Shown here: piece after piece, positions 1 to 64,000 of the stretch
Numbering within the stretch: position 1 is the stretch's first letter
Layout: each line of letters opens with the position of its first letter
NCBI GenBank assembly: GCA_017459965.1
Contig: JAFUBW010000014.1
Span: forward strand, 263,174 to 327,173
DNA from: Bacilli bacterium
GTDB lineage: Bacteria; Bacillota_I; Bacilli_A; RF39; UBA660
Direction: 5' to 3'
Length of the DNA stretch: 64,000 nt
Program-made: the position numbers and the translations under genes
The notes under the pieces: model-generated
The model's database searches: none
Told to the model about the DNA's origin: nothing
Seen by the model: the letters and a program-made list of their open reading frames with translations, nothing else

Positions 1-659
1 ATAGGTACTAATGATACATTTTTCTTTTTTATAAGTGCACCAAATCCATTTATACCATAAAATTTATGTGGGGCGATTGTCATTAAATTAACATTTGTTA
101 AATCTATATCTACTTTACCAATGGCTTGTGAAGCATCTGTATGAAAAAATGTATTTGGATATTCCTTTAATAACTTTCCTATTTCTTCAATAGGTTGTTT
201 TAAACCTATTTCACTATCAACTGCAATTATACTAACTAATATTGTATCTTCTCTTATCATATTTTTAAGTTCTTCTATATTAATAAGTCCATCTTCTTTT
301 ACTGGTACTACATCTACTTCAAAACCTAAAGATTGCATAACTGAAAGAGGTGCAGTAATTGAATTATGTTCAAGTGGTGAAGTTATTATATGTTTTCCTT
401 TTGATTTATATCTTTCACATATACCTTTAATTGCTAAATTATTAGATTCACTAGCACCTGATGTATAAATTATTTCTTCAGGTAAAACATTAAATATTTT
501 AGCAATATTTTCTGTTGATTTATCTATTATTTCTTTTGCTTCTTTTCCAAGTTTATGTTCTGCATTTGGGTTTGCAAAGTATTTTTTGTTTGCTTCATAA
601 AAAACATCTAATACTTCATTATCTACTGGTGCATTAGCTGCATAATCTAAATATACCAT
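1..659 (-). CDS. Cysteine desulfurase, NifS/IscS family (3' end cut by window edge)
   Basis: I translated this from the minus strand from the ATG at 657-659 (MVYLDYAANAPVDNEVLD). About 219 residues are present and the rest runs off the left edge. It shows the class V aminotransferase pattern of NifS/IscS: an N-terminal LDYAANAP, a TSGASESNN segment, a PLEHNS segment, a HTDASQAIG strand and a PLP-lysine loop APHKFYG. The family takes sulfur from cysteine for Fe-S clusters and thiolated tRNA. The catalytic cysteine loop lies outside the window, so activity cannot be judged. The gene follows the 121-aa gene upstream after a two-base gap, with GGAGATG as ribosome site, so the two are probably co-transcribed. 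Confidence 0.85.
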   Translation of the reverse strand, partial: MVYLDYAANAPVDNEVLDVFYEANKKYFANPNAEHKLGKEAKEIIDKSTENIAKIFNVLPEEIIYTSGASESNNLAIKGICERYKSKGKHIITSPLEHNSITAPLSVMQSLGFEVDVVPVKEDGLINIEELKNMIREDTILVSIIAVDSEIGLKQPIEEIGKLLKEYPNTFFHTDASQAIGKVDIDLTNVNLMTIAPHKFYGINGFGALIKKKNVSLVP

Positions 660-661
660 TG

Positions 662-1027
662 TTACATCTCCTTTATTAAATTTTTTTCTTTTCTTTTAAA
701 AATTTCTAAATCACACAATTTATTCATTTCACTATTATAATTATATATAATCGTATTAATATTAGAAAAATCATCAGCATTATAAAACGGATAATATAAT
801 TTTCCATAATTATCATCAAGTACTACTACATAATTTAAAATAAATTCGTCATTAACTAAAGTTATATTAATTTTCATATATATACTATCATATAACTGTT
901 TTATAAAAATATATTCATAACTCTTTTTAATACCATCTTTATATTCTCTTTTACTAAATTTATTATTAATTAATAATTCATCCGTAATATTATCAGATAA
1001 GATATATTTATTAATATTTATTCTCAT
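662..1027 (-). CDS. Hypothetical 121-aa protein
   Basis: Not recognised. It is a soluble-looking, charged protein (MRININKYILSDNI...) with no signal peptide or membrane segment. AGAGGTGATATT precedes the ATG. It ends two bases before the cysteine desulfurase start, and the ribosome site of that gene lies in its last codons, so the pair is probably translated from one message. The link to Fe-S or sulfur transfer is context only. Confidence 0.7.
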   Translation of the reverse strand: MRININKYILSDNITDELLINNKFSKREYKDGIKKSYEYIFIKQLYDSIYMKINITLVNDEFILNYVVVLDDNYGKLYYPFYNADDFSNINTIIYNYNSEMNKLCDLEIFKRKEKNLIKEM

Positions 1028-1070
1028 AATATCACCTCTTAAATATATTTTAATTATATCATAATAAGAA

Positions 1071-1094
1071 AAAAATACCTATAAGGTATTTTAA
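1071..1094 (-). terminator. Intrinsic terminator of the thioredoxin-like operon
   Basis: The stem AAAATACCT / AGGTATTTT has a three-base loop and is followed on the minus strand by a U-run. It covers the stop codon of the lipoprotein gene. The A-run on the other side would let it act both ways. Confidence 0.7.
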
Positions 1095-1789
1095 CATTGT
1101 TTTTGTTTAGTGCAAACAGTTTTATTTTCAGTTACACATTTAATAACACATTTAAAATCATTATATGTTTCTTTAATCATTTCATCAGTCAATTTCATGT
1201 AAGGATCAGTTTGTTTTTTAGAAATACCTGTAGTCATTTTAGTTGCCTTACCATTTACTACTGATACTACATTAGGTGCATATATTCTTTTTTCATTAGT
1301 TTCTATTTTTTTATTTTCTTCATCAGTTAAATTATAATCATCAAGTACATCATTTAAATATGTAAGTAACTTATAATAATCATCTGTTCCTTTTTTATCT
1401 GTTACTACATTACCTTTTTCATCTATTTTTAATGTATCTCTAATATCAAGTACATCGACATAATATATTGTATCTAATTCTTGATCTTTTGCTACATCTA
1501 TAAGTGTAGGTACTACACTTCTACACCAAGGACATTTATTAAATCCAAAATATACAACAAATGATTCTTTATTATCCATCATTTTTATAATGTCTCCAGC
1601 ACTCTTATAAATAAATGGATTATTCTTATCTATTTTTATATTTCTAACCTTTTGATCATTTATTTTAGTATTATTTAAACTTTCATATTCTACTTTAAAT
1701 TTATATGCATCTGAATTTTTATCGACACAACTAGTTAGAATAAAAATACTAAATATAGCTATTAAAACTACTAATATCTTATTTTTCAT
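1091..1789 (-). CDS. Thioredoxin-like lipoprotein with CPWC motif
   Basis: A 232-aa exported protein. It has a signal peptide with lipobox LTSC (lipidated Cys21), then a thioredoxin fold with redox motif CPWC at residues 86-89 inside YFGFNKCPWC. The family carries out thiol-disulfide exchange or holds thiols outside the membrane. The Cys-rich C-terminus (IKCVTENKTVCTKQKQC) adds several possible disulfides. Its start overlaps the end of the upstream CGYC protein gene by 11 bases, so the two are translationally coupled and probably form a redox pair. The partner substrates are unknown. Confidence 0.8.
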   Translation of the reverse strand: MKNKILVVLIAIFSIFILTSCVDKNSDAYKFKVEYESLNNTKINDQKVRNIKIDKNNPFIYKSAGDIIKMMDNKESFVVYFGFNKCPWCRSVVPTLIDVAKDQELDTIYYVDVLDIRDTLKIDEKGNVVTDKKGTDDYYKLLTYLNDVLDDYNLTDEENKKIETNEKRIYAPNVVSVVNGKATKMTTGISKKQTDPYMKLTDEMIKETYNDFKCVIKCVTENKTVCTKQKQC

Positions 1790-2447
1790 TTTTCTTTTTA
1801 CCTTTTTCTAAAACTTCTATTCTTTCTTCTAATATAGATATTTTATTTTTATTAACAAAATATACTATAATAGCTGATACAGCAGATATAATAACGCTAA
1901 ATACAGCAAGAAAAGCAAATGTACTATCATAATCTTTTTCTTTTGTATTTGTTCCATCATTATATTCTTTCATTACATCGTATCTATCTTCTTTTTTAGT
2001 TTCATATAATTCTTTAATCGAAGCTTTTATATCTTCATCATAACTTTCTGTATAACCATTAAATACTTTATCACCTATAATTACAAATGGTACACCTTCT
2101 GCTTTTTCATTCATAAATGAAGCAACATTTTGCATAAGTTCTGCATTATCTGCATCATTCCATACTTCATAAGTTTCTACTTTAAAATATTTACCATAAT
2201 CATCAACAATACTATTCATAAAAGTTAAGAATTTTTTACAATATCCACATCCTTTACCTCTAAACATATAAATAGTTATTTGATCATCATTTTCTTTATA
2301 ATTAGAAAAATCATGGTCTATTGCTTCTTCTGTTAAAGCTTCATCAAGATTTAATGTATTATATGTTTTTTCTTCTGCAAATATAGTTGTTGGTAAAACA
2401 AATAAAACCATTAATATTACAATTAGTAATCTCTTTATATTTTTCAT
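1779..2447 (-). CDS. Membrane-anchored thioredoxin/glutaredoxin-like protein with CGYC motif
   Basis: A 222-aa protein with an N-terminal signal sequence ending near TTIFAEE and an extracytoplasmic thioredoxin-like domain. The redox motif CGYC is at residues 67-70, and a cis-proline-type loop GVPFVIIGD follows. A C-terminal transmembrane helix is followed by a short charged tail. This layout suggests a membrane-tethered disulfide carrier. It is first in a two-gene operon with the CPWC lipoprotein and overlaps it by 11 bases. No integral quinone-linked partner (DsbB/VKOR/CcdA) is visible nearby. Confidence 0.75.
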   Translation of the reverse strand: MKNIKRLLIVILMVLFVLPTTIFAEEKTYNTLNLDEALTEEAIDHDFSNYKENDDQITIYMFRGKGCGYCKKFLTFMNSIVDDYGKYFKVETYEVWNDADNAELMQNVASFMNEKAEGVPFVIIGDKVFNGYTESYDEDIKASIKELYETKKEDRYDVMKEYNDGTNTKEKDYDSTFAFLAVFSVIISAVSAIIVYFVNKNKISILEERIEVLEKGKKKNEK

Positions 2448-2520
2448 ATTATACTTCCTTTCTTATTTACTAACAAAATAATTATATCACAATTAAAAAA
2501 AAGAAATCAATATATAAGAT

Positions 2521-2706
2521 TTATTTTATATCTTTATCTACTATTTTAAAACTAAAATTATATCCATCATCTGTTGATATATAAAATGTATTATCTCTAT
2601 AAATATTTTCTCTTATTTGAGGACTTTCTATTAAATATAGATATTCTTCCACCGTTAATAAATATTTTTTCTTTTTTAGATATTGTTTAATTTCTTCACT
2701 ATACAT
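2521..2706 (-). CDS. Hypothetical 61-aa protein
   Basis: A small soluble protein beginning MYSEEIKQYLKKKKYLL. I chose the ATG at 2704-2706 rather than the upstream in-frame ATG because AAAGGTGATTTT sits directly before it. No recognised domain. It lies alone between the thioredoxin-like operon and tag. Confidence 0.55.
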   Translation of the reverse strand: MYSEEIKQYLKKKKYLLTVEEYLYLIESPQIRENIYRDNTFYISTDDGYNFSFKIVDKDIK

Positions 2707-2735
2707 AAAATCACCTTTATATATTATATTCAAAT

Positions 2736-2761
2736 AAAAAAAAAGAGTTTAATTAACTCTT
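2736..2761 (-). terminator. Terminator at the end of tag
   Basis: The hairpin AAGAGTT / AACTCTT overlaps the tag stop codon and is followed by a U-run on the minus strand. Confidence 0.65.
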
Positions 2762-3301
2762 ATATAAATAGCAATCTTTGCTATGAGAATTAATTATACC
2801 TATTGCCTGAAGATATGAATAAATAATTATTGTTCCAACAAATTTCATACCTCTTTTTTGTAAATCATTAGATATAATATCAGAAAGTTCATTACTAGTT
2901 ACATTATAATCTTCATATATTACTTTGTTATTAGTAAATGACCAAATATAATTATTAAATGAACCATATTCTTTTTGTATATTTTTAAATATTTTACTAT
3001 TATTGATTGATGCATTTATTTTTAATTTATTTCTAATAATATCTTTGTTATTTATAAGTTCATTTATTTTATCTTGACCATAATTAATAATTTTATTAAT
3101 GTCAAAATTATCATATGCTTTATTAAACGATTCTCTTTTATTTAATATACATTCCCATGATAAACCTGCTTGAAATGATTCAAGTATTAAGAGTTCATAT
3201 AATTTTTTATCGTTATGATTTTCTTTTCCCCATTCTTCATCATGATATTTTACATATAATGGATTATTTAAATTTACCCAATTACATCTTTTTATATTCA
3301 T
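2753..3301 (-). CDS. tag: DNA-3-methyladenine glycosylase I
   Basis: A 182-aa protein of usual Tag length. It removes 3-methyladenine from alkylated DNA and starts base-excision repair. Visible features are the HhH-type glycosylase core LILESFQAGLSW with the family's key Glu (Glu41), and the Zn-binding set of E. coli Tag: Cys6, His20 in YHDEEWG, and His173/Cys177 in SHSKDC. AGGAAATTATT precedes the ATG. Its 5' end overlaps the 62-aa membrane protein gene by 20 bases. Confidence 0.93.
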   Translation of the reverse strand: MNIKRCNWVNLNNPLYVKYHDEEWGKENHNDKKLYELLILESFQAGLSWECILNKRESFNKAYDNFDINKIINYGQDKINELINNKDIIRNKLKINASINNSKIFKNIQKEYGSFNNYIWSFTNNKVIYEDYNVTSNELSDIISNDLQKRGMKFVGTIIIYSYLQAIGIINSHSKDCYLYKS

Positions 3302-3470
3302 AATAATTTCCTAATAATATTAATATATTACATATTAGTATTATAGTCCAGAATACTGAAAATCTTTTAATTAATACCAATTCTAATATTAAACATATTA
3401 AACTAATTGCTATACCTATCAAACTAATTATAACACTATATCTTATTTTTGATTTTTCTTCTTCTCTCAT
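3282..3470 (-). CDS. Small two-helix membrane protein
   Basis: A 62-aa protein with a charged N-terminus (MREEEKSKIR) and two hydrophobic helices. Family not recognised. It lies between the GH25 lysozyme lipoprotein and tag, overlapping tag by 20 bases and only 3 bases after the lysozyme gene, so it belongs to that transcription unit. Confidence 0.6.
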   Translation of the reverse strand: MREEEKSKIRYSVIISLIGIAISLICLILELVLIKRFSVFWTIILICNILILLGNYYEYKKM

Positions 3471-3473
3471 ATT

Positions 3474-4676
3474 TTACTCCTTATAATAAATATCTATATC
3501 TACTGGTGTATCAATACCATCTATTTTACCATTACTTGCCATTTGCCACATTATATATTTTCCTTCATATGAAGTTTTATCTGTATAATGTGCAAGCCAA
3601 ACATTATATGTATCATTAAACATCCATACATTATTTAGATAATTCATACTACTATATAGCATAGTATCATATCCATATTTTTTCATTTGTTTATCAAATG
3701 TTAAATACACATTAGTTATATCATACATACTTACATTATATTTAGAAATACTATCCCAATTTTCCCAATCAAATACTACTGGAAAATCTAATTTTTTAGT
3801 ATTTAATATTTTATTTGTCCAATTTGCATGTTCAAGAGCTTTTTCTTTTGTAGTGGCAGTTGTGTAAATATATACTCCTACCTTTAAACCAGCTTTTTTG
3901 GCATTCTTTATATTATTTCTATAATAAGTATCTTCTGATATATCTTTATCAATATCAGTATTAACACCCATTCTTATTATTACAAATTCACATCCTGCAT
4001 CTTTTACTTTTTTAAAATCTATATCTTTCTGCCATTTTGATACATCTATACCTATCATTGTTTTTTTATTTTTATAATTTTTTACTACATCCGAAAAATT
4101 TAAATATTCTATATTATCGTTATTAATATTTTCATTAGAAGAATTATTTTCTATCTTTTCAATTATATTAACTGTAAAATCTTTATCACTTACATTATTA
4201 CTGCTATCTTCAAGTACATATTTTAAATTATATGTACCAACAACATTATAATTAATGTCCCCTTCTATATAACATTTTACTTTACTATCATAATTATCTA
4301 TATAACTAATTTTATCACAAAAGTCTACATCTTCATCTTTATAGATTGTTAATGTTGAAGATGCATTTAAAAATTTAGGTTTAGTTGTATCTACTACATT
4401 ATAATTAACATCATATTTATATTCTCTTTTTTTATTTTTATATGTATAAATAATAGTTACTTTATTCTTACCTATTTTAGTAGTTTTTAATATATCTTTT
4501 TTATTTATTATTTTAGTATTTGTATCTTCAATTAAATCTTTTAATTGTATATTTTGACTATATATTTCATATGTTTTATCATTTGTTTTTATATATGCAT
4601 CTTTAGGCATTTTATATGGATCATAAGAACACCCACATATAAATAAAATTAATAATATTGATATTATTTTTTTCAT
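3474..4676 (-). CDS. GH25 lysozyme-like lipoprotein with an Ig-like domain
   Basis: The start at 4674-4676 (MKKIISILLILFICGCSYD) follows AAGGAGACTAAT and gives a lipoprotein signal with lipobox FICGC. The longer frame adds a useless extension. The protein is about 400 aa. The middle part resembles DUF5011-type bacterial Ig-like repeats (DTTKPKF...GTYNLKYVLEDSSNN). The C-terminal part is a glycoside hydrolase family 25 muramidase: IGIDVSKWQ at the start of the barrel and FPVVFDWENW with the catalytic Asp/Glu pair. It is likely anchored outside the membrane and cuts peptidoglycan. Confidence 0.88.
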   Translation of the reverse strand: MKKIISILLILFICGCSYDPYKMPKDAYIKTNDKTYEIYSQNIQLKDLIEDTNTKIINKKDILKTTKIGKNKVTIIYTYKNKKREYKYDVNYNVVDTTKPKFLNASSTLTIYKDEDVDFCDKISYIDNYDSKVKCYIEGDINYNVVGTYNLKYVLEDSSNNVSDKDFTVNIIEKIENNSSNENINNDNIEYLNFSDVVKNYKNKKTMIGIDVSKWQKDIDFKKVKDAGCEFVIIRMGVNTDIDKDISEDTYYRNNIKNAKKAGLKVGVYIYTTATTKEKALEHANWTNKILNTKKLDFPVVFDWENWDSISKYNVSMYDITNVYLTFDKQMKKYGYDTMLYSSMNYLNNVWMFNDTYNVWLAHYTDKTSYEGKYIMWQMASNGKIDGIDTPVDIDIYYKE

Positions 4677-4686
4677 ATTAGTCTCC

Positions 4687-5082
4687 TTATAATATTTTTT
4701 TATTATCATCTTCGATTAGCATAATACTTTTCTCTTTTAAGTCATATATTAGATTCCATATATCATCAGATGGATATTTTTTTTGCTTATTAATAAGTAA
4801 AAACAAATGATTCCATGCATTATATAAATCTTTATCAATAACTTCTATTCTATGAAGAAGTTCGTGACTTTTTTTACCTAAATATGCCCCATTTTCTATA
4901 GTAGCATCATCATTTTTATTTTCTTTTCTTAAGGTTTCTGCTTTTTTTATATGATGATAACTTGGTTTATTTTCTTGTGTTATCCTAAAACCCATCCAAT
5001 CAATATATTGACAATTCTTTTGATAATATATTATTTTCATTTGTTTTAAAATTTCATTATTTAATTTAATTGTTCTTCTCAT
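4687..5082 (-). CDS. Degenerate HNH-endonuclease-like protein
   Basis: A 131-aa soluble protein. The centre reads SYHHIKKAE, then ATIENGAYLGKKSHELLHRIE, an arrangement seen in small HNH-fold proteins of Bacillota (YHHI...NGA.L...SH..LH). It may bind or nick nucleic acid, or be a non-catalytic relative. The assignment rests on motif memory only. It ends 10 bases before the GH25 lipoprotein start and starts just after the 115-aa gene, so it is inside an operon. Confidence 0.5.
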   Translation of the reverse strand: MRRTIKLNNEILKQMKIIYYQKNCQYIDWMGFRITQENKPSYHHIKKAETLRKENKNDDATIENGAYLGKKSHELLHRIEVIDKDLYNAWNHLFLLINKQKKYPSDDIWNLIYDLKEKSIMLIEDDNKKIL

Positions 5083-5087
5083 AGTTC

Positions 5088-5435
5088 CTACATATTCATT
5101 TTTTTATTTTCTTCATCTTCATAAATTATTTCACCAAGCATTGGATCATATACACCTGTTTTTGATTCTGCTGGTTCAAATTGTGGTTTTATCAGTTCTA
5201 ATAATAAATTGCATTCTGATACCTTTTTATTTTCTTGTATAAGTTTTTCTAAATAACCTAAGACTGCAGCCATAGAAAGACTACTACTTATTTTAAGTTC
5301 TTCCTTAAAGTTATTTAATGTTTCTTCATTTGGATTATCTAAATAATCATTTGCTTTAATTGCTAATTTAAAATTACCTTCCATTTCAATAGTATTTTGT
5401 TTCCATGGATTTTTAATATCAAATTCTTTATTCAT
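5088..5435 (-). CDS. Hypothetical 115-aa protein
   Basis: An acidic, mostly helical protein beginning MNKEFDIKNPWKQ. I took the ATG at 5433-5435, which is preceded by AGAGGTGTGTTT; the longer frame starts at the GTG inside that ribosome site. No known domain. It is in the same run of genes as the HNH-like protein. Confidence 0.6.
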   Translation of the reverse strand: MNKEFDIKNPWKQNTIEMEGNFKLAIKANDYLDNPNEETLNNFKEELKISSSLSMAAVLGYLEKLIQENKKVSECNLLLELIKPQFEPAESKTGVYDPMLGEIIYEDEENKKMNM

Positions 5436-5468
5436 AAACACACCTCTTTTATTAATTATAACATACTT

Positions 5469-6287
5469 TTATAATTTACTATGTTCAAATTTATATATAT
5501 TTACATGTTCTTTATCTATATTATATATGTTAAATTTTTTTAATAAGTCTAATGTAGTCATTTTTTGAGTTAGTACTTTATTAATATTTTTAGTTATTAT
5601 TTTTGGATTTTGTTTATATAAATGGAATAAATTTAATGCATAATAATAACTTGTTAAATATTGACCATATTCATATCTTATAAGATTATATCTATTATCT
5701 ATTTTGGATTTATCTTCTAACTGTCTATAAATATCTTTATGATTTGATAAAAAGGATAATCTGTATTCTTTCCATTTATCATGTAAATCTTTAAATAAGG
5801 TATTGGATACAAGCATTTCATAAAAAATAGGAAGTACTTCAGAAGCTATATCTATTAGTATATATTCATAATAATTTGTATCTTTTAAGGAATGAATTAA
5901 TTCATGTCCTATCCATATTGGAGATAATTCAGACGTTTCACTTGGTACTTTTATTTCTAATACTTTGCCTCTTTTTATTTTATTTGAATCTAAAACATTA
6001 TAGGATATTATAGTTCTTAAATCATTTGCAGGTAAATCATCATATGTATAAAATTCAATCTTATTTACTTTATTAATATACTTTCTATTAAAAACAGTAA
6101 GTGATTTAATACCTTTTTCTATAGCCATATTTATATTCATCGTTTCTAAATTAATTGGTTCATATTTTGTATCTAATGTATCAGATACAAAATCCATAAT
6201 TTGTATTTCATTATTTGATGGAGTAAGAGATCCATATACACTCCTTTTATACATTCGTAAATCAAGATAATCTATTTCTTTTTTCAT
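5469..6287 (-). CDS. Possible HExxH zinc metalloprotease of unknown family
   Basis: About 272 aa, starting at the ATG at 6285-6287 after AGGAAGTGAAAGA. The motif IGHELIHSLKD supplies HExxH, with a glutamate about 20 residues later (ASEVLP) that could be the third zinc ligand. No signal peptide or membrane helix, so it is probably cytoplasmic. The family was not recognised, and the metalloprotease call rests on this motif alone. Neighbours (HerA-like ATPase, small hypotheticals) give no function. Confidence 0.5.
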   Translation of the reverse strand: MKKEIDYLDLRMYKRSVYGSLTPSNNEIQIMDFVSDTLDTKYEPINLETMNINMAIEKGIKSLTVFNRKYINKVNKIEFYTYDDLPANDLRTIISYNVLDSNKIKRGKVLEIKVPSETSELSPIWIGHELIHSLKDTNYYEYILIDIASEVLPIFYEMLVSNTLFKDLHDKWKEYRLSFLSNHKDIYRQLEDKSKIDNRYNLIRYEYGQYLTSYYYALNLFHLYKQNPKIITKNINKVLTQKMTTLDLLKKFNIYNIDKEHVNIYKFEHSKL

Positions 6288-6346
6288 TCTTTCACTTCCT
6301 ATAAAATTGTTCATTATTTTACCATATATACTATATATAGTAAAGA

Positions 6347-6370
6347 AAAAGTAATCTAATGATTACTTTT
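6347..6370 (-). terminator. Terminator of the HerA-like gene
   Basis: The hairpin AAAAGTAATC / GATTACTTTT with loop TAAT covers the stop codon at 6363. Confidence 0.7.
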
Positions 6371-7850
6371 TAAATGATTTAAATATTGCATTTATTAATT
6401 TAGTTATTAATCTTCCTTCAACTCTACTTGCAACTCTCTTTCCTACTTTTAAATAAGGATTATTTCTTCTTTTTCTTTCTTCTTCTTTTCTTTTTTTCTC
6501 TTGTTCTTTTAGATTTTTTTCTTCTTCTTTTTGTTTTTGTATTATTTCTTTTTCTTTATTTTTTTCTTCATTAATTTTTGTTATTTTTTCATTTGCAGAT
6601 TCATCATCTATATCTTCAAAATATTTATCATAATACTTACTATTATTAATAATTCTCATTCTAGATGTTTCATCTAGTACACCTATCATACTTTGAGGTG
6701 GGAGTATCATAACTCTTTGAGCGATTTCAGGTTCTCCTTTTTCGTTTTGAAAACTAACTATTGCTTCACCTGTACCAAGTTCTAATATTGTATCATATGT
6801 TTTAAATTCTGGATTTACTCTAAATGAATCAGCTGCTGCTTTTGCAATTTTTTGTTCTGCTGGGGTATATGCTCTTAAATTATGTTGTACTCTATTACCT
6901 AATTGTTCTAATATACTACCAGGAATATCAGTTGTATAATGAGTTATAAAGTATAAACCTATTCCTTTTGATCTAATTAATCTTACAATTTTATCAATTT
7001 GTTTTAATCTAAACGAAGGCATCTCTCTAAATAAGAAATATGCTTCATCAAAGAAGAATACAATTTTTGGTTTATCTATATCACCTACTTCAGGCATGCT
7101 ATTATAAAGTTTAGTAAGTAAACATAGCATAACTGCAGAATATAAATCTGGATTTTTATATAGTTCTACAGCATCAAGAATATTAATTACACCTCTACCA
7201 TCTTCTAATACTGTTACCCAATCTTTTATATCAAGTTCTGGCTCTCCAAAAAACTTATTTAATCCTTGATTTTCTAAAGTAGTTAAACTTCTAAGTATAA
7301 CTCCAATACTTTGAGTAGTAATATTACCATAATCTAATGTATAATTTTTTCTATTTTCTCCAATATAGTTTAAAGCACTTTTTAAATCTTTTAAATCATC
7401 TAATTCTAAATTTTCATCTTCTGCGATTTTAAAAAGTAAATTTAAAATACCTTCTTGTGCTTCAGAAAGTCCAAGCATCAAAGATAAAATATCAGGCCCT
7501 ACTTCAGATACTTTAAATCTAATTGGTAATCCTTTTTCTCTATAAACATCCCAAAATCTAACTGGATAATCCTTTACTTCAAAATCTACTAATTTTAAAT
7601 TTTCTACTCTTTTTGATATATTTTCATTCATATCACCTTTTTGAGCTGTACCTGAAAGATCTCCTTTTACATCTGCCATAAAAACTGGTACACCTGCATC
7701 TGAAAAACTTTCAGCCATAACTTTAGATGTTATTGTTTTACCTGTTCCAGAAGCTCCTGTAATAAGACCATGTCTATTTGCTTTTTCTAAAAGTAAATAA
7801 CTTTCTTCTTTTTCATTTTTACCTACTAATATTTTATTATTAATATACAT
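6363..7850 (-). CDS. HerA-like ATPase, DUF853 (YjgR) family
   Basis: A 495-aa P-loop ATPase close in length to E. coli YjgR (about 500 aa). Walker A is GASGTGKT at residues 32-39. The Walker B region reads KIVFFFDEAYFLF, and the family segment SEAQEGILNLLF is present. Distant relatives HerA/FtsK pump DNA, but the role of DUF853 proteins is not established. Residues about 415-470 are a Lys/Glu-rich coiled-coil tail (KEKEIIQKQKEEEKNLKEQE). TAGGAGGTAACAT precedes the ATG. Confidence 0.88.
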   Translation of the reverse strand: MYINNKILVGKNEKEESYLLLEKANRHGLITGASGTGKTITSKVMAESFSDAGVPVFMADVKGDLSGTAQKGDMNENISKRVENLKLVDFEVKDYPVRFWDVYREKGLPIRFKVSEVGPDILSLMLGLSEAQEGILNLLFKIAEDENLELDDLKDLKSALNYIGENRKNYTLDYGNITTQSIGVILRSLTTLENQGLNKFFGEPELDIKDWVTVLEDGRGVINILDAVELYKNPDLYSAVMLCLLTKLYNSMPEVGDIDKPKIVFFFDEAYFLFREMPSFRLKQIDKIVRLIRSKGIGLYFITHYTTDIPGSILEQLGNRVQHNLRAYTPAEQKIAKAAADSFRVNPEFKTYDTILELGTGEAIVSFQNEKGEPEIAQRVMILPPQSMIGVLDETSRMRIINNSKYYDKYFEDIDDESANEKITKINEEKNKEKEIIQKQKEEEKNLKEQEKKRKEEERKRRNNPYLKVGKRVASRVEGRLITKLINAIFKSFKK

Positions 7851-7865
7851 ATGTTACCTCCTATA

Positions 7866-8966
7866 CTAATCACTAAAATCTGTATCTATTACTATATAAA
7901 AATTATATTTTGAATATTTTTCTTTTAACTCTTTTTTAATTTTTTCTACTATTTCTTCTTCATTAGATTCCTCAAAATTAAAGATTAAATCAAAAGTAAT
8001 ATCATTTTCATCTTCGTCTACATAAAAACCATGTATTTGAATTATTGATTTATATTTTTTTATAATACTATTTATATATTGTTTTATTTCTTTATATTTT
8101 CCCTTATCATTAGATGCATATATTCCAATAGTCAATATAATTCCTAATTTATCATATATATCTATAGTTATTTTTCTTGTTAATCCATGTATTTCTTTAG
8201 CTTTCATATTATCATCAACTTGTATATGAGCAGTTGCAATTATTTTATTTGGTCCATAGTTATGAAGTGTTAAATCATATACTCCTTGTACTTCATCATA
8301 TAATAATATCCTTTTTTTTAATTTTTTTATAAGCTCTGGATCTGCTCTTGTACCTATCAAATCATTTATTGTATCAATTAATATATCAATTGATGATTTT
8401 AAAATAAATATTGAAATAATTATACCTAAATATCCCTCTAAACTTATATTAAAAAGTAGACTAATAATAGCAGCGATAAATGTTGAGAATGATAAAAATG
8501 AATCACTTATAGCATCTGCTCCACTAGCAATTAAACTTTTTGAATTTAATTTTTCACCTTGTCTTTTTACATAATTTCCAAATGAGTATTTTACTAATAC
8601 TGCAACAAATATTACAATTAATGAAACTATGGAATATATTGCTTTTTCTGGATGTATAATTTTAAGTAATGATTCTCTAAATGCAGTTATACCGGCAAAA
8701 AGAATTAATAACGCTATTATTATTGAAGAAAAATATTCTACTCTTCCATACCCATATGGATGTTTTTTATCAGGTTTTTTATTAGCAAATTTAGCACCTA
8801 AAATTGTTATTATAGATGATAGTGCATCACTTAAATTATTTATTGCATCTAATGTTATCGCAATTGAATTAGTTATAAATCCAATAATAAGTTTAAATAT
8901 AACTAATAATATATTAACAATTATTCCATCAACACTTATTTTTACTATTTTCTTTAATCTTTCCAT
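7866..8966 (-). CDS. Cation diffusion facilitator (CDF) metal efflux transporter
   Basis: A 366-aa inner-membrane transporter with about six hydrophobic helices, then a cytoplasmic domain. The metal site DAINNLSDA (the two Asp of TM2) and the HPYGYGRVEY loop are typical of CDF proteins that export Zn, Mn, Fe or Co in exchange for protons. The tail after the usual cytoplasmic domain (from KSIIQIHGFY) is a second ferredoxin-like piece. The ion cannot be told from sequence. It lies 15 bases downstream of the HerA-like gene start region. Confidence 0.88.
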   Translation of the reverse strand: MERLKKIVKISVDGIIVNILLVIFKLIIGFITNSIAITLDAINNLSDALSSIITILGAKFANKKPDKKHPYGYGRVEYFSSIIIALLILFAGITAFRESLLKIIHPEKAIYSIVSLIVIFVAVLVKYSFGNYVKRQGEKLNSKSLIASGADAISDSFLSFSTFIAAIISLLFNISLEGYLGIIISIFILKSSIDILIDTINDLIGTRADPELIKKLKKRILLYDEVQGVYDLTLHNYGPNKIIATAHIQVDDNMKAKEIHGLTRKITIDIYDKLGIILTIGIYASNDKGKYKEIKQYINSIIKKYKSIIQIHGFYVDEDENDITFDLIFNFEESNEEEIVEKIKKELKEKYSKYNFYIVIDTDFSD

Positions 8967-9000
8967 ATGATATCACCATTTTTAATAATTATAACATATA

Positions 9001-9026
9001 AAAAGAAGATTTTAAATCTTCTTTTT
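9001..9026 (-). terminator. Terminator of the XRE/DUF2975 unit
   Basis: The near-perfect hairpin AAGAAGATTT / AAATCTTCTT is followed by A-runs or U-runs on both sides. It closes the gene ending at 9026. Confidence 0.65.
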
Positions 9027-9280
9027 TAATCATTCCCTTTAAATGGATGCTTTATTTTATCTTTAATTGCATTTGCCATAATGGAAGATGAAATATTATA
9101 TAATTCGTTTGCTTTTTCTTCATCTATATTTAATCTTTCTATTAATAAATTAATAGTTTTTTCTTTATTTTTCTTTCCTATTATAAAATTTTCTTCTATA
9201 CAATCATTTAATATAATACATTCTTCTTTTGTTAAATTTGTCTTTTTTACTAGTTCTTCTATAAATCTACTTTTATTCAT
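9026..9280 (-). CDS. Small helical protein coupled to the XRE regulator
   Basis: 84 aa, start chosen at 9278-9280 (MNKSRFIEELVKKTNL) because GGTGATGATA precedes it. The longer frame begins inside the upstream gene. Helical, no membrane segment, with an ordering (LTKEECIILNDCIEEN, then IDEEKANELYN) that suggests a small winged or helical domain. Its start overlaps the end of the XRE/DUF2975 gene by 8 bases, which suggests it works with that regulator. Family not recognised. Confidence 0.6.
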   Translation of the reverse strand: MNKSRFIEELVKKTNLTKEECIILNDCIEENFIIGKKNKEKTINLLIERLNIDEEKANELYNISSSIMANAIKDKIKHPFKGND

Positions 9281-10187
9281 TATCATCACCATACATCCTT
9301 CCTTTTGAATCAAGTTGAATTTCATATCCATATTCAAATATTAGTGACATACTATATAAGAATAATATTTCAACAACATCAAATAGTTCTAAACCAAAAG
9401 AGAATTCATTATCTACAGGTACATTCATTATTGTTTCTCCAACTGATGATAATACTATACACGCAATCATTAAGTAAGACATTTTTTTAATATGATTAAC
9501 ATTTTCTAATGTAAATGGAGTATCTCCTCTATTAATATTATCAAATAATTTTTCTAAATGACTTAATAATTTTATTAATACTATTAAAAATATTAAAAGT
9601 GTTAAAAATCCTAATTCAAACATACTTATTAATACAGGCTTTGAATAATGTTGTAATGCATTAGCAAATTTTTGTACATCTTTATCATGAATATCAGTTG
9701 TTGAATTTGTCTTTTGAACTCTTATATTAAATCCTTTATCGTATTCTACTATTTTAATTTTATCAGTTGTCGATATTAATTTACCATCTTTTACATCAAT
9801 ATAATTTATTCCAATTGGAATAAATATCATAGCAAGTATTACAAATACTAGAGCTACTCTAATTACAATTGCACCTATTTTACCAATTAAACTAAGTACT
9901 TTACTTATACCTTTCATTTGTTTTTGTTTTTCTTTTTTTAACTTAACTACACTCATTTTAACATCTTCATCTAATGAATCTAGATCAATCATATTATCAT
10001 TTACTAAATCATTAATATTACAGTGAAATATCTTACAAAGTTCAAGTATATTGTTCATTTCTGGATAAGCCTCTCCAGTTTCCCATTTACTAACACTTTG
10101 TCTTGATACTTTTACTTTTTCCGCTAAAGCTTCTTGCGATATGTTTTTTGATTTTCTTAAATTTCTTAAATTGTCTCCAAATTTCAT
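9273..10187 (-). CDS. XRE-type HTH regulator fused to a membrane DUF2975-like domain
   Basis: 304 aa. Residues 1-60 form an XRE helix-turn-helix (LRNLRKSKNISQEALAEKV, then SRQSVSKWETG). A linker with a KKEKQKQ basic patch follows, then four hydrophobic segments ending in a DUF2975-type module (FDNINRGDTPFTLENVNHIKKM). A membrane-bound one-component regulator is likely. The ligand is unknown. Overlaps the next gene. A palindrome lies 67 bases upstream of the start. Confidence 0.8.
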   Translation of the reverse strand: MKFGDNLRNLRKSKNISQEALAEKVKVSRQSVSKWETGEAYPEMNNILELCKIFHCNINDLVNDNMIDLDSLDEDVKMSVVKLKKEKQKQMKGISKVLSLIGKIGAIVIRVALVFVILAMIFIPIGINYIDVKDGKLISTTDKIKIVEYDKGFNIRVQKTNSTTDIHDKDVQKFANALQHYSKPVLISMFELGFLTLLIFLIVLIKLLSHLEKLFDNINRGDTPFTLENVNHIKKMSYLMIACIVLSSVGETIMNVPVDNEFSFGLELFDVVEILFLYSMSLIFEYGYEIQLDSKGRMYGDDNE

Positions 10188-10253
10188 TAGATTTTTTCTC
10201 CTTTCACAAATGAGTATACGCTATTTAACATATACAAACTACCAACTTTTAGT

Positions 10254-10270
10254 TGCATTTTCAAAATGCA
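10254..10270. promoter_or_regulatory. Perfect 17-bp palindrome upstream of the XRE gene
   Basis: TGCATTTTCAAAATGCA is an 8-1-8 perfect inverted repeat. CAACTTTTAGTTG, a second short dyad, touches it at 10243-10255. It lies in the 99-base gap between the DUF2185 gene and the membrane XRE regulator, and no U-run follows on either strand. An operator is more likely than a terminator. Autoregulation by the neighbouring XRE protein is inferred. A possible -10 TATACT lies nearer the gene. Confidence 0.35.
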
Positions 10271-10286
10271 CTTCAAAGTTTACATT

Positions 10287-10586
10287 TTAATAATCTTCTC
10301 CATTATTTTCTTCTATAAAATTACCGTCTTTATCTTTATAATAACTACTACCATATGGTGAATCTAAAAATGGTTTAATACTATTATCCATATTTATTAC
10401 TTCTTCTAGAGTATATGCAGTTGAATTTTCTGGGTCATTTATATAATCTTCATCTTCTGTTCCTTCAAAAAATCTCCAACCACTATCATTTGGAATATTA
10501 TATGGTTGTTCTCTATACATATATCCTATCTTTTTTCCTTCAACTGATACTTTATCTGTTACTAAGCATCTTTCTTTCATATTCAT
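10287..10586 (-). CDS. DUF2185 (Imm33-like) protein
   Basis: A 99-aa cytoplasmic protein. It matches the DUF2185 pattern: CLVTDKVSVEGKKIGYMYRE, DSGWRFFEGTEDEDYINDPE, then ...FLDSPYGSSYY. Some relatives are listed as toxin-immunity proteins (Imm33), others are free-standing. No toxin gene is visible next to it. It starts four bases after the ucpA stop, and the ribosome site is in the end of ucpA, so it is co-translated with that dehydrogenase. Confidence 0.7.
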   Translation of the reverse strand: MNMKERCLVTDKVSVEGKKIGYMYREQPYNIPNDSGWRFFEGTEDEDYINDPENSTAYTLEEVINMDNSIKPFLDSPYGSSYYKDKDGNFIEENNGEDY

Positions 10587-10589
10587 AAT

Positions 10590-11363
10590 TTACGCACCTA
10601 CTGTTAATGTTTCTGGAAGTGTTGATCCGCCATCAATAACAATTCCCTGTGCGGTTATATAGTTTGATTCATCTGATGCTAAAAATGCTGCTAGTTCACC
10701 TAACTCTTCTATTGTACCAAGTCTTTTCATCGGAATAGCATCACCTATTCCTTTAATAACAGATTCTGGATCTTTTGGATCAGATTCAATTGCTATTTTA
10801 TCTACCATAGGTGTTCTAATATAACCTGGCATAATAGCATTTACTCTTATATTATTATCAACTACTTCTCTTGCAAGGGCTTTAGTAAAACCTATTAAAG
10901 CTGCTTTTGTAGTGGCATAAGCAACTTCTCCTGGGTCTGCTACCATTGGTCCTGTTACTGAAGATAAATTAATAATAGAACCTTTATTATTATTTATCAT
11001 ATATGGAAGTACTGCTTTTGTAACATTCCATGTTCCTTTTATATTAATATCAAAATGATAGTCTCTAATTTCATCATCCATATTCATAAATGTTTCTAGT
11101 TTACATACCCCTGCATTATTAACAAGTATATCTATTTTACCAAATTTTTCTATTGTTTTATCTATTGCTTCTTTTACTTTTTCTTTATCTCTAATATCAA
11201 GTTTAAAACCTATAATATTATCATTATTAACAACATTATCTATTTCATCAGAATAATCTAGTATTGAAACTTTTGCACCATATTTTACAAATACATCAAC
11301 TATTCCTTTTCCATTACCCATAGCACCACCAGTTACAACTGCTACTTTATTATCTAATTTCAT
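10590..11363 (-). CDS. ucpA: Short-chain dehydrogenase/reductase, UcpA-like
   Basis: 257 aa, aligned from memory with E. coli UcpA over its whole length: VTGGAMGNGKGI cofactor loop, NNAGVC, FDINIKGTWNVTKAVLPYMI, SSVTGPMVADPGE, catalytic YATTK, and the diagnostic end GGSTLPETLTVGA. UcpA is an NAD(P)-dependent oxidoreductase linked in E. coli to furfural tolerance; its natural substrate is unknown. The Ser-Tyr-Lys catalytic set is intact. Followed by the DUF2185 gene in one unit. Confidence 0.85.
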   Translation of the reverse strand: MKLDNKVAVVTGGAMGNGKGIVDVFVKYGAKVSILDYSDEIDNVVNNDNIIGFKLDIRDKEKVKEAIDKTIEKFGKIDILVNNAGVCKLETFMNMDDEIRDYHFDINIKGTWNVTKAVLPYMINNNKGSIINLSSVTGPMVADPGEVAYATTKAALIGFTKALAREVVDNNIRVNAIMPGYIRTPMVDKIAIESDPKDPESVIKGIGDAIPMKRLGTIEELGELAAFLASDESNYITAQGIVIDGGSTLPETLTVGA

Positions 11364-11408
11364 TTATATCATCTCCTATTTTTATTATAACACAGTAAAA
11401 AAATCAAA

Positions 11409-12062
11409 TTACTTATTTTTACATATTTTATAACTATTATCTATTAATTTATATATATCATTTGTATCTATACTATTATCCAATTTAATAGTTATCCAAC
11501 TTTTTTTATTCATATGATATCCTTCAAATATTTTTTTATTATCAACAATATTATCACTATTCATTACATTAATTATTTCTATTTTTTTAGATGAATTAAG
11601 ACCTAATTTATCTTCAGTTATATTCATAATAATTGCATACCACTTTTTATTAACTTTATTTCTAAACACTCCATAACCACTAAATTTTTCCCATAAAAAT
11701 TCTGGCTTATCATTATATTTTTTATTTATATAATCTGTAATTTCATTTGCTTGTTTACTAAAAAAATACTCAATTTTAAAACATTTTTCTTTTATATCAT
11801 TTAAAATATTTATATATTTTTCTTTTATAAGTGATGAATAAGCTCCATTATTATCTAATCTAATATTAGTATATTCTTCATTTGTATCTATATCAAATAG
11901 TTTGCCAATAACAATCCCTTCATTATTAACAGTTATTTGTACATTAAAATTATCTATTTGCTTACTATAAATATAATTATCCTTTTCTTTTTTAAAACCA
12001 TATTTTAATAACAAATCAAAATCTACTTTAGTTTTACTAAAAATTTTTTCTTCAATACTCAT
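11409..12062 (-). CDS. MmcQ/YjbR-family protein with an extra N-terminal domain
   Basis: 217 aa. The C-terminal half matches the YjbR/MmcQ (DUF419) double-wing fold: PEFLWEKFSGYGVFRNKVNKKWYAIIM, then KIEIINVM and IFEGYHMNKKSWITIKLD. The N-terminal ~95 residues are a separate domain also seen in some Bacillota YjbR proteins. DNA binding has been proposed for YjbR, but the function is uncertain. Confidence 0.78.
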   Translation of the reverse strand: MSIEEKIFSKTKVDFDLLLKYGFKKEKDNYIYSKQIDNFNVQITVNNEGIVIGKLFDIDTNEEYTNIRLDNNGAYSSLIKEKYINILNDIKEKCFKIEYFFSKQANEITDYINKKYNDKPEFLWEKFSGYGVFRNKVNKKWYAIIMNITEDKLGLNSSKKIEIINVMNSDNIVDNKKIFEGYHMNKKSWITIKLDNSIDTNDIYKLIDNSYKICKNK

Positions 12063-12072
12063 ATGTAATTTT

Positions 12073-12720
12073 TTATTTATTTTTAATATAATTATTTATA
12101 GTTATATAGTACATTATTAATGTAAACGATATAATTATTCCACCTATAATATCACTTATCCAATGTACTCCGGACATTATTCTTCCAATAAATACTCCAA
12201 ATAATAATATTAGAGTTATTATATTTGTTATATTAATATATTTTTTATTAATATATTTTTTACTTAATATTAATGATGATATGCATACACAAAGAGCAAG
12301 TATTGTATGTGAAGATGGATAGGATGCTTCTAATTTTCCATCTATTAATATTGGTCTATAATTAATTTCTAATTTTTCAAATAAAGCATATACAAATAAT
12401 ATTATTATATAAAATATTCCCATTAAAATTATTTCTTTGTCTACTTTTTTAATAGATTTTCTTTTTATTAATTGATATATTCCTATAATTCCATAGAATA
12501 AACAAATAATAAATACTAATAATCCAAATATTTCAGTTATTTTATATATTTTCATATCTGATCCAATTAGATTTTTAAATAAATTATTAATTGTAGAAAA
12601 ACCTACACTTGTATTATTTGGACCAATGTTTTTTACATCTACATTTTTTACTAAAATTGTATAAATTATTGACATTAATGTTAAACATATACATATTATT
12701 ATATTTTTTTTCTTCTTCAT
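12073..12720 (-). CDS. PAP2-family membrane phosphatase
   Basis: A 215-aa integral membrane protein with about six helices. PAP2 acid-phosphatase signature: motif 1 region KLEINYRPIL, motif 2 YPSSHT, motif 3 GRIMSGVHWISDIIGG with catalytic His. Likely substrates are lipid phosphates such as phosphatidylglycerol phosphate or undecaprenyl pyrophosphate on the outer face. Ends 10 bases before the YjbR gene starts. Confidence 0.85.
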   Translation of the reverse strand: MKKKKNIIICICLTLMSIIYTILVKNVDVKNIGPNNTSVGFSTINNLFKNLIGSDMKIYKITEIFGLLVFIICLFYGIIGIYQLIKRKSIKKVDKEIILMGIFYIIILFVYALFEKLEINYRPILIDGKLEASYPSSHTILALCVCISSLILSKKYINKKYINITNIITLILLFGVFIGRIMSGVHWISDIIGGIIISFTLIMYYITINNYIKNK

Positions 12721-12758
12721 ATTATCACCTACTATAACAATTTTATCATAAATAATAA

Positions 12759-12780
12759 AAAAAAGACAATATGTCTTTAT
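12759..12780 (-). terminator. Terminator of the lysine-rich lipoprotein gene
   Basis: The hairpin AAAGACA / TGTCTTT with loop ATA covers the stop codon and is followed on the minus strand by a U-run. Confidence 0.65.
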
Positions 12781-13220
12781 CTTTTTTGAAATGTTAAAAA
12801 TGTATCATCATCTATTAAAACAAGTTTCCCTTTTTCATATTTATACTCTATTTTTTCTTTTTCATTTTTAAAATATTTTTTATCATATTTTAAATTTTCT
12901 TCCTGATCGCCTATTTTTATAATAGCGGTATTATCGTCCTTAACTTCAAAGGAATAATCTAAATTTAATGAATCTATTGTTTTTTTATCATAAATTTCAT
13001 CATCATCTTTTAATTCTATTATTTCATAATTACCTACTATAGTATCTTTTTTTTCTTTTTTATTTTTTACCACTTTTTTATTATTACTTTTCTTCTTTTT
13101 TGTAGTTTCGACTGCAGTAGTTTTTATTTTTTTTGTATTTGTTTTTTTATTATCTTTACAACCTGTTATTACAAAAATACCAAGTATTAATATTAATATG
13201 CCTAACAAATATTTTTTCAC
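12777..13220 (-). CDS. Lysine-rich lipoprotein of unknown function
   Basis: About 147 aa, with signal peptide and lipobox ITGC, then a very Lys/Thr-rich spacer (KKTNTKKIKTTAVETTKKKK) and a small beta-rich domain (GNYEIIELKDDDE...YKYEKGKLVLIDDDTFLTF) of a type common in lipoproteins. I prefer GTG at 13218-13220 as start because AGGAGGGT is 8 bases upstream. The ATG at 13224-13226 would be only two bases from it. Monocistronic, closed by a terminator. Confidence 0.6.
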   Translation of the reverse strand: MKKYLLGILILILGIFVITGCKDNKKTNTKKIKTTAVETTKKKKSNNKKVVKNKKEKKDTIVGNYEIIELKDDDEIYDKKTIDSLNLDYSFEVKDDNTAIIKIGDQEENLKYDKKYFKNEKEKIEYKYEKGKLVLIDDDTFLTFQKR

Positions 13221-13265
13221 AACCATACCCTCCTAAAATCATTATAGCACATTACATTATTTTTA

Positions 13266-13376
13266 TTACAAATTTTGTTTTAATCTAAATGAAAAATTAT
13301 AAAATCCTAATTTATAATATAATTTTAAAGCTGTTTCATTATTAGAAATGACATTAATTGATATTTTATTATCATA
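13266..13376 (-). pseudogene. C-terminal relic of a GNAT acetyltransferase
   Basis: Directly after the restored DUF362 stop codon, a minus-strand frame with no start reads ISINVISNNETALKLYYKLG followed by FYNFSFRLKQNL and a stop. ...NVxxxNxxALxLYxKxGF is the acetyl-CoA-binding end of GNAT N-acetyltransferases. The rest of the gene is absent. It is a remnant from an older rearrangement. Confidence 0.6.
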
Positions 13377-13475
13377 TTAAACCTCTATAAGTTCATAATT
13401 CCTAGAGCCAAGTCCAAGTTCTTCAGCATACTCTGTTATTCTTCTTCCTACTCTAGAATCAATTCTTTCTTTTAA
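13377..13475 (-). pseudogene. Frameshifted C-terminal tail of the DUF362 protein
   Basis: In the +1-shifted frame the sequence continues LKERIDSRVGRRITEYAEEL, then GLGSRNYELIEV and TAA. This is the normal end of DUF362 ferredoxin-like proteins. One extra T in the run GGTTAAAAG (making GGTTTAAAAG) would join it to the preceding frame. See the finding for this site. Confidence 0.65.
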
Positions 13476-14263
13476 CCTTCTTTACCTGAATCATTAGATG
13501 ACCAAACTGAATCTAAGAATGCTTGATCATTTGCTACTGGATCAAGTGATGCGAATATACCAATATCCATCATTACTGGATCTCCTTGATGAGCATCACA
13601 ATCACAATCAAGTGATAAATTATTTGCAACTGTTATATATATTATTTGTTTATTATTTTCTTTTAAATAGTCACTTACTGCTTTAGCGGCTTCTGCCATT
13701 GATTCTATAAAATCAACTTGTTCGTGTTTACTTGACCAACAAAGAATAGGACTTTCAGTTTTTCCACATGAATGAATATATGCTTTTCCTTTTCTTGAAG
13801 CTATACCTATAGATTGATTTTTAAGATTTGCTCCAAATCCACCCATTGCATGTCCTTTACCATGAGCAAGATTAATGATAGAATCATAATTTTTAAAATT
13901 TTCTCCTATTAAATCATATTTTAAATGTTTACCATTTATAACTGGTATTTTAAAATCACTTTTTTCATCCATAATATCTACATTAGCAAAAGATGTAAAA
14001 CCATGCTCTTGTGCAACTTTCATATGATCTTTAGCATTATTTCTTTTACCAGGATAAGCTGTGTTACATTCAAGTATTGTTCCACCTAGTTTTTGAACAA
14101 AAGGTCCAATTAAATCAGCTTTCAAGTATCCTTTAGAGCCTGCTTCACCAGTAGATACTTTAACACCTATATTTCCTTTTAATTCTACACCTAATTTTTC
14201 ATAAATTTTCATTAATGATTCACTTGTTATTTCTTTTGTAAAATATACTTTTGATTTTTCCAT
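13472..14263 (-). CDS. DUF362-family protein, C-terminus shifted out of frame
   Basis: 263 aa as read. It shows the DUF362 plan: VKVSTGEAGSKGYLKADLIG, ECNTAYPGKRNN, INLAHGKGHAMGGFGANLKN, and SLDPVANDQAFLDSV. Relatives often carry 4Fe-4S clusters; here no ferredoxin CxxCxxC domain is present, although CDCDAHQGDP holds two cysteines. The reading frame stops at SGKEG, about 30 residues early, because of an apparent one-base deletion. The MscS gene ends 12 bases upstream, so the two are probably one unit. Confidence 0.8.
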   Translation of the reverse strand: MEKSKVYFTKEITSESLMKIYEKLGVELKGNIGVKVSTGEAGSKGYLKADLIGPFVQKLGGTILECNTAYPGKRNNAKDHMKVAQEHGFTSFANVDIMDEKSDFKIPVINGKHLKYDLIGENFKNYDSIINLAHGKGHAMGGFGANLKNQSIGIASRKGKAYIHSCGKTESPILCWSSKHEQVDFIESMAEAAKAVSDYLKENNKQIIYITVANNLSLDCDCDAHQGDPVMMDIGIFASLDPVANDQAFLDSVWSSNDSGKEG

Positions 14264-14275
14264 ATTTTCATCTCC

Positions 14276-15076
14276 TTATTTTTGATGTACATCAATTTGA
14301 TTAAATGGTACTTCAATTTTGTTTTTATCTAATCCTTCTATTATTGCTCTTAAAGTATCTCTTTTAGCTTGATATTTATTTATAGGATTACATTTAACTT
14401 GAAGATAATAATCTATACTTGAATCTGATAATTCAGTTATTCCTTTATATATACAATCAATAATAGTTTCATATTCTTTAGTTAATTTAATAATATCATC
14501 AACTGCTTTTTCAGCATTTTTAAGTTTAACTTCATATGGCATTGGTATTCTTACATATATAACATCTGATACTATTTCTATTTGTTCAATATTTCTATTT
14601 GCAATTGATACTATATTATTTGTTCTAATATCTTTAACTTTTGTTGTTTTTAATCCTAAAGCAAGTACTTTACCTTCTATATCTTTATATTTAACTACAT
14701 CTCCTACTTGGAAATAATTATCTGATAAAATTGTACTACCTCTAATTATATCTTTTAAAAAGTCTTGAATAGCAAGTCCAAATACTACACCAAGTACTCC
14801 AACACCTGCGATTATTGAAGTTATATTAAAATTAAATATTTGAAGTATAGATAAAATTGCAGTTATTATAAAGAAATATCTTGTTATACTTTTAATTAAA
14901 TTAACATATGTTTTTATTTTATTTTTATGAACTGCTTTTGATAATTTCTTTTCAAAATGATTAACAATTATATTAATAATTATTTCATATAATAAAACAT
15001 TAACTAATATAGCGATTAATGACCAAAATATTTTTATTACTATTGGATTATTTATAAATAATTCTAATTTTTCCAT
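14276..15076 (-). CDS. Small-conductance mechanosensitive channel, MscS family
   Basis: A 266-aa membrane protein with three N-terminal helices. The third is the pore-lining Gly/Ala-rich helix IIAGVGVLGVVFGLAIQDFL. Next comes the beta domain DNYFQVGDVVKYKDIEGKVLALGLKTTKV and a C-terminal alpha/beta domain. It opens under membrane tension to release solutes during hypo-osmotic shock. Length matches short Bacillota MscS/YkuT proteins. It precedes the DUF362 gene by 12 bases. Confidence 0.9.
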   Translation of the reverse strand: MEKLELFINNPIVIKIFWSLIAILVNVLLYEIIINIIVNHFEKKLSKAVHKNKIKTYVNLIKSITRYFFIITAILSILQIFNFNITSIIAGVGVLGVVFGLAIQDFLKDIIRGSTILSDNYFQVGDVVKYKDIEGKVLALGLKTTKVKDIRTNNIVSIANRNIEQIEIVSDVIYVRIPMPYEVKLKNAEKAVDDIIKLTKEYETIIDCIYKGITELSDSSIDYYLQVKCNPINKYQAKRDTLRAIIEGLDKNKIEVPFNQIDVHQK

Positions 15077-15090
15077 TTTTTATCTCTCCT

Positions 15091-15849
15091 TTATACACAT
15101 GTATAACCACCATCAACTGGAAGTATTGCACCTGTTACATAACTTGCTTCACTGCTTGCTAAAAATATAGCAGCAGCATTTAGTTCACCCTCATTACCAT
15201 ATCTTTTCATAGGTACATGAGTCTTAGCAAATTTTTGAAATTCTTTTGTATTAAGTACATTTTTTGTAAGTTCTGTATAAAAGTAGCCTGGGCATATACA
15301 ATTTACTGTAATATTATACTGTGCAAGCTCAGCTGCTGCTGCTCTTGTAAAGTTTATTACTCCACCTTTTGATGAATGATATGCAATTGTAGGAATTTCT
15401 GTATTTCCAACTAGTCCATACATTGAAGATATATTAATAATTCTTCCATAATTATTATCTCTCATCATATTTGCAAAACCTCTAGTTACTTTAAACACAC
15501 TAGTAAGATCTGTATCTATAGTAAACTGCCATTCATCATCTTTCATATTTAAAACGTCATTATTTTTAGATGCTCCTGCACAATTCACTAAAATATCTAC
15601 TTTACCAAAAAATTTTTTTGCTATCTTTACTGCATCTTTTATTTCATTTGTTTTAGTAACATCACACTTAATAGCTATTACATTTACTCCTGTTTTTCTA
15701 AGTTCCTTTTCAACTTCTTCTAACTTAATTTTATTTCTAGCAATTATTACTAAATCTGCTCCTTGATTTGCAAATGCAAAGCTCATTTGCTCTCCTAAAC
15801 CAGAAGATGCACCTGTAATGACTGCTACTTTACCACTTAAATCAAACAT
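15091..15849 (-). CDS. Short-chain dehydrogenase, gluconate-5-dehydrogenase-like
   Basis: About 252 aa from the ATG at 15847-15849, which follows AAGGAGAAAACT; the longer frame's start has no ribosome site. Complete SDR motifs: TGASSGLGEQMSFAFA, NCAGAS, SSMYG, YHSSK, and PGYFYTEL. Overall most like IdnO/Ga5DH gluconate 5-dehydrogenases, which reduce 5-ketogluconate. Substrate not proven. It ends 14 bases before the MscS start and is separate from the UcpA-like gene. Confidence 0.78.
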   Translation of the reverse strand: MFDLSGKVAVITGASSGLGEQMSFAFANQGADLVIIARNKIKLEEVEKELRKTGVNVIAIKCDVTKTNEIKDAVKIAKKFFGKVDILVNCAGASKNNDVLNMKDDEWQFTIDTDLTSVFKVTRGFANMMRDNNYGRIINISSMYGLVGNTEIPTIAYHSSKGGVINFTRAAAAELAQYNITVNCICPGYFYTELTKNVLNTKEFQKFAKTHVPMKRYGNEGELNAAAIFLASSEASYVTGAILPVDGGYTCV

Positions 15850-15943
15850 AGTTTTCTCCTTATTCACCTTATTACCTCCCATTATTATTCCTTATATAAT
15901 TATTATTACATTTTTTAAAATTTAAATCAATTAATAAAGAAAA

Positions 15944-15968
15944 AAAATTGATGAAAATCATCAATTTT
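15944..15968 (-). terminator. Terminator of the XRE/DUF6442 unit
   Basis: The strong hairpin AAAATTGATGA / TCATCAATTTT with loop AAA is flanked by A/T runs and overlaps the stop codon at 15967. Confidence 0.75.
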
Positions 15969-16173
15969 AAAAATAAAATATATCTTCAAATTTTTTATCA
16001 AGTGCGATTGCGAGTGTTAAAGCAAGTTTAGCTGTTGGACTATATTGCCCTGTTTCAATTGAACTAATTGTATTTCTTGAAACACCTACTAAATCTGCAA
16101 GTTCTTTTTGCGATAATTTCCTCTCATTTCTAATTTCTTTTAATCTATTTTTTAAAATTAATTCTTTTTCCAT
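15967..16173 (-). CDS. Small XRE-family HTH regulator
   Basis: 68 aa, little more than one Cro/CI-type DNA-binding domain: LKEIRNERKLSQKELADLVG, then SRNTISSIETGQYSP. Such proteins repress their own operon, which usually encodes a small membrane protein. Here the partner is the 111-aa membrane protein 8 bases upstream. The promoter of the pair carries two near-identical dyads that are good operator candidates. Confidence 0.85.
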   Translation of the reverse strand: MEKELILKNRLKEIRNERKLSQKELADLVGVSRNTISSIETGQYSPTAKLALTLAIALDKKFEDIFYF

Positions 16174-16181
16174 AATAATAC

Positions 16182-16517
16182 CTATAAAATAGTAGATGTA
16201 CTAATTAAATTAGAAATATAGGAATAGATCATAATTACAGCTGATAAAAACCAAATAATTCCACATATTATTTCAAATTTATTTTTAGTTTTAATTCCTT
16301 TAATTCCAAATACTATAGCACAATAAAGCGCAATCATTGAATACCAACCATAATTAGTCTTACCTGTGATCATAATTCCTAATGCATAATAAATAGTTGC
16401 TAAAAAAACCATTGCAATAGCAGCTATTTTTACTGCTTTGTTTTCTGCTTCTATACAAGCTAAATCCTTTTGTTTATTTTCTTTTCTTGCTTTTTCTAAT
16501 ATTTCTTCTTTTTTCAT
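16182..16517 (-). CDS. Small membrane protein, DUF6442-like
   Basis: 111 aa: helical N-terminus (MKKEEILEKARKENKQKD) and three hydrophobic helices. Start placed at the ATG at 16515-16517 because GGAGGTAAAA precedes it; the in-frame GTG at 16527 lies within this ribosome site. The family is regularly paired with a small XRE regulator, as here. Role unknown. Confidence 0.75.
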   Translation of the reverse strand: MKKEEILEKARKENKQKDLACIEAENKAVKIAAIAMVFLATIYYALGIMITGKTNYGWYSMIALYCAIVFGIKGIKTKNKFEIICGIIWFLSAVIMIYSYISNLISTSTIL

Positions 16518-16530
16518 TTTTACCTCCACG

Positions 16531-16581
16531 CCAAGTTTACTTGGTAAATTAATAATATCATATGCAAAGCTTACTTGTCAA
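16531..16581 (-). promoter_or_regulatory. Promoter with twin operator-like repeats for the XRE/DUF6442 unit
   Basis: On the minus strand, TTGACA (16576-16581) and TATTAT (16552-16557) are 18 bases apart. CAAGTTTACTTG lies at 16532-16543, inside the perfect dyad CCAAG-TTTA-CTTGG. A 10-of-12 copy, AAAGCTTACTTG, overlaps the -35 at 16566-16577. Two copies bracketing the -10 suggest repression by the XRE protein of this operon (inference). Confidence 0.55.
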
Positions 16582-17105
16582 CATTTTTTTATATTTTTTA
16601 AAAATATTACTCCTATATATACACCAAGTGTATTTAGTATTAAATCATCTATATCCGTTTCTCTACCTGTGAATATTTGTATAAACTCTATAGATAATGA
16701 TATTAAAAAACCTATTAATACTATTTTTTTATCATTATATCTATACAATAATTTTATAAAGAATCCTATTGGAATAAACATAACTATATTACCAAGCAAA
16801 CTAATTATTAAATAATATATATTACCTTTTTTTAATTCTATAATAGTATCATATATTATTTTAAATGGAATTAAATTTAATCTAACTTTTGATACAATTA
16901 TATTATTATTTGAATCATATTTAGGAATAATCGTTTGAGAAAATAAACCCACTAAAAAAAGATAAAATATTAATAATAATATTTCTCTTTTTAAATTAAA
17001 TATTTTTGTTTTTTTATATATTAAATATCTAACCAACATAAATATTGGAATAGATATCAACATATAAGGCATCATATTTAAAATGTAAGAAATTATTACT
17101 TTCAT
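16578..17105 (-). CDS. VanZ-family membrane protein
   Basis: A 175-aa membrane protein with about five helices. The VanZ core is visible: LLGNIVMFIPIGFF, then SLSIEFIQIFTGRETDIDDL and ILNTLGVYIG. VanZ itself gives low teicoplanin resistance; most family members are uncharacterised. It stops with TGA, which overlaps the -35 of the next transcription unit. Twelve bases after the DUF4173 gene, in the same operon. Confidence 0.85.
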   Translation of the reverse strand: MKVIISYILNMMPYMLISIPIFMLVRYLIYKKTKIFNLKREILLLIFYLFLVGLFSQTIIPKYDSNNNIIVSKVRLNLIPFKIIYDTIIELKKGNIYYLIISLLGNIVMFIPIGFFIKLLYRYNDKKIVLIGFLISLSIEFIQIFTGRETDIDDLILNTLGVYIGVIFLKNIKKC

Positions 17106-17116
17106 ATTTTACCTTT

Positions 17117-18532
17117 CTAATTATAATTTTTTAATTTTTCAATAGCAATTCTTCTTGAAAAATTATATTCCCTTACAGAATTATTTTTATTTTGATTATA
17201 TATATAAACTAAATAATCTTTTAAAAATTTTCTTGTATAAGAATATTTACCACTTCCATCATCCATATTATCATACAAATCACATAGTAAAGTAATATTA
17301 TCAGTAGAATAATTTTTAAGATAATCTACATCTATCTTACCTGTTTTATAAAACCTATTAATATTATTTTTAGCTATAAAATAATCAACTGGAGATAAAG
17401 ATAATAAAGTATAAATGCTGATGATAATAATCATATATGGTTTTAATATATTCATTTTTGAATTAAATATATAAACTAAAGTTGGAATAAGTAATATCAC
17501 TTCTGTCAATAAAGTTACATACACAAGTAGTCTTAAAAGTGTATAACCATATGCTGATTCATACATATACATTCTTAAGAAAGATGATACTATTATTATA
17601 AATGTTAAAAATACCATAATAACACTCATTATTTTATTATATTTTGTATCTTCTTTTGATTTTTTAGATATTAGTAATATAGATAAATTTATTATTGATA
17701 TAAACATAAGTTGAAAGAATCCACTTCTAGCATACTCGGCATAATTTATATTTGTTAATCCTTGATGAAACATAAGTGATCTTATTTGTATAAAATCAAA
17801 TACTACATATATTATATTTAAAGTTGTAAGAAGAAGTTTAATTGTATAATTTTCAATTTTTGATTCCTTTTTACTATTACCTTTTTTTTCTTTATATTCG
17901 TATAATAAATAATTTATAGTAGAACCTAAATAAGTAAATAATAAAATTATTAATATAATTCTATCAATTATATTACCTATTGATATTTTTTTAAATAAAC
18001 TAAAGAAATTCCCAAATATATTACTAAATAACATATCTGCGCTTGATAATAATAGTAAAACTATAATTACAATAGGAATCACTATAAATATAGATTTAAT
18101 TTTCTGTTTACCATTACTTGATAGATGAAGTGCGTCTTCTATTTTTAGTTTAACTACTCTATATAAATTACTTATTTGAGAAAGTGGTAAGAACATTAAG
18201 TTAATTACATTTACAAATACTTCACTTATTTTAAATGTAGGATTTATAGTGAATAAATACATTAATAAAAATAAAATAGTCATAATAAATGTATTAAATA
18301 CTTTAAAGAAAGTATTATCGTATACTAAATAGAATATGGATAACAAAATAATTGGAATCATAAATAATAATCCTTTTTTATTATTTATTTTTTTATTTTG
18401 TTTTAATACATAATACATAAATCCTAAAAGTGGACCTACAAATAAAATAACATTTATTCCTAATTTTTTTCCATAAAATAATATTGAATTATAAATACAT
18501 AATCCTAAAATATAAATAATTAAATTTGCCAT
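17117..18532 (-). CDS. DUF4173 multi-pass membrane protein
   Basis: 471 aa with about 11-12 hydrophobic helices and a short soluble C-terminus. DUF4173 hallmarks are YAEYARSGFFQLMF and the tail NRFYKTGKIDVDYL. Function unknown. It follows the XRE/DUF2975 genes by one base and is followed by vanZ, so a membrane-stress type operon is plausible. Confidence 0.82.
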   Translation of the reverse strand: MANLIIYILGLCIYNSILFYGKKLGINVILFVGPLLGFMYYVLKQNKKINNKKGLLFMIPIILLSIFYLVYDNTFFKVFNTFIMTILFLLMYLFTINPTFKISEVFVNVINLMFLPLSQISNLYRVVKLKIEDALHLSSNGKQKIKSIFIVIPIVIIVLLLLSSADMLFSNIFGNFFSLFKKISIGNIIDRIILIILLFTYLGSTINYLLYEYKEKKGNSKKESKIENYTIKLLLTTLNIIYVVFDFIQIRSLMFHQGLTNINYAEYARSGFFQLMFISIINLSILLISKKSKEDTKYNKIMSVIMVFLTFIIIVSSFLRMYMYESAYGYTLLRLLVYVTLLTEVILLIPTLVYIFNSKMNILKPYMIIIISIYTLLSLSPVDYFIAKNNINRFYKTGKIDVDYLKNYSTDNITLLCDLYDNMDDGSGKYSYTRKFLKDYLVYIYNQNKNNSVREYNFSRRIAIEKLKNYN

Positions 18533-18533
18533 A

Positions 18534-18740
18534 TTAATTCTCCTTTTTATACTCTAATATATCTCCTGGCGTACAATCTAATACTTCACATATTTTTTCT
18601 AAAGTTGAAAATCTTATTGCTTTTCCTTTTCCTGTTTTAAGTATGGATAAATTTGCAGGAGTAATACCAATTTTATCTGATAGTTCATTAAGTGATATTT
18701 TTCTTTTTGCCATCATTACATCTAAATTAACAATTATCAT
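18534..18740 (-). CDS. XRE/Cro-like regulator (YozG type)
   Basis: A 68-aa single HTH domain of the short YozG type: MMAKRKISLNELSDKIGITP, then ANLSILKTGKGKAIRFSTL and the closing CTPGDILEYKKEN. These are nearly always next to a DUF2975 membrane protein, as here (14 bases upstream). AAGGGGGGGTAATAAA precedes the ATG. Confidence 0.88.
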   Translation of the reverse strand: MIIVNLDVMMAKRKISLNELSDKIGITPANLSILKTGKGKAIRFSTLEKICEVLDCTPGDILEYKKEN

Positions 18741-18754
18741 TTTATTACCCCCCC

Positions 18755-19204
18755 TTATATAGTTAAATCATTTTCTTGTTTATAATTTGTAGCTTGTCTA
18801 AATAATTCTGATAATATATAAAGTGCGATAAATACTCCAAAAAATAAACCAGTAAGGAATATAAGTACAATTATATAATTTACATATGTATTGCCTATAA
18901 TAAATATCATAAATAATAAATCTATAAACCAAAGTATACTCATTATTAAAGATATAATACTTCCTTTTTTTAATATATTTACGTTATCAAAATTAAATGG
19001 ATTATTATTTTCTAATGAACTAAATAATTTAATAAATTGATAAGCGAATAAAACCATTAATAAACCATTTGGATAAATCACAAACATAGAATAGATTGTT
19101 TTACTTGTATGATTTAATAGCATTGGTGATATTACTATAATTGGTATTGCTACTATAGTTCCTATAATTAATATTATTTTTAATATTTTTCCTAATTTAT
19201 TCAT
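18755..19204 (-). CDS. DUF2975 membrane protein
   Basis: 149 aa with four hydrophobic helices and the DUF2975 stretch LENNNPFNFDNVNILKKGS. Start at 19202-19204, after AGGAGAAGAT; the longer frame adds five residues without its own site. Probable sensor or modulator for the adjacent YozG-like regulator. Confidence 0.82.
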   Translation of the reverse strand: MNKLGKILKIILIIGTIVAIPIIVISPMLLNHTSKTIYSMFVIYPNGLLMVLFAYQFIKLFSSLENNNPFNFDNVNILKKGSIISLIMSILWFIDLLFMIFIIGNTYVNYIIVLIFLTGLFFGVFIALYILSELFRQATNYKQENDLTI

Positions 19205-19233
19205 ATCTTCTCCTATCATCTCTTTTTTACCTC

Positions 19234-19770
19234 CTAATACATCATTTTATAATAATAAAAATTATCAATTATTTTTTCTGTATAAAGTGAATCATCACCA
19301 TTATGGTAATAATAACCTTTACCATTTTTCTTTAATTTGTTTTTTGCTTCTGGAAGATCTAATTCTTTATATTTTCCATCAAATGAATAATAAAATCCAT
19401 AATATTTAAATGATGTTAACATAGTATCGTTAAAATATAAAAATTCAATATAACCTCTTTTTTCATTAGGATATATTTTTACTTTAAACTTATTTAATTC
19501 TTCAGGATCATCATAATTATTATCACTTATATATTTTAATAATAAATCTTTATTATCATAAACATATTTTATTATTTCTTGTTTTTTATTTTCTTCTTTT
19601 ATTGAATCATATATTATACTTATGACAAATAAAGATGACAATATTGTAATTATAATAATCGCCAATATTTTTTTATTATAATTCTTTTTCTTTTTTGTTT
19701 CCCTTTTATTATCGATTATTACATTAATAATAAATAAAGCAGTTACTATTAAAATAATTTCTTTTATCAT
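19234..19770 (-). CDS. Hypothetical protein with two membrane helices and an extracytoplasmic domain
   Basis: 178 aa: two N-terminal helices (residues 1-18 and 35-53), then a domain of about 120 residues rich in Tyr/Asp that contains KYYGFYYS, a motif I have seen in small exported Bacillota proteins. First gene of the operon leading into DUF2975, YozG-like, DUF4173 and VanZ. Promoter at 19789-19817. Function unknown. Confidence 0.65.
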   Translation of the reverse strand: MIKEIILIVTALFIINVIIDNKRETKKKKNYNKKILAIIIITILSSLFVISIIYDSIKEENKKQEIIKYVYDNKDLLLKYISDNNYDDPEELNKFKVKIYPNEKRGYIEFLYFNDTMLTSFKYYGFYYSFDGKYKELDLPEAKNKLKKNGKGYYYHNGDDSLYTEKIIDNFYYYKMMY

Positions 19771-19788
19771 AATGACTCCTTGTAATAG

Positions 19789-19817
19789 ATTATAAGCTAT
19801 ATATTTTTGAAAGTCAA
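19789..19817 (-). promoter_or_regulatory. Sigma-A promoter of the DUF2975/DUF4173/VanZ operon
   Basis: TTGACT and TATAAT are 17 bases apart on the minus strand, with AAGGAGTCATTATG shortly after. The operon probably runs from 19770 to 16578. Confidence 0.7.
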
Positions 19818-19857
19818 TATATTTTTATTGTTTTTCGATAATCGTTTACAAATTAAA

Positions 19858-19877
19858 AACTTCTATTTCTAGAAGTT
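19858..19877 (-). terminator. Terminator of the metal-permease operon
   Basis: The hairpin AACTTCTA / TAGAAGTT with loop TTTC is followed by a T-rich run on the minus strand and ends the operon at the YcgQ-like gene. Confidence 0.7.
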
Positions 19878-20658
19878 AATATTTTAAATTATATTTTAAA
19901 AATTCTTTACAATTACCATCATCATATGAATAACATGGATATACATATTGTTCTTCTTTAGATGAATCTATTTCTTTTATATTAATAATTTTTATATACA
20001 TAATATTATTATATTCATAAGTAGTCTTTTTAAGTACTCCTTCTATTTCATACCATGTATTATCCTTTATATTATTATCATCTTGTTTTACATAAAATGA
20101 AGCAAATGAAGAATCAGCTGCACAACATGTTATTGCATATTTTCCAATTTGAAAATATCCATCTGGTGTGTATTCTGCATCCTTTAAAACTAAACCTTTT
20201 ACTTTAATTGTTTTATTTTCATACTGTTTATAATTATCATATGGATAAGTAATATAATTAGCTAGATCCATATATGTTTTATCAATAACATCAAAATATA
20301 TATCTAAATTATCTTTATCAATATTAATTTCTTCTTCATCATCTGCTTCTTTTATTACCTTTTGTTGTTTTGGTTTATCTTTAACAATAGTTTTCTTTTG
20401 TGCATATGTTGTTGATAATTTCCCATCACCACATAATACTATCATTATTATTGGAAGAAGTAATATCAAATCTGATATTTTAAATTTATCTTTTTTATCT
20501 TTTATTAATATTATTCCCATTATAATAAGTGGAAGTATTGATATTTTTATATATATTTGCATATTAGGTGCTAAAAATAATTTTAATTTATCAAATATAA
20601 TTACATATCCTATTATAAATGAATAAAGTAAACATATTATTCCTAAAAATTTTTTCAT
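19876..20658 (-). CDS. YcgQ-like protein (TIGR03943/DUF1980), putative permease partner
   Basis: 260 aa: two or three N-terminal helices, an acidic linker (EADDEEEINIDKDN), then an OB-like domain with the diagnostic ITCCAADSS Cys-Cys motif and VKGLVLKDAEY. The family is always paired with YcgR-type permeases and is tied to metal, probably zinc, handling. Its ATG overlaps the TGA of ycgR (ATGA), so translation is coupled. Four further cysteines near the C-terminus (YPCYSYDDGNC) could add metal ligands. Confidence 0.8.
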   Translation of the reverse strand: MKKFLGIICLLYSFIIGYVIIFDKLKLFLAPNMQIYIKISILPLIIMGIILIKDKKDKFKISDLILLLPIIMIVLCGDGKLSTTYAQKKTIVKDKPKQQKVIKEADDEEEINIDKDNLDIYFDVIDKTYMDLANYITYPYDNYKQYENKTIKVKGLVLKDAEYTPDGYFQIGKYAITCCAADSSFASFYVKQDDNNIKDNTWYEIEGVLKKTTYEYNNIMYIKIINIKEIDSSKEEQYVYPCYSYDDGNCKEFLKYNLKY

Positions 20659-21542
20659 ATATACATCACCCCTATCATACTAAATATAAATATGGTGATA
20701 AATATAAGTGTTATTAAAGTTATAACAAAACTCTTTTTAAAATTACCACAAAGTACAAATGTATTTTTTATATCTATCATAGGACCTAAAAGTAAATATG
20801 CTAATATTGAAGTTTTACTAAATGAAGTAAGCAAAGTTCTTCCAACAAATGAATCTGATGTAGAACAAAGAGAAATTAAATATGCAAATAACATAAGTAC
20901 TAGTATAGATAATACTTGATTATTATTAAAATAAGTTAATATTCCTCTTGGTAATAATACTTGTACTATACTTGCGATTAATGCACCTATCATTAAATAT
21001 TTAACAACTTCAAACATATCAAGTGCAGTATGAACAAATATATCTTTTATTTTATATTTAACCCCTTTTGGATGAATATGACAATGTTCACATTCTTCAT
21101 CTAAATTGTTAATAATAACTTTTTTCTTATTAAATATAATACCCATAATTATACCTATAATTAGTGATATTAATATTCCAAATAATAATCTATACCAAAA
21201 TATTTCTGGATTAGTCCTATAAAATGCATAATATGTTGAAAGAAGTACAACTGGATTAATTATAGGAGATGAAAGCATAAAAGAAATAGCTACATTAATA
21301 GGTACTTTTTTCTTTATTAATCTTTTAGATACTGGTATTACTGCGCAATCACAAGCTGGTAAAAATAAACCTAAAAATATTCCAACTATTGATCCTAAAA
21401 TGGGATTTTTAGGAATAATTTTTTCAAATGTTTCATCTTTTATAAATGTTTCTATAATAGCAGATATTAAAGAACCTAAAAGTAAGAAAGGTAAACTTTC
21501 AAAAAATATTGAAATAAATATAATTGCGATATCTTTTATCAT
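20655..21542 (-). CDS. YcgR-like permease (UPF0718/ArsP family)
   Basis: A 295-aa permease with about eight helices. Family motifs: FLPACDCAVIPVSKRL, FMLSSPIINPVVLLSTYYAF, and LISLCSTSDSFVGRTL. A His/Cys cluster EECEHCHIHPKG in the central loop is a likely metal-binding stretch. It ends with TGA overlapping ycgQ. Part of a four-gene operon with a second ArsP-like exporter and a Fur-family repressor. Transport of zinc or another divalent metal is inferred. Confidence 0.83.
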   Translation of the reverse strand: MIKDIAIIFISIFFESLPFLLLGSLISAIIETFIKDETFEKIIPKNPILGSIVGIFLGLFLPACDCAVIPVSKRLIKKKVPINVAISFMLSSPIINPVVLLSTYYAFYRTNPEIFWYRLLFGILISLIIGIIMGIIFNKKKVIINNLDEECEHCHIHPKGVKYKIKDIFVHTALDMFEVVKYLMIGALIASIVQVLLPRGILTYFNNNQVLSILVLMLFAYLISLCSTSDSFVGRTLLTSFSKTSILAYLLLGPMIDIKNTFVLCGNFKKSFVITLITLIFITIFIFSMIGVMYI

Positions 21543-21551
21543 TAAGACCTC

Positions 21552-22388
21552 CTATACTATTAAATCAACTAAAATACCAACTATTACCCCTGTAAAATAT
21601 ATTATAGATAAAACTAATAAATTTTCTTTTATATTTTTATTAGTTTTAAATAAAAGTAATATACCAAGTCCTGAACCTGTTAAAAGTCCAGATAATAATG
21701 TACCTACTGTTATTAATTTTGATAAATAAAGTTCTGTCATAATTACACTAGATGCACAGTTTGGAATTAGTCCTACTAAACTTGCTAGAAAATATGTAAA
21801 AATGTTTTTACTTAAAAGTATATTAGATATTTTATCTTCACCTATTTTTTCAATTAAAAATCCAATAAGTAAATTAGCAATTAATATAAATAAACCTATT
21901 TTAAGTGTATGTTTAATACTTGATAAAATAATTCCATCTTTTTCACATTCACAATGTTCTTCTTCACACATTTCATGAATATGTTCATGTTCTTCTTTTC
22001 TTTTAAATATTAAATCTACTAAAGTACCAATAATAATACCAACTAATACTTTAAAACCAATTATTTTTAATAGAAGTAATATATTTGTATGTTCACTAAT
22101 CATTATTGGAAGCATTTCATCACTTGTTGATAAAAAAACTGCCACAATTGCTCCAATTGTAATAACTCTGCTTGAAAAAAGTCCTGCAGCCATTGAAGAA
22201 AATCCACATTGTGGGAGTGCTCCTAAAATACTACCTACAATTACTCCATATTTTTTATTTTTAGAAAGCATATCTTTATTCTTATGACTTAATTTATGTT
22301 CTATAAATTCTAGTAATATAAAAGTAATTAATAAATATGGAAGTATTTTTAATGTATCTAAAACTGAATCCATAATAATATCTAACAT
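21552..22388 (-). CDS. Putative 10-TM heavy-metal exporter (ArsP_2-like)
   Basis: 278 aa from the ATG at 22386-22388 (MLDIIMDSVLDTLK), which follows AAAGGAGTGAAATT; the longer frame starts in the fur gene. It is two repeats of a five-helix unit with GALPQCGFSSMAAGL and GLIPNCASSVIMTEL in matching positions, joined by the metal-binding loop EEHEHIHEMCEEEHCECEK. Usually annotated as a putative manganese or heavy-metal exporter. The repeated PQCGF/PNCAS cysteines suggest a thiophilic or Zn ion. Overlaps fur by 7 bases. Confidence 0.8.
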   Translation of the reverse strand: MLDIIMDSVLDTLKILPYLLITFILLEFIEHKLSHKNKDMLSKNKKYGVIVGSILGALPQCGFSSMAAGLFSSRVITIGAIVAVFLSTSDEMLPIMISEHTNILLLLKIIGFKVLVGIIIGTLVDLIFKRKEEHEHIHEMCEEEHCECEKDGIILSSIKHTLKIGLFILIANLLIGFLIEKIGEDKISNILLSKNIFTYFLASLVGLIPNCASSVIMTELYLSKLITVGTLLSGLLTGSGLGILLLFKTNKNIKENLLVLSIIYFTGVIVGILVDLIV

Positions 22389-22777
22389 AATTTCACTCCT
22401 TTTTGACATTTACTACATAATCCATTAATGATAATTTTTTCTTTATTTAATTTAAATTTATGTTCACTTTTTATATGATCATAAAGTTCATTTATACAAT
22501 CACAATCTATATGTTTTACCATTTTACACTTTTCACATTTTAAGTAAAAATGATTATCTTCATCACATTTTTCTAAATATTGATAATATGTAATATTATC
22601 TTCATTTATTTCTTTTGTAACTAAGTTATCTTTTTCTAGTTTTTCTATAAATCTATATATAGTTGTAAGTCCAACTTTTTTATCTAAATCATCATATATA
22701 TCTTTAATAGTAAATTCTTTATTTTTTTTCTTTAATACATCTAATATCAAATCTTTTTGTTTCGTATTATATGACAT
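22382..22777 (-). CDS. Fur-family metal-dependent repressor (Zur/PerR-like)
   Basis: 131 aa. N-terminal winged helix (KKNKEFTIKDIYDDLDKKVG, TTIYRFIEKLEKDNLV), then the dimer domain with the structural zinc site CEKCKMVKHIDCDC ... GLCSKCQ. The HFYLKC stretch is a regulatory metal site. It leads an operon of two metal permeases and YcgQ, so it probably senses zinc or a related ion and represses them. A perfect 7-1-7 Fur box sits 16 bases upstream of the ATG. Confidence 0.88.
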   Translation of the reverse strand: MSYNTKQKDLILDVLKKKNKEFTIKDIYDDLDKKVGLTTIYRFIEKLEKDNLVTKEINEDNITYYQYLEKCDEDNHFYLKCEKCKMVKHIDCDCINELYDHIKSEHKFKLNKEKIIINGLCSKCQKGVKLC

Positions 22778-22792
22778 AATTCACCTCTAATT

Positions 22793-22807
22793 TGAAAATC
22801 ATTTTCA
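22793..22807 (-). promoter_or_regulatory. Fur/Zur-type operator
   Basis: TGAAAATCATTTTCA is a perfect 7-1-7 dyad of the Fur-superfamily form (compare TGATAATNATTATCA). It lies between the repressor gene and its own upstream end, so the operon is probably autoregulated. The assignment to zinc is inferred from the neighbours. Confidence 0.7.
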
Positions 22808-22843
22808 TATTCATTATATCATATATTTTTAAATATGCAAGAA

Positions 22844-22868
22844 AAAAACAGAATTTATTTCTGTTTTT
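22844..22868 (-). terminator. Terminator of the YibE/F pair
   Basis: The hairpin AAAAACAGAA / TTCTGTTTTT with a five-base loop covers the stop codon of the second YibE/F gene. Confidence 0.75.
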
Positions 22869-23613
22869 CCTTTAAATTAGTTATAGCCTTTGTTGTCATA
22901 AGAGATGTTATTGGTATTACAAGAAGACAACCTGATATAGAAAACATTATTCGTATAAATTCAGATGCAAATGTTTTTGAATTTATAATATCTAAAAATG
23001 AATAATGTCCTTTATAATACCATATTACAAGTGTCATGAAGTCTGCTAAAAAAGCAAATAAAAGTGTATTAACTGATGTACATAATATATCTTTTCCTAT
23101 GTTCATTCCAGATATAAATAATTCTTTTTTAGATAATTTTTTATTGTTTTCATATACTTCAAAAAGTGCGGATGATATAGCAATTGAAGCATCAACAGTT
23201 GCACCTATTAAACTTATAAGTACAAGTGATATTGCAATATTTGTAAAATCAATTTTAACATCGTATGAAAACATATTTATCTCTTCAAAAGATTCATAAC
23301 CAAAGCCCGCTACTCTTGATAAAGTTGTCATTATATATATTAAAAGTGCAAGAATCATTAATACAATTATTATTGATTTAAATGATGTCTTTGTTTTTAA
23401 ATTTTCTCCATTTACAAAGAATAATATTATATAACTCATAGCAAGGCATCCTACTAGCGAGCAAACTATAGGATTAAGTCCAATTGCAATAAAATAAAAT
23501 AATATCATTAATATTAGAAAGTTAAAAAATAATGATAAGAATAACTTTACTCCTCTTTTTTTATCTATATAAATCATTAATAAAAATAATAATATTATTA
23601 GTATTGTATTCAT
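22855..23613 (-). CDS. YibE/F-family membrane protein, shorter subunit
   Basis: 252 aa with about seven helices. YibE/F motifs: GATVDASIAISSALFEV and SGMNIGKDILCTSVNTLLFAF. It lacks the extracytoplasmic beta domain of its partner, as in other paired YibE/F systems. Immediately follows that partner (stop and start overlap region), so they probably form one complex. Function unknown. Confidence 0.85.
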   Translation of the reverse strand: MNTILIILLFLLMIYIDKKRGVKLFLSLFFNFLILMILFYFIAIGLNPIVCSLVGCLAMSYIILFFVNGENLKTKTSFKSIIIVLMILALLIYIMTTLSRVAGFGYESFEEINMFSYDVKIDFTNIAISLVLISLIGATVDASIAISSALFEVYENNKKLSKKELFISGMNIGKDILCTSVNTLLFAFLADFMTLVIWYYKGHYSFLDIINSKTFASEFIRIMFSISGCLLVIPITSLMTTKAITNLKEKQK

Positions 23614-24665
23614 TATTTAACCTCCTTAAATATCTTAATTGATATAAAAGTAGTTATTGGTATTGCCATAATTATGCCAATAGATCCTACTAAAAATCTA
23701 GAAAGTTCTAAAGAAAAATTAGTAGATATATAATTACTTATCGAATATCCATTTCTAATAGCTAAGACAAATATAGGAAGTCCTGCGGCAAGATATGTAA
23801 AAAATAATACATTACTCATAGTACTCATTATATCTTTACCTATTTCTTTTGCTGATTTATTTAAGTTTTTAACAGATATATTTTTATCTTTATCAATAAG
23901 TTCTGATATAGATGATGAAATAGTTATTGCTACATCCATAACAGCTCCCATCATACCTATTAATAGTTCTGGAAGTACTATATCTTCTGGTGGTACTGTT
24001 AAAAAACTTAGTTCATTAAAATTAATTCCTTTATAGTTAGTTAATTTAACTATTATTAAAAGCATTAAAAGTGATGTTATTGTACATATAAATACTGATA
24101 TAATCGCAGATATTGTTTTTTTATTAATTCCCCCTGCAATAAAAAGTGAAAGAATAGAAAATATTATTGATTCAATAACAACTATAAATAGTAAATTAAT
24201 ACCTCTAAAATATAGATCTAAACCAATATAAAATATTATCATATTTAGTATGACACTTAATACTGAAAGAAGACCTTTATATTCTCCAACTGCATATATA
24301 AGTATTAAAAATATAGATATAAGTATTGATATATAAAAATCTCTTTTAAGTCCATCAATAGTTTTATTTTTAATGAATACTTTATCTCCTACTTTATATT
24401 TATCAGTTACAACAGATGAATAAGCTTCTTCATATTCAACTGTTTTTATCTGTCCTTTATTCTTTCCATTTGTAATAACACCAGTAATTTGTCTATAATA
24501 ATATTTTTCTTTTAAACCAAGTGTATTTTCCATAGTATCTTCTTTTGTTGTTTTAATAATATTTATTTTCATTATTTCTTTATTATAAATAAAGTCATCA
24601 TTATAAATAAATATTACACTTAATAAACATAAAATTGTTATTATTAATAATTTTATCTTTTTCAT
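23613..24665 (-). CDS. YibE/F-family membrane protein, longer subunit
   Basis: 350 aa. An N-terminal helix is followed by a small extracytoplasmic domain (GVITNGKNKGQIKTVEYEEA ... YKVGDKVFIKN) and about seven helices carrying GMMGAVMDVAITISSSISEL and SAKEIGKDIMSTMSN. Same family as the next gene, and they share the junction at 23613. AATGGTGAAAAT precedes the ATG. Confidence 0.85.
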   Translation of the reverse strand: MKKIKLLIITILCLLSVIFIYNDDFIYNKEIMKINIIKTTKEDTMENTLGLKEKYYYRQITGVITNGKNKGQIKTVEYEEAYSSVVTDKYKVGDKVFIKNKTIDGLKRDFYISILISIFLILIYAVGEYKGLLSVLSVILNMIIFYIGLDLYFRGINLLFIVVIESIIFSILSLFIAGGINKKTISAIISVFICTITSLLMLLIIVKLTNYKGINFNELSFLTVPPEDIVLPELLIGMMGAVMDVAITISSSISELIDKDKNISVKNLNKSAKEIGKDIMSTMSNVLFFTYLAAGLPIFVLAIRNGYSISNYISTNFSLELSRFLVGSIGIIMAIPITTFISIKIFKEVK

Positions 24666-24708
24666 ATTTTCACCATTATAATTATATCATATTATCATAA
24701 ATAAAAAT

Positions 24709-24733
24709 ACAATTGTTTTTTGCGAACAATTGT
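24709..24733 (-). terminator. Strong hairpin between the YibE/F and mini-ORF loci
   Basis: ACAATTGTT / AACAATTGT, nine paired bases, loop TTTTGCG. On the minus strand it is followed by ATTTTTATTT, so it could end an RNA coming leftward across the mini-ORF locus (a possible antisense RNA). On the plus strand the following tract is weak. Confidence 0.5.
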
Positions 24734-24777
24734 ACTATTTTATATTAATTAATAAGTAGACTTATTATATAATTAGT

Positions 24778-24834
24778 ATGAATACATTTGAAATATATCA
24801 GATGTTTTTCCCTTTTCTTTTGAAAAGGAGGTGA
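24778..24834 (+). CDS. 18-aa mini-ORF upstream of the small membrane peptide
   Basis: MNTFEIYQMFFPFLLKRR. TATAAT at 24768-24773 lies just upstream. The MNTFE start recalls Hol-Tox-type small toxins (M-x-TFE-x), but it lacks their long helix. Its last codons contain the AAAAGGAGG ribosome site of the next mini-ORF, and the frame ends with TGA seven bases before that ORF, so translation may be coupled. Very short, hence tentative. Confidence 0.35.
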   Translation: MNTFEIYQMFFPFLLKRR

Positions 24835-24840
24835 TGTATC

Positions 24841-24909
24841 ATGACTAAAAGAGAGAAATCTCAATTTTTCATTATACTCCTTCTATTTATTATTATATTT
24901 GTATTGTAA
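24841..24909 (+). CDS. 22-aa hydrophobic peptide, candidate type I toxin
   Basis: Starts MTKREKSQFF and ends in an uninterrupted Ile/Leu/Phe helix (IILLLFIIIFVL). The ribosome site AAAAGGAGGTGATGTATC is near perfect, much stronger than expected by chance. A charged N-terminus with a single helix is the plan of type I toxins and other small membrane peptides. Two hairpins follow downstream. It is one of the few plus-strand genes in the region and is isolated between yibE/F and valS. No antitoxin RNA is proven. Confidence 0.5.
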   Translation: MTKREKSQFFIILLLFIIIFVL

Positions 24910-24924
24910 ATAAGACAATAAAAA

Positions 24925-24958
24925 GCACCTGATATAGCAATTAGCTAATCAGGTGTTT
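24925..24958 (+). terminator. Long hairpin after the mini-ORF
   Basis: CACCTGAT(A)TAGC / GCTAATCAGGTG pairs over 12 bases with one bulge, followed by TTTACAC. It is a likely 3' end or stabilising stem for the small-peptide mRNA. Confidence 0.6.
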
Positions 24959-24975
24959 ACACAATTTAGGGTAAG

Positions 24976-25010
24976 CATTTGATTTTGAGCTATCAAATGT
25001 ATCCTTTTTT
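24976..25010 (+). terminator. Second terminator after the mini-ORF
   Basis: CATTTGAT / ATCAAATG, then a run of six T at 25005-25010 on the plus strand. Confidence 0.6.
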
Positions 25011-25073
25011 ATTTTATGAAGAATTCCTTCATTACATACATATTAACATAAATATATATTATTGTCTAAATTG

Positions 25074-27620
25074 TTAATTAAGTTTTTTTAATATTTCTTC
25101 TAAAGAAAGTTTCTCATTTTCTAACTTTCTTTTTTCTTCTTCAACTAAATTAGCTGGAGCATTATTAACATAACCAGGATTTGATAAAAGTTTTTCTCTT
25201 CTTGAAATACTATTTTTTAGATTTTCTATTTGTTTTAATCTATTTTCTTTATCAGTTTCACTTTCTTCTTTTTCATAATAAATAGTTGCTTTAATTAAAT
25301 CAGATGAAACATTATATGATTTAATATCTAATTCTTCATTTATTAGATTATCATTTAATCTTAGTACATCAATAACTAGTTTATTATATATACTATCTTC
25401 AAATTTAATTTTTAAATCTTTAGAAATATTATTTTCTGTTTTTATATTTCTAAATTTCTTAATGAAGTTTATTTGATCTTCGATTATTTTTGCTTCTTCA
25501 TTAAAGATACATTCTTTATTATATTCAGGATAAGTACTTATCATAATAGATTCACTATCCTTTATTGGTAACATTCCATATATTTCTTCAGTTACAAATG
25601 GCATAAATGGATGAAGAAGTTTAAGTATTCCTGTTAAAACATAACATAATACTGATTTAGTAGTATTAGAATTACTATTAAATTTAGCAAATTCTATATA
25701 ACTAGAACAAAAGTCATCATAAACAAAGCTATATGTTTCAGAACCAAATATATTAAACTCATATTTATCCATATGCTTTATAGATGATTTTACTATATTT
25801 TCATACTTTGTTAGTATCCATTTATCTTCATTAGTTAAATTATCAAATGTATACTCTTTTAAATCTTCTATATTCATAAGTACAAATCTAGATGCATTCC
25901 ATAGTTTATTAATATAATTCCATGTTGATGACATTTTAGTTTCATCAAATCTAAGATCAGTACCAAACGCACAGTCTGTATTTAGATAATATCTAAGTGC
26001 ATCTGTACCATATTTTTCTATCATATCAAATGGATCTATACCATTACCTAATGACTTAGACATTTTCCTTCCTTCTTTATCTCTTACAAGTCCATGAATA
26101 ACGCAGTCTTTAAATGGTCTTACATCTGTTAATTCTTCAGATTGGAACATCATTCTAGATACCCAGAAGAATATAATATCATAACCTGTAACTAGGCAAT
26201 CATTTGGAAAATACTTTTCTAAATCTTTTGTTTTATCTGGCCAACCAAGTGTTGCAAATGGCCAAAGAGCAGATGAGAACCATGTATCTAATACATCTTC
26301 ATCTTGAACCCAATCATCACCTGGTTTTTCTTCACCAACATATATTTCATCATCTTTATAATAAGCAGGTATTCTATGACCCCACCAAAGTTGTCTTGAT
26401 ATACACCAATCATGGCAATCTGTCATCCAAGCTTTTAATGTGTTTTCAAATTTCTTTGGAACAAAGTTAACTTTTTCATCTTTATCTTTTTGTATTTCAA
26501 GTAAGTTATTAGATAATCCTTTCATGTCAACAAACCATTGTTTTTTTACCATAGGTTCAACCATTACACCAGTTCTTTCTGAGTGACCAACTTCATGAAC
26601 TAGTGGTTCAATTTGTAAAAGAAGTCCAAGTTCTTTTAAATCCTTAATAACTTCTTCTCTAGCATCTTCTCTAGTCATTCCTTGATATTTTTTAGGAACA
26701 TTTTCATTCATAGTAGCATCATCATTTAAAATAACTATTCTCTCTAAATTATGTCTATTACCTACTTCAAAGTCATTAGGATCATGAGCAGGAGTTATTT
26801 TAACAGCACCTGTTCCTTTTTCCATATCCGCATGTTCATCTGTTATAACTGGTATTGGTTTATTAACAAGTGGAAGTATAACATTTTTACCTACAAAATC
26901 TTTATATCTTTCATCTTTTTCGTTAACTGCTACTGCAGTATCACCAAATAAAGTTTCTGGTCTTGTGGTTGCTACATCTATATATTTATCTGATCCTTCA
27001 AGAATATACTTGATATGATAAAATGCACTTTTTTCTTCAAAATATTCAACTTCTTCATTAGATAAAGATGTCTGAGCTTGAGGATCCCAATTTATTATTT
27101 TTTCTCCTCTATATATTATTCCTTTATTATAATAATCTATAAATACTTTTTTAACTGCTTTAGCAATACCATCATCCAAAGTAAATCTTTCTTTTGAATA
27201 ATCAAGTGAAATACCTAATGCCGCCCATTGTTTTCTAATTATATCACCATGTTCATGAGTCCAATCCCAGCATGCATCTATAAATTTTTCTCTTCCATAT
27301 TCATACTTATTTATGCCTTTATCTTTTAATCTTTTAACAACTTTTGCTTCAGTAGCAATAGCAGCATGATCCATACCTGGAAGCCATAAAGTATCAAAAC
27401 CTTTCATTCTTTTATATCTTATGATAGCATCTTGAATAGCAACATCATATGCGTGACCTATATGAAGTACTCCAGTAACATTTGGAGGTGGTAAAACTAT
27501 AGAATATGGAGTTTTATTACTATCTGGATCGCATTTAAAATAACCTTTTTCTTTCCATATTTCATATTTACCTTCTTCAACTTTTAAATGATTATATTTA
27601 GTTTCTAGCACATTTATCAT
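25074..27620 (-). CDS. valS: Valyl-tRNA synthetase
   Basis: 848 aa, class I synthetase of normal bacterial length. It charges tRNA-Val. Visible: PPPNVTGVLHIGHAYDV (HIGH), the editing-domain TTRPETLFGDTAV, WPFATLGWP, and GRKMSKSLGNGIDP (KMSKS). The C-terminal arm ends in a Lys/Glu-rich coiled coil (RREKLLSNPGYVNNAPANLV region) typical of ValRS. Regulated by the T-box leader directly upstream. Confidence 0.97.
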   Translation of the reverse strand: MINVLETKYNHLKVEEGKYEIWKEKGYFKCDPDSNKTPYSIVLPPPNVTGVLHIGHAYDVAIQDAIIRYKRMKGFDTLWLPGMDHAAIATEAKVVKRLKDKGINKYEYGREKFIDACWDWTHEHGDIIRKQWAALGISLDYSKERFTLDDGIAKAVKKVFIDYYNKGIIYRGEKIINWDPQAQTSLSNEEVEYFEEKSAFYHIKYILEGSDKYIDVATTRPETLFGDTAVAVNEKDERYKDFVGKNVILPLVNKPIPVITDEHADMEKGTGAVKITPAHDPNDFEVGNRHNLERIVILNDDATMNENVPKKYQGMTREDAREEVIKDLKELGLLLQIEPLVHEVGHSERTGVMVEPMVKKQWFVDMKGLSNNLLEIQKDKDEKVNFVPKKFENTLKAWMTDCHDWCISRQLWWGHRIPAYYKDDEIYVGEEKPGDDWVQDEDVLDTWFSSALWPFATLGWPDKTKDLEKYFPNDCLVTGYDIIFFWVSRMMFQSEELTDVRPFKDCVIHGLVRDKEGRKMSKSLGNGIDPFDMIEKYGTDALRYYLNTDCAFGTDLRFDETKMSSTWNYINKLWNASRFVLMNIEDLKEYTFDNLTNEDKWILTKYENIVKSSIKHMDKYEFNIFGSETYSFVYDDFCSSYIEFAKFNSNSNTTKSVLCYVLTGILKLLHPFMPFVTEEIYGMLPIKDSESIMISTYPEYNKECIFNEEAKIIEDQINFIKKFRNIKTENNISKDLKIKFEDSIYNKLVIDVLRLNDNLINEELDIKSYNVSSDLIKATIYYEKEESETDKENRLKQIENLKNSISRREKLLSNPGYVNNAPANLVEEEKRKLENEKLSLEEILKKLN

Positions 27621-27633
27621 CCCTTTCTTATAA

Positions 27634-27872
27634 TAAAAAAAGACAAGTCATCCTTAAAAGGACGAACTTGTCGTGGTACCACCTTTATTCATAGTATTTC
27701 TACTACCTTAAAGTCTTAATGCGACTAACAGCATATCTTACTACTTTTTTCAGATACACAACTTGCAAGCTACCTTCAATTACTCTTCATTAAGAAAGGC
27801 TTTCAGCCAGTGACCTTTCATCTCTAATAATTACTAAGTAATCTACTCCTCTTGGTCTTTGTCTTTCAATAT
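27634..27872 (-). promoter_or_regulatory. T-box riboswitch of valS
   Basis: On the minus strand GGTGGTACCACG (27672-27683) is the T-box core. The terminator stem GACAAGTTCGTCC / GGATGACTTGTC with a U-run is at 27634-27675. Stem I can be drawn with upper stem ATTACTT / GAGTAAT and lower pairing CAAG / CTTG. The specifier loop then reads GAAG-GTA-G, GTA being a Val codon, which fits the gene it controls. Uncharged tRNA-Val should favour readthrough. Confidence 0.9.
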
Positions 27873-27878
27873 ACATAA

Positions 27879-27906
27879 ATTATATCATTTAATTAATTTT
27901 TGTCAA
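27879..27906 (-). promoter_or_regulatory. Promoter of the valS T-box transcript
   Basis: TTGACA and TATAAT are 16 bases apart on the minus strand and lie immediately upstream of the T-box leader. Confidence 0.75.
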
Positions 27907-27910
27907 TAAG

Positions 27911-28300
27911 TTAAGATATAGATAAATTATTTATTAAATTATTTATTAAATTATTTATTAATTTATCATCTAACTTAGTTGCTTGATGAAATAATAATTT
28001 TAAACTATCATTATTTTTCCATATTGATGTTCTATAATAATATTTATTATCGCTTTCAGTTATATAATGAACTAAATATGTATTATTATCTATTTTTTTA
28101 CAAGTAAAATCATAAATAGTTATACTTCTATCTTTTGTACATTTACTTAAATCTTTAAGAGTTATTTCTTTATTATATAATAATCCTGATTTACCACATT
28201 CAACAAAATCATCATCTATTACATTATTTAACCAATTAATATCAGATATTTTTTCATATTTAAATAAATCTTTTTCTAATTGTAATATTTCTTTATCCAC
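27911..28300 (-). CDS. DUF4440 / SnoaL-like protein with a repeat tail
   Basis: About 129 aa from GTG at 28298-28300, which follows AGGTGATAATA. NTF2-like fold of the DUF4440 group: LEKDLFKYEKISDINWLNNV, IDDDFVECGKSG, and YYRTSIWKNNDSLKLLFHQATKL. Function of such single-domain proteins is unknown. The C-terminus is a tandem LINN repeat from a 12-base DNA repeat. Follows the GNAT gene with 9 bases between. Confidence 0.72.
   Translation of the reverse strand: MDKEILQLEKDLFKYEKISDINWLNNVIDDDFVECGKSGLLYNKEITLKDLSKCTKDRSITIYDFTCKKIDNNTYLVHYITESDNKYYYRTSIWKNNDSLKLLFHQATKLDDKLINNLINNLINNLSIS
27924..27959. repeat. Three 12-bp tandem repeats
   Basis: AAATTATTTATT three times, encoding LINN repeats at the end of the DUF4440 protein. 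Slippage here would change the tail in steps of four residues without shifting the frame. Confidence 0.85.
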
Positions 28301-28309
28301 TATTATCAC

Positions 28310-28804
28310 CTACTTTATCTTTTTAATTTTTATTTCCATTCTATTATGATATCCATCATTTTCATAAAACTTAATAGCATTCTCATTATAAGAGAAAACA
28401 TCTATTCTTATATATTCACAATTTTTAGATTTAAAATATTCTTCCATTTTATTTATAAGTAGTTTGCCTATTCCTTTACTTCTTATATTTTTAGATACAA
28501 CAAGTTCAGTTACTTCACCCATTTTTGGACATTTATAATCCAAATAATCATACTGATCATATTTAACAATACATCCCATTATTAAACCTACTACCTTTTT
28601 ATCTTTAAGTGCTAGATAACATATTCCATCATTATTATTTATTTCTTCTAAATCAAGTATAGCCATCCTATCTCTATATTCTGGATGTAACTGATCAAGT
28701 TCATCTTTATCAATAGATAAAATATATTCTTCAAGTTCTACAAGTAAATCTTTTACATATTCTAGATATTTATCTTCATATTCAATTATATTACACTCTG
28801 TCAT
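28310..28804 (-). CDS. GNAT-family N-acetyltransferase
   Basis: 164 aa. N-terminal segment VKDLLVELEEYI, motif A VVSKNIRSKGIGKLLINKM with the acetyl-CoA loop RSKGIG, and the C-terminal RIDVFSYNENAIKFYENDGY. The acetylated substrate is unknown. Its first codons overlap the end of the ASCH-deaminase gene by 14 bases, so it is co-translated with it. Confidence 0.82.
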   Translation of the reverse strand: MTECNIIEYEDKYLEYVKDLLVELEEYILSIDKDELDQLHPEYRDRMAILDLEEINNNDGICYLALKDKKVVGLIMGCIVKYDQYDYLDYKCPKMGEVTELVVSKNIRSKGIGKLLINKMEEYFKSKNCEYIRIDVFSYNENAIKFYENDGYHNRMEIKIKKIK

Positions 28805-29534
28805 AAGCCCACCAATCAGGTAGTAATTCTTCCAGTTTTACTATTTCTTTAGAATCAATATCTTTTAATATTTCAATATTCTTACTATCTTTAGAAAGTT
28901 GCATCATATATTCTCTACAAGCTCCACAAGGTGAACCAACATTACCTCTTGAATCAACACAAACAAGTTTAATTATTTCATTTTCACCATGTGTAATCAT
29001 ATTAGCTATTGCATTTCTTTCACCACACATACCAAGTGTAGATGCCGTATCAATACATACACCAGTATAAATATTATGGTTTTTAGTTAAAATGGCAGCC
29101 CCTACACCACCTGCAGATATTAAACCAGATACATCTCTTGGATTTCTTACACTCTTTGCCTTTTCCAATAATTCATCCCATACTGTATTTTCACTATATA
29201 AATATTCTATATGTATCGCATATACACCACTTTTTTTAATTTCTTCTTTATAACCATTTATACTGTTTATACTTTTAACAGCTTCATTAAAATCATTAGT
29301 AGAAGATAATGTATATCTAGTTCCCTCTAAAGTTAATAATTCTTCAATAGTATTATAATGATTTACTTCTTTTACTTTTACATAAAATATACCTAAATTA
29401 TTACTATTAAATTCTATAATATCATTTACTTTTAACTTACTAAAGTTTTTATTATTAGTATTTGCCCTTATTTCTACTCTTTTAGTTTTATTTTTGATAG
29501 CAAGGGCTGCTCTATCATTAATATTTAATTTCAT
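28791..29534 (-). CDS. ASCH domain fused to cytidine deaminase
   Basis: 247 aa with two parts. Residues 1-110 form an ASCH domain (AIKNKTKRVEIR; KVNDIIEF; GVYAIHIEYL). Residues 117-247 form a Zn-dependent cytidine deaminase with CGERNAI (Cys170, Glu172) and SPCGACREYM (Cys203, Cys206). The E. coli ASCH protein YqfB hydrolyses N4-acetylcytidine to cytidine, so this fusion could turn a modified cytidine into uridine in two steps (inference). Overlaps the GNAT gene. A 21-codon ORF and a terminator lie before it. Confidence 0.8.
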   Translation of the reverse strand: MKLNINDRAALAIKNKTKRVEIRANTNNKNFSKLKVNDIIEFNSNNLGIFYVKVKEVNHYNTIEELLTLEGTRYTLSSTNDFNEAVKSINSINGYKEEIKKSGVYAIHIEYLYSENTVWDELLEKAKSVRNPRDVSGLISAGGVGAAILTKNHNIYTGVCIDTASTLGMCGERNAIANMITHGENEIIKLVCVDSRGNVGSPCGACREYMMQLSKDSKNIEILKDIDSKEIVKLEELLPDWWAYDRV

Positions 29535-29557
29535 TTTAATCTCTCCTTTATTAAAAA

Positions 29558-29580
29558 AATTTCTGCAAAGTGCAGAAATT
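29558..29580 (-). terminator. Intrinsic terminator ahead of the ASCH-deaminase gene
   Basis: The perfect 10-base stem AATTTCTGCA / TGCAGAAATT with loop AAG is followed on the minus strand by seven U. It stands between the 21-codon ORF and the ASCH-deaminase start, so it can act as an attenuator. Confidence 0.8.
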
Positions 29581-29598
29581 AATTTATAAAGAAATATA

Positions 29599-29664
29599 TT
29601 ATAAAGACATCCAAAAAGGAGTATTGATTAATTCTGCACTACAAATAATATGTAAATTTTTCAT
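29599..29664 (-). CDS. 21-codon ORF, possible leader peptide
   Basis: Begins MKNLHIICSAELIN and ends NTPFWMSL. The ribosome site AAGGAGGATGATTAAT is strong. It is placed between the nucleoside phosphorylase gene and a terminator that precedes the ASCH-deaminase gene. This could be a leader peptide of an attenuator or simply a small protein. Confidence 0.4.
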   Translation of the reverse strand: MKNLHIICSAELINTPFWMSL

Positions 29665-29714
29665 ATTAATCATCCTCCTTCCTTTGAATAATTTACAATA
29701 TTAATATATTATAA

Positions 29715-30503
29715 TTATTCTTTTTTGTCAATGTCTTTTAACGCTAGTTTTTTAGCAAATTCAACAGCAAGTAAACCTATTTTTTCTTTTTCATCCAAGA
29801 AATCTGTATTACCTAAAGATCTCATATCCCATTTTGCTGAATCTAAATTATCTGCGGCATAGAAAAATTGAAATACATCTTTTTCTCTAAATTCTGAAAG
29901 TGCACTAATTGCAGAACATTCCATATCTACACATATACACCCTTGTTTTTTTCTTTTTAATACTTTATTTCTTGTTTCTCTATATGGAGCATCAGTTGTC
30001 CAAACTTTTCCTTCTATATAAGAATAATTATGTTCATTTAATAGTTCAATAAATTCTTCTTTATACTTTTTATTTACCTTTATTTCATCACTTGCTTTTT
30101 TATAATGATAACTAGTTCCTTCATCTCTAATTGCACTATTTGGAATAATAATTGCTAAATCTTTTATATTTTTATCAAGTACTCCACATGTCCCAAATAC
30201 TACTAGTTTTTTTATTCCCATTACAAATACTTCTTCATACTCTACTATACATGTAGGAGCACCTACAAATGACATAAATAAAGCAAGTTCTACTCCATTA
30301 TAATTAATTTTATATATAGGATGTTTCCCATTACCATTACTTATTAAAGCAATTTCTTCACCTTTAAAAGCTTCTACTAATCTATCAAATAGTTTTTTAG
30401 AAAAACAAGTAACACCTACTTTAGGAAATCCAGGTATAACATTTTCTACTTCATCTGGATCAAATGTAGATGTCTTTGTTTCATCAAAATCTTCTAATAT
30501 CAT
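29715..30503 (-). CDS. Nucleoside phosphorylase, uridine phosphorylase-like
   Basis: 262 aa, PNP_UDP superfamily. Visible: ISNGNGKHPIYKINYNGVEL, FVGAPTCIVEYEEVFVMG, VVFGTCGVLD and the nucleoside-binding VDMECSAISAL. Uridine phosphorylases split uridine with phosphate to uracil and ribose-1-phosphate. Being next to a cytidine deaminase fits uridine, but adenosine or methylthioadenosine types cannot be ruled out. AAAGAAGGTGTAAAT precedes the ATG. Confidence 0.8.
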   Translation of the reverse strand: MILEDFDETKTSTFDPDEVENVIPGFPKVGVTCFSKKLFDRLVEAFKGEEIALISNGNGKHPIYKINYNGVELALFMSFVGAPTCIVEYEEVFVMGIKKLVVFGTCGVLDKNIKDLAIIIPNSAIRDEGTSYHYKKASDEIKVNKKYKEEFIELLNEHNYSYIEGKVWTTDAPYRETRNKVLKRKKQGCICVDMECSAISALSEFREKDVFQFFYAADNLDSAKWDMRSLGNTDFLDEKEKIGLLAVEFAKKLALKDIDKKE

Positions 30504-30523
30504 ATTTACACCTTCTTTTTATA

Positions 30524-31033
30524 TTATATTTCTAATAAATAGAATATTTCTTCATATTCATCTTCACCAATTGTTAAATTTTTTCTAAAAACTTCTTTTG
30601 CACCCATATATTTATAAAAATCATTAGTTGGATTTCCTTTTAGGCATCCAATTATCATTTTTTTGTAACCTTCTTTTTTTAAATTATCAACAGCAAAATT
30701 AAATAGTATTTTACCATAGCCTTTTTTCTTAACATCATTTAATAAATATATTGCACATAATTCACCATCATTTTGATATTCTTCTTGTCTTGATTTACCA
30801 TATCTAACCATGCCCAAAGGCTTATCATCTACATATAAAATATATCTTTGATTTAATTCTTTTTCTTGTTTTATTATATTAATTTGATTTTGTATTTTTT
30901 CATCAATATTATTATCAAGCTTATCTAAAAAATCTTGATTAACTATTCCAACATAAGATTCTTTCCATGATTTAAAATTTACATACATATAATCTTTTAC
31001 ATTATATTCATTAACTTTTTCTATCTTATACAT
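30524..31033 (-). CDS. GNAT-family N-acetyltransferase
   Basis: 169 aa with the GNAT arrangement: FKSWKESYVGIVNQDFLD at the N-terminus, ELCAIYLLNDVKKKGYGKIL acetyl-CoA loop, and GCLKGNPTNDFYKYMGAKEV. Of the Rim-like type often annotated for ribosomal or small-molecule substrates, here unknown. Twenty bases separate it from the phosphorylase gene. Confidence 0.82.
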   Translation of the reverse strand: MYKIEKVNEYNVKDYMYVNFKSWKESYVGIVNQDFLDKLDNNIDEKIQNQINIIKQEKELNQRYILYVDDKPLGMVRYGKSRQEEYQNDGELCAIYLLNDVKKKGYGKILFNFAVDNLKKEGYKKMIIGCLKGNPTNDFYKYMGAKEVFRKNLTIGEDEYEEIFYLLEI

Positions 31034-31074
31034 AATTTACCTCTTTTAATCAATTTTTTATTAAACACACTTTC

Positions 31075-31866
31075 TTATTTCTTTTTACATATGTATAACA
31101 TGTGATTACTATAACCTTGTAAGTCTTCTCTTTCACATGTTGATAAATGATACTTCATCCAAATATCAAATTCTTCCTTTGTTAAAGAATCTATTTTTTC
31201 TTTAACATGATTTGTAAAACCATCGGTTGCAACATTATGTAATAATTCAACATCAAATTTATTCATAATATTTTTAAATTCTGATATATAAAATGGTGCA
31301 AATACACCTTCTGGATATCTAACTAATTTAAAGGTATCATTATAATCATTTGGATATCCATTTATTAAATGATTATCCATTAATACCCAATCAATCATTA
31401 TTGAATCACTAGTTAAATATGCTATCGCGATTATTCCTTCTTTTTTGGTAACTCTAATTACTTCTTTAATTGCCTTATTTATATCATTATCATCATATAA
31501 ATGATATAAAGGTCCTAAAACTAAAGTTACATCAAAGGTATTATCATCATATCTACTTAAGTCTAATGCATCACCTTGATGAGCTTCAATATTCATATTT
31601 TCATTTATTTTCGATTTTAATATTTCAACATTATGTTTAACATATTCAATAGCAGTTACATCATATCCTTTTTCTGCATAATAAAGAGAATATCTACCTG
31701 TACCCGCACCTACTTCTAAAATTTTATCACCTGGTTTTAAATATTTATCAATATATTTGATTGTAGTTAAAAACTCTACTCTACCATGTTGACTAAGTAG
31801 TCTTTCTTCTTCATCACATTCCACAGAATAAAAATTATTTAATATTCTTTCTCTGTCATTTCCCAT
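31075..31866 (-). CDS. Class I SAM-dependent methyltransferase
   Basis: 263 aa from the ATG at 31864-31866, which follows AGAAGGGTTATGT. Rossmann SAM site ILEVGAGTGRYSLYYAEKGYDVTAIEYVKHNV; motif II TFDVTLVLGPLYHLYDD; end ...TKEEFDIWMKYHLSTCERED. Substrate unknown. A paralogue at 51065-51838 shares this plan, including the STCERxDL-type end. It is preceded by a structured leader with its own promoter and terminator, so its transcription may be attenuated. Confidence 0.82.
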   Translation of the reverse strand: MGNDRERILNNFYSVECDEEERLLSQHGRVEFLTTIKYIDKYLKPGDKILEVGAGTGRYSLYYAEKGYDVTAIEYVKHNVEILKSKINENMNIEAHQGDALDLSRYDDNTFDVTLVLGPLYHLYDDNDINKAIKEVIRVTKKEGIIAIAYLTSDSIMIDWVLMDNHLINGYPNDYNDTFKLVRYPEGVFAPFYISEFKNIMNKFDVELLHNVATDGFTNHVKEKIDSLTKEEFDIWMKYHLSTCEREDLQGYSNHMLYICKKK

Positions 31867-32003
31867 ACATAACCCTTCTTTCCTTTTATTCGTGTTTAAT
31901 AAAAAAGCCACGAATAACCATTCGTGACTCCAATTGTATTGTGTAGGTTCTTCACCCGAGACAGCTCACATGATAATAAATAATGCTTATGTCTCCTCAC
32001 TTG
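31867..32003 (-). promoter_or_regulatory. Structured leader with attenuator before the methyltransferase gene
   Basis: The minus-strand RNA holds GAGACA / TGTCTC closing a long loop, then GGT-GAAGA-ACC, then the terminator stem CACGAAT / ATTCGTG (31909-31926) followed by GGCTTTTTT. A third CACGAAT copy at 31886-31892 near the ribosome site can pair with the same ATTCGTG. I do not recognise it as a named riboswitch class. Confidence 0.5.
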
Positions 32004-32009
32004 CTTTAA

Positions 32010-32037
32010 ATTATACACTATTTAAAATATTTGTCAA
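32010..32037 (-). promoter_or_regulatory. Promoter of the methyltransferase leader
   Basis: TTGACA and TATAAT are 16 bases apart on the minus strand. The stretch 32038-32231, between this promoter and the end of the argS-like gene, is AT-rich and holds nothing else I can support apart from the short A/T hairpin AGTTTTT/AAAAACT after the argS stop. Confidence 0.7.
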
Positions 32038-32231
32038 TTTTTATTTTTTATTTACATATTTTTTTTAATTGTTATTGATCATATTATATAATTCTAATAC
32101 TTTAGAAATATATTTATTAATATTATCAGTATTATAAATCTATGAATTTATATTTATATTTATATCATAAGCATCTTGAGTAACTCCATAATATAAAATA
32201 ATAATTATTTTAAATATAGTTTTTAAAAAAA

Positions 32232-33914
32232 CTAAAACTTATTAACTGGATGGATTCCAAGAATACTCATACCATTTGATAATACTTTTTTAGTGGCATT
32301 CAATAAAGCTAATCTTGAATTTTTTATTATCTCATCATCTTCAGATAATATAGATACTTGTTCATAATATCTAGCAAATTTTTGTGATATGCTTTGTAAA
32401 TAGTTAGTAATAACCACCGATTCTTGAGTATTAAATGAATTTGTTATTACATCTGGAAAGTCATATAAACTATTTATCAAAGAGTGTTCTAGTTCTTCTT
32501 TGAATTTATAAATTTGACTATTGTCAAAATTATAGTTTGATTTTTCTAAAATAGAATTAATTCTTACATAATTATATAATAAATATATAGCTGAATTTCC
32601 TTGAAAATCTGTTGCAGTTTCTAAATTAAAATTAACTGTCTTTTTTCTATTTACATTTAACATATTATATTTAATACAAGAAGCTGCTAAGTCAGATACA
32701 AGTTCTTCTGATACACTATTACCTTTTTCCTTAAACACTTCAATTATTTTTTCTTTTGCCTTTTCAATAAATTCTTCTAATAAAACTACTTTACCTTCTC
32801 TAGTTGCCATCTTATCACCATTTAATAACACAAAATCATACGATATTAATTTAGGTGCAGGATATCCAAGTATATCTAATGCAGATGCGATCTGTTGCAT
32901 ATAAACTTCTTGATCCTCTCCCAAAACTATCAAATTATTATCTGAATTTCTCTCTATTTTTGAAATAGTATATGCAATATCTCTCAAAGGATATAAAGAT
33001 GTTTTATCTTCTCTTGTTAAAACTAATACTGGAGATTTAGTTGGTATATTATATCCAGTTAAATCAACATATAATCTTCCATTTTCATCTTCCTTTAACC
33101 TTCCAGCAGTCATTAATTTGTCAAGAATTTCTGAAGTTTTATTTTCAAAAACATAATCAGATTCATGAGTAAAATTATCCCATTTAATATCTAATTTTTT
33201 AAATATATCTTGTTGTCCCTGAACACAAATATCAGTTATTCGCTTAAATTTATCTCTAACTTCTTCATTACCAGATTCTAATTGATATAAATAATTAAAA
33301 ACTTGTTTTTCAATATTCTTGTCTGTTTTTACAAGTTCGTTAATATCAATATATAAGTTTAACATATCCTTAAAAGTAATATTATCTATATTTCCAAGTT
33401 TTTCTACGCCTACTAATAACATAGCAATCTGCTTTCCAATATCATTTATAAAATAATTTGCCTCAACATTATATCCTTCAAATTTATATAATCTAACTAA
33501 AAAATCGCCAATTATACTATTTCTTGATCTTCCTATATGTGGTGAAGCATTAGGATTTATTGATGTATGTTCTATTAATAAATCTTTTCCTTTACCAAAA
33601 CCTTTTGAACCATATTTTTCATTACTTTGAATTTCTTTTAATGTTTCGTTAGCTATAAAATTTTTATTAACAAAAAAGTTTAAATAAGGCCCTACAACAT
33701 TCATTCTTGATATAATATTTTCATTTAATCGGAGCATTTTCAATATCTTCTCCGCCTTATCATGAGGATTATTACATTCTTCAATATTAATAGTAAAACA
33801 AGGTAAAGCAAAATCGCCCATATCTTCTTTTGGTGGTCTAACTATATCAATATTTTTTAAATCTATTCCTGCACTATTTAATTCTTCTATTATGTACTTT
33901 TTAAAATCAAACAT
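32232..33914 (-). CDS. argS: Divergent arginyl-tRNA synthetase at the end of the biosynthetic operon
   Basis: 560 aa from the second of two ATGs at 33912-33914, after GAGGGGAAATG. Class I ArgRS features: N-terminal Add1-like domain with PPKEDMGDFALPCF, catalytic NPNASPHIGRSRNS, GLTREDKTSLYPLRDIAYT-like KTSLYPLRDIAYT, GDKMATREGKVV in place of KMSKS, and a DALR-type helical end. The usual HIGH reads HIGR. It is the last gene of an operon of metabolic enzymes, so it may be a self-protection copy, a supplier of Arg-tRNA for the pathway, or simply the cell's only ArgRS placed here. Confidence 0.85.
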   Translation of the reverse strand: MFDFKKYIIEELNSAGIDLKNIDIVRPPKEDMGDFALPCFTINIEECNNPHDKAEKILKMLRLNENIISRMNVVGPYLNFFVNKNFIANETLKEIQSNEKYGSKGFGKGKDLLIEHTSINPNASPHIGRSRNSIIGDFLVRLYKFEGYNVEANYFINDIGKQIAMLLVGVEKLGNIDNITFKDMLNLYIDINELVKTDKNIEKQVFNYLYQLESGNEEVRDKFKRITDICVQGQQDIFKKLDIKWDNFTHESDYVFENKTSEILDKLMTAGRLKEDENGRLYVDLTGYNIPTKSPVLVLTREDKTSLYPLRDIAYTISKIERNSDNNLIVLGEDQEVYMQQIASALDILGYPAPKLISYDFVLLNGDKMATREGKVVLLEEFIEKAKEKIIEVFKEKGNSVSEELVSDLAASCIKYNMLNVNRKKTVNFNLETATDFQGNSAIYLLYNYVRINSILEKSNYNFDNSQIYKFKEELEHSLINSLYDFPDVITNSFNTQESVVITNYLQSISQKFARYYEQVSILSEDDEIIKNSRLALLNATKKVLSNGMSILGIHPVNKF

Positions 33915-33996
33915 CATTTCCCCTCTTTCTTGGCATATTATTCTATAATAATATATTATTTTTGTCAAGAATTATAATATTTTGCTAATTTCATAA

Positions 33997-36372
33997 TTAT
34001 AAATTATTATTTGGTAATTTATTAATAATTTTCTCAAATGAGCTATCATAAGGAATTGGTAATTTTACATTATCTAAAACTCTAATTATCATATCATCTA
34101 ATTCAATAAACACGCATAATGCTTCTACCAATTCCTCATTTACATCATTATCTAATTTTTTATATTCATTTAGTATAGAATTATACTCATCTTTATTTAG
34201 ACAAGTTTCCATTTTTATAAAGGCCAAATCCCATTCTTTTATTCCAATTTTTGCTCCTCCAGCATCAATTATTGCAGATAATTTAAACAACCCATCATTA
34301 TTACTAACCAATATATTATTTGGATTCAAATCAAACCAAATTAATTGTGGAATTAATTTAGAATCATATTTTTTTATTATTTTTAATTTTTCTTTGGCAA
34401 TCTTTATCATATAATTATAATCTTCTTTTTCTATTTTACCTTCAATTGCATCAGAAAATCTTTTTAATTCATTTTCTAAATATAAACTGAAAGATTCATT
34501 TTCAAAAACTTCATTATCTGTTATCCAACCAAATTTATATTTAACAGGAACACCATGAATTATTTTTAGAACTTTTGCAAGATCTGATGCAATATAATTC
34601 AATTTAAATTTAGCACATTTTCGCAATTTATCAATTGTATTTCCTTCTTTATATTCTGTTAATAAACATGATTTTTCTGTTTCTACTGAATAGGATAATG
34701 CATTTGCTATATATTGTGTGTGTTTATGATTAAAAATCATATTTAAAATATCAAATTTTTTCTTTGCTTGATACATTGTTCCATCATAATATTCTTGATA
34801 AATATATTTTTGATATTTGTTTTCAAGTAAATAAGTTTTACATCTCAATCCTCCAAATAATTCAGTTTTTTGATATTCATCAATGTTAATATTTTGTAAT
34901 TCTTCAACTTTCTTTCTTTTAATTTTGCCAGTACCAGTTGTTGGTAATTCAGATACAATTTTAATATTTCCTATAACATAATCTTTTAAATTATTGTTTA
35001 TGTAATCATATAAATCTTCAATCACATATTTTCTTTTTAAAATTACAAATAAATCAAAGTAATAAAAATTTGCTATTTCATTGTAATTTGTTTTAACATG
35101 TACTCGACTAATTCCAGAAAAATTATATAATTTATTTTCTAAATCACGTAATTGATTATCATCAAAACGCAATGCCTTTAAATCACTAAATCTTCCGGCT
35201 ATGTAATAATAACCATCCTTATCTCTTCTAACAACATCATTTGTATTAAACCAATTATCTTTTTTTACTTGTTCTCTCAATCCAGGTATACCAACATAAT
35301 CCTTAAACACCATAGGTCCTTTAATCCAAAGCAATCCCCAATCACCATTTTCAACCGGATTACCTTCTAAGTCTAAAATTTTACATTCTGTATTGGATAC
35401 AACTTTACCTAAACTTCCGACTTTTCTTTCTGAAGCGCTATAATTAAAATGTGTCAAAGAAGCTGTTTCTGTTAGACCATAACCCTCAGTAATAATGGCC
35501 CCAGTTATTTTCTCAAATTTTTTTATACATTCAATAGGTAACGAATCACCTCCAGAATCACATATTTTTAAATTTGATAGATTTATCAATTCATTTTCAT
35601 AATTATTAATTAAATCTATATACATATAAGGTGAACCTGGAAAAACTGATGGTTTCATTTTTTTATTTATTTCGATAAATAAATTTGAATTCCATTTGTT
35701 CATGATTATTAAACTAGCTTTTGATACAATTGAACTTGTTAAACATGCAAACATTGCATAATTATGCCACAATGGTAATACTGTAATTATTTTAGAATTA
35801 TTGTCTAAATTATATACTTTTCTATATTCTTCTGAAACAAAAGTTATATTTTTATAAGTTAACTCCACACCTTTTGAAAATGAATTACTTGTTCCACTGG
35901 TATAAGACACAACTAATGTATCATTTTCTTTCATATTAGATGGAATAAAATTTAATTGTTTATTATAATTATCAAAATTAATTTTTGATAAATTTATTAC
36001 ATTTAATTTATTTTTCAAAAATGATATTTTTTCTATAGTTCTATCATTTATTATAATATTATTTAATCTATTTTTTTTAATAATATCTTCAAGTTCATCA
36101 TTTTCAACAGTATCACTAATCGATACAACAATTTTATTATTAAGTAAGATTGAATAAAATGCATTTACGAATTCATTGCAATTATCCATTATTATACCTA
36201 TTTTTTTATCTTTTGATATATCTAAGTTATGCAAATAGTTTGAAAATGATATTATTTCTGACATTTTTAATTCTTTTTTATATAATTTTTCATCTACCAT
36301 ATGAGCTTCAACAGAAACTACATATTCTTTATCTTTAATATTATCTACAATATAATTTAATAAATTTTTCAT
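33997..36372 (-). CDS. Adenylation (ANL) domain fused to an APH-type kinase domain
   Basis: 791 aa. Residues 1-495 form an AMP-forming acyl/aminoacyl ligase: core A3 YTSGTSNSFSKG (157-168), EGYGLTETA (A5), GRFSDLKA (A8, 393-400), TTGTGKIKRK (A10, 478-487). Residues 500-790 form an aminoglycoside phosphotransferase/choline-kinase fold: the catalytic loop WFDLNPNNILV with Asp681 and Asn686, and metal Asp703 in AIIDAGGA. No carrier-protein domain is present. One polypeptide would both activate an acid and phosphorylate a product or precursor. Two bases separate it from asnB. Confidence 0.82.
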   Translation of the reverse strand: MKNLLNYIVDNIKDKEYVVSVEAHMVDEKLYKKELKMSEIISFSNYLHNLDISKDKKIGIIMDNCNEFVNAFYSILLNNKIVVSISDTVENDELEDIIKKNRLNNIIINDRTIEKISFLKNKLNVINLSKINFDNYNKQLNFIPSNMKENDTLVVSYTSGTSNSFSKGVELTYKNITFVSEEYRKVYNLDNNSKIITVLPLWHNYAMFACLTSSIVSKASLIIMNKWNSNLFIEINKKMKPSVFPGSPYMYIDLINNYENELINLSNLKICDSGGDSLPIECIKKFEKITGAIITEGYGLTETASLTHFNYSASERKVGSLGKVVSNTECKILDLEGNPVENGDWGLLWIKGPMVFKDYVGIPGLREQVKKDNWFNTNDVVRRDKDGYYYIAGRFSDLKALRFDDNQLRDLENKLYNFSGISRVHVKTNYNEIANFYYFDLFVILKRKYVIEDLYDYINNNLKDYVIGNIKIVSELPTTGTGKIKRKKVEELQNINIDEYQKTELFGGLRCKTYLLENKYQKYIYQEYYDGTMYQAKKKFDILNMIFNHKHTQYIANALSYSVETEKSCLLTEYKEGNTIDKLRKCAKFKLNYIASDLAKVLKIIHGVPVKYKFGWITDNEVFENESFSLYLENELKRFSDAIEGKIEKEDYNYMIKIAKEKLKIIKKYDSKLIPQLIWFDLNPNNILVSNNDGLFKLSAIIDAGGAKIGIKEWDLAFIKMETCLNKDEYNSILNEYKKLDNDVNEELVEALCVFIELDDMIIRVLDNVKLPIPYDSSFEKIINKLPNNNL

Positions 36373-36374
36373 TA

Positions 36375-38123
36375 TTATGCAACCTCCAATTCAAAAACTT
36401 TTTCAAAACGCCAATATACAAGTAACCACCATTGTTCTTGTTCAGTAAAATTGTTAACATCATCTAACACTTCAGATTTTATTAATTTTCTAATTATATT
36501 ACTTTTGCATATTTCATCCCAATTATCATTACATAATTTAGTAATAATTTCATTATATATTTTTGGTGGTTCTGGAAATGGATATTTCTCTCTATTAACA
36601 ATACTATCAGGGAGTTTATCCTTAGCATATTGCCTTACAATATATTTTTCTCTTCCATCCTCTAATTTTATTTTAGAGTTTGATTTGTATGCTAATTCAA
36701 CAATTCTATGATTATCAACAAATGGAACTCTGCTCTCTATACTATTCATCATTGCTATTTTATCTTCTTGAATTAATAAATCATGTAATATAGTTTTCAA
36801 TGACAAATCACCATAAGAATTTATTTCATCGTCTGAAAGAACTAAGTAATTGTCAAGATAATTATTTAAAATATTAGGAACTAAATTTTTTATATCCACA
36901 TTTATTTTATCCTTAAATATCATGTTATCAATATAATAATCGTATATTAATGATTTATGGTTATATTTTTCTTTTAAAAACTGAAAAATTTTCCATGTGA
37001 ACACATAACCTAACCATACTTCATCTGAACCCTGACCACTTACAACCACTGTAAAACCATCATCTTTAGCCGCTTTATAATTAAAATACATTGGAATATA
37101 AACTTTATCAATCAATATTTCCTCAACGCCATAAATTACCTTATCAATAACATCAATATTATACATATCTTCTTTTATTAATATATTATGATTTTTAAAT
37201 CCTTCCTTTTTAGCCAAAATATTTGCATGATTAAGATCAAAATCATTATCAAAATCATAACAAATTGTATAGGTATTTAATTTGGTATTAGAGTAATCAT
37301 TTAATAATTTACATACAATACTACTATCTAATCCTCCAGATAAAAATGCTGCAATTGGTACTTGAGATAATAATTTTTTTCTAACAGAATCAGTAAATTC
37401 TTTTTCAAAATCAGTTACTAGTTTTTTTGAATCATTATATTGATTAGAAAATTTAAAAGAATGATATTCATGATCTTTAAATTTGTCATCTTTGATGATT
37501 ACATAATGACCTGGTTTAATACTATAAATATCTTTAAATAAAGTTTGATGTGGATCCATCCATAACTTACAATTTAATGAAATAAGAACTTGATCAATGT
37601 TAAATTTTCTTGGTACTTTTGAAAACTCTAATATTGATTTTATTTCACTTGCATATAGTAATTCTTCATCACTATTGTAATAATAAAGTGGTTTGATCCC
37701 AAATTTATCACGGACTAAATATAGTTCTTTGGTATTTTTATTGTAAAGTGAAAATGCGTAGCATCCCTCAATTCTATTTAATGTATTATCAAGTCCATAG
37801 CAATCTAACATTTTAATCAATACTTCAGTGTCTCCAATAGTATCAAAAGTATATCCATTATTAACTAATTCCATTTTTAGTTCTAAAAAATTATATATTT
37901 CACCATTAAAAGATAACACTAAATCTTTATAACAAAAAGGTTGTTTTGATTTTTCACTAACATCTTGTATTTTTAATAATACATGTCCACAACCTACATT
38001 ACCGTCTATATAAATACCTTCTCCGTCTGGGCCTCTGTGTTTTATTTTCTTTAGCATTTGTTTTATATCTATTTCGGAAACTTCTTTTTTATTTTTATTA
38101 ATTATTCCAACTATTCCACACAT
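36375..38123 (-). CDS. asnB: Glutamine-hydrolysing asparagine synthetase-like amidotransferase
   Basis: 582 aa. N-terminal Ntn glutaminase: Cys2 nucleophile (MCGIVG), HRGPDGEG, LSFNGEIYNF, and RDKFGIKPLYYY. C-terminal synthetase: AFLSGGLDSSIV pyrophosphate loop, VVSGQGSDEVWLGY, and VPFVDNHRIVE. Converts Asp to Asn, or amidates a pathway acid or lactam precursor as related enzymes do. Its place between SDR and ligase genes suggests a pathway role rather than housekeeping. GGAGGTAAAAA precedes the ATG. Confidence 0.88.
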   Translation of the reverse strand: MCGIVGIINKNKKEVSEIDIKQMLKKIKHRGPDGEGIYIDGNVGCGHVLLKIQDVSEKSKQPFCYKDLVLSFNGEIYNFLELKMELVNNGYTFDTIGDTEVLIKMLDCYGLDNTLNRIEGCYAFSLYNKNTKELYLVRDKFGIKPLYYYNSDEELLYASEIKSILEFSKVPRKFNIDQVLISLNCKLWMDPHQTLFKDIYSIKPGHYVIIKDDKFKDHEYHSFKFSNQYNDSKKLVTDFEKEFTDSVRKKLLSQVPIAAFLSGGLDSSIVCKLLNDYSNTKLNTYTICYDFDNDFDLNHANILAKKEGFKNHNILIKEDMYNIDVIDKVIYGVEEILIDKVYIPMYFNYKAAKDDGFTVVVSGQGSDEVWLGYVFTWKIFQFLKEKYNHKSLIYDYYIDNMIFKDKINVDIKNLVPNILNNYLDNYLVLSDDEINSYGDLSLKTILHDLLIQEDKIAMMNSIESRVPFVDNHRIVELAYKSNSKIKLEDGREKYIVRQYAKDKLPDSIVNREKYPFPEPPKIYNEIITKLCNDNWDEICKSNIIRKLIKSEVLDDVNNFTEQEQWWLLVYWRFEKVFELEVA

Positions 38124-38138
38124 TTTTTACCTCCCATA

Positions 38139-38867
38139 CTATTTCAATAGTATTCCACCATTTATATCAATATTTTCACCATTTATATAATCAGATTCTT
38201 TGCTTATCAAAAAAGATATTAAATTATATATATCTTGTGATTCACACAATCTTTTTCTTGTAGATTTTTCTTTAACTTCATCGATTTCCTTTTTAGTATA
38301 TGATTTTAATGTCAACGGAGTTAGTGTTAAAGATGGGCTTACACAATTAACCCTAATTGAATACTTTTCTAATTCTAGAGCTGAACATTTTGTCAACATA
38401 ACAATAGCAGATGCAGAACAACAATATGCTGACGAATCACTCATGGGCCTAGTTGCTAGTCTTGAGGCAATATTTATAATTGATGGATAATTTGATTTTT
38501 TTAACAAAGAAATTGCATATTTTGTACAAAACGCTTTACCAACCAAATTTGTTCTCACAATTTTATCAAATTCAACATAATCATATTTTTCAATCTTATC
38601 CATATAATCATATGCTGCATTATTTATTAAAACATCAATGTAATTATGTTGATTTCTAATTTTATTAAATGCTTCTATTATTTCTTTTTCTATTGTTATA
38701 TCACATTTAATAAAAATTATATTATCGCTATTTATTTCTTTTTTTACTTTTTTTATTTTTTCAATATTTTTTGACAATATATAAACATAGTCTGTTTCTG
38801 AAAATTTTTCGGACAAATAACGCCCAATTCCAGATGTACCACCAGTAATTACTATAACTCTATTCAT
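38139..38867 (-). CDS. Short-chain dehydrogenase-like protein without the catalytic Lys
   Basis: 242 aa with a normal Rossmann start (VITGGTSGIG) and NNAA in place of NNAG. Ser135 (INIAS) and Tyr148 are present, but the YxxxK motif reads YCCSA, so position 152 is Ala instead of Lys. Either it is an inactive or binding protein, or catalysis works differently. The rest (VNCVSPSLTLTPL, ENIDINGG) is regular. It overlaps the PHP gene by 8 bases and sits 15 bases from asnB. Confidence 0.85.
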   Translation of the reverse strand: MNRVIVITGGTSGIGRYLSEKFSETDYVYILSKNIEKIKKVKKEINSDNIIFIKCDITIEKEIIEAFNKIRNQHNYIDVLINNAAYDYMDKIEKYDYVEFDKIVRTNLVGKAFCTKYAISLLKKSNYPSIINIASRLATRPMSDSSAYCCSASAIVMLTKCSALELEKYSIRVNCVSPSLTLTPLTLKSYTKKEIDEVKEKSTRKRLCESQDIYNLISFLISKESDYINGENIDINGGILLK

Positions 38868-39693
38868 TAAAAAAACTCCTTTTTAATATTTTTTGCTCAT
38901 TTTTACTAATAAATGTGTTACCAAAGCTTATATTATCATCTTCACAGTGCCAATCACTTCCAACAGTTGCAATTAGATTATATTTTTTAGACATTTCAAT
39001 TGAAAATTCTCTTTCACTTGCAGAATCAAACGAATAATATGCTTCTATTCCTTGTATTCCACAATCTTTTAGATATTTTATGTATTTCTCCTTTTCGTCA
39101 TAATTCATATTTAAGCGTTTTGGATGCGCTAAAACTGCTACACCACCAACTGAATTGATTAATTCAAGAATTTCTTCTACAGAGTATTTAGGATATGAAA
39201 CATGATATGTAGAATTATTATTTAAAAACATATCATACGCATCAAATCTTGATTGAACTGCACCAAGTTTTTCTAATAAAATGCATAAATGATTAATTAA
39301 TAGATGTCTTCCTTCTGACATTTTTTTTACATCATCTAACGAAACAAAAATCCCATCATTTTTTACCCTTTCAATACCTTCTAAAATTGCATTTATTCTT
39401 AAAGTTCTTTCCTTTTCTAAAAAAGAATTTAATTGATTTTTATTTTTATAATTATAGCATAGCAAATGAAGATATTTTGAATTTTTAACATCATAATATG
39501 CCTCAAGTTCTACACCAGGAATAGTAACAATATTCTTTCTTTGACATTCCTTTTTAAATGACTCATACCCTAAAATACAATCATGATCTGTTAGTACAGC
39601 ATGTGTTATTCCATTTAAATAAAGTTTATTTACTAGATCTGATGTAGTTAAAGATCCATCAGACCAAGTTGTATGTAAATGCATATCAATCAT
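38860..39693 (-). CDS. PHP-domain phosphoesterase
   Basis: 277 aa. All PHP metal motifs are visible: MHLHTTWSDG, LTDHD, PGVELEAY, HLLCYNY, VLAHPKR and GSDWHCEDD. Relatives (TrpH/YciV) remove phosphate from nucleotides or amino-acid-type phosphates. Next to a kinase domain, it could remove a protective phosphate (inference). Its ATG overlaps the TGA of the aminotransferase gene and its end overlaps the SDR start, so it is tightly coupled to both. Confidence 0.88.
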   Translation of the reverse strand: MIDMHLHTTWSDGSLTTSDLVNKLYLNGITHAVLTDHDCILGYESFKKECQRKNIVTIPGVELEAYYDVKNSKYLHLLCYNYKNKNQLNSFLEKERTLRINAILEGIERVKNDGIFVSLDDVKKMSEGRHLLINHLCILLEKLGAVQSRFDAYDMFLNNNSTYHVSYPKYSVEEILELINSVGGVAVLAHPKRLNMNYDEKEKYIKYLKDCGIQGIEAYYSFDSASEREFSIEMSKKYNLIATVGSDWHCEDDNISFGNTFISKNEQKILKRSFFNE

Positions 39694-40853
39694 AATAATT
39701 CCTCCTTATATTTTATACAAGAATCTACTAGTAAATCCATAGCCTTTTTTATTTTATTATCATCTAGTGTTACACAAATTCTTATTTTATTTCTACCTGT
39801 ATTACTAATATAAAAATCACTTGCTGGTGTAACCAACAATGAATAATTATTCTTTTTATATTTTTCTATTAACCATTCAACATATTTTTCTGTATCAAAT
39901 GGTAATTCCAATATCATCGTTAATCCTCCATGTGGACATATGTACTTTATCTCAGTTTTATTTAACTTTTTTTGAATAATATTAATTCTATTATGATATA
40001 TTTTTTTAGAATTCTCAATTATTTCATCTGCCTTATCCAACATTTTAGAAACAGCAAATTGCTCTACATTTGAAATAGATATTCTACAATCATTTATCAT
40101 TATAATATTACTATTTAATTCGTTATTATTAGAAATAATATAACCTATTCTCGATCCACATAAATTCAATTTTTTAGAAGCAGAATCAACAACAACTACA
40201 TTGTTGTCTAAATAATTCAAAAAAGAAATGTATTTATTATCATAAATCAATCCACTATAAACTTCATCAGATATTATAATTAAATTATGCTTTTTAGATA
40301 CTTCAAGAATTCGCTTTGCAAGCTGCTTAGTTATAATTGCTCCATCTGGATTATTAGGGTTTGCAAAAAGAATTGCTTTAGTTTTATTATTTATATTTTT
40401 TTCAAAAAAATCATTATTTAAATCATTCCAACTTACTGCTCTAATTTTTATATTTAACATGTTACAATACATTTTATAATCTGCAAAAAAAGGTTCTAAT
40501 ATAATTATTTCATCACCACAATCACAAATAGAATATAAAAGTTTAATAATCGCATCTGATGCACCTTGAGTAATAATTATATTGTCTTCATCCAAAGAAA
40601 TATTATTATATAATTTTTTGTAATATCTAGCAACAGATGTTTTTAATTCACATGCACCAGATGGGTCTCCATATTTATTTGTTTTTACATTATATTTGGA
40701 TAATGATTCAAAATATGTAGAATTTGTATCAAAATCTGGTTGTCCCATATTTAATTTGTAAAATTTTATACCATCTTGTTCTCTCCTTTTTATCAAGTCA
40801 TTATATTTTGAAAATATAGATTTCTTCATATTTAGTATTCTCTTCGCCAACAT
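39690..40853 (-). CDS. PLP-dependent aminotransferase, class I/II
   Basis: 387 aa from the ATG at 40851-40853 after AAAGGAGTTGATAATA. Fold type I features: LNMGQPDFDT, NIIITQGASDAI, FANPNNPDGAI, SDEVYSGL, the PLP-lysine segment VDSASKKLNLCGSRIGY, and IRICVT near the end. Resembles aspartate/aromatic aminotransferases. As first gene of the six-gene operon, it probably supplies or consumes an amino/keto acid of the pathway. It lies 36 bases downstream of rel and may share its message. It ends with TGA. Confidence 0.88.
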   Translation of the reverse strand: MLAKRILNMKKSIFSKYNDLIKRREQDGIKFYKLNMGQPDFDTNSTYFESLSKYNVKTNKYGDPSGACELKTSVARYYKKLYNNISLDEDNIIITQGASDAIIKLLYSICDCGDEIIILEPFFADYKMYCNMLNIKIRAVSWNDLNNDFFEKNINNKTKAILFANPNNPDGAIITKQLAKRILEVSKKHNLIIISDEVYSGLIYDNKYISFLNYLDNNVVVVDSASKKLNLCGSRIGYIISNNNELNSNIIMINDCRISISNVEQFAVSKMLDKADEIIENSKKIYHNRINIIQKKLNKTEIKYICPHGGLTMILELPFDTEKYVEWLIEKYKKNNYSLLVTPASDFYISNTGRNKIRICVTLDDNKIKKAMDLLVDSCIKYKEELL

Positions 40854-40889
40854 TATTATCAACTCCTTTTTTTTAAATTTCAATAATAT

Positions 40890-42329
40890 CTATTCCTTAT
40901 TAAATTCTAATATTTTTCTCTTTGCTTTTGTTGTTTGTGCTTTATCTAGCCAATCTTTTCTAGGTCCAAATGATTTTGGATCTGTTATTATTTTTACTAT
41001 ATCTTTATTTTGAAGTACATACTCTACTGGAACATATTCATCATTTACAATAGCAGCTACCATAGTATTTCCTAGTTGTGTATGTATTTTATATGCTAAA
41101 TCTATTGGTGTAGAACCTGCTGGAAGTTCCATTCTATCTCCTTTTGGAGTATATACATATATCTTTTTAGATTTTAATAATTCTTCTTTTACTCTTTCTA
41201 CAAAATCTTCATTATCTACAAACATTTTATCTATTTGCTTTAATGATTTATAAAATTGAAATTCATCATTTAAATCTTTTTGCATTTCATCTCTAGCTTG
41301 TCCTTTATTAATATCCCAATAAGTTGTTAAACCAAATGATGCGATTTTATCCATATCAAATGTTCTTATTTGAGCTTGTACTAATCTTTCATCTGCAAAT
41401 ACTGTTGTATGCAAACTTCTATACATATTACTTTTTGGATTATATATATAATCTTTAAATTTTGAACATAATGGATTATATTTAGAATGTATTATTCCAA
41501 GTGTTTGATAACAATTTGAAATTGTATCAACCATTATTTTAAGTGTCATTAAATCATGTATATCATTCATCCTAAGACCATCTTCTAATTGTTGATATAT
41601 ACCATATATATTTTTTGTTCTTATTTTTATTTCATTAGGTATATTATTATCACTTAATATATTTTTAATTGCATTTAACATTTCCGTTAAACATGGCTTA
41701 CTATCTTCTTCCACTATTTTTAAATTTTCTTTTATTTTTTTATATTTGTCTGGTTTTAAATAACTAAGTGATATATCTTCAAGTTCACTTTTTATTCTAT
41801 ATGCTCCTATATAATTAGCAAGTGGTGCGAAAATATCAAGTGTTTCTATAGAATTTTCTTTTTGTTTAAATGGATCTTTAAATTCTAAAGTTCTCATATT
41901 ATGAAGTCTATCAGCAAGTTTTATTATTACTATTCTTACATCATCCATTATACTTGTTATTATTTTTCTTGTATTAGCATTTACTTGGTCTTGCTTACTT
42001 GAAAAATTTAATTTACTAATTTTAGTAACACCATCAACTAGTTTTGCTACTTCTGGATTAAATTGATTAGATATTTCTTCTTTAGTTGTTTCAGTATCTT
42101 CTAAAGTATCATGTAAAAGTCCAGCACATATAGTATCTTGGTCAGCATGAAGTTCTGCAAGTGTATATGCTACATTAAGTGGATGGATTATATACGGCTC
42201 TCCACTTTGCCTTAATTGTCCATCATGTAAATAGTAAGCATATGAATATGCTTTCTTTACCATAGGAATAGCTTCTGGATTATATTCTTCTAATTTTGTT
42301 ATTAAATCTTCTAGTGATAACTGATTCAT
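40890..42329 (-). CDS. rel: RelA/SpoT-family (p)ppGpp enzyme, short form with altered synthetase site
   Basis: About 479 aa, start at 42327-42329 after GGAGGTGAATATT. The HD hydrolase domain is intact (YIIHPLNVAY, GLLHDTLEDT, KLADRLHNMRT). The synthetase domain follows (RTKNIYGIYQQLED, NPKSNMYRSLHTTVF), but its essential Glu in the (E)xQIRT motif reads Gln (LVQAQIRT). A TGS domain (IYVYTPKGDRMELPAGSTPIDLAY) ends the protein, without the usual C-terminal ACT region. It may therefore be mainly a hydrolase. A structured attenuator leader precedes it. Confidence 0.85.
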   Translation of the reverse strand: MNQLSLEDLITKLEEYNPEAIPMVKKAYSYAYYLHDGQLRQSGEPYIIHPLNVAYTLAELHADQDTICAGLLHDTLEDTETTKEEISNQFNPEVAKLVDGVTKISKLNFSSKQDQVNANTRKIITSIMDDVRIVIIKLADRLHNMRTLEFKDPFKQKENSIETLDIFAPLANYIGAYRIKSELEDISLSYLKPDKYKKIKENLKIVEEDSKPCLTEMLNAIKNILSDNNIPNEIKIRTKNIYGIYQQLEDGLRMNDIHDLMTLKIMVDTISNCYQTLGIIHSKYNPLCSKFKDYIYNPKSNMYRSLHTTVFADERLVQAQIRTFDMDKIASFGLTTYWDINKGQARDEMQKDLNDEFQFYKSLKQIDKMFVDNEDFVERVKEELLKSKKIYVYTPKGDRMELPAGSTPIDLAYKIHTQLGNTMVAAIVNDEYVPVEYVLQNKDIVKIITDPKSFGPRKDWLDKAQTTKAKRKILEFNKE

Positions 42330-42536
42330 AATATTCACCTCCAATAAATCAAAAAACCGGCAGCTGTCCGCAAGTCCGCGGAAGTTACCGGTTTAATCCT
42401 CTATGACAGAAGAAGATATGCATAGTAAAGAAGTATTAATAAATAGTTTTTTAATACCTATGAGACAATTATCAATTTTAGATATTAATATACTTCTTTT
42501 CATACATATCTACCCCTTCTTGAAATAATTTCTCCT
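42330..42536 (-). promoter_or_regulatory. Attenuator-like leader of rel
   Basis: About 200 nt between a promoter and the rel start. It holds a 36-codon ORF (42393-42503, MKRSILISKIDN...), an imperfect 13-bp stem (AGAAGTATATTAATA pairing with TATTAATACTTCT), and a GC-rich terminator at 42354-42394 (AAACCGG...CCGGTTT with inner TCCGC/GCGGA) followed by T-run. The ORF stops at the base of the terminator stem, as in translational attenuators. Confidence 0.6.
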
Positions 42537-42566
42537 ATTTTAGTACTTTTTGTAGGGGTTTGTCAA
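42537..42566 (-). promoter_or_regulatory. Promoter of the rel leader
   Basis: TTGACA (42561-42566) and TAAAAT (42537-42542) are 18 bases apart on the minus strand, between the ABC-F stop and the leader. Confidence 0.7.
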
Positions 42567-42589
42567 GTATTTTTTACATTTTTTTCCAA

Positions 42590-44101
42590 TTAGTTAACTA
42601 AATCAATTCTATGTAATCCATTTTTATCTAATTCATATACGGTATCTATAACTTCATTTATATATTTTCTATCATGAGAAATACTTATTATACAACCATT
42701 ATAATTTTTAAGTACATCTCTAATAACTGGATTTGAAAGTGGACTCACATTTCTAGTTGGTTCATCTAATATAAGTACATCACATTTGTCTAGTTCTAAT
42801 TTTATTAAAAATAATTTTGCTTTAGATCCATTTGATAAGTCTTTTATTTTTCCAGTCATTTCCTCTTTTGTAAATTTGATATTACCTAAAAACATTCTAG
42901 CATGTGTTATATCTTCTTTTTTACCACTTGGACATATAAAATCTAAAACATTTTCATAGTTATCTAATATATCATCATAGTTTTGTGGCATATAACCTAT
43001 TTTAATATCATCTCTTTTACTTAATTCTTTATAAATTAGTTTTATTAAAGTAGTTTTACCTGTTCCATTTTTACCTATGATACATACATGAGAATTACCC
43101 ATTATATTTAACACAATATTTTTAGATAATGTTTTATTATCTACTGTTAATTTATCTATATTTAAATCTAATATAATTTTATTTCTAGGTATATTTACTT
43201 TTTCAAAATATAAATTAATGGATTCTTCAACATCAGGCACATCAGTTAAAACTACTTTATCTAGTTTTTTCTCTTGTGATTTTAAAGAATGCATTTTCTT
43301 TTTTAAAAGTCTTGCACCATGTGGATCCTTTCTTGAAATAGATGCTTGTTGATTTTCAACTTTTTGTAACACTTTATTTAACTTTTCTTCTTGTATTTTA
43401 TATTCTCTTTTTTCATTATTAGCGATTTTAGTTTGTTTATCGATTAATCTTAATCTATCATTTATATAAGTATCATAGTCTATTTTTAAAAGTGTATATT
43501 TACATTCTGATTTTTTCTTTATTTGTTCAATATGAAGAATCATATTTGCAGTTTTAGATAAAAGTGTTTCATCATGTGATACATATATAATTGGTTTTGG
43601 AGTACTTTTAATAAATTCTTCTAACCACTGTAAAGTTTCGATATCTAAATCATTTGTTGGTTCATCTAAAAATAATATATCATTTCCCTCTAATAATAAT
43701 TTTAATATACTTATTTTAACTTTTTCTCCACCTGACAATATATTTATTTTTTGATTTAATATTTCATCAGATATATTAATTATTTTTAAATATTTATAAA
43801 ATTCATTTATTTTGTAATAATAATCATTATTATCTTTAAATAAATAATCAAATACTTTTAATTTTAATTCATCATCTGTAAGTGATTGTTTTAAATAACC
43901 TATTTTATTTTCTTTTAAATTAATAGTACCTTTAATATCTGCATAATCACATATTCCAAGTATACATTTTAATAAGGTAGATTTACCATTACCTTCTTCA
44001 CCAATAATGGCTAGTTTATCATTTTTATTTAATATTAATGATAAATCTTTAATTATATATCTATTATTAATTTTAATAGTTAAATTGTTTATTTCTAACA
44101 T
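42590..44101 (-). CDS. ABC-F ATPase, ribosome-protection type
   Basis: 503 aa from the ATG at 44099-44101 after AAAGGAGGCATAACT; the longer frame begins in the attenuator hairpin. It has two ATPase domains without membrane segments: Walker A IGEEGNGKST and IGKNGTGKTT, signatures LSGGEKVKIS and LSNGSKAKLF, Walker B LFLDEPTNDLD and LILDEPTRNVSPLSNPVIR. The linker (KKMHSLKSQEKKLDK) is of ABC-F type. The DEPTRNxSPLSxPVIR form recalls antibiotic-resistance ABC-F proteins that free ribosomes from lincosamide, pleuromutilin or similar drugs. Regulated by a leader peptide and hairpins. Confidence 0.82.
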   Translation of the reverse strand: MLEINNLTIKINNRYIIKDLSLILNKNDKLAIIGEEGNGKSTLLKCILGICDYADIKGTINLKENKIGYLKQSLTDDELKLKVFDYLFKDNNDYYYKINEFYKYLKIINISDEILNQKINILSGGEKVKISILKLLLEGNDILFLDEPTNDLDIETLQWLEEFIKSTPKPIIYVSHDETLLSKTANMILHIEQIKKKSECKYTLLKIDYDTYINDRLRLIDKQTKIANNEKREYKIQEEKLNKVLQKVENQQASISRKDPHGARLLKKKMHSLKSQEKKLDKVVLTDVPDVEESINLYFEKVNIPRNKIILDLNIDKLTVDNKTLSKNIVLNIMGNSHVCIIGKNGTGKTTLIKLIYKELSKRDDIKIGYMPQNYDDILDNYENVLDFICPSGKKEDITHARMFLGNIKFTKEEMTGKIKDLSNGSKAKLFLIKLELDKCDVLILDEPTRNVSPLSNPVIRDVLKNYNGCIISISHDRKYINEVIDTVYELDKNGLHRIDLVN

Positions 44102-44145
44102 AGTTATGCCTCCTTTTTTCGGCATAATAAAAGTTTATGCCAAAC
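44102..44145 (-). promoter_or_regulatory. Mutually exclusive hairpins controlling the ABC-F ribosome site
   Basis: On the minus-strand RNA, GGCATAA (44135-44141), TTATGCC (44121-44127) and a second GGCATAA (44104-44110) lie in order. The middle segment can pair with either. The last one overlaps the GGAGG ribosome site of the ABC-F gene, so pairing 2-3 hides it and pairing 1-2 frees it. Confidence 0.65.
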
Positions 44146-44166
44146 TTATTTAACTATATTTCTCAT
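44146..44166 (-). CDS. Six-codon leader peptide of the ABC-F gene
   Basis: MRNIVK with ribosome site AGAGGTGATAAA, starting about 17 bases after the predicted transcription start. It ends just before the first arm of the regulatory hairpins. Its role is presumably to let a drug-stalled ribosome change hairpin pairing. Confidence 0.5.
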   Translation of the reverse strand: MRNIVK

Positions 44167-44189
44167 TTTATCACCTCTTAATTACATAA

Positions 44190-44240
44190 ATTATACTAAA
44201 TATGACAAAATTTGACAATAAGTTAATAATTTGTTAATAT
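44190..44240. promoter_or_regulatory. Divergent promoters sharing a -35 region
   Basis: Minus strand: TTGTCA (44213-44218) with TATAAT (44190-44195), spacer 17, for the ABC-F gene. Plus strand: TTGACA (44212-44217) with TAATAT (44235-44240), spacer 17, for the ABC exporter. The two -35 boxes overlap almost completely, so RNA polymerase can use only one at a time. Confidence 0.7.
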
Positions 44241-44441
44241 TTACTTGTAGATTTGTAATTCGACCATTCGCGCTTATCTACCGTGAAACAGTTTAACTGT
44301 TAGGTTAGTAATGAATTGAACCTTAGAATCTCTTCATGAATGGCAAAATATCACAGTAATTATTTTGTGGTAGTTTTTGCTGTTTGTGAAAGGAGGTTCT
44401 TTTTTGTTTACCACATTAATAAAATAAAAGGAGAAGATATT
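44241..44441 (+). promoter_or_regulatory. Long 5' leader of the ABC exporter gene
   Basis: About 190 nt. An ATG at 44340 opens a frame (MAKYHSNYFVVVFAV...) continuous with the exporter frame but without a ribosome site. An internal AAAGGAGG (44390-44397) stands before a TTG-started mini-ORF (MFTTLIK). AACAGT/ACTGTT and CACAG/CTGTTTGTG dyads are present. A regulatory leader is likely, but its mechanism is unclear. Confidence 0.4.
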
Positions 44442-46130
44442 ATGAAATTATTTAAAGAAGTTATAAAAGAAAACAAATTTATTATAATATTTTATGTATT
44501 TATAGGTATTGTAATAAACTTTATAGATTTATATAGTGTAACTTATTATCAAAAGATTCTAGATGCTTTCCAATATAAAACATTAACATTTACTCCACTT
44601 ATAATATATGGAATACTTTTAATAACATCCACTATACTTGGTTATATTGAAAACTATCCAGAGCAAAAAGTAAAACATGGATTATATTTTGATTTTAAAC
44701 TTCAAGCTTTAAAGAAAATGAAAACTATTGATTACTTAGAATATCAAAAAATAGGAACTGGAATACTTACTCAAAAAGTTGAAGATGGATCATCTGCATC
44801 AAGAGATATTTTAGTAGACTTTTGGCTTAAAATATTTAGATGGTTATTACCTACTGCTATATTTAGTTTATTCTTTATTTATAATGTTAATAAAAAGTTT
44901 GTATTATTTGTATTTGGTGGATATATAATAGTTATAATTGTATCTAATATAATACTTAAAAGATTATATAAACTAAAAGAAAAAATATTAACTAATCAAG
45001 AATATCTAAATAAGCATTTAGTTAGAGGTTTTATGGAACTTGTTGTATTTAGAACTAATAAAAAATATGATACAGAAATAAAGGTAACTAAAAATGCGAT
45101 AAAAAATGTTGTTAATGAAAGAGTTAAAATAAAATTAGTACATGAAATGTTCTTTACTATATTTGCATTTTTAGTAGATATACTGAAGATTGCAATTCTA
45201 TTTTATGCAGTATTTAATCTTGATGTATCAGTTGGAGGGGTTGTTACTGTTATTGCTCTTCTTTATAAAGCATATGAACCAATCGCAATATTCAATGTAG
45301 AATACACTTCTTATAAATTAAATAAAATAACTGTTAATAAATACATAGAATTTTTAGATTCAATTGATGATCAAAATCTTGAAAGCGGAAAAATAATAAA
45401 AAATGTAGATGGTAACATTGAATTTAAAAATGTTTCATTTACTTATAAAAATATAAATAAAAATGTAATAAATGATTTATCATTTAAAATTAATAAAAAT
45501 ACTAAAGTAGCATTAGTTGGTGAATCAGGATCCGGTAAATCTACTATTTTAAAACTATTAATGGGTTTAATTAAAAAAGATGACGGGCAAATATTAATAG
45601 ATGATAATGACCTTTCTTTAATTAATCTAAATTCATTTTATGATCATGTTACATATGTATCACAAGAAGCTCCTATATTTGATGGAACATTAAAAGAAAA
45701 CTTAGTATTTGATAAAAAAATAGATGATGAAAAAATAATAGATGTATTAAAGTTAGTTTGTTTAGATGAATTTTATGACAAATTAAAAGATGGTCTTTAT
45801 ACTGAACTAGGTGAAAAAGGTATAAGAATGTCTGGTGGTGAAAGACAAAGAGTCGCACTTGCTAGATTATTCTTTGATGAATCTAAAATAATAATATTAG
45901 ATGAAGCAACTTCTGCGATGGACAATATAACTGAAAAAGAAGTAATGAACAATATAGTTAAAAGATTAAATAATAAAACTATCATAATAATTGCTCACAG
46001 ACTTGAAACTATTAAAGATGTAGATGAAATATATGTACTTGATAAAGGAATAATAGTTGAAAAAGGATCTTATAAAGAATTACTTAATAAAAATGGTTAT
46101 TTTACAAAACTATATAAATCTGCAAAATAA
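44442..46130 (+). CDS. ABC exporter (type IV fold), permease fused to ATPase
   Basis: 562 aa from the ATG at 44442, after AAAAGGAGAAGATATT; the in-frame upstream ATG lacks a site. Six helices, then ATPase: Walker A GESGSGKST, Q-loop VSQEAPIFDGTLKENL, signature MSGGERQRVALARLF, Walker B IIILDEATSAMD, H-loop IAHRLETIKDVDEI. A half-transporter that must form a dimer. Its divergence from an ABC-F resistance-type gene suggests drug or peptide efflux. Confidence 0.88.
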   Translation: MKLFKEVIKENKFIIIFYVFIGIVINFIDLYSVTYYQKILDAFQYKTLTFTPLIIYGILLITSTILGYIENYPEQKVKHGLYFDFKLQALKKMKTIDYLEYQKIGTGILTQKVEDGSSASRDILVDFWLKIFRWLLPTAIFSLFFIYNVNKKFVLFVFGGYIIVIIVSNIILKRLYKLKEKILTNQEYLNKHLVRGFMELVVFRTNKKYDTEIKVTKNAIKNVVNERVKIKLVHEMFFTIFAFLVDILKIAILFYAVFNLDVSVGGVVTVIALLYKAYEPIAIFNVEYTSYKLNKITVNKYIEFLDSIDDQNLESGKIIKNVDGNIEFKNVSFTYKNINKNVINDLSFKINKNTKVALVGESGSGKSTILKLLMGLIKKDDGQILIDDNDLSLINLNSFYDHVTYVSQEAPIFDGTLKENLVFDKKIDDEKIIDVLKLVCLDEFYDKLKDGLYTELGEKGIRMSGGERQRVALARLFFDESKIIILDEATSAMDNITEKEVMNNIVKRLNNKTIIIIAHRLETIKDVDEIYVLDKGIIVEKGSYKELLNKNGYFTKLYKSAK

Positions 46131-46155
46131 AAGTATTAGTAAAAAACTAATACTT
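46131..46155. terminator. Bidirectional terminator between the ABC exporter and NlpC/P60 genes
   Basis: AAGTATTAGT / ACTAATACTT with loop AAAAA, bounded by A-runs and T-runs. It serves the exporter (+) and the NlpC/P60 gene (-). Confidence 0.75.
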
Positions 46156-46156
46156 T

Positions 46157-46636
46157 TTATATGCTAGAAACAATATCTTTACTAGCAACTAATACTTTTT
46201 TCCAGTAATCATTTTTTTCAAAATTACTAATAACTACTCTTCCTTCACTTTTTAGAGAATGTATAAATTTATTATTACCGATATATAAACCACAGTGACC
46301 TGGATATTTATTATCTACTTTTGGTATATTATCATTTAATGATTGTCTGTGGAATAATAAAATATCACCACTTTGTATTAAATTTATATTTTTATTTTCA
46401 TCAAATAATAATATATTTCCATAATTTGATGTCATTATTTTAGTAGTTGTAGAAAGTCCATAACCACCATCATATATATTTATATTAAATAATTCATGAT
46501 ATAAAAACCATACTAAACCTGCGCAATCAAAACTATCTTCACCATTACTACCATGAACATAAGATTTATGATGTTGCATAAGTGCTAACTTAACAATTTT
46601 TTCTCTTAATATCTCTTGTGTATTTGCTTTAATCAC
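46157..46636 (-). CDS. NlpC/P60-family peptidase
   Basis: A small cysteine peptidase domain: SFDCAGLVWFLYHELF with the catalytic Cys and GHCGLYIGNNKFIHSL with the catalytic His. Such enzymes cut peptidoglycan cross-peptides or related amides. The start is uncertain: GAGGTGATT (46631-46639) looks like a ribosome site but no ATG follows, so GTG at 46634-46636 is taken. A TTG farther up overlaps the promoter's -35. No signal peptide is evident in the version used. Confidence 0.65.
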   Translation of the reverse strand: MIKANTQEILREKIVKLALMQHHKSYVHGSNGEDSFDCAGLVWFLYHELFNINIYDGGYGLSTTTKIMTSNYGNILLFDENKNINLIQSGDILLFHRQSLNDNIPKVDNKYPGHCGLYIGNNKFIHSLKSEGRVVISNFEKNDYWKKVLVASKDIVSSI

Positions 46637-46652
46637 CTCAAAACTTGAAAAT

Positions 46653-46681
46653 AATATAACAAAATTATTAATGAGTGTCAA
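46653..46681 (-). promoter_or_regulatory. Promoter of the NlpC/P60 gene
   Basis: TTGACA (46676-46681) and TATATT (46653-46658) are 17 bases apart on the minus strand. Confidence 0.65.
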
Positions 46682-46684
46682 TTT

Positions 46685-47650
46685 TTAAAAATTTAAAAAG
46701 TTCATAACTAAATCAATTATTATATCTTTTTCTTTAGGGTTTGATTGAGCAATAAGTAATGTAAGCGCCACTAATGTATTATTATCTATAATTTGTTTAT
46801 TATCCTTTAATAATATGTCATAGTAGAATAAAAAATATATAAATAAAGTAGCACCTATTCTTTTATTACCATCTATAAATACATGATTTTTAATAATTAA
46901 ATATAAGAAATTAGCGGCTTTTTCTTGTATAGAATCATATAAATCTTTACCATCAAATGATTGGTATATATTTTCTATAATAGATAATAATCCATTATTT
47001 CTTTCTAAAGCAAATAAATTACTTTCTGAATTAAATCTTAATAAATTAATAATATTAATGCATTCTTCATAAGTTATTTTTTTACTATTTATAGTACCTT
47101 TAGGTTTAGATATTTTTTTATGATCATAATCATCAAGTAAATCTAATCCCTTTGAATAATCATTTATTACTTTTAATATTCCTTTAGCTTCATCATTATT
47201 TAATTCTTTTTCAATTCTACTAGCTATATCAATTAGTTTAATAGACTTTTGTAAATAATCCAATCGTTTTTGATTAATTGAATATCCTTTTAATAAATAA
47301 TCTTTTAATACTTTATTAGCCCATTTTCTAAATATAATACCATTTTGACTTTTAACTCTATAGCCTACACTAATAATCATATCTAGATTATAATAATCAA
47401 TATTTCGAGTTATTTGTCTGTTACCTTCTTTTTGAACTGTCGCAAATTTTGCGACAACTGATTCATCAGATAATTCTTCTCTTAAAGCATTATTGATATG
47501 TTTTCTAATAGTTTTATAATCTCTATCAAACAATTTAGACATTTGTTCTGTATTTAACCACACTGTCTCATCTTTCATATTTACTTCTAATTTAATATTT
47601 TGATTTTCAAATATAATAATTTCATTTTTTATTTTTTTAACTTTATTCAT
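46685..47650 (-). CDS. RhuM-like protein fused to a Fic/Doc domain
   Basis: 321 aa. Residues 12-120 are the RhuM (virulence protein) domain: TVWLNTEQMSKLFDRDYKTI, HINNALREELSDESVVAKFA, NLDMIISVGYRVKSQNGIIF. Residues about 190-320 are a Fic domain with the catalytic HVFIDGNKRIGATLF (His256). Fic proteins usually transfer AMP or another nucleotide part to target proteins, and Doc-type ones act as toxins. No inhibitory-helix motif (S/TxxxE[G/N]) or separate antitoxin gene is obvious. Behind a structured leader. Confidence 0.85.
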   Translation of the reverse strand: MNKVKKIKNEIIIFENQNIKLEVNMKDETVWLNTEQMSKLFDRDYKTIRKHINNALREELSDESVVAKFATVQKEGNRQITRNIDYYNLDMIISVGYRVKSQNGIIFRKWANKVLKDYLLKGYSINQKRLDYLQKSIKLIDIASRIEKELNNDEAKGILKVINDYSKGLDLLDDYDHKKISKPKGTINSKKITYEECINIINLLRFNSESNLFALERNNGLLSIIENIYQSFDGKDLYDSIQEKAANFLYLIIKNHVFIDGNKRIGATLFIYFLFYYDILLKDNKQIIDNNTLVALTLLIAQSNPKEKDIIIDLVMNFLNF

Positions 47651-47860
47651 GTTCTACCTCCATTAATCTAAAAATATTTATATTAATTTTAATTTGCATG
47701 TTTTTAATCATTCACCTCCTTAAAATAAAAAAAGCGGAATATACCCCTTCTCTTTATAAAGAGGTATACTCCGCAGCATGCAAATTTATTTCCTAGCCTT
47801 AAAATAAATAAACCTTAGCGTCCCAAATTGTCATATTAACACTTGGCTAGATAATTAATA
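47651..47860 (-). promoter_or_regulatory. Structured leader of the RhuM-Fic gene
   Basis: The minus-strand RNA contains CTAGCC / GGCTAG closing a domain with GGGACGCTAAGG, then a terminator at 47734-47774 (GCGGAGTATACC / GGTATATTCCGC) with seven or more U. A 10-base repeat pair AATTTGCATG / CATGCAAATT (47777-47786 and 47692-47701) brackets the terminator and could form an alternative stem. After it comes AAGGAGGTGAATG and a 24-codon frame that overlaps the RhuM-Fic start. Confidence 0.5.
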
Positions 47861-47867
47861 CATCTTA

Positions 47868-47896
47868 ATAATATCATAGTAAGTTATTATAAACAA
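47868..47896 (-). promoter_or_regulatory. Weak promoter candidate for the RhuM-Fic leader
   Basis: TTGTTT and TATTAT are 17 bases apart on the minus strand, just upstream of the leader. Confidence 0.4.
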
Positions 47897-47902
47897 GTAT
47901 TA

Positions 47903-48445
47903 TTATCTCATTTTCTTTTTTTCTGCATATACTTTATATTCATTTTCAAGTTTCATTTTTTCTTTTACTTCTTTTTTATGTTTTTCAAGTAATCCTTCTT
48001 CATCTATATTATCTGAATAAAAGACAGTGGTTACTAAATGATTTCTTAAAGTATTAAGATCAGAATTTCTAGGTGCCATGTCATCATCATCTATTATTAC
48101 AAAATGATCTATTTCTGGATGATTAAATAAATATATTCTTATTTCATCTTCTTTCCATATAGGTGTATATGAATATGAAGAAATATTTCTTCCAATTTCA
48201 GGTGTTCTTCCAACACATTTTATATTATATTTTTTAAATAATTCAAAAATTTCTTTTACCCATTTTACATCTGTTTTTAAAGTTTTTTCATCAATCCATT
48301 TTTTTACAGATGCCTCTATTACAATACTACAATCATTTTCCTTGCAAATATCTGATAGAATAGATATTCTTTTTTCAATATCTTCTTTAGTATTATTGTG
48401 CACTGTATTTATTACTCCATCAAAATCTAAAAATATTACATTCAT
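47903..48445 (-). CDS. HAD-domain protein (Swiss-army-knife RNA-repair HAD type)
   Basis: 180 aa from the ATG at 48443-48445, after AGGTGATAATT. HAD motif I FLDFDGVINT with both Asp residues, and a C-terminal motif IV region FVIIDDDD. The plan matches the small HAD domain found with RNA-repair proteins, but most single-domain members have no known role. Phosphatase activity on some phosphorylated ligand is likely. Ends 7 bases before the RhuM-Fic promoter region. Confidence 0.7.
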   Translation of the reverse strand: MNVIFLDFDGVINTVHNNTKEDIEKRISILSDICKENDCSIVIEASVKKWIDEKTLKTDVKWVKEIFELFKKYNIKCVGRTPEIGRNISSYSYTPIWKEDEIRIYLFNHPEIDHFVIIDDDDMAPRNSDLNTLRNHLVTTVFYSDNIDEEGLLEKHKKEVKEKMKLENEYKVYAEKKKMR

Positions 48446-48477
48446 AATTATCACCTAACTATATTATAACATAAAAA

Positions 48478-48497
48478 AAAGAACCAAATGGTTCGAA
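48478..48497 (-). terminator. Terminator of tRNA-Met
   Basis: The hairpin GAACC / GGTTC is followed by a long U-run on the minus strand, immediately after the tRNA gene. Confidence 0.65.
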
Positions 48498-48506
48498 TCA
48501 TCTAAA

Positions 48507-48583
48507 TGGTAGCGACGGAGGGGGTCGAACCCACGACCTTCCGGGTATGAACCGGACGCTCTAGCCAACTGAGCTACATCGCC
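48507..48583 (-). tRNA. tRNA-Met(CAT), elongator type
   Basis: GGCGATGTAGCTCAGTTGGC start, anticodon loop TTCATAC in stem TCCGG/CCGGA, T-arm GTGGGTTCGACCCC, and encoded CCA. The sequence is close to the elongator Met tRNA of B. subtilis as I remember it, rather than fMet or Ile2. Confidence 0.93.
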
Positions 48584-48602
48584 ATTTGAATTAAGCAATA
48601 TG

Positions 48603-48631
48603 ATTATATCAAAATTATTTTATTAGGGCAA
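48603..48631 (-). promoter_or_regulatory. Promoter of tRNA-Met
   Basis: TTGCCC and TATAAT are 17 bases apart on the minus strand. Confidence 0.65.
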
Positions 48632-48649
48632 TAGTTTTTTTAAAATTAA

Positions 48650-48681
48650 TTAGAAAAAGGAAATTATATTCCTTTTTCTAA
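48650..48681 (-). terminator. Terminator of the collagen-like/glycosyltransferase operon
   Basis: TTAGAAAAAGGAA / TTCCTTTTTCTAA pairs over 13 bases and covers the glycosyltransferase stop codon. Confidence 0.7.
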
Positions 48682-49745
48682 TAATTCTTCAAATATTTTT
48701 TTATTTTTTTTCATTCTTTCATCATCTAGAGATATTTCAAGTGCTTTATTAACATTTTCTAAAGCAAGTTTATAGTTTTCTTTATGATAATAATTAAGTG
48801 ATAGTAAATCATATATAGTATGATCATAGCTAAATGGTTCATTTATATAACTTTTTGTACTTTTTTCTATTTTTAGAGCATCTATACAATTTTTTTCAAC
48901 TATATTCCAATCATTTAATATATATCCTAAAAGTGCTTTTTCTACATAAGGATCTCTTAAGTATGGTGCTTCCTTTATCGCTTTATCAAGCCACATATTA
49001 GCTTCGTCATATCTTTTTAAATTAGTATAACACCTAGCTATAAATCTCATAGAAGCACATCTTTCATCCTTCCAAGTAGCACTTTTCATGTTTAAATGTC
49101 TAATTAAAGTATCAATGGATTCATTATATTTACCATAATACATATATTCTCTTCCTAAATAATGCATATTTCTATCATCATTAGGATCTTCTTTAACTGA
49201 TAATTCTAAAAGTGGTAAATAAGAACTTCTAGATTTATTTTTATCTGGATAATGATTAACAGTTATTTCATCAGTTGTTAAAAATACTTCTTTTTCTCCT
49301 TCATAAGTTAATACTTCATGAACAGGATGAGTCCATTTATAATTATTTCTAATATGAATTTTTTCAATATAGAAATTAACTTTTGGATTATTATATTCAT
49401 CAAAACTCCAATTATAGTTATATCTAAGTCTTGTAGTATCTTTTTCCCAAATCTCTTCTAATTTCTTTCTCCAACCTTTTTCTATTACTTCATCTAAATC
49501 AATACATACACAAATATCAGTATCAAGAGGAACCATTGAAAGTGATTCATTTCTTGCTTTATCAAATCTAAAAGGATTAAACTCTTTTACCTTTACTATA
49601 GCTCCTCTTTTTTTTAATTTTTCAACTGTATTATCAGTTGAACCTGTATCAAGTACATATACATAATCTGCTTCTTTAACACTATCCATCCATCTATCTA
49701 CAAACTTTTCTTCATTTTTACTAATTGCATATACACATATTTTCA

Positions 49746-49746
<1 letters not shown>
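48664..49746 (-). CDS. Family 2 glycosyltransferase with TPR repeats
   Basis: 360 aa. Residues 1-~210 are a GT-A glycosyltransferase: ISKNEEKFVDRWMDSVKEAD, DTGSTDNTVEKLK, and the metal-site D-x-D VCIDLDEV. Residues about 210-355 are TPR-like helices (YYGKYNESIDTLIRHLNM, RYDEANMWLDKAIKEAP, NYKLALENVNKALEI). SunS-type enzymes of this plan glycosylate peptides. The start overlaps the stop of the collagen-like gene (TAATG), so it probably glycosylates that protein's Thr-rich repeats. Confidence 0.85.
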
Positions 49747-50375
<629 letters not shown>

Positions 50376-50424
50376 TCTTTCACCTCCAGTATATCGTATG
50401 AATATATTTTTTTTATAAATAATA

Positions 50425-50446
50425 AAAAGACACAAATGTGTCTTAT
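50425..50446 (-). terminator. Terminator of the PduL-like gene
   Basis: The hairpin AAGACAC / GTGTCTT is followed by a U-run on the minus strand and covers the pduL stop. Confidence 0.7.
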
Positions 50447-50982
50447 TTCTTTATAAATTCTACTTCATCATCATTTTGTAAATTATATTCTTTCGCTTCA
50501 TCTTTATCTATGTGAAGTTCAAAGTATCCATTATCACTTACTTTTATAAAAGCATTAAACATATTATTTACTATTACTTCTTCTCTATCAAATAAACCCT
50601 TTTTATCGTTTGTATTAACATGTATATGTCTTTCTTGTCTTATAACGCCTTCATTGATTGTTACTTCATTATTATCATTTATAATAGTAATACCTGGCGT
50701 ACCTTTTATATCCCCACTTCTTCTTATATATTCTTTTATACCTAAGTAATCTAAATCACTTTTTAAAAGTTCAACTTGATTATATTTTCTAAATGGACCC
50801 ACTATTCTTACATTTTCTATTATCTTATCATTATATTTAAGTGTTACTGCATCTACTGATGCATATTCACCTATTTGATTTAAATATCTTTTAACAGATA
50901 ATTCTTCTTTATTAAATAATTTTTTATATACTTCTTTTGTTAAATGAACATGTCTATTACTTATTGCTACTTTTACTTTCAT
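50443..50982 (-). CDS. pduL: Phosphate acyltransferase, PduL family
   Basis: 179 aa, typical of PduL. Motifs: [34 protein letters not shown], and [12 protein letters not shown] with the Zn-binding His residues. Converts acyl-CoA and phosphate to acyl-phosphate, in place of Pta for acetate formation in many Bacillota and Mollicutes. No microcompartment genes are nearby, so a role in acetate fermentation is likely. Confidence 0.9.
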
Positions 50983-51064
50983 ATTACTTCACCTAAAGTA
51001 ATTATACCAAATATAACTCTTGAAATAAATATTATTTTTTTATATTATATTAATGTGATGAATT

Positions 51065-51838
51065 ATGAATGAAAAAGAACTTATTACTTATTATAATAAA
51101 TTTAATGAAGATAAAAGATTAAATACTAAACATGGTCAAATTGAATTTTTAACATCCATTAAATATATAGAAAAGTATTTAAAAAAGAATGATAAGATTA
51201 TTGATATAGGTGCGGGTACGGGAAAATATTCAAAATATTTTTATGATAAAGGATATGATGTTACTGCTGTTGAACTTGTTAAACATAATTTAAGAGTAAT
51301 CGAAGAAAAAGGAATTAATGCTATTTTGGGTAATGCGACTAACCTTAGTAAATTTGATGATGAAAGTTTTGATATAACTATTTTATTTGGCCCAATGTAT
51401 CATTTAATATCTATGGATGAAAAAATAAAAGCATTAAAAGAAGTTAAAAGAATTACTAAAACTGGTGGATATATTTTTGTTAGTTACTGCATGAATGAAT
51501 ATGCACTTATTACTCATGGTTTTATTGATAATAATATAAAGGAATCTATTAGTAATAATTTAATAGATAATAATTATAAGATTACTCCAAAAGAAAATGA
51601 CTTATATTCTTTTGTTAGAATTGAAGATATAGATTATTTAAAAGATATAGTTAATTTAAAAAGAGAAAAGATTGTTTCGCAAGACGGACCTACTGAATAT
51701 ATTAAAAAAACTATTAATAAAATGGATGAAGAAACATTTAATATTTATTTAAATTATCATTTAAGTATTTGTGAAAGAAAAGAACTGCTTGGTTCTGGAA
51801 GACATATTCTTGATATATTAAAAAAAGATTCTATTTAG
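51065..51838 (+). CDS. Class I SAM-dependent methyltransferase
   Basis: 257 aa with the same plan as the 31075-31866 protein: GQIEFLTSIKYIEKYLK, IIDIGAGTGKYSKYFYDKGY, DVTAVELVKHNLRVI, FDITILFGPMYHLIS, and the end NLSICERKELLGSGRHIL. The two are paralogues with unknown substrate. It converges on the TMEM43-like gene, overlapping its end by 8 bases. Confidence 0.85.
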   Translation: MNEKELITYYNKFNEDKRLNTKHGQIEFLTSIKYIEKYLKKNDKIIDIGAGTGKYSKYFYDKGYDVTAVELVKHNLRVIEEKGINAILGNATNLSKFDDESFDITILFGPMYHLISMDEKIKALKEVKRITKTGGYIFVSYCMNEYALITHGFIDNNIKESISNNLIDNNYKITPKENDLYSFVRIEDIDYLKDIVNLKREKIVSQDGPTEYIKKTINKMDEETFNIYLNYHLSICERKELLGSGRHILDILKKDSI

Positions 51839-52910
51839 AATCTTTTTTTGGTTGATACATTCTAAGTAATACTATTAACGCAATTACAATTACAATTAAT
51901 ACTATAGATAATATTGGTCTAAATCTAAACCATGCGATCGCGATTATAAGTAGTGCAAGTCCAAGACCAAGTACAATTGATACTATACTAGTTGCTCCAC
52001 TTACTATATTACCAAGTATTGGTACTTTATTTGCTAAAGTAGTAATAAAGTTAAACATTGAAGAAAATGCACCTATTATAAATGCTACTCCAAGTATTCT
52101 TAAGAACCATTTTATATTTTTATTTGCTTTAGTCATACTTTCAAGTATTTGAGTACCTGTTTTATTTCCTTCAACTATTGTATAAATATCTTTACCTTTT
52201 TTAGAAGTAAATGCTTCAAATGTATCATCTGTTTGTACACCCATAACACTTACATTTTTAGCATTTGTATACAAATAAGATATTCTAATATCACCTATTT
52301 GTGGTCCGTCTTCTTTAACATTTGTTAAATATTTACCATCAACTTTAATATTTTCTTTTGTGTTATTATATTGTTCTACTAATTTTTCATTATTTACTTT
52401 TTTATCATATTTTAGTTGTTTAACTAATTCTTCAGGTATGATAAATGCACCCATCTTAACATCATCAGAATAATATTCTTCACTTTCATATGGAATATCC
52501 GATGGATTATCATGGCCAGCTTCTTTATATTCACTTGAATCAAGTAAATCACTTTCCCATACTTTTTCATAAGTACATTTAGTTTTTTCATCTTCTTCTG
52601 TACATTCTTCACTCCATTGATACATTTCTACATTTCTTTTTAATTTAACTGCTTTTGTAGTTATTGCAAATATATCATCTTTTAAATCATCAAGTGATGT
52701 TTCATCAATTTTTCCTTTTGTTGCGATTAGTTTACCTTCATTTTTAGAATCTACTTTATCACTTTTAACTTGAATAAAAGTTTTTTTAGCTTCATTAATC
52801 GCAGATTGTGTTTTGACAGCTCTTCCTTCATTATTCCAAAGTATTCCAATACCTACTACTAATAGTATTAAACCACCTAGTACTCCACTTGTTTTTTTAG
52901 TTTTATTCAT
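51831..52910 (-). CDS. TMEM43-like membrane protein
   Basis: 359 aa: one N-terminal helix, a large extracytoplasmic beta-type region with two CxxE..C-like cysteines, then three or four C-terminal helices. It matches the TMEM43 family (PF07787): GILWNNEGRAVKTQSAINEA at the N-terminus and GVAFIIGAFSSMFNFITTLAN with VPILGNIVSGATSIVSIVLGL near the C-terminus. Bacterial members have no defined role, and animal TMEM43 is a nuclear-envelope protein. Confidence 0.78.
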   Translation of the reverse strand: MNKTKKTSGVLGGLILLVVGIGILWNNEGRAVKTQSAINEAKKTFIQVKSDKVDSKNEGKLIATKGKIDETSLDDLKDDIFAITTKAVKLKRNVEMYQWSEECTEEDEKTKCTYEKVWESDLLDSSEYKEAGHDNPSDIPYESEEYYSDDVKMGAFIIPEELVKQLKYDKKVNNEKLVEQYNNTKENIKVDGKYLTNVKEDGPQIGDIRISYLYTNAKNVSVMGVQTDDTFEAFTSKKGKDIYTIVEGNKTGTQILESMTKANKNIKWFLRILGVAFIIGAFSSMFNFITTLANKVPILGNIVSGATSIVSIVLGLGLALLIIAIAWFRFRPILSIVLIVIVIALIVLLRMYQPKKDSK

Positions 52911-52968
52911 ACTTACCTCCTACTTGGTTTAATTATACATAATTTATAAATATAAGTAAAGATAATTA

Positions 52969-54315
52969 TTATGTTCTTTTTGATAGTTCAACTATTTTTC
53001 TCCATAAAAGTGGCCCTACTATTCCATTTATATCAAAGTTATAATCTCTTTGTAATTTTTTTATAGATTTTTCAGTAAGTTCATCAAAAACACCATTTAC
53101 TCTAACACCAGGTATTGAATGATCAAATCTACATATTTTAAGTAAGAATCTTTGAAGTCTTAATACGTCATCACCCATCATACCTCTTGTAAGAAAATAA
53201 TCAGGATAAAGTTCATTAATATAATCTTCATACCCATCAGGAAAGGATTTTAATATATTATCATATGCATTTTTAAGCACTATCCAATCACTATATGTGA
53301 AATTACCTGTAACTGGTAAATTATACTTTGCCTGAAAAGCTTTAACCATAGCAATAGAATTATCATTATAAATACCATTTATAGGAAGCCTTGGAATATC
53401 ATTATCTAAGAAAGCAAGTGCATCTAAATAGTAATGAATATATTCTACTTCAATACCTGTATCTCCATAGTTTAGTTCATCTTCATAAAGAAAAGTAGCT
53501 TCTTCTTTAGTAAGTCCTTCTGAATAAAGATCTGATAATTTTTTTACACTTGTATATACATACTTTATTTTATACCATGTAGCTTTATCTACTATACCTG
53601 TAACTGGTAAAGAAAAAATTTCCTGAAATTTTTTAACAGCATTTTCTGTTTCTTCATCATATATACCGAGTGTATTTGTAATATCTGGTATTGCTGGATA
53701 ATTTCTTCTTATTCTTCTTAAATCTCTTTGAATAGCAAGTACTGGATTTCCTGCTTGACCAAGTCCTATTTCATAACCTGGATAGCCCATTGTAGAATCT
53801 CCAACAGGTGCATCTTCAAAAATAGATATATCATTTCCATAATAATATTTTAATATATCAAGTGGACTTTTTCCTTGATTAGCAAGTGATACACTTCCCC
53901 ACTGAGATAGTCCATCGCAAGTAGTATTTCTTCCATCACAATATTTAGTAAAATATGGTTGTATTTGATTTCCTTTTACAATATAATCATTAAATATTTC
54001 ATTAACTATGTTATTTATATTTTCATAAGTTGATCTGTTTTCTATATATGTTTGATCATAGGATGGTAATGATGTTATATCAAAGTTATAACCTTTACTT
54101 CTATACCATTCATTATATATACGATTCATTGCAAAAGATATAATCGCATATATATTTGCCCTTAGTGCATTATTTGGCCAAGTTGGATAAAGTTCAGATG
54201 CTGCGACATTTGATATATAATCAGTAAAAGGTACTGTTATATTTTTAGCATTTTCATTAGGAGCACCTAAATGAACTGTAATATTATTTGGTACAACTGG
54301 ATATCTAACTGCCAT
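52969..54315 (-). CDS. SpoIID-like domain with three peptidoglycan-binding repeats
   Basis: 448 aa, no signal peptide. Residues 10-165 resemble the SpoIID-like region (TVPFTDYISNVAASELYPTW, ALRANIYAIISFAMNRI, CDGLSQWGSVSLANQG). Then three PG_binding_1-type repeats (VLAIQRDLRRIRRNYPAIPD; GIEVEYIHYYLDALAFLDND; VLRLQRFLLKICRFDHSIPG). The lack of a signal peptide, as in spore-coat proteins, points to action in the mother cell during sporulation. Its start overlaps the end of the small partner gene by 11 bases. Confidence 0.75.
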   Translation of the reverse strand: MAVRYPVVPNNITVHLGAPNENAKNITVPFTDYISNVAASELYPTWPNNALRANIYAIISFAMNRIYNEWYRSKGYNFDITSLPSYDQTYIENRSTYENINNIVNEIFNDYIVKGNQIQPYFTKYCDGRNTTCDGLSQWGSVSLANQGKSPLDILKYYYGNDISIFEDAPVGDSTMGYPGYEIGLGQAGNPVLAIQRDLRRIRRNYPAIPDITNTLGIYDEETENAVKKFQEIFSLPVTGIVDKATWYKIKYVYTSVKKLSDLYSEGLTKEEATFLYEDELNYGDTGIEVEYIHYYLDALAFLDNDIPRLPINGIYNDNSIAMVKAFQAKYNLPVTGNFTYSDWIVLKNAYDNILKSFPDGYEDYINELYPDYFLTRGMMGDDVLRLQRFLLKICRFDHSIPGVRVNGVFDELTEKSIKKLQRDYNFDINGIVGPLLWRKIVELSKRT

Positions 54316-54715
54316 TAAAATCTCCTACTTTCATACTAGGAACTATTATTATATCTTGAATAACACATACTCCTTCATACATTCTTGCATTAAAATATTC
54401 CTCTTTTTCATCATAAGTAGCAGTTATATCATAAATAGTATTACTAGGCTTAATCATGTTATTAAGATCAAGTGTTGGTGCGGGTAAACTTATTTTTTCT
54501 ATCATACCAGAAGAATCAGTATATCCTTCATAAAAGATTACATTAGAATTATCTATTATTTTAGATATAATTATTTTTACATTTGGTATTGGAAGTGCAC
54601 TATTTGCTGCTGATGCCCTAATTTTTAAATAACCAATTTTTGGATTATCATTTATAAAATTTTGATAAGTATTTGTATTTTTAAAAATCTCATCATTAAA
54701 ATAATATGTATTCAT
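54305..54715 (-). CDS. Beta-sandwich partner of the SpoIID-like protein
   Basis: 136 aa. A single carboxypeptidase-regulatory-like (Cna-B-like) beta domain: YLKIRASAANSALPIPNVKI, EGYTDSSGMIEKISLPAPT, and ARMYEGVCVIQDIIIVPS. No signal peptide. It is translated with the SpoIID-like protein (11-base overlap) and follows the LysM protein by 10 bases. Probably a structural binding domain of a spore surface or cortex complex. Confidence 0.65.
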   Translation of the reverse strand: MNTYYFNDEIFKNTNTYQNFINDNPKIGYLKIRASAANSALPIPNVKIIISKIIDNSNVIFYEGYTDSSGMIEKISLPAPTLDLNNMIKPSNTIYDITATYDEKEEYFNARMYEGVCVIQDIIIVPSMKVGDFNGS

Positions 54716-54725
54716 ATTCTCTCCT

Positions 54726-55556
54726 TTATATAATTAATTTTTGACCTATAGATAAATTATTATTTATTAAATTATTCTTTCTTTTTAAACTATCCACGCT
54801 AGTATTAAATTTTCTTGCAATTGAATATAAACTATCTCCTTTAACTACAGTGTATACATTTGAAGATGATGATTCACTAGGTATTTTAAGTATCTGTCCT
54901 ATAGAAAGTAAATTACTATTTAAATTATTTAATCTTTTTATATTATCAACACTAGTATTATATTTTCTAGCAATGTCATATAAGTTATCTCCCTTTTTTA
55001 CTGTATAAGTAATGGATGTATCTACAGGAGTATATTCTTCTCCAAAACATTCCTCTATTTCTTCTGATTCAACTCTTATTTTTAAAACTTGGCCTATAGA
55101 TAAATTATTATTTGTTAAATTATTATCTTTTTTAATAGTATCAATATCTACATTATTATTTTTAGATATTGAATATAAACTATCTCCTTTTTTTACTGTA
55201 TAATTTATGAAATCTGGTAAACTTTCTTCACCATAATTAGTATATTTTTCAGGTATTCTAAGTATTTGACCTATAGATAAATTATTACTTGTTAAATTAT
55301 TTAACTTAATAATTTCATCTACAGTAGTATTATAAGTATTTGCAATTTTATAAAGTGTATCTCCTTTTTTTACTGTATACATAAACATATTATCTGGATT
55401 GGTACCTGATGAACTTGGTATAGTTAAAATCATACCTATTTGAAGGTTATTTGCATTAACATTATTTATATTAGCAAGATCCATTACTGATACGCCAAAT
55501 TGATTACTTATTCCCCATAATGTATCACCAGGTTTTACTGTATATGTTTGATTCAA
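54726..55556 (-). CDS. Protein of five LysM repeats
   Basis: 276 aa made of five LysM domains: each begins YTVKxGDTLYxIA and ends LSIGQxLxIP, joined by short linkers. LysM binds N-acetylglucosamine in peptidoglycan and chitin. No signal peptide, so as with SafA-type proteins it probably acts on the spore coat/cortex from the mother cell. First gene of a three-gene unit. Confidence 0.88.
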   Translation of the reverse strand: MNQTYTVKPGDTLWGISNQFGVSVMDLANINNVNANNLQIGMILTIPSSSGTNPDNMFMYTVKKGDTLYKIANTYNTTVDEIIKLNNLTSNNLSIGQILRIPEKYTNYGEESLPDFINYTVKKGDSLYSISKNNNVDIDTIKKDNNLTNNNLSIGQVLKIRVESEEIEECFGEEYTPVDTSITYTVKKGDNLYDIARKYNTSVDNIKRLNNLNSNLLSIGQILKIPSESSSSNVYTVVKGDSLYSIARKFNTSVDSLKRKNNLINNNLSIGQKLII

Positions 55557-55588
55557 ATTATCACCTCTAATAAAAATATATGCATAAA

Positions 55589-55613
55589 AAAAGACAAATA
55601 TAATTTGTCCTTT
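55589..55613 (-). terminator. Terminator of the second collagen-like gene
   Basis: The hairpin GACAAAT / ATTTGTC is followed by seven U on the minus strand. Confidence 0.7.
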
Positions 55614-55616
55614 TAA

Positions 55617-56165
55617 TTATGCTATTTGAATTATTACTAAATGAGCTGATACTGGTGATGTACCACCTGCTAATGGTGTTATTGTAAGCGCTGCTGCATT
55701 GCCTGCTGGATTTCTTACTGTAATAATTGAATTAATAGTTGTCGTTTCGGCTAAAAACATACCCGATATATCACTTGTTCCAGTTGCTCTTCCAACAACA
55801 GTATACTCAATAGGTGCCCCATTAAGTGTAAGCTCTAACTGACCTGCTTCAGTAACTGGAACATTAAAGAATACTTGATAAGTTCCTATTTGTGATAAAC
55901 TAAATGAACTTGGTCCTGTTCTTATAATATCTGCTCCACTATTTGGACCATCTTGTGGGAAACTTACATCAGTACCTGGTGCTACTGTAGCTGAATTATC
56001 AGGTGGCATTAGTGCATAAAAATCAGCATAATTAAATACACCACTTATACCTGCTGGACCTGTTGCTCCTGTGGGACCTATCTCACCTTGTATTCCTTGT
56101 GGTCCTGTTGGACCTGTTGATCCTGTTGGGCCACCAGATGGGCCTGTTGGACCTGTTGGACCCAA
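55617..56165 (-). CDS. Collagen-like protein with BclA-type C-terminal domain (start lost)
   Basis: 182 aa readable. [14 protein letters not shown] repeats are followed by a C-terminal globular domain of the BclA/exosporium type ([60 protein letters not shown]). The natural N-terminus is upstream, but an in-frame TGA at 56229-56231 cuts it. The TTG at 56163-56165 is the nearest alternative start and has no ribosome site, so the protein may not be made. Confidence 0.7.
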
Positions 56166-56249
56166 TATATAACATCCACATTTAGGTCTATATTTATAAT
56201 CATTACAATCTACTCTTTTAATATCATCTCAATTATTAAATTGATTCAT
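56166..56249 (-). pseudogene. 5' end of the collagen-like gene, interrupted by TGA at codon 7
   Basis: From an ATG at 56247-56249 with GGAGGTAATTT upstream, the frame reads MNQFNN, TGA, then [20 protein letters not shown] straight into the Gly-X-X repeats. A Cys-rich start is seen in the other collagen-like protein here too. TGG (Trp) to TGA is one base. Confidence 0.7.
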
Positions 56250-56316
56250 AAATTACCTCCTTATTATTTATATCTAAAATATTATATAAGAAGTAATTAA
56301 TAATGAATAATAAAAA

Positions 56317-56337
56317 AAACACATTTAATATGTGTTT
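56317..56337 (-). terminator. Terminator of tRNA-Leu
   Basis: The hairpin AAACACAT / ATGTGTTT is followed by an eight-base U-run on the minus strand. Confidence 0.7.
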
Positions 56338-56346
56338 ATTTTAATA

Positions 56347-56433
56347 TGGTGCGAAAGATGGGAATCGAACCCACACATTCAAAGAATACTAGATTTTGAG
56401 TCTAGCGCGTCTACCAGTTCCGCCACTTTCGCA
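56347..56433 (-). tRNA. tRNA-Leu(CAA)
   Basis: TGCGAAAGTGGCGGAACTGG start, long variable arm as in class II tRNAs, anticodon loop CTCAAAA in stem CTAGA/TCTAG, T-arm GTGGGTTCGATTCCC, and encoded CCA. Confidence 0.92.
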
Positions 56434-56440
56434 TAAATAA

Positions 56441-56469
56441 ATTATAATATAAATAAAAAAAGATTTCAA
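56441..56469 (-). promoter_or_regulatory. Promoter of tRNA-Leu
   Basis: TTGAAA and TATAAT are 17 bases apart on the minus strand. The -35 lies inside the terminator stem of the L,D-transpeptidase gene (AGATTTC/GAAATCT, 56461-56478). Confidence 0.65.
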
Positions 56470-56477
56470 TAGAAATC

Positions 56478-57425
56478 TTAATAACTTATATATACTGGTG
56501 TACCTATTTCAACCATATTATATAATTGTTGTACTTTATAATATGGCATATTTACACATCCATGTGAACCATTATATTTATAAATATTACCACCAAAACT
56601 ACTTCTCCAAGATGCATCATGTAGTCCATATGAAGATCCTTTAAATGCTATCCAATAATTTACAAAACTTTCATAATCTTCACCTTTTAAAGTTACACTT
56701 CTAGCTTTATTAAGCACTCTAAATGTACCTGTTGGTGTTCCATTATTTATTCCTGTTACTACTGGTGATGTTAAAACTAGTTCCCCATATTCATAATAAT
56801 ATAAAGTTTGATTTGAAATAGAAACGCTTATATATGGATTTTTTCTTTTTTCTTGAATATTAACAACTATTTTATCAGTAACTTCATTATTAGATGAATC
56901 ATTTACTATATAGTTTATTTCATAAGTTCCTTCTTTCGTTAAATCAATATTTGATTTTACTTTAACTTTATTAGTGATATCTCCATCATAATCATCAAGT
57001 GCTGCATAAGTTGGATATTCGAATTCATCACCCAAATATAAATTAATTTCTCTATCACTATTAATTGTTAAATCAGGTTTTTTAGTATCTTTAACATATA
57101 CTTTTCTCACCAAAGTTTTATCTACATTTAGATAATTAATTTTTAAATTATATAAAACAACATAATTACCTACTTTTTTAGTATTAACATTATTTTTAAT
57201 AGTTACCTTATCATTAATTAATTTCCCATTAGATTTGGCAGTGAATCCTTCTTCTACATATTCGTCAACACCAACTTCAAGTACTACTTTTTCATCCCCT
57301 TTTAAAGAAAATTCAGTAGTATTCTTTTCTATGGTAAATTGACATATAATTAAACTTACTGTAATAACTGATAAAATACCTATTATAACTTTTATTATAA
57401 ATATTTGTTTATCTTCTTTAGTCAT
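56478..57425 (-). CDS. L,D-transpeptidase (YkuD) with Ig-like domains
   Basis: 315 aa. An N-terminal membrane anchor (residues 9-30), two DUF5011-type beta domains (VVLEVGVDEYVEEGFTAK; LYLGDEFEYPTYAALDDYDG), and a C-terminal YkuD domain with HDASWRSSFGG and the catalytic SHGCVNM. It makes 3-3 peptidoglycan cross-links or attaches proteins to the wall outside the membrane. Its terminator overlaps the tRNA-Leu promoter. Confidence 0.88.
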   Translation of the reverse strand: MTKEDKQIFIIKVIIGILSVITVSLIICQFTIEKNTTEFSLKGDEKVVLEVGVDEYVEEGFTAKSNGKLINDKVTIKNNVNTKKVGNYVVLYNLKINYLNVDKTLVRKVYVKDTKKPDLTINSDREINLYLGDEFEYPTYAALDDYDGDITNKVKVKSNIDLTKEGTYEINYIVNDSSNNEVTDKIVVNIQEKRKNPYISVSISNQTLYYYEYGELVLTSPVVTGINNGTPTGTFRVLNKARSVTLKGEDYESFVNYWIAFKGSSYGLHDASWRSSFGGNIYKYNGSHGCVNMPYYKVQQLYNMVEIGTPVYISY

Positions 57426-57487
57426 ATTTACACACCCATTACATAAATAATACCATATTTTTCTTAAAAATAAAGAGAAAAATAAAA

Positions 57488-57515
57488 AAATCTATAAGAT
57501 TTTTCTTATAGATTT
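57488..57515 (-). terminator. Terminator of the aspS-gatCAB operon
   Basis: The stem AAATCTATAAG / CTTATAGATTT with a five-base loop is followed by seven U on the minus strand and overlaps the gatB stop. Confidence 0.8.
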
Positions 57516-58980
57516 ATTTTAAACTATCAAGTTTTTCCTTCATCATACTTCTTGCGGATGATGGATTTGCTTTTCCTTTAGTTTTTTTCATGATTTGACC
57601 TACAAAATAATCAAGTAATTTTGGATTTTGTGGATCATATTGATCTACTTGTTTAGGATTTTCTTCTATTACTTCATCTATTATATTCATAATAGCATTT
57701 TCATCAGTTATTTGCATCATACCTTCATCTTCAACTACCTTTTTAGGAGTCTTTTTATCTTCTATTACTTTATAGAATACATCTTTACCTTGTTTTGAAG
57801 ATATAGTTTTTGAATCAATTAAATCTATTAATTCTTTTAACATTTCTGGACTCATATAAAAATCTTTAATAGATATTTCATTATAGTTTAAATATGAAAG
57901 TATCATACCATTTACCCAGTTAGCAGCACTTTTTGGATCTGTTCCTAAAGCAACTACTTTTTCAAAATAATCACTATTTGCTTTTTCTTTAACAAGAATA
58001 TCTGAATCATATTCAGAAAGACCATATTCATTCATATATTTTTTCTTTCTATCATATGCTAACATTGGTATTTCTTTTCTTATTTCTTCTATCCATTCTT
58101 TTGATATTTTATATTTTGGAATGTTTGGTTCAACAAAATATTTATAGTCAACTGCATCTACTTTACTTCTCATATGAATTGTAGACATAGTCTCTTCATC
58201 CCATCTTCTTGTTTCTTGAATTACATCAGTATCATATGTTCCGTTTTCTTTAGCCTTTGTTTGTCTTTTTATTTCAAAGTTTATTGCATCTCTTACACCA
58301 CCAAATGAGTTAACATTTTTAATTTCTACTTTAGTTCCCCAGTTATTTGGATCATTTTCATCAAGTTCTGGATCCATAATAGAAACATTAACATCACATC
58401 TTACTTGTCCTTTTTTAGTATCGGCTTCAGATATATCTAAATATTGATAAATCATTCTCATATGTTCTAAGAATGCAACTGCTTCATCAGCTGAATGAAG
58501 ATCTGGTTCAGTAACAAGTTCAAGTAGTGGTACACCTGCCCTGTTATAATCAATAGATGTTGTATCATATAAGTGATTAGAACTTGCAGCATCTTCTTCT
58601 AAGTGTAAATTATTTACTCTTAAAGTTTTTTCTTCACCATTACATTCATATTTTACTTCACCATAAATACCTACTGGTATTGGTTTTGTTTCTTGTGTTA
58701 ATTGATATCCTTTTGGAAGATCTGGATAATAATAATTTTTTCTTTCAAAATACATAAATTCAGGCTGTGAACAATTTAAAACCATAGATGTCTTTAAAGC
58801 CATTTTAACTGCTTCTTTATTAACAACTGGAAGTATTCCAGGAAAAGCCATATCAATGGCCCTAATATTACAGTTTGGTGTTGATGAATAATCATTTCTA
58901 GCAGAAGAAAATACTTTAGTGTTAGTTTCTGATATTTCACAGTGCATTTCAAGTCCTATTTTTGCTAAATACTTACTCAT
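57514..58980 (-). CDS. gatB: Asp/Glu-tRNA amidotransferase subunit B
   Basis: 488 aa from the ATG at 58978-58980, after GGAGGTGAAAAAG; the longer frame starts at the GTG in that site. It recognises the misacylated tRNA and carries the kinase step. Visible: GLEMHCEISETNTKVFS, YYPDLPKGYQLTQ, VTEPDLHSADEAV, KNVNSFGGVRDAI, and the C-terminal YqeY-like helical domain. Its start overlaps the gatA end by 8 bases. Confidence 0.95.
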   Translation of the reverse strand: MSKYLAKIGLEMHCEISETNTKVFSSARNDYSSTPNCNIRAIDMAFPGILPVVNKEAVKMALKTSMVLNCSQPEFMYFERKNYYYPDLPKGYQLTQETKPIPVGIYGEVKYECNGEEKTLRVNNLHLEEDAASSNHLYDTTSIDYNRAGVPLLELVTEPDLHSADEAVAFLEHMRMIYQYLDISEADTKKGQVRCDVNVSIMDPELDENDPNNWGTKVEIKNVNSFGGVRDAINFEIKRQTKAKENGTYDTDVIQETRRWDEETMSTIHMRSKVDAVDYKYFVEPNIPKYKISKEWIEEIRKEIPMLAYDRKKKYMNEYGLSEYDSDILVKEKANSDYFEKVVALGTDPKSAANWVNGMILSYLNYNEISIKDFYMSPEMLKELIDLIDSKTISSKQGKDVFYKVIEDKKTPKKVVEDEGMMQITDENAIMNIIDEVIEENPKQVDQYDPQNPKLLDYFVGQIMKKTKGKANPSSARSMMKEKLDSLK

Positions 58981-60436
58981 CTTTTTCACCTCCTGCTATT
59001 TGGTTTTTATAAGGCATTGCACTTTCTAATGCATATGCAATATTTAAAACATTTGCATCATCATAACAATTACCAGTAATATTTACTCCAACTGGAAGAT
59101 TATCAATAAATCCATTTGGAATAGTTATTGATGGGAATCCTCCATAATTTCCTATTTGTAAATGTTCTTCTAAAACATCAGTATCATTAGAAAGCATATT
59201 TTTATCATTATCTAAATGTTTAGCAGGGCCACTTCCTACTGGAAGTATTACTCCATCATATTTTTTAAATAATTCTTTCCATTTATCAACAAGTAATCTT
59301 CTTACTCTTTGAGCATTTCTAAAATATCTTTCTTGATTTTGTGATTGTAAAACATATGAACCTATTACAAATCTTCTTTTAATAAGTGGTGAAAAACCTT
59401 CTGTTCTATATTTTTTAACCATATCAATCCAATTATCACCATCTGCCCTTGGACCAAATATTATACCTGTAAGGTTTGACATATTTGATGTTGCCTCTGC
59501 ACATGATATAACTACATATACTGCTGGTGATGCATTAAGAAGTGTTTGATCTACTGATACTTCTTCTACTTCTATACCAAGTTCTTTACATTTATCTATA
59601 GTTTTCATAAAGTTTTCTAAATGTAATTTTAATTCTTCACTTGGATTTTTATAATTATTTATATCACATATTTCTTTTATGTAGCAAAGTTTTTTACCTT
59701 TAACATCTCCATTTAAAGAATCAGCTAAATGTATATTAGATGAGTCCCATGATGTCATATCATTTTTATCTATACCTTTCATGTTATCAACTACTATAGC
59801 AGCATCTTTAACATTTCTAGTTAAAACACCTAAATGATCTAAAGAAGATGCGAATGGAAATAGTCCATATCTAGATATCATTCCATATGTTGGTTTATAA
59901 CCTACTATACCACAGTAAGCTGCTGGTTTTCTAATTGAATCACCTGTATCACTACCTGTGGCGTAAGGGTATACACCTGCTGCTACTGCTGCTGCAGAAC
60001 CAGCACTACTTCCTGCACACATCCTTTGAGTATTCCATGGATTTTTAACTACACCAGTATGACCAGTTGTACCAGTTCCACCCATACCAAATTCATCCAT
60101 TACAGTTTTATTAACCATTACTGCACCTGCTTCTTTTAATTTTGAGTATGCAGTTGCATCAAAGAATGGAACATAATCTTTTAGTGTATTACTACTTCCT
60201 GTAGAAAGTACTCCTTTTGTTGAATAATTATCTTTTACTCCAAAAGGTATACCAGAAAGTAAATTATCAGTAATTGGTACTTCCTTAGCATCATCAAGTA
60301 TTGTCACAAATGCATTACATTTTTCTTGTACTTCGTGAGATAATTTTAATGATTCTTCTATTAATTCTTGTGAAGTTACTTTACCTTCTTTTAATAATTC
60401 ATGTAATTCTTCAATTGATTTATTCATGTATTTCAT
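58973..60436 (-). CDS. gatA: Asp/Glu-tRNA amidotransferase subunit A
   Basis: 487 aa, amidase-signature enzyme. Releases ammonia from glutamine for GatB. The catalytic Ser-cisSer-Lys set is visible: GIPFGVKDN (Lys), AGSSAGSAAAVAAG, and YATGSDTGDSIRKPAAYCG. The Gly-rich SGGS-like signature reads SSAGSAAAVA. It begins right at the end of gatC and overlaps gatB. Confidence 0.95.
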   Translation of the reverse strand: MKYMNKSIEELHELLKEGKVTSQELIEESLKLSHEVQEKCNAFVTILDDAKEVPITDNLLSGIPFGVKDNYSTKGVLSTGSSNTLKDYVPFFDATAYSKLKEAGAVMVNKTVMDEFGMGGTGTTGHTGVVKNPWNTQRMCAGSSAGSAAAVAAGVYPYATGSDTGDSIRKPAAYCGIVGYKPTYGMISRYGLFPFASSLDHLGVLTRNVKDAAIVVDNMKGIDKNDMTSWDSSNIHLADSLNGDVKGKKLCYIKEICDINNYKNPSEELKLHLENFMKTIDKCKELGIEVEEVSVDQTLLNASPAVYVVISCAEATSNMSNLTGIIFGPRADGDNWIDMVKKYRTEGFSPLIKRRFVIGSYVLQSQNQERYFRNAQRVRRLLVDKWKELFKKYDGVILPVGSGPAKHLDNDKNMLSNDTDVLEEHLQIGNYGGFPSITIPNGFIDNLPVGVNITGNCYDDANVLNIAYALESAMPYKNQIAGGEKDE

Positions 60437-60437
60437 A

Positions 60438-60728
60438 TTATCCCACCACCTTTGGAACTTCTACTTCTCTTGCGCTATGAACATCGCAGTTAGATAGTAA
60501 ATCTTCAATTGGAACAGATTCTTCTACTACATCTTCTCTAAGTTCATATTCAAAATCATCAAGTGTATGAGTCATTGGTTCTACTTCTTCTATTTTATCT
60601 ATTTGATTTATTGTATTAATAGTTTTATCAATAACTTCAAATTCTTCTAAAACCATTTTATTTTCTTCTTCAGTTAAACCTATTAAAAGTTTATCTGCTA
60701 AGTCATCAACGATTTCTTTTGTAAACAT
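60438..60728 (-). CDS. gatC: Asp/Glu-tRNA amidotransferase subunit C
   Basis: 96 aa, the usual length. A small helical subunit that holds GatA and GatB together: LADKLLIGLTEEENKMVLEE, INQIDKIEEVEPMTHTLD, and LREDVVEESVPIEDLLSN with the closing VPKVVG. One base separates it from aspS and one from gatA. Confidence 0.93.
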   Translation of the reverse strand: MFTKEIVDDLADKLLIGLTEEENKMVLEEFEVIDKTINTINQIDKIEEVEPMTHTLDDFEYELREDVVEESVPIEDLLSNCDVHSAREVEVPKVVG

Positions 60729-60729
60729 A

Positions 60730-62487
60730 TTAATCCTCCTCAGTATCTATTTTTATACCTAATTCTTCTAGTTGTTCATCTGTTAGTTCTGCTGGTGAAC
60801 CCATCATTTGATCAGCTCCAGATGAACTTGCTGGGAATGCTTGAACTTCTCTTAGGTTAGGTTCATCAAGCATAAGCATAAGCATTCTATCAATACCTGG
60901 TGCCATACCTCCATGAGGTGGTACTCCATATTTAAATGCTGTAAATAATGAATTAAATCTCTTTTCTACTTCATCTTTAGTATAACCTACCATTTCGAAT
61001 CCTTTTACTAAAGAATCAAGGTCTGTATTTCTAATAGCACCTGATGCCATTTCATTACCATTACATACAAAGTCAAATTGATATGCAAGTATTTCATCCA
61101 TATTATGATTATCATAATCTTTATATTCATCAAATGGTTTAGAGAATGGATTATGACAGAATTTATATTTATTAGTTTTTTCATCAAGTTCAAACATTGG
61201 AAAATCTTTAACTATGCATAGTTCTAATTTATTTGGATCAAGAAGTTCTAATTTTCTTCCTAGTTCATCTCTTATTTGACCTGCGAAGTTTCTTGCAACA
61301 CTTAATTTTTTATTAGCAATAAAGAACATTACAGATCCTGTTTTCATATTAAATTCTTTAATTAAGCTATTTCTTTCTTCTTCACTTAAGAATTTATCAA
61401 TAGGTCCTTTAAGTGTTCCATCTTCCATTAAAGTAATATATCCAATACCAGGCATACCAATACTTGATGCATATTCTACTATTTCATTAAACCAACTATT
61501 AGGTTTAGAACCAATATCATCAACTACTATTACTTTTATAATAGAATTTTTAAATGGATTAAATGTAGTATCTTTTAATACTTCTGATGCATCTTTTATA
61601 ATTAATGGATTTCTTAAATCTGGTTTATCTGTTCCGTAACTTTCCATTGCTTCTTTATAAGTAAGTCTTCTAAATGGTCTATTTGAAACCTCTTTATTAG
61701 AAAAGTTTGTAAATACATCATAGAATATTTCTTCTCCTACTTCTAATATATCATCTTCTTCTGGATAAGCCATTTCTAAATCTAATTGATAAAATTCTAA
61801 AGTTCTATCTTTCCTTGAATCTTCATCTCTAAAACAAGGTGCTACTTGAAAATATTTATCTACTCCACCTACCATTAAAAGTTCTTTATATATTTGAGGT
61901 GCTTGTGGAAGTGCATAAAATTTACCTTTAAATTTTCTAGAAGGTACAACAAAGTCTCTTGCTCCTTCTGGAGATGATACTGTAAGTATTGGTGTTTGTA
62001 CTTCAGTAAAATGTAAATCATACATTTTATTTCTTATAAAATGTAAAACATCACTTCTTAGTTTCATATTTCTTGATATTTTTTTACTTCTCATATCTAA
62101 ATATCTATATTTAAGTCTAACATCTTCATTAACACTATTAGTACCATCTATTTCAAATGGTAATGTTTTAGCTTTAGATGATAAAACTTCTAAGCTTTCT
62201 GTTTTTATTTCTATTTCACCAGTAGTTAGTTTAGTATTAATAGTTTCTTCATCTCTTTTAATAACTTCACCTGTAACTTTAATAACAGTTTCTTTTGATA
62301 CCCCATCTAGCATTGATTCATCATGAACAACTACTTGAGTAATTCCTGCATGATCTCTTAAGTCTAAAAACATTACTCCACCATGGTCTCTTATAGTATT
62401 TACAAAACCAGATAAAACTACTTTTTTACCTAAATCATCAATAGTAAGTTCCCCACAAGTATTTGTTCTATACTTATTTACTTTCAT
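60730..62487 (-). CDS. aspS: Aspartyl-tRNA synthetase, probably non-discriminating
   Basis: 585 aa, bacterial class II type. N-terminal OB domain (VNTIRDHGGVMFLDLRDHAG), motif 2 FRDEDSRKDRTLEFYQLDLE, motif 3 YGVPPHGGMAPGIDR, and the GAD insertion. In operon with gatCAB behind an Asn T-box, it probably charges both tRNA-Asp and tRNA-Asn with Asp; GatCAB then amidates Asp-tRNA-Asn. No asnS is seen in the window. AAAGGAGGAAATAAT precedes the ATG. Confidence 0.95.
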   Translation of the reverse strand: MKVNKYRTNTCGELTIDDLGKKVVLSGFVNTIRDHGGVMFLDLRDHAGITQVVVHDESMLDGVSKETVIKVTGEVIKRDEETINTKLTTGEIEIKTESLEVLSSKAKTLPFEIDGTNSVNEDVRLKYRYLDMRSKKISRNMKLRSDVLHFIRNKMYDLHFTEVQTPILTVSSPEGARDFVVPSRKFKGKFYALPQAPQIYKELLMVGGVDKYFQVAPCFRDEDSRKDRTLEFYQLDLEMAYPEEDDILEVGEEIFYDVFTNFSNKEVSNRPFRRLTYKEAMESYGTDKPDLRNPLIIKDASEVLKDTTFNPFKNSIIKVIVVDDIGSKPNSWFNEIVEYASSIGMPGIGYITLMEDGTLKGPIDKFLSEEERNSLIKEFNMKTGSVMFFIANKKLSVARNFAGQIRDELGRKLELLDPNKLELCIVKDFPMFELDEKTNKYKFCHNPFSKPFDEYKDYDNHNMDEILAYQFDFVCNGNEMASGAIRNTDLDSLVKGFEMVGYTKDEVEKRFNSLFTAFKYGVPPHGGMAPGIDRMLMLMLDEPNLREVQAFPASSSGADQMMGSPAELTDEQLEELGIKIDTEED

Positions 62488-62507
62488 ATTATTTCCTCCT
62501 TTAAATA

Positions 62508-62748
62508 TAAAAAACAGTTATCTTCCCAAAAGGGACGAATAACTGTTAAATCCGTGGTACCACCCAAATTATCACTTTCGTGATCACTCTATACATAACG
62601 CAGTATTAGACGCATTTCCCTACTTAGTTTCAAGAAATGAACTCCGTGGTGTTCTTTCATATTACTATTAATATCCATTCTCATCATTTAGGACTCTCTG
62701 TTAAAAAATCATAATATTACTTTTCCACATCAAAGTTTTTACTAGAAA
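62508..62748 (-). promoter_or_regulatory. T-box riboswitch of aspS-gatCAB, specifier reads Asn (AAC)
   Basis: On the minus strand, GGTGGTACCACGG (62552-62564) and the terminator AACAGTTATTCGTCCC / GGGAAGATAACTGTT with U-run (62508-62548). Stem I: lower pair GTGG / CCAC, upper pair TATTA / TAGTA, AGTA S-turn on the 5' side. The 3' side of the loop reads GAAAG-AAC-A just before CCAC, which puts AAC (Asn) at the specifier position; GAA (Glu) overlaps it as GAAC (62651-62654). Confidence 0.88.
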
Positions 62749-62749
62749 T

Positions 62750-62778
62750 ATATTAACATAACTAATATTTAAAGTCAA
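62750..62778 (-). promoter_or_regulatory. Promoter of the aspS-gatCAB T-box transcript
   Basis: TTGACT (62773-62778) and TAATAT (62750-62755) are 17 bases apart on the minus strand. Confidence 0.7.
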
Positions 62779-62818
62779 TCATTATTATTATATGTATTTA
62801 CATATATTTTATAAAGAA

Positions 62819-62840
62819 AAAAGTTCTAAATAGAACTTTT
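62819..62840 (-). terminator. Terminator of tRNA-Asn
   Basis: The hairpin AAAAGTTCT / AGAACTTTT is followed by a T-rich run on the minus strand, separating the tRNA from the T-box operon. Confidence 0.7.
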
Positions 62841-62850
62841 ATTTATTAAA

Positions 62851-62928
62851 TGGCGCTCGATGTAGGACTCGAACCTACGACACCTTGATTAACAGTCAAG
62901 TGCTACTACCAACTGAGCTAATCGAGCA
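62851..62928 (-). tRNA. tRNA-Asn(GTT)
   Basis: TGCTCGATTAGCTCAGTTGG start, anticodon loop CTGTTAA in stem CTTGA/TCAAG, T-arm GTAGGTTCGAGTCCTAC, and encoded CCA. The first acceptor pair is T-G. Its product is the tRNA amidated by the GatCAB operon next to it and read by that operon's T-box. Confidence 0.93.
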
Positions 62929-62950
62929 AATTATCTCGCTGACGTAATTA

Positions 62951-62979
62951 ATAATACCATTACTATTATATTTTGTCAA
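62951..62979 (-). promoter_or_regulatory. Promoter of tRNA-Asn
   Basis: TTGACA and TATTAT are 17 bases apart on the minus strand. Confidence 0.72.
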
Positions 62980-63052
62980 GCAAGATTTTATGCATTTTTT
63001 TATTATTTTACTTTTTTATAAAATATATTATAATACTATTAAGGAGTAAAAT

Positions 63053-63760
63053 ATGAATGATTATATTAACTATTATGATTTACTTGGTATAAATAAAAGT
63101 GCAAATGTTGATGAAATAAAAAGTGCTTATAGAAATCAAGCTAAAAAGTGGCATCCTGATCTTAATAAAGATCCAAAAGCACCCCAAATGGCTAAAAAAA
63201 TAAATGAAGCTAAAGAAATTCTTTTAAATGAAGAAAAAAGAAAAGAATACGACTTATATTTAGAAAATTATAAAAATGGAATTTATGATGAATTAAATAA
63301 AAAGCAAAATTATCATAATTATAATAATAATTATGAAGAAAAAACTTATACTAAATGGGAATATTTTATATTTTACTTAAAATATTATAAAGCAAGTATA
63401 TTTCGTAAATTTATAGCAATTATATTTGTACTACTTGAATCATTATTATGCTTTATATTACAATCTATCAACTATATGTTTGCATATTTGATATCATATT
63501 TTGGTTATTATATAACATCTGGGTTATTTATATTAGGTATAGTATTAATTACTTTATTAATAATTAAACCTATTCTTGATTTAAAATTACCTCCAAATAC
63601 TTTAATAGATTATATAGTTATGATAATGGGTTCAATAATATCTTTAATAATATGTGCCTTTATTCAATATATACCTTATTTATTAATTAATAAAATACCT
63701 ATTTTAATATCAAAATTAAATATGTATTTATTTAAGATATCTATTGGATATAAAAAATGA
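63053..63760 (+). CDS. DnaJ-domain membrane protein
   Basis: 235 aa. Residues 5-68 form a J-domain with YYDLLGINKSANVDEIKSAY and the HPD loop WHPDLNKDP that stimulates Hsp70 ATPase. A Tyr/Asn-rich linker (NYHNYNNNYEE) follows, then three or four hydrophobic helices. It may bring DnaK to the membrane, but the client is unknown. AAGGAGTAAAAT precedes the ATG, and TATAAT at 63029-63034 is a likely -10. Confidence 0.85.
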   Translation: MNDYINYYDLLGINKSANVDEIKSAYRNQAKKWHPDLNKDPKAPQMAKKINEAKEILLNEEKRKEYDLYLENYKNGIYDELNKKQNYHNYNNNYEEKTYTKWEYFIFYLKYYKASIFRKFIAIIFVLLESLLCFILQSINYMFAYLISYFGYYITSGLFILGIVLITLLIIKPILDLKLPPNTLIDYIVMIMGSIISLIICAFIQYIPYLLINKIPILISKLNMYLFKISIGYKK

Positions 63761-63779
63761 CTTTTTCAAGTCATTTTTA
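63753..63779. terminator. Bidirectional terminator after the DnaJ-domain gene
   Basis: AAAAATGACTT / AAGTCATTTTT with loop TTTC. It also serves the genes coming from the right on the minus strand. Confidence 0.78.
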
Positions 63780-63896
63780 TTTTACAACTATGTTAACTAG
63801 TTTTTTAGGAACAACTATTTCTTTTACTATTTCTTTTCCTTCTATATGTGTTTTTACATTATCTTCAAAATTAATCACAATTAATACAGTTTGCAT
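63777..63896 (-). pseudogene. leuS: Relic of a leucyl-tRNA synthetase C-terminus
   Basis: A 39-codon frame ends in THIEGKEIVKEIVVPKKLVN then IVVK and stop, which is how Bacillota LeuRS proteins end (GKxIVKxIVVPxKLVNIVVK). The preceding part of leuS is missing: a TAG lies 15 bases upstream in frame, and the DNA there encodes a different protein in another frame. A 3' end left by a rearrangement or a misassembly. Confidence 0.6.
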
Positions 63897-64000
63897 CTTC
63901 ACCACAATCTATACAATTACAATCTAATAATGAATTAGCCATTGTAGAAATTCCTTTTAATCCCATAATTTTACTACCTAATATATTTGTTCCTTTATAT
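63871..64000 (-). CDS. Unknown protein, Cys-r C-terminus only (cut by window edge)
   Basis: The open frame from the right edge ends GISTMANSLLDCNCIDCGED, then ANCINCD and stop TAA at 63871-63873. Six cysteines in CNCIDCGEDANCINC suggest a metal or Fe-S site. Family not recognised from this fragment of 42 residues. Its end overlaps the leuS relic in another frame by 26 bases. Confidence 0.45.
   Translation of the reverse strand, partial: YKGTNILGSKIMGLKGISTMANSLLDCNCIDCGEDANCINCD

Follow-up and report, generated by a model that had tools for sequence, protein, structure and literature searches.

What would a set of small-molecule-type enzymes be doing between a gene for a short RelA/SpoT homologue (RSH) and a second arginyl-tRNA synthetase gene? 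This arrangement is found on the minus strand of the window, the whole 64,000-nucleotide stretch of DNA from a gut Bacilli bacterium that was analyzed. The reading we prefer, to which we assign a probability of about one half, is that the operon is a cluster for an ArgRS-directed inhibitor, in which the second arginyl-tRNA synthetase (ArgRS2) would be the resistant target and the RSH hydrolase would blunt the stringent response.

Extent and gene content of the operon

The sequence-only reading had placed six genes, from an aminotransferase gene to the ArgRS2 gene, in one operon. A check of the sequence confirmed that all six ORFs are on the minus strand in the order and with the overlaps that had been given, and this tight gene order stood. 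The proposed start of the operon did not, as a short RSH gene (ORF 40890-42344), which is located 6 nt before the first of these ORFs and had been omitted, is the first gene of the transcription unit. No terminator-like site was found on the coding strand from the RSH gene to the end of the ArgRS2 gene, except for one weak site (39839-39821) inside the aminotransferase gene. Contamination is unlikely because the window is on a single contig, at least 330 kb in length, on which the long RSH gene is also found.

Five enzymes are encoded between RSH and ArgRS2. These consist of a fold type I PLP aminotransferase (39690..40853; PRK07568-like, below the cut-off), a PHP-family phosphoesterase (38860..39693), a short-chain dehydrogenase/reductase (SDR; 38139..38867), an AsnB-type glutamine-dependent amidotransferase with an MCGIVG start (36375..38123; GATase and Asn_synthase), and a fusion (33997..36372) of an ANL-superfamily adenylate-forming enzyme (AMP-binding, 170.8 bits) with a C-terminal domain that resembles APH. 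Pfam and NCBIfam agreed with the families assigned earlier for ArgRS, AMP-binding, AsnB, SDR, PHP and the class I/II aminotransferase, whereas the kinase half of the fusion was below the threshold of APH PF01636 (19.8 bits, cut-off 23.2). The AlphaFold model of the N-terminal half of the fusion matches the fold of acyl/aryl-CoA ligases, which are ANL enzymes. The catalytic loop of the C-terminal half aligns with that of real APH enzymes, its structure models are of low confidence, and an APH-type kinase is a weakly supported assignment for it.

The genes are contiguous, on the same strand and overlapping, and the function of the set is read from its families. The aminotransferase and the SDR would set the functional groups of an amino-acid-like acid, to which AsnB would add an amide; the ANL domain would activate a carboxylate, and the PHP enzyme and the APH-like domain would act on a phosphate. 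The step chemistry suggested earlier (transamination, amidation, adenylation, phosphorylation and dephosphorylation) is possible and speculative. The earlier description of one operon with enzymes of a small-molecule type, outside housekeeping metabolism, was borne out; its ArgRS is a second copy, and its AsnB is the only one that the genome encodes.

An ordinary role in amino-acid or cofactor metabolism was also considered, in which AsnB makes asparagine, the other enzymes constitute a phosphorylated amino-acid pathway, and alarmone hydrolase, biosynthesis and synthetase together serve as one unit in the response to starvation. This would fit with AsnB being the sole Asn_synthase of the genome and scoring 417.5 bits against TIGR01536 (cut-off 267.1), a model whose range includes AsnB-like enzymes with other functions, and an RSH under leader-peptide attenuation would suit a starvation response. 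We consider it improbable, as we know of no standard pathway that employs this enzyme set, and the PHP enzyme, the SDR and the aminotransferase all score under every equivalog cut-off (the closest NCBIfam models for the PHP enzyme, also below their cut-offs, are 3',5'-nucleoside bisphosphate phosphatase and RNase RNM). Furthermore, ArgRS2 is missing from the genus relatives searched, and in the searches that covered these relatives, neither the fusion nor AsnB had a match among them.

Leader region and putative attenuator

A promoter-like site, TTGACA-18-TAAAAT (42537..42566; 11/12 matches in a consensus scan), is located upstream of a leader ORF of 36 aa, MKRSILISKIDNCLIGIKKLFINTSLLCISSSVIED (42393..42503). 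Between this ORF and the ribosome-binding site of the RSH gene, a terminator-like hairpin (about 42394-42352; -22.3 kcal/mol, z = -4.12) with a U run after it was predicted within 42345..42394. Similar hairpins were present at 46 of 80 RSH loci compared to 51 of 266 control gene starts, and leader ORFs of comparable length and distance were found at 59 related RSH loci. The hairpin is probably an attenuator, and the leader-peptide attenuator would probably increase expression across the entire operon upon a disturbance of translation. Arginine-specific attenuation was rejected: arginine is not enriched in the leader peptides (3.1% vs 3.2%), which gives no support to a tRNA-Arg sensor. Only cysteine is enriched, at 6.0% in the leader ORFs of related RSH loci against a background of 1.2%. 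An Rfam scan of the region upstream of RSH gave no match.

Active-site pattern of the short RSH

The short RSH (40890..42329, with the ATG at 42329 as its likely start) consists of an HD domain, an inactive-looking synthetase domain and a TGS domain, without ACT. The hydrolase motif HDxxED is intact, with its E present in 81 of 81 homologues and its D in 80 of 81. When aligned to solved Rel proteins, the catalytic Glu of the synthetase (the E of EVQIRT) is replaced by Gln in all 81 short RSH homologues. In the long RSH of the genus the situation is reversed, as the hydrolase has HDVIHK and the synthetase Glu is kept. The short RSH is thus predicted from its residues to be a hydrolase of (p)ppGpp only. 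In the operon, it would clear the (p)ppGpp that the RelA-like RSH of the cell makes upon uncharged tRNA-Arg. It may also simply be the general (p)ppGpp hydrolase of the cell, which counts against the ArgRS-inhibitor reading, as does the finding of no exporter gene in the operon.

The second arginyl-tRNA synthetase

ArgRS2 (32232..33917), with HIGR and KMATREG signatures, shares 30% identity with the housekeeping ArgRS (C9) encoded elsewhere in the same genome and is of a distinct type. The C9 enzyme has a 70% orthologue within the genus, and all 7 other genomes of the genus have the C9 type only. The ArgRS2 type is the only ArgRS found in approximately 16 related genomes, and it therefore presumably functions as an ArgRS, one whose active site differs (HIGR, not HIGH). 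For the same reason, ArgRS2 could be nothing more than a common ArgRS gained by horizontal transfer, which counts against the inhibitor reading. In one relative (G111), the same RSH is followed after 20 nt by the same ArgRS2, with no enzymes in between. Given this arrangement and the genomes in which it is the sole ArgRS, the earlier view of ArgRS as an intrinsic member of the biosynthetic set is not supported.

These observations also fit an explanation in which the five enzymes make a small molecule and their block was inserted between an already adjacent RSH and a horizontally acquired ArgRS2, both of which would be neighbors unrelated to the pathway. A further promoter-like site, TTGACA-17-TAGAAT (33940..33968; consensus scan, 11/12), points the same way: the TTG at 33968 falls within it, ArgRS2 is more likely to start from the ATG near 33917, and its gene may thus also be transcribed from a separate promoter. 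However, the window genome retains both ArgRS genes, and an RSH gene followed by biosynthetic genes and an extra aminoacyl-tRNA synthetase (aaRS) recurs with other, unrelated enzyme sets and other aaRS types, as described below, and we regard this explanation as rather unlikely.

It is less likely still, in our estimate, that biosynthesis draws on ArgRS2 for Arg-tRNA, or for an activated building block resembling arginine, as in natural product pathways that depend on aminoacyl-tRNA. The operon does contain a complete ArgRS, and AcmD is a precedent in ascamycin biosynthesis, where it has both roles, resistance and supply to AcmF (PMC12945691). However, no tRNA-dependent transferase (CDPS, FemXAB, GNAT, LanB-like or truncated aaRS) was identified in the operon by Pfam/NCBIfam, and G111 has kept RSH and ArgRS2 without any pathway. 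Under the inhibitor reading, ArgRS2 is proposed to be a resistant copy, that is, it would be insensitive to the inhibitor that targets its counterpart.

Searches for the enzyme block in other genomes

Synteny of the six genes across other species had been predicted and was not found. The five enzymes did not occur together anywhere else in the genus, family, order and class samples searched, and the six-gene neighborhood was absent from two scans of 84,980 species genomes, which detect close relatives only. Across all that was searched, the five-enzyme block occurs in the window operon only, which gives no support to a conserved pathway and counts against the inhibitor reading. No relatives of the fusion were found in GTDB genomes using peptide patterns and the catalytic-loop motif; the one match (L119) was unrelated. 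A match to the APH half in G089 was a D-Ala-D-Ala-ligase-like protein, a chance match, and plasmid and phage searches gave nothing beyond generic acyl-CoA ligases and generic AsnB.

Recurrence of RSH-led operons with aminoacyl-tRNA synthetases

The short RSH leads variable operons in the family, and full-length aaRS genes of several types were present in 19 of 82 examined, often with radical SAM, YcaO, PLP or MccF-like genes. This recurring frame was missed in the sequence-only reading because the RSH gene had been left out. RSH-led blocks end in TyrRS in L122 and L127 (each with a tandem pair of TyrRS genes), in MetRS in L142 and L141, in LysRS-I in L180, in a Thr/Pro-type aaRS in L138, and in AsxRS with an S51 peptidase in L161. 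Two genomes (G089 and G028) have an extra MetRS on top of the housekeeping MetRS. In a comparison of 320 chain genes downstream of RSH with 376 control genes, for which the seed proteins were partly taken from the test loci, full-length aaRS were enriched only 2.7-fold (20 vs 9; Fisher p = 0.009), while radical SAM (13 vs 2; p = 0.001) and MccF-family S66 (8 vs 0; p = 0.002) were also more frequent downstream of RSH. Independent Pfam counts gave 9/140 for Radical_SAM against at most 2/140.

Two features of these loci count against the ArgRS-inhibitor reading. Many RSH-led loci hold ordinary genes, such as glycolytic genes in L195, and not all of the neighboring aaRS are duplicates. The latter applies to the TrpRS type, which was rejected as a further duplicated aaRS since it is single-copy in most of the genomes tested.

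Tentatively, and with less confidence than we have in the inhibitor reading itself, a hydrolase-only RSH and a swapped-in resistant aaRS may together be an immunity frame that is controlled by leader-peptide attenuation and is reused in this bacterial family for unrelated biosynthetic cassettes. The product of each cassette would inhibit the partner aaRS, the RSH would disarm the resulting stringent response, and the window operon would be the ArgRS case. Inhibitors of aaRS are prized antibiotic leads. Should this frame be real, every RSH-led operon with an aaRS gene would reveal through that gene what its unknown compound acts on. The outcome would be a list of small, clonable clusters, labelled by target, from gut bacteria that have received little study. 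Self-protection by means of an alarmone hydrolase would be immunity of a new kind.

Comparison with known systems

Duplicated aaRS genes confer self-resistance in the cases of AcmD for ascamycin (PMC12945691), ObaO for obafluorin (PMC10619133) and AgnB2 for TM84 (agrocin) (PMC7916415). In these clusters, small-molecule genes adjoin an extra, divergent aaRS of one specificity, as they do here. The window operon differs in having an ArgRS, another enzyme set, and a predicted hydrolase-only RSH in front. No natural cluster with ArgRS self-resistance was described in the open literature searched.

The microcin C-type peptidyl-nucleotide systems have aaRS as their target class, and their immunity peptidases are S66 MccF and S51 MccG (PMC7916415, PMC9239234). 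Peptidases of the S66 or S51 families are carried by the RSH-led loci L156, L157, L163, L167 and L175, and by L161 and L180. In contrast, the window operon is without an MccA/MccB, S66 or S51 gene; Pfam gave no match in the operon to an MccB-type ThiF adenylyltransferase, and a precursor peptide was looked for in the leader ORF only.

In the levulinate catabolism (Lva) genes, an acyl-CoA synthetase, an APH-type kinase and an SDR act together on a hydroxy-acid. These are separate, catabolic proteins, and they are without the AsnB, PHP enzyme, aminotransferase and ArgRS of the window operon.

SpoT/Rel and the small alarmone hydrolases (SAH, MESH1) share the intact HDxxED hydrolase domain with the short RSH. 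Compared to these proteins, the short RSH has retained its synthetase domain at full length, albeit with the catalytic residue substituted, together with a TGS domain; it has no ACT, and it heads variable biosynthetic and aaRS operons.

Extent and layout of the operon

All six minus-strand ORFs that a sequence-only reading had proposed as a small-molecule operon were present, in the order and with the short gaps and overlaps it described. Family scans upheld the assignments of class I/II aminotransferase, PHP phosphoesterase, SDR, AsnB (whose N-terminus is a GATase domain, MCGIVG), AMP-binding enzyme extended at its C-terminus, and arginyl-tRNA synthetase (here ArgRS2). The AsnB gene is the only Asn_synthase gene in the small (1.06 Mb) genome. 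The kinase assignment of the C-terminal extension was less secure, as it matched APH weakly (19.8 bits, cut-off 23.2) with further support from the catalytic loop only. The AlphaFold model of the N-terminal half of this fusion was usable and has the ANL fold of acyl/aryl-CoA ligases and luciferase.

The operon extends beyond these six genes, with a RelA/SpoT homologue at its 5' end (short RSH; 40890-42344, minus strand, likely ATG at 42329) that ends 6 nt before the first of the six ORFs. On the same strand upstream of RSH, a promoter-like site (42566-42537) is followed by a leader ORF of 36 codons (42503-42393) and, just 5' of the RSH ribosome-binding site, by a hairpin with a U run (-22.3 kcal/mol, z -4.1); together these have the layout of an attenuator. 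A promoter-like sequence, TTGACA-17-TAGAAT (33968-33940, minus strand), precedes ArgRS2, which may thus have an additional promoter of its own. An ABC-F ATPase gene (42590-44125, minus strand) lies just upstream of the RSH leader. A divergent ABC exporter gene outside the operon (44340-46130, plus strand) could supply the export step that the operon lacks.

Elsewhere in the window (GC ~24%), two minus-strand T-box leaders were found, at 27655-27868, directly 5' of a ValRS gene (25074-27620), and at 62528-62742, and one protein (28791-29534, minus strand) fuses an ASCH domain to a cytidine-deaminase-like domain.

The short and long RSH proteins

Among the matches listed, those with a short open frame gave ~110 short-RSH loci in ~108 of 386 genomes of the family (~150 genera sampled), where they occur alongside a long RSH. 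The aligned short copies keep HDxxED (E in 81/81, D in 80/81), and the synthetase's catalytic Glu (in EVQIRT), a position checked against Rel structures, is Gln in all 81; the short RSH is therefore predicted to act solely as a hydrolase. The long RSH, as read from four loci of the genus, has HDVIHK in place of the hydrolase motif and keeps the synthetase Glu, so it is predicted to act solely as a synthetase. From these motifs, alarmone synthesis and hydrolysis seem to be divided between two proteins in this lineage. The short RSH may be no more than the alarmone hydrolase of the cell. In genomes of the genus that lack it, all matches to its HD region were weaker. In the 82 loci read, it nearly always opens its same-strand gene run, followed by genes that vary by genome.

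Gene runs led by the short RSH

Eighty-two short-RSH loci were read, with Pfam run on selected downstream genes. These included YcaO (three loci), radical SAM (nine) and class II aaRS paralogues (five), together with PLP decarboxylases, a carbamoyltransferase, a glutamine-synthetase-like ligase, and S66 (MccF family) and S51 peptidases. Full-length synthetases in the runs were ArgRS (the window and one other locus), MetRS (four loci, and a fifth beyond a 257-nt gap), TyrRS (two), Trp-type (three), Glu/Gln-type (two), and Thr/Pro-type, AsxRS-type, LysRS-I and CysRS (one each). The RSH-adjacent MetRS is an extra copy in two genomes, probably in a third, and the only MetRS found in two others; the Trp-type enzymes are mostly single-copy.

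Compared with 376 genes from 20 randomly chosen 20-kb stretches within the family, aaRS genes were moderately enriched in RSH runs (20/320 vs 9/376, p = 0.009). Radical SAM (13 vs 2, p = 0.001) and S66 genes (8 vs 0, p = 0.002) were also more frequent, in counts biased in their favor by seeds drawn partly from the test loci. An independent Pfam count gave Radical_SAM in 9/140 genes at positions 1-3 vs at most 2/140 other genes.

A hairpin with a U run preceded RSH at 46/80 loci, compared with 51/266 other gene starts. The leader ORFs before it are variable, 20-45 codons long and Cys-rich; at 59 loci, Cys made up 6.0% vs 1.2%, with no enrichment of Arg.

At both TyrRS loci, unrelated biosynthetic blocks each end in a TyrRS (70% identity between the two), followed by a second TyrRS. 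The five loci with class II aaRS-like proteins (341-386 aa) also carry methyltransferases, amidohydrolases, and MccF-like S66 or S51 peptidases, and are candidates for further aaRS-inhibitor clusters.

ArgRS2 and the five-enzyme block

The genome has two ArgRS genes. The copy on contig C9 shares 70% identity with the sole ArgRS of a genus relative; ArgRS2 is 30% identical to the C9 copy, and the operon type was found in none of the seven other genomes of the genus. A search of the 386 family genomes placed it in 22 others (47-69% identity). Members of this type share the motif HIGR, in contrast to HIGH in the C9 type. Six of the 22 have a second, different ArgRS, and in ~16 no further ArgRS was found. 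In a related genome, G111, the same RSH lies 20 nt upstream of ArgRS2, and the five enzymes are absent. Given this pair and the genomes in which it was the only ArgRS found, ArgRS2 is presumably a functional ArgRS of a distinct type. The five enzymes seem either to have been inserted between RSH and ArgRS2 or to have been lost from G111; at five other loci, too, RSH and a synthetase (MetRS, Trp-type or Glu/Gln-type) share a run with no intervening block.

The five-enzyme block is known from a single instance. The fusion had only generic AMP-binding matches in 145 family genomes, its C-terminal half no true match in 288 order genomes, and AsnB no close relative in 395 class genomes; scanning 84,980 species genomes twice, with sensitivity for close relatives only, gave no match either. 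The six-gene synteny across species that the sequence-only reading had looked to for support thus failed to appear.

Proposed function

We consider it probable (about 0.8) that this is a small-molecule operon. In a workable but speculative chemistry, the SDR and aminotransferase would produce an amino-acid analogue, AsnB would form an amide, the ANL domain would activate a carboxylate, and the kinase-like domain would add a phosphate that the PHP enzyme takes off. Inhibition of an aaRS increases uncharged tRNA and, through the stringent response, (p)ppGpp. We tentatively propose that RSH belongs to the immunity of the producer, placed in the operon because a hydrolase-only enzyme would blunt the (p)ppGpp rise caused by an inhibitor.

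The role of ArgRS2 is suggested by known systems. Microcin C producers are protected by MccF and MccG peptidases (PMC7916415, PMC9239234), and a divergent extra aaRS is an established means of self-resistance in small-molecule clusters (PMC12945691, PMC10619133, PMC7916415). By analogy, the product would be an ArgRS inhibitor and ArgRS2 an insensitive version of its target, an immunity role that we slightly favor, as for AcmD in ascamycin biosynthesis (PMC12945691), ObaO for obafluorin (PMC10619133) and AgnB2 for TM84 (PMC7916415).

Follow-up and report, generated by a model that had tools for sequence, protein, structure and literature searches.

A predicted protein joining an adenylation domain to an APH-type kinase fold, encoded in a Bacilli operon that adjoins a second arginyl-tRNA synthetase

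Can one bacterial protein activate a carboxylic acid and phosphorylate it without any carrier between the two activities? This question is raised by a gene located at positions 33997..36372 (minus strand) of the 64,000-nucleotide stretch of DNA analysed here (the window). The gene encodes a protein of 791 aa in which an ANL adenylation domain (residues 1-492, approximately) is followed by an APH-fold domain (approximately residues 500-791), and its frame runs from an ATG start at 36372 to 33997 with no internal stops. Since no second copy of this fusion was found, the continuous chain looks like an apparent new enzyme combination for a small-molecule pathway.

Domains and junction of the fusion protein

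The ANL domain (34897..36372, minus strand) was matched by Pfam AMP-binding at residues 42-359 (E 5e-50), and its alignment with acyl/aryl-CoA ligases of the PDB runs through residue 492. All the core motifs of the superfamily are present, namely A3 (the P-loop, YTSGTS..KG), A5 (GYGLTE), the A7 Asp (NTND), the A8 Arg (GR) and the A10 Lys (TGTGK). The positions given for these motifs in an earlier note on this DNA were borne out, with YTSGTS at 157, GYGLTE at 297, YYIAGR at 389 and TGTGKIKRK at 479. According to the PDB and NCBIfam matches, acyl and aryl ligases are the closest families, ranking well ahead of NRPS modules, and an acyl, aryl or hydroxy acid is for this reason a likelier substrate than an alpha-amino acid. 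The fusion shares with acyl/aryl-CoA ligases (4-coumarate-CoA ligase, FadD, luciferase) the fold and the adenylation motifs, but identity to those found among the genomes of relatives is about 30% at best, the P-loop contains one extra residue and a kinase-fold domain is attached at the C-terminus. In addition, the post-hinge thioester loop reads GRFSDLKALRFDDNQL and lacks the glycine of the acyl/aryl-CoA ligase subfamily, which is kept in 21 of 21 distinct ANL comparators.

Adenylating enzymes normally pass their product to CoA or to a carrier protein. In the fusion, residues 492-500 form a short linker and the NRPS-type thiolation (carrier) domain that could follow an adenylation domain is absent; the Pfam search gave only AMP-binding and APH, with no match to a carrier-protein domain, in agreement with the earlier note. 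From the degenerate thioester loop and the missing carrier we infer that the ANL half could make an acyl-AMP and transfer it directly to a nucleophile, without CoA. Use of an acyl-AMP without a carrier is known from free-standing ANL ligases such as Cfl. This ligase (PDB 7a9j) was matched by the fusion with E 1.4e-16, but it has no kinase domain.

The APH-fold domain (33997..34875, minus strand) is more divergent. When the C-terminal 289 residues were searched alone, APH (PF01636) was obtained with E 9e-5 and 22.7 bits, slightly under the Pfam cut-off of 23.2, a match that is weak but, by the following alignment, not due to chance. A profile of 10 kinases from related genomes gave an alignment that starts at the Gly-rich loop and extends to the last helices, in which GG507-508 fall on the Gly-rich loop, D681 and N686 on the kinase catalytic loop and D703 on the metal Asp. 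The APH fold with Asp681, Asn686 and Asp703 that had been read from the letters is thus upheld, with its register kept. The domain resembles the APH phosphotransferase family in these residues and in the order of its elements, but differs from it in that the ATP-anchoring beta-3 Lys (Lys/Arg in kinases) is replaced by Gln and the His of the HxD motif, kept in 10 of 10 comparators, by Trp679; no close relative was found. These two substitutions and the missing thioester-loop Gly are three active-site departures that the earlier note had overlooked, while its description of the fusion, of the domain order and of the lack of a carrier stood. A single-sequence structure prediction gave no reliable model (mean pLDDT 30.6).

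Kinase activity is uncertain because of the Gln and Trp substitutions, although the mechanism proposed below takes the attached kinase as probably active. The same substitutions, the second of which sets the fusion apart from the ten comparators, and the Pfam score under the cut-off would be expected if the C-terminal domain were a degenerate (pseudo)kinase that binds a substrate or nucleotide or holds partners, the protein being then a plain adenylating ligase. This alternative is a serious one, although somewhat unlikely, since the domain retains its Gly-rich loop together with Asp681, Asn686 and the metal Asp703, and a phosphoesterase gene is found in the same operon.

The junction itself was inspected because two genes could have been joined by a frameshift. 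Its codons read GGA GGA TTG AGA TGT AAA ACT, and at codons 506-512 the +2 frame reads GGAGG, 6 nt and ATG TAA, with a good ribosome-binding site, so that one T fewer would give a 4-nt ATGA overlap, a spacing like that of the aminotransferase and PHP genes of this operon. Together with the presence of the gene in only one genome, this is what an assembly artefact or a very recent indel would leave if it had joined two genes, one for an ANL protein and one for a kinase, with an ATGA overlap between them. However, it is from GGA GGA that the Gly-rich loop of the kinase takes its glycines (FGGLRCKTYLL in the fusion versus IGGLTNKMYKL and TGGLTHRMFKV in relatives), so the kinase fold begins upstream of the candidate ATG and a restart there would remove the loop; the fused reading scored 35.4 bits and the restart 26.9, which is 8.5 bits better for the fused reading with a small profile of ten sequences. 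Moreover, no in-frame ATG is present from codon 480 to 532, the sole TTG (codon 509) abuts GGAGGA with a spacing of zero, and the 791 codons contain neither a stop nor any other frame break. A frameshift join appears unlikely on these grounds, and little probability is given to it. The claim of a single protein, for which the earlier note had named a frameshift between two genes as the refuting outcome, has therefore withstood the comparison, as the frame runs through the junction, carries the Gly-rich loop and scores higher when read as fused.

Rarity of the fusion and known systems

A whole-protein search of 98 relatives, 7 of them in the same genus, and of 392 genomes of a phylum set (490 in total) gave no homologue of the fusion, and none was found in viral contigs or plasmids; the C-terminal kinase domain alone had no match in 395 genomes of the class. 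Among about 85,000 species, a scan with peptides of the fusion itself gave no other fusion, and a scan with a loosened kinase motif (hand-written variants) gave 2 matches, neither of them with a kinase domain. These peptide-pattern scans detect only relatives sharing the particular peptides, and distant relatives of the fusion may exist. Separately, at least one of the 2 loosened-motif matches was discarded as an accidental hit of the pattern within an ordinary ANL gene, and the long ANL frames of relatives (G010, G017 and others) that were considered as fusions carry no kinase. The earlier note had also stated that the fusion would be refuted if homologues were always separate proteins; separate-protein homologues of the pair were not found, which speaks of rarity and is not a proof. 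No characterised adenylation-APH fusion was found in the literature searched.

The precedent for an APH-type kinase acting on an ANL-activated acid is given by LvaE with LvaA and by the kinase domains of ACAD10/11 (PMC6692424, PMC11342911). In contrast to the fusion, LvaE and LvaA are separate proteins, the kinase of ACAD10/11 is linked to a dehydrogenase, and these systems use CoA thioesters in catabolism and feed beta-oxidation. A catabolic role like that of LvaE/LvaA, in which a hydroxy acid would be ligated to CoA and phosphorylated and the phosphate then eliminated, would account for the same pair of activities with an oxidoreductase (LvaE, LvaA, LvaD), and P. citronellolis has a phosphatase gene close to one for an LvaA homologue (PMC6692424). 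This explanation is improbable here, because the operon has no acyl-CoA dehydrogenase, the Gly is absent from the thioester loop, and an AsnB, an aminotransferase and an extra arginyl-tRNA synthetase (ArgRS) are ill-suited to catabolism.

The operon, its leader and the second arginyl-tRNA synthetase

The fusion gene closes a tightly spaced minus-strand run that is headed by a short RelA/SpoT homologue (40890..42344) and continues with a class I/II PLP aminotransferase (39690..40883), a PHP-family metal phosphoesterase with metal motifs retained by inspection (38860..39693), a short-chain dehydrogenase-like (SDR) protein (38139..38867) and an AsnB-type glutamine amidotransferase (36375..38123). 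The aminotransferase and PHP genes overlap by 4 nt and the PHP and SDR genes by 8 nt, with gaps of 15 nt between SDR and AsnB and of 2 nt between AsnB and the fusion. A promoter-like site, TTGACA-18-TAAAAT, precedes the operon at 42537..42566 (minus strand; consensus match only), and directly upstream an ABC-F protein resembling ribosomal-protection factors is encoded (window 42590-44125). In the SDR protein the catalytic YxxxK reads YCCSA, and in AsnB the ATP/adenylate loop reads SGQG instead of SGEG, with SGE in ten relatives, which leaves room for partial decay of the operon or for other chemistry. The best PDB match of AsnB was a hydroxyamidotransferase (7ylz), and at a threshold of E<=1e-60 this genome showed no further AsnB copy. 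A cluster search via AsnB gave no close match in the class, the best one being 40% identical over only the N-terminal 373 residues, and no homologous gene cluster was found that would indicate conservation. That the operon is a decaying, horizontally acquired singleton without function, as replaced catalytic residues in three of its enzymes (the fusion kinase, SDR and AsnB) could suggest, is unlikely given that no frame is broken, that the genes lie close together in a genome of 1.06 Mb and that a strong terminator-leader element stands ahead of them.

This element consists of a 36-codon leader ORF (42393..42503, minus strand) and a terminator hairpin (42351..42395, minus strand; -22.3 kcal/mol, z -5.3) placed between the leader ORF and the RelA homologue, and it looks like a leader-peptide attenuation device. 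A family-wide comparison revealed that the short RelA has, at this similarity, a patchy distribution (49 of 193 family genomes). Among 41 copies, a terminator-like hairpin lies just before the gene in 32, by a simple, crude test, and a leader ORF in 25, by a test equally crude; the leaders (L144-L183) have little common sequence, several being Cys-rich or containing MRPL. Elsewhere in the window, a perfect promoter-like site (TTGACA-16-TATAAT) followed by a terminator hairpin is found at 31904-32037 before a methyltransferase gene (31075-31911), possibly another attenuator, and two T-box leaders are located at 27655-27868, upstream of ValS (25074-27620), and at 62528-62742.

The short RelA of the operon has an HD-SYN-TGS architecture in which the hydrolase motifs are kept and the synthetase Glu is lost. 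The same was observed in the variants listed for the 41 copies (including L035:3225-4664 and the L144-L183 loci), where another residue stands in place of the Glu in EIQIRT and both hydrolase motifs (HDxxEDT and ADRLHN) persist, and the reverse pattern, with a degenerate HD motif, was found in 7 housekeeping RelA proteins. From these motifs, the short RelA looks hydrolase-only and the long housekeeping RelA synthetase-only, as a split alarmone pair. The genes that follow the short RelA vary by genome, being ordinary in many and including YcaO/radical-SAM sets, S66 peptidases or tRNA synthetases in several. In the first two positions after it, about 8 of 78 genes encode tRNA synthetases, versus at least 1 of 76 distant controls of the same loci, counts in which some synthetases were assigned by eye and the control is a lower bound. 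The proposal that the short RelA marks clusters for aminoacyl-tRNA synthetase (aaRS) inhibitors only partly holds, and the main explanation has not been rested on it because of these varying contents and of the way in which the synthetases were counted.

The synthetases following the short RelA are Trp (L149), Val (L150), Asn-like (L158), Met (L160), Arg (L161), Tyr (L166), Asn-like (L168) and Glu (L183). Genes for S66 (LD-carboxypeptidase/MccF-like) peptidases occur in the operons of L157, where they accompany YcaO and radical-SAM genes, of L158 and L168, together with an AsnRS-like protein, a methyltransferase and a small kinase, and of L165, the L165 and L168 loci being assigned by eye. In a genus mate, a joined nitroreductase-YcaO protein of 706 aa (L035:1093-3213) follows the short RelA, and the neighbouring ValS has only about 30% identity with the ValS of the genus, a type for which that genome gave no match.

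Beyond the fusion gene, a second, divergent ArgRS is encoded at 32232..33968 (minus strand), its start being more likely the ATG at 33917, with a promoter-like site, TTGACA-17-TAGAAT, at 33940..33968 (minus strand; consensus match only). The gene has the features of a bacterial ArgRS, namely an ArgS model score, a HIGH-like motif and a DALR anticodon domain, and its product is about 30% identical to the other, housekeeping ArgRS of the genome. All seven genus mates have only the housekeeping type. As for the fusion, AsnB and the second ArgRS, each is either missing in genus mates or at most distantly related to anything in the class. The lineage of the second ArgRS occurs, scattered and without the fusion, in 8 of 193 family genomes (48-62% identity). 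Because its neighbours there are mostly ordinary genes, it may be the normal ArgRS of those genomes; here it is an extra one.

In operons of the albomycin, borrelidin and indolmycin type, a divergent second aaRS lies beside the biosynthetic genes. The spare ArgRS adjoins the operon here in a similar manner and possibly gives self-protection, its link to the operon being positional only. No ArgRS-targeting natural product accompanied by a spare ArgRS surfaced in the literature searched, and aaRS inhibitors have been reviewed (PMC7916415).

Proposed function

The preferred explanation, with a probability of about 45%, is that the fusion performs a carrier-free activation of an acid, probably coupled to phosphorylation, within an accessory small-molecule operon for which the spare ArgRS is possibly protective. 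The domains, the motifs, the operon and the extra ArgRS are observed in the DNA; the reactions, the substrate and the immunity role are assigned to them tentatively, as follows. The N-terminal domain would make an acyl-AMP from a carboxylic acid and hand it straight to a nucleophile, for instance an amine, and the APH-fold domain might, with less certainty, phosphorylate that acid or the product on a hydroxyl. The phosphate would be an intermediate or a protecting group, later removed by the PHP phosphoesterase, while the aminotransferase, the SDR-like protein and the AsnB-type amidotransferase could build or amidate the other part of the molecule. If the product were an arginine-like ArgRS inhibitor, the second ArgRS would protect the host. 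The kinase and the phosphoesterase in one operon fit the suggestion of the earlier note that the protein activates and phosphorylates the same molecule. Against this explanation, the kinase has neither the ATP-anchoring Lys nor the HxD His and could be inactive, and the second ArgRS has a promoter-like site of its own and belongs to a lineage that occurs without the fusion. A more specific version, by which the operon would yield an ArgRS-inhibiting acyl conjugate, phosphorylated or protected by phosphate, with the acid activated and phosphorylated by the fusion, the active form released by PHP and immunity given by the second ArgRS, is quite doubtful.

If the preferred explanation is true, this locus would represent a new wiring of acid activation to phosphorylation, with a kinase-fold domain on the activating enzyme, a phosphoesterase in the operon and a spare ArgRS adjoining it, and it could point the way to a compound, possibly directed at ArgRS, of a lineage that is uncultured.
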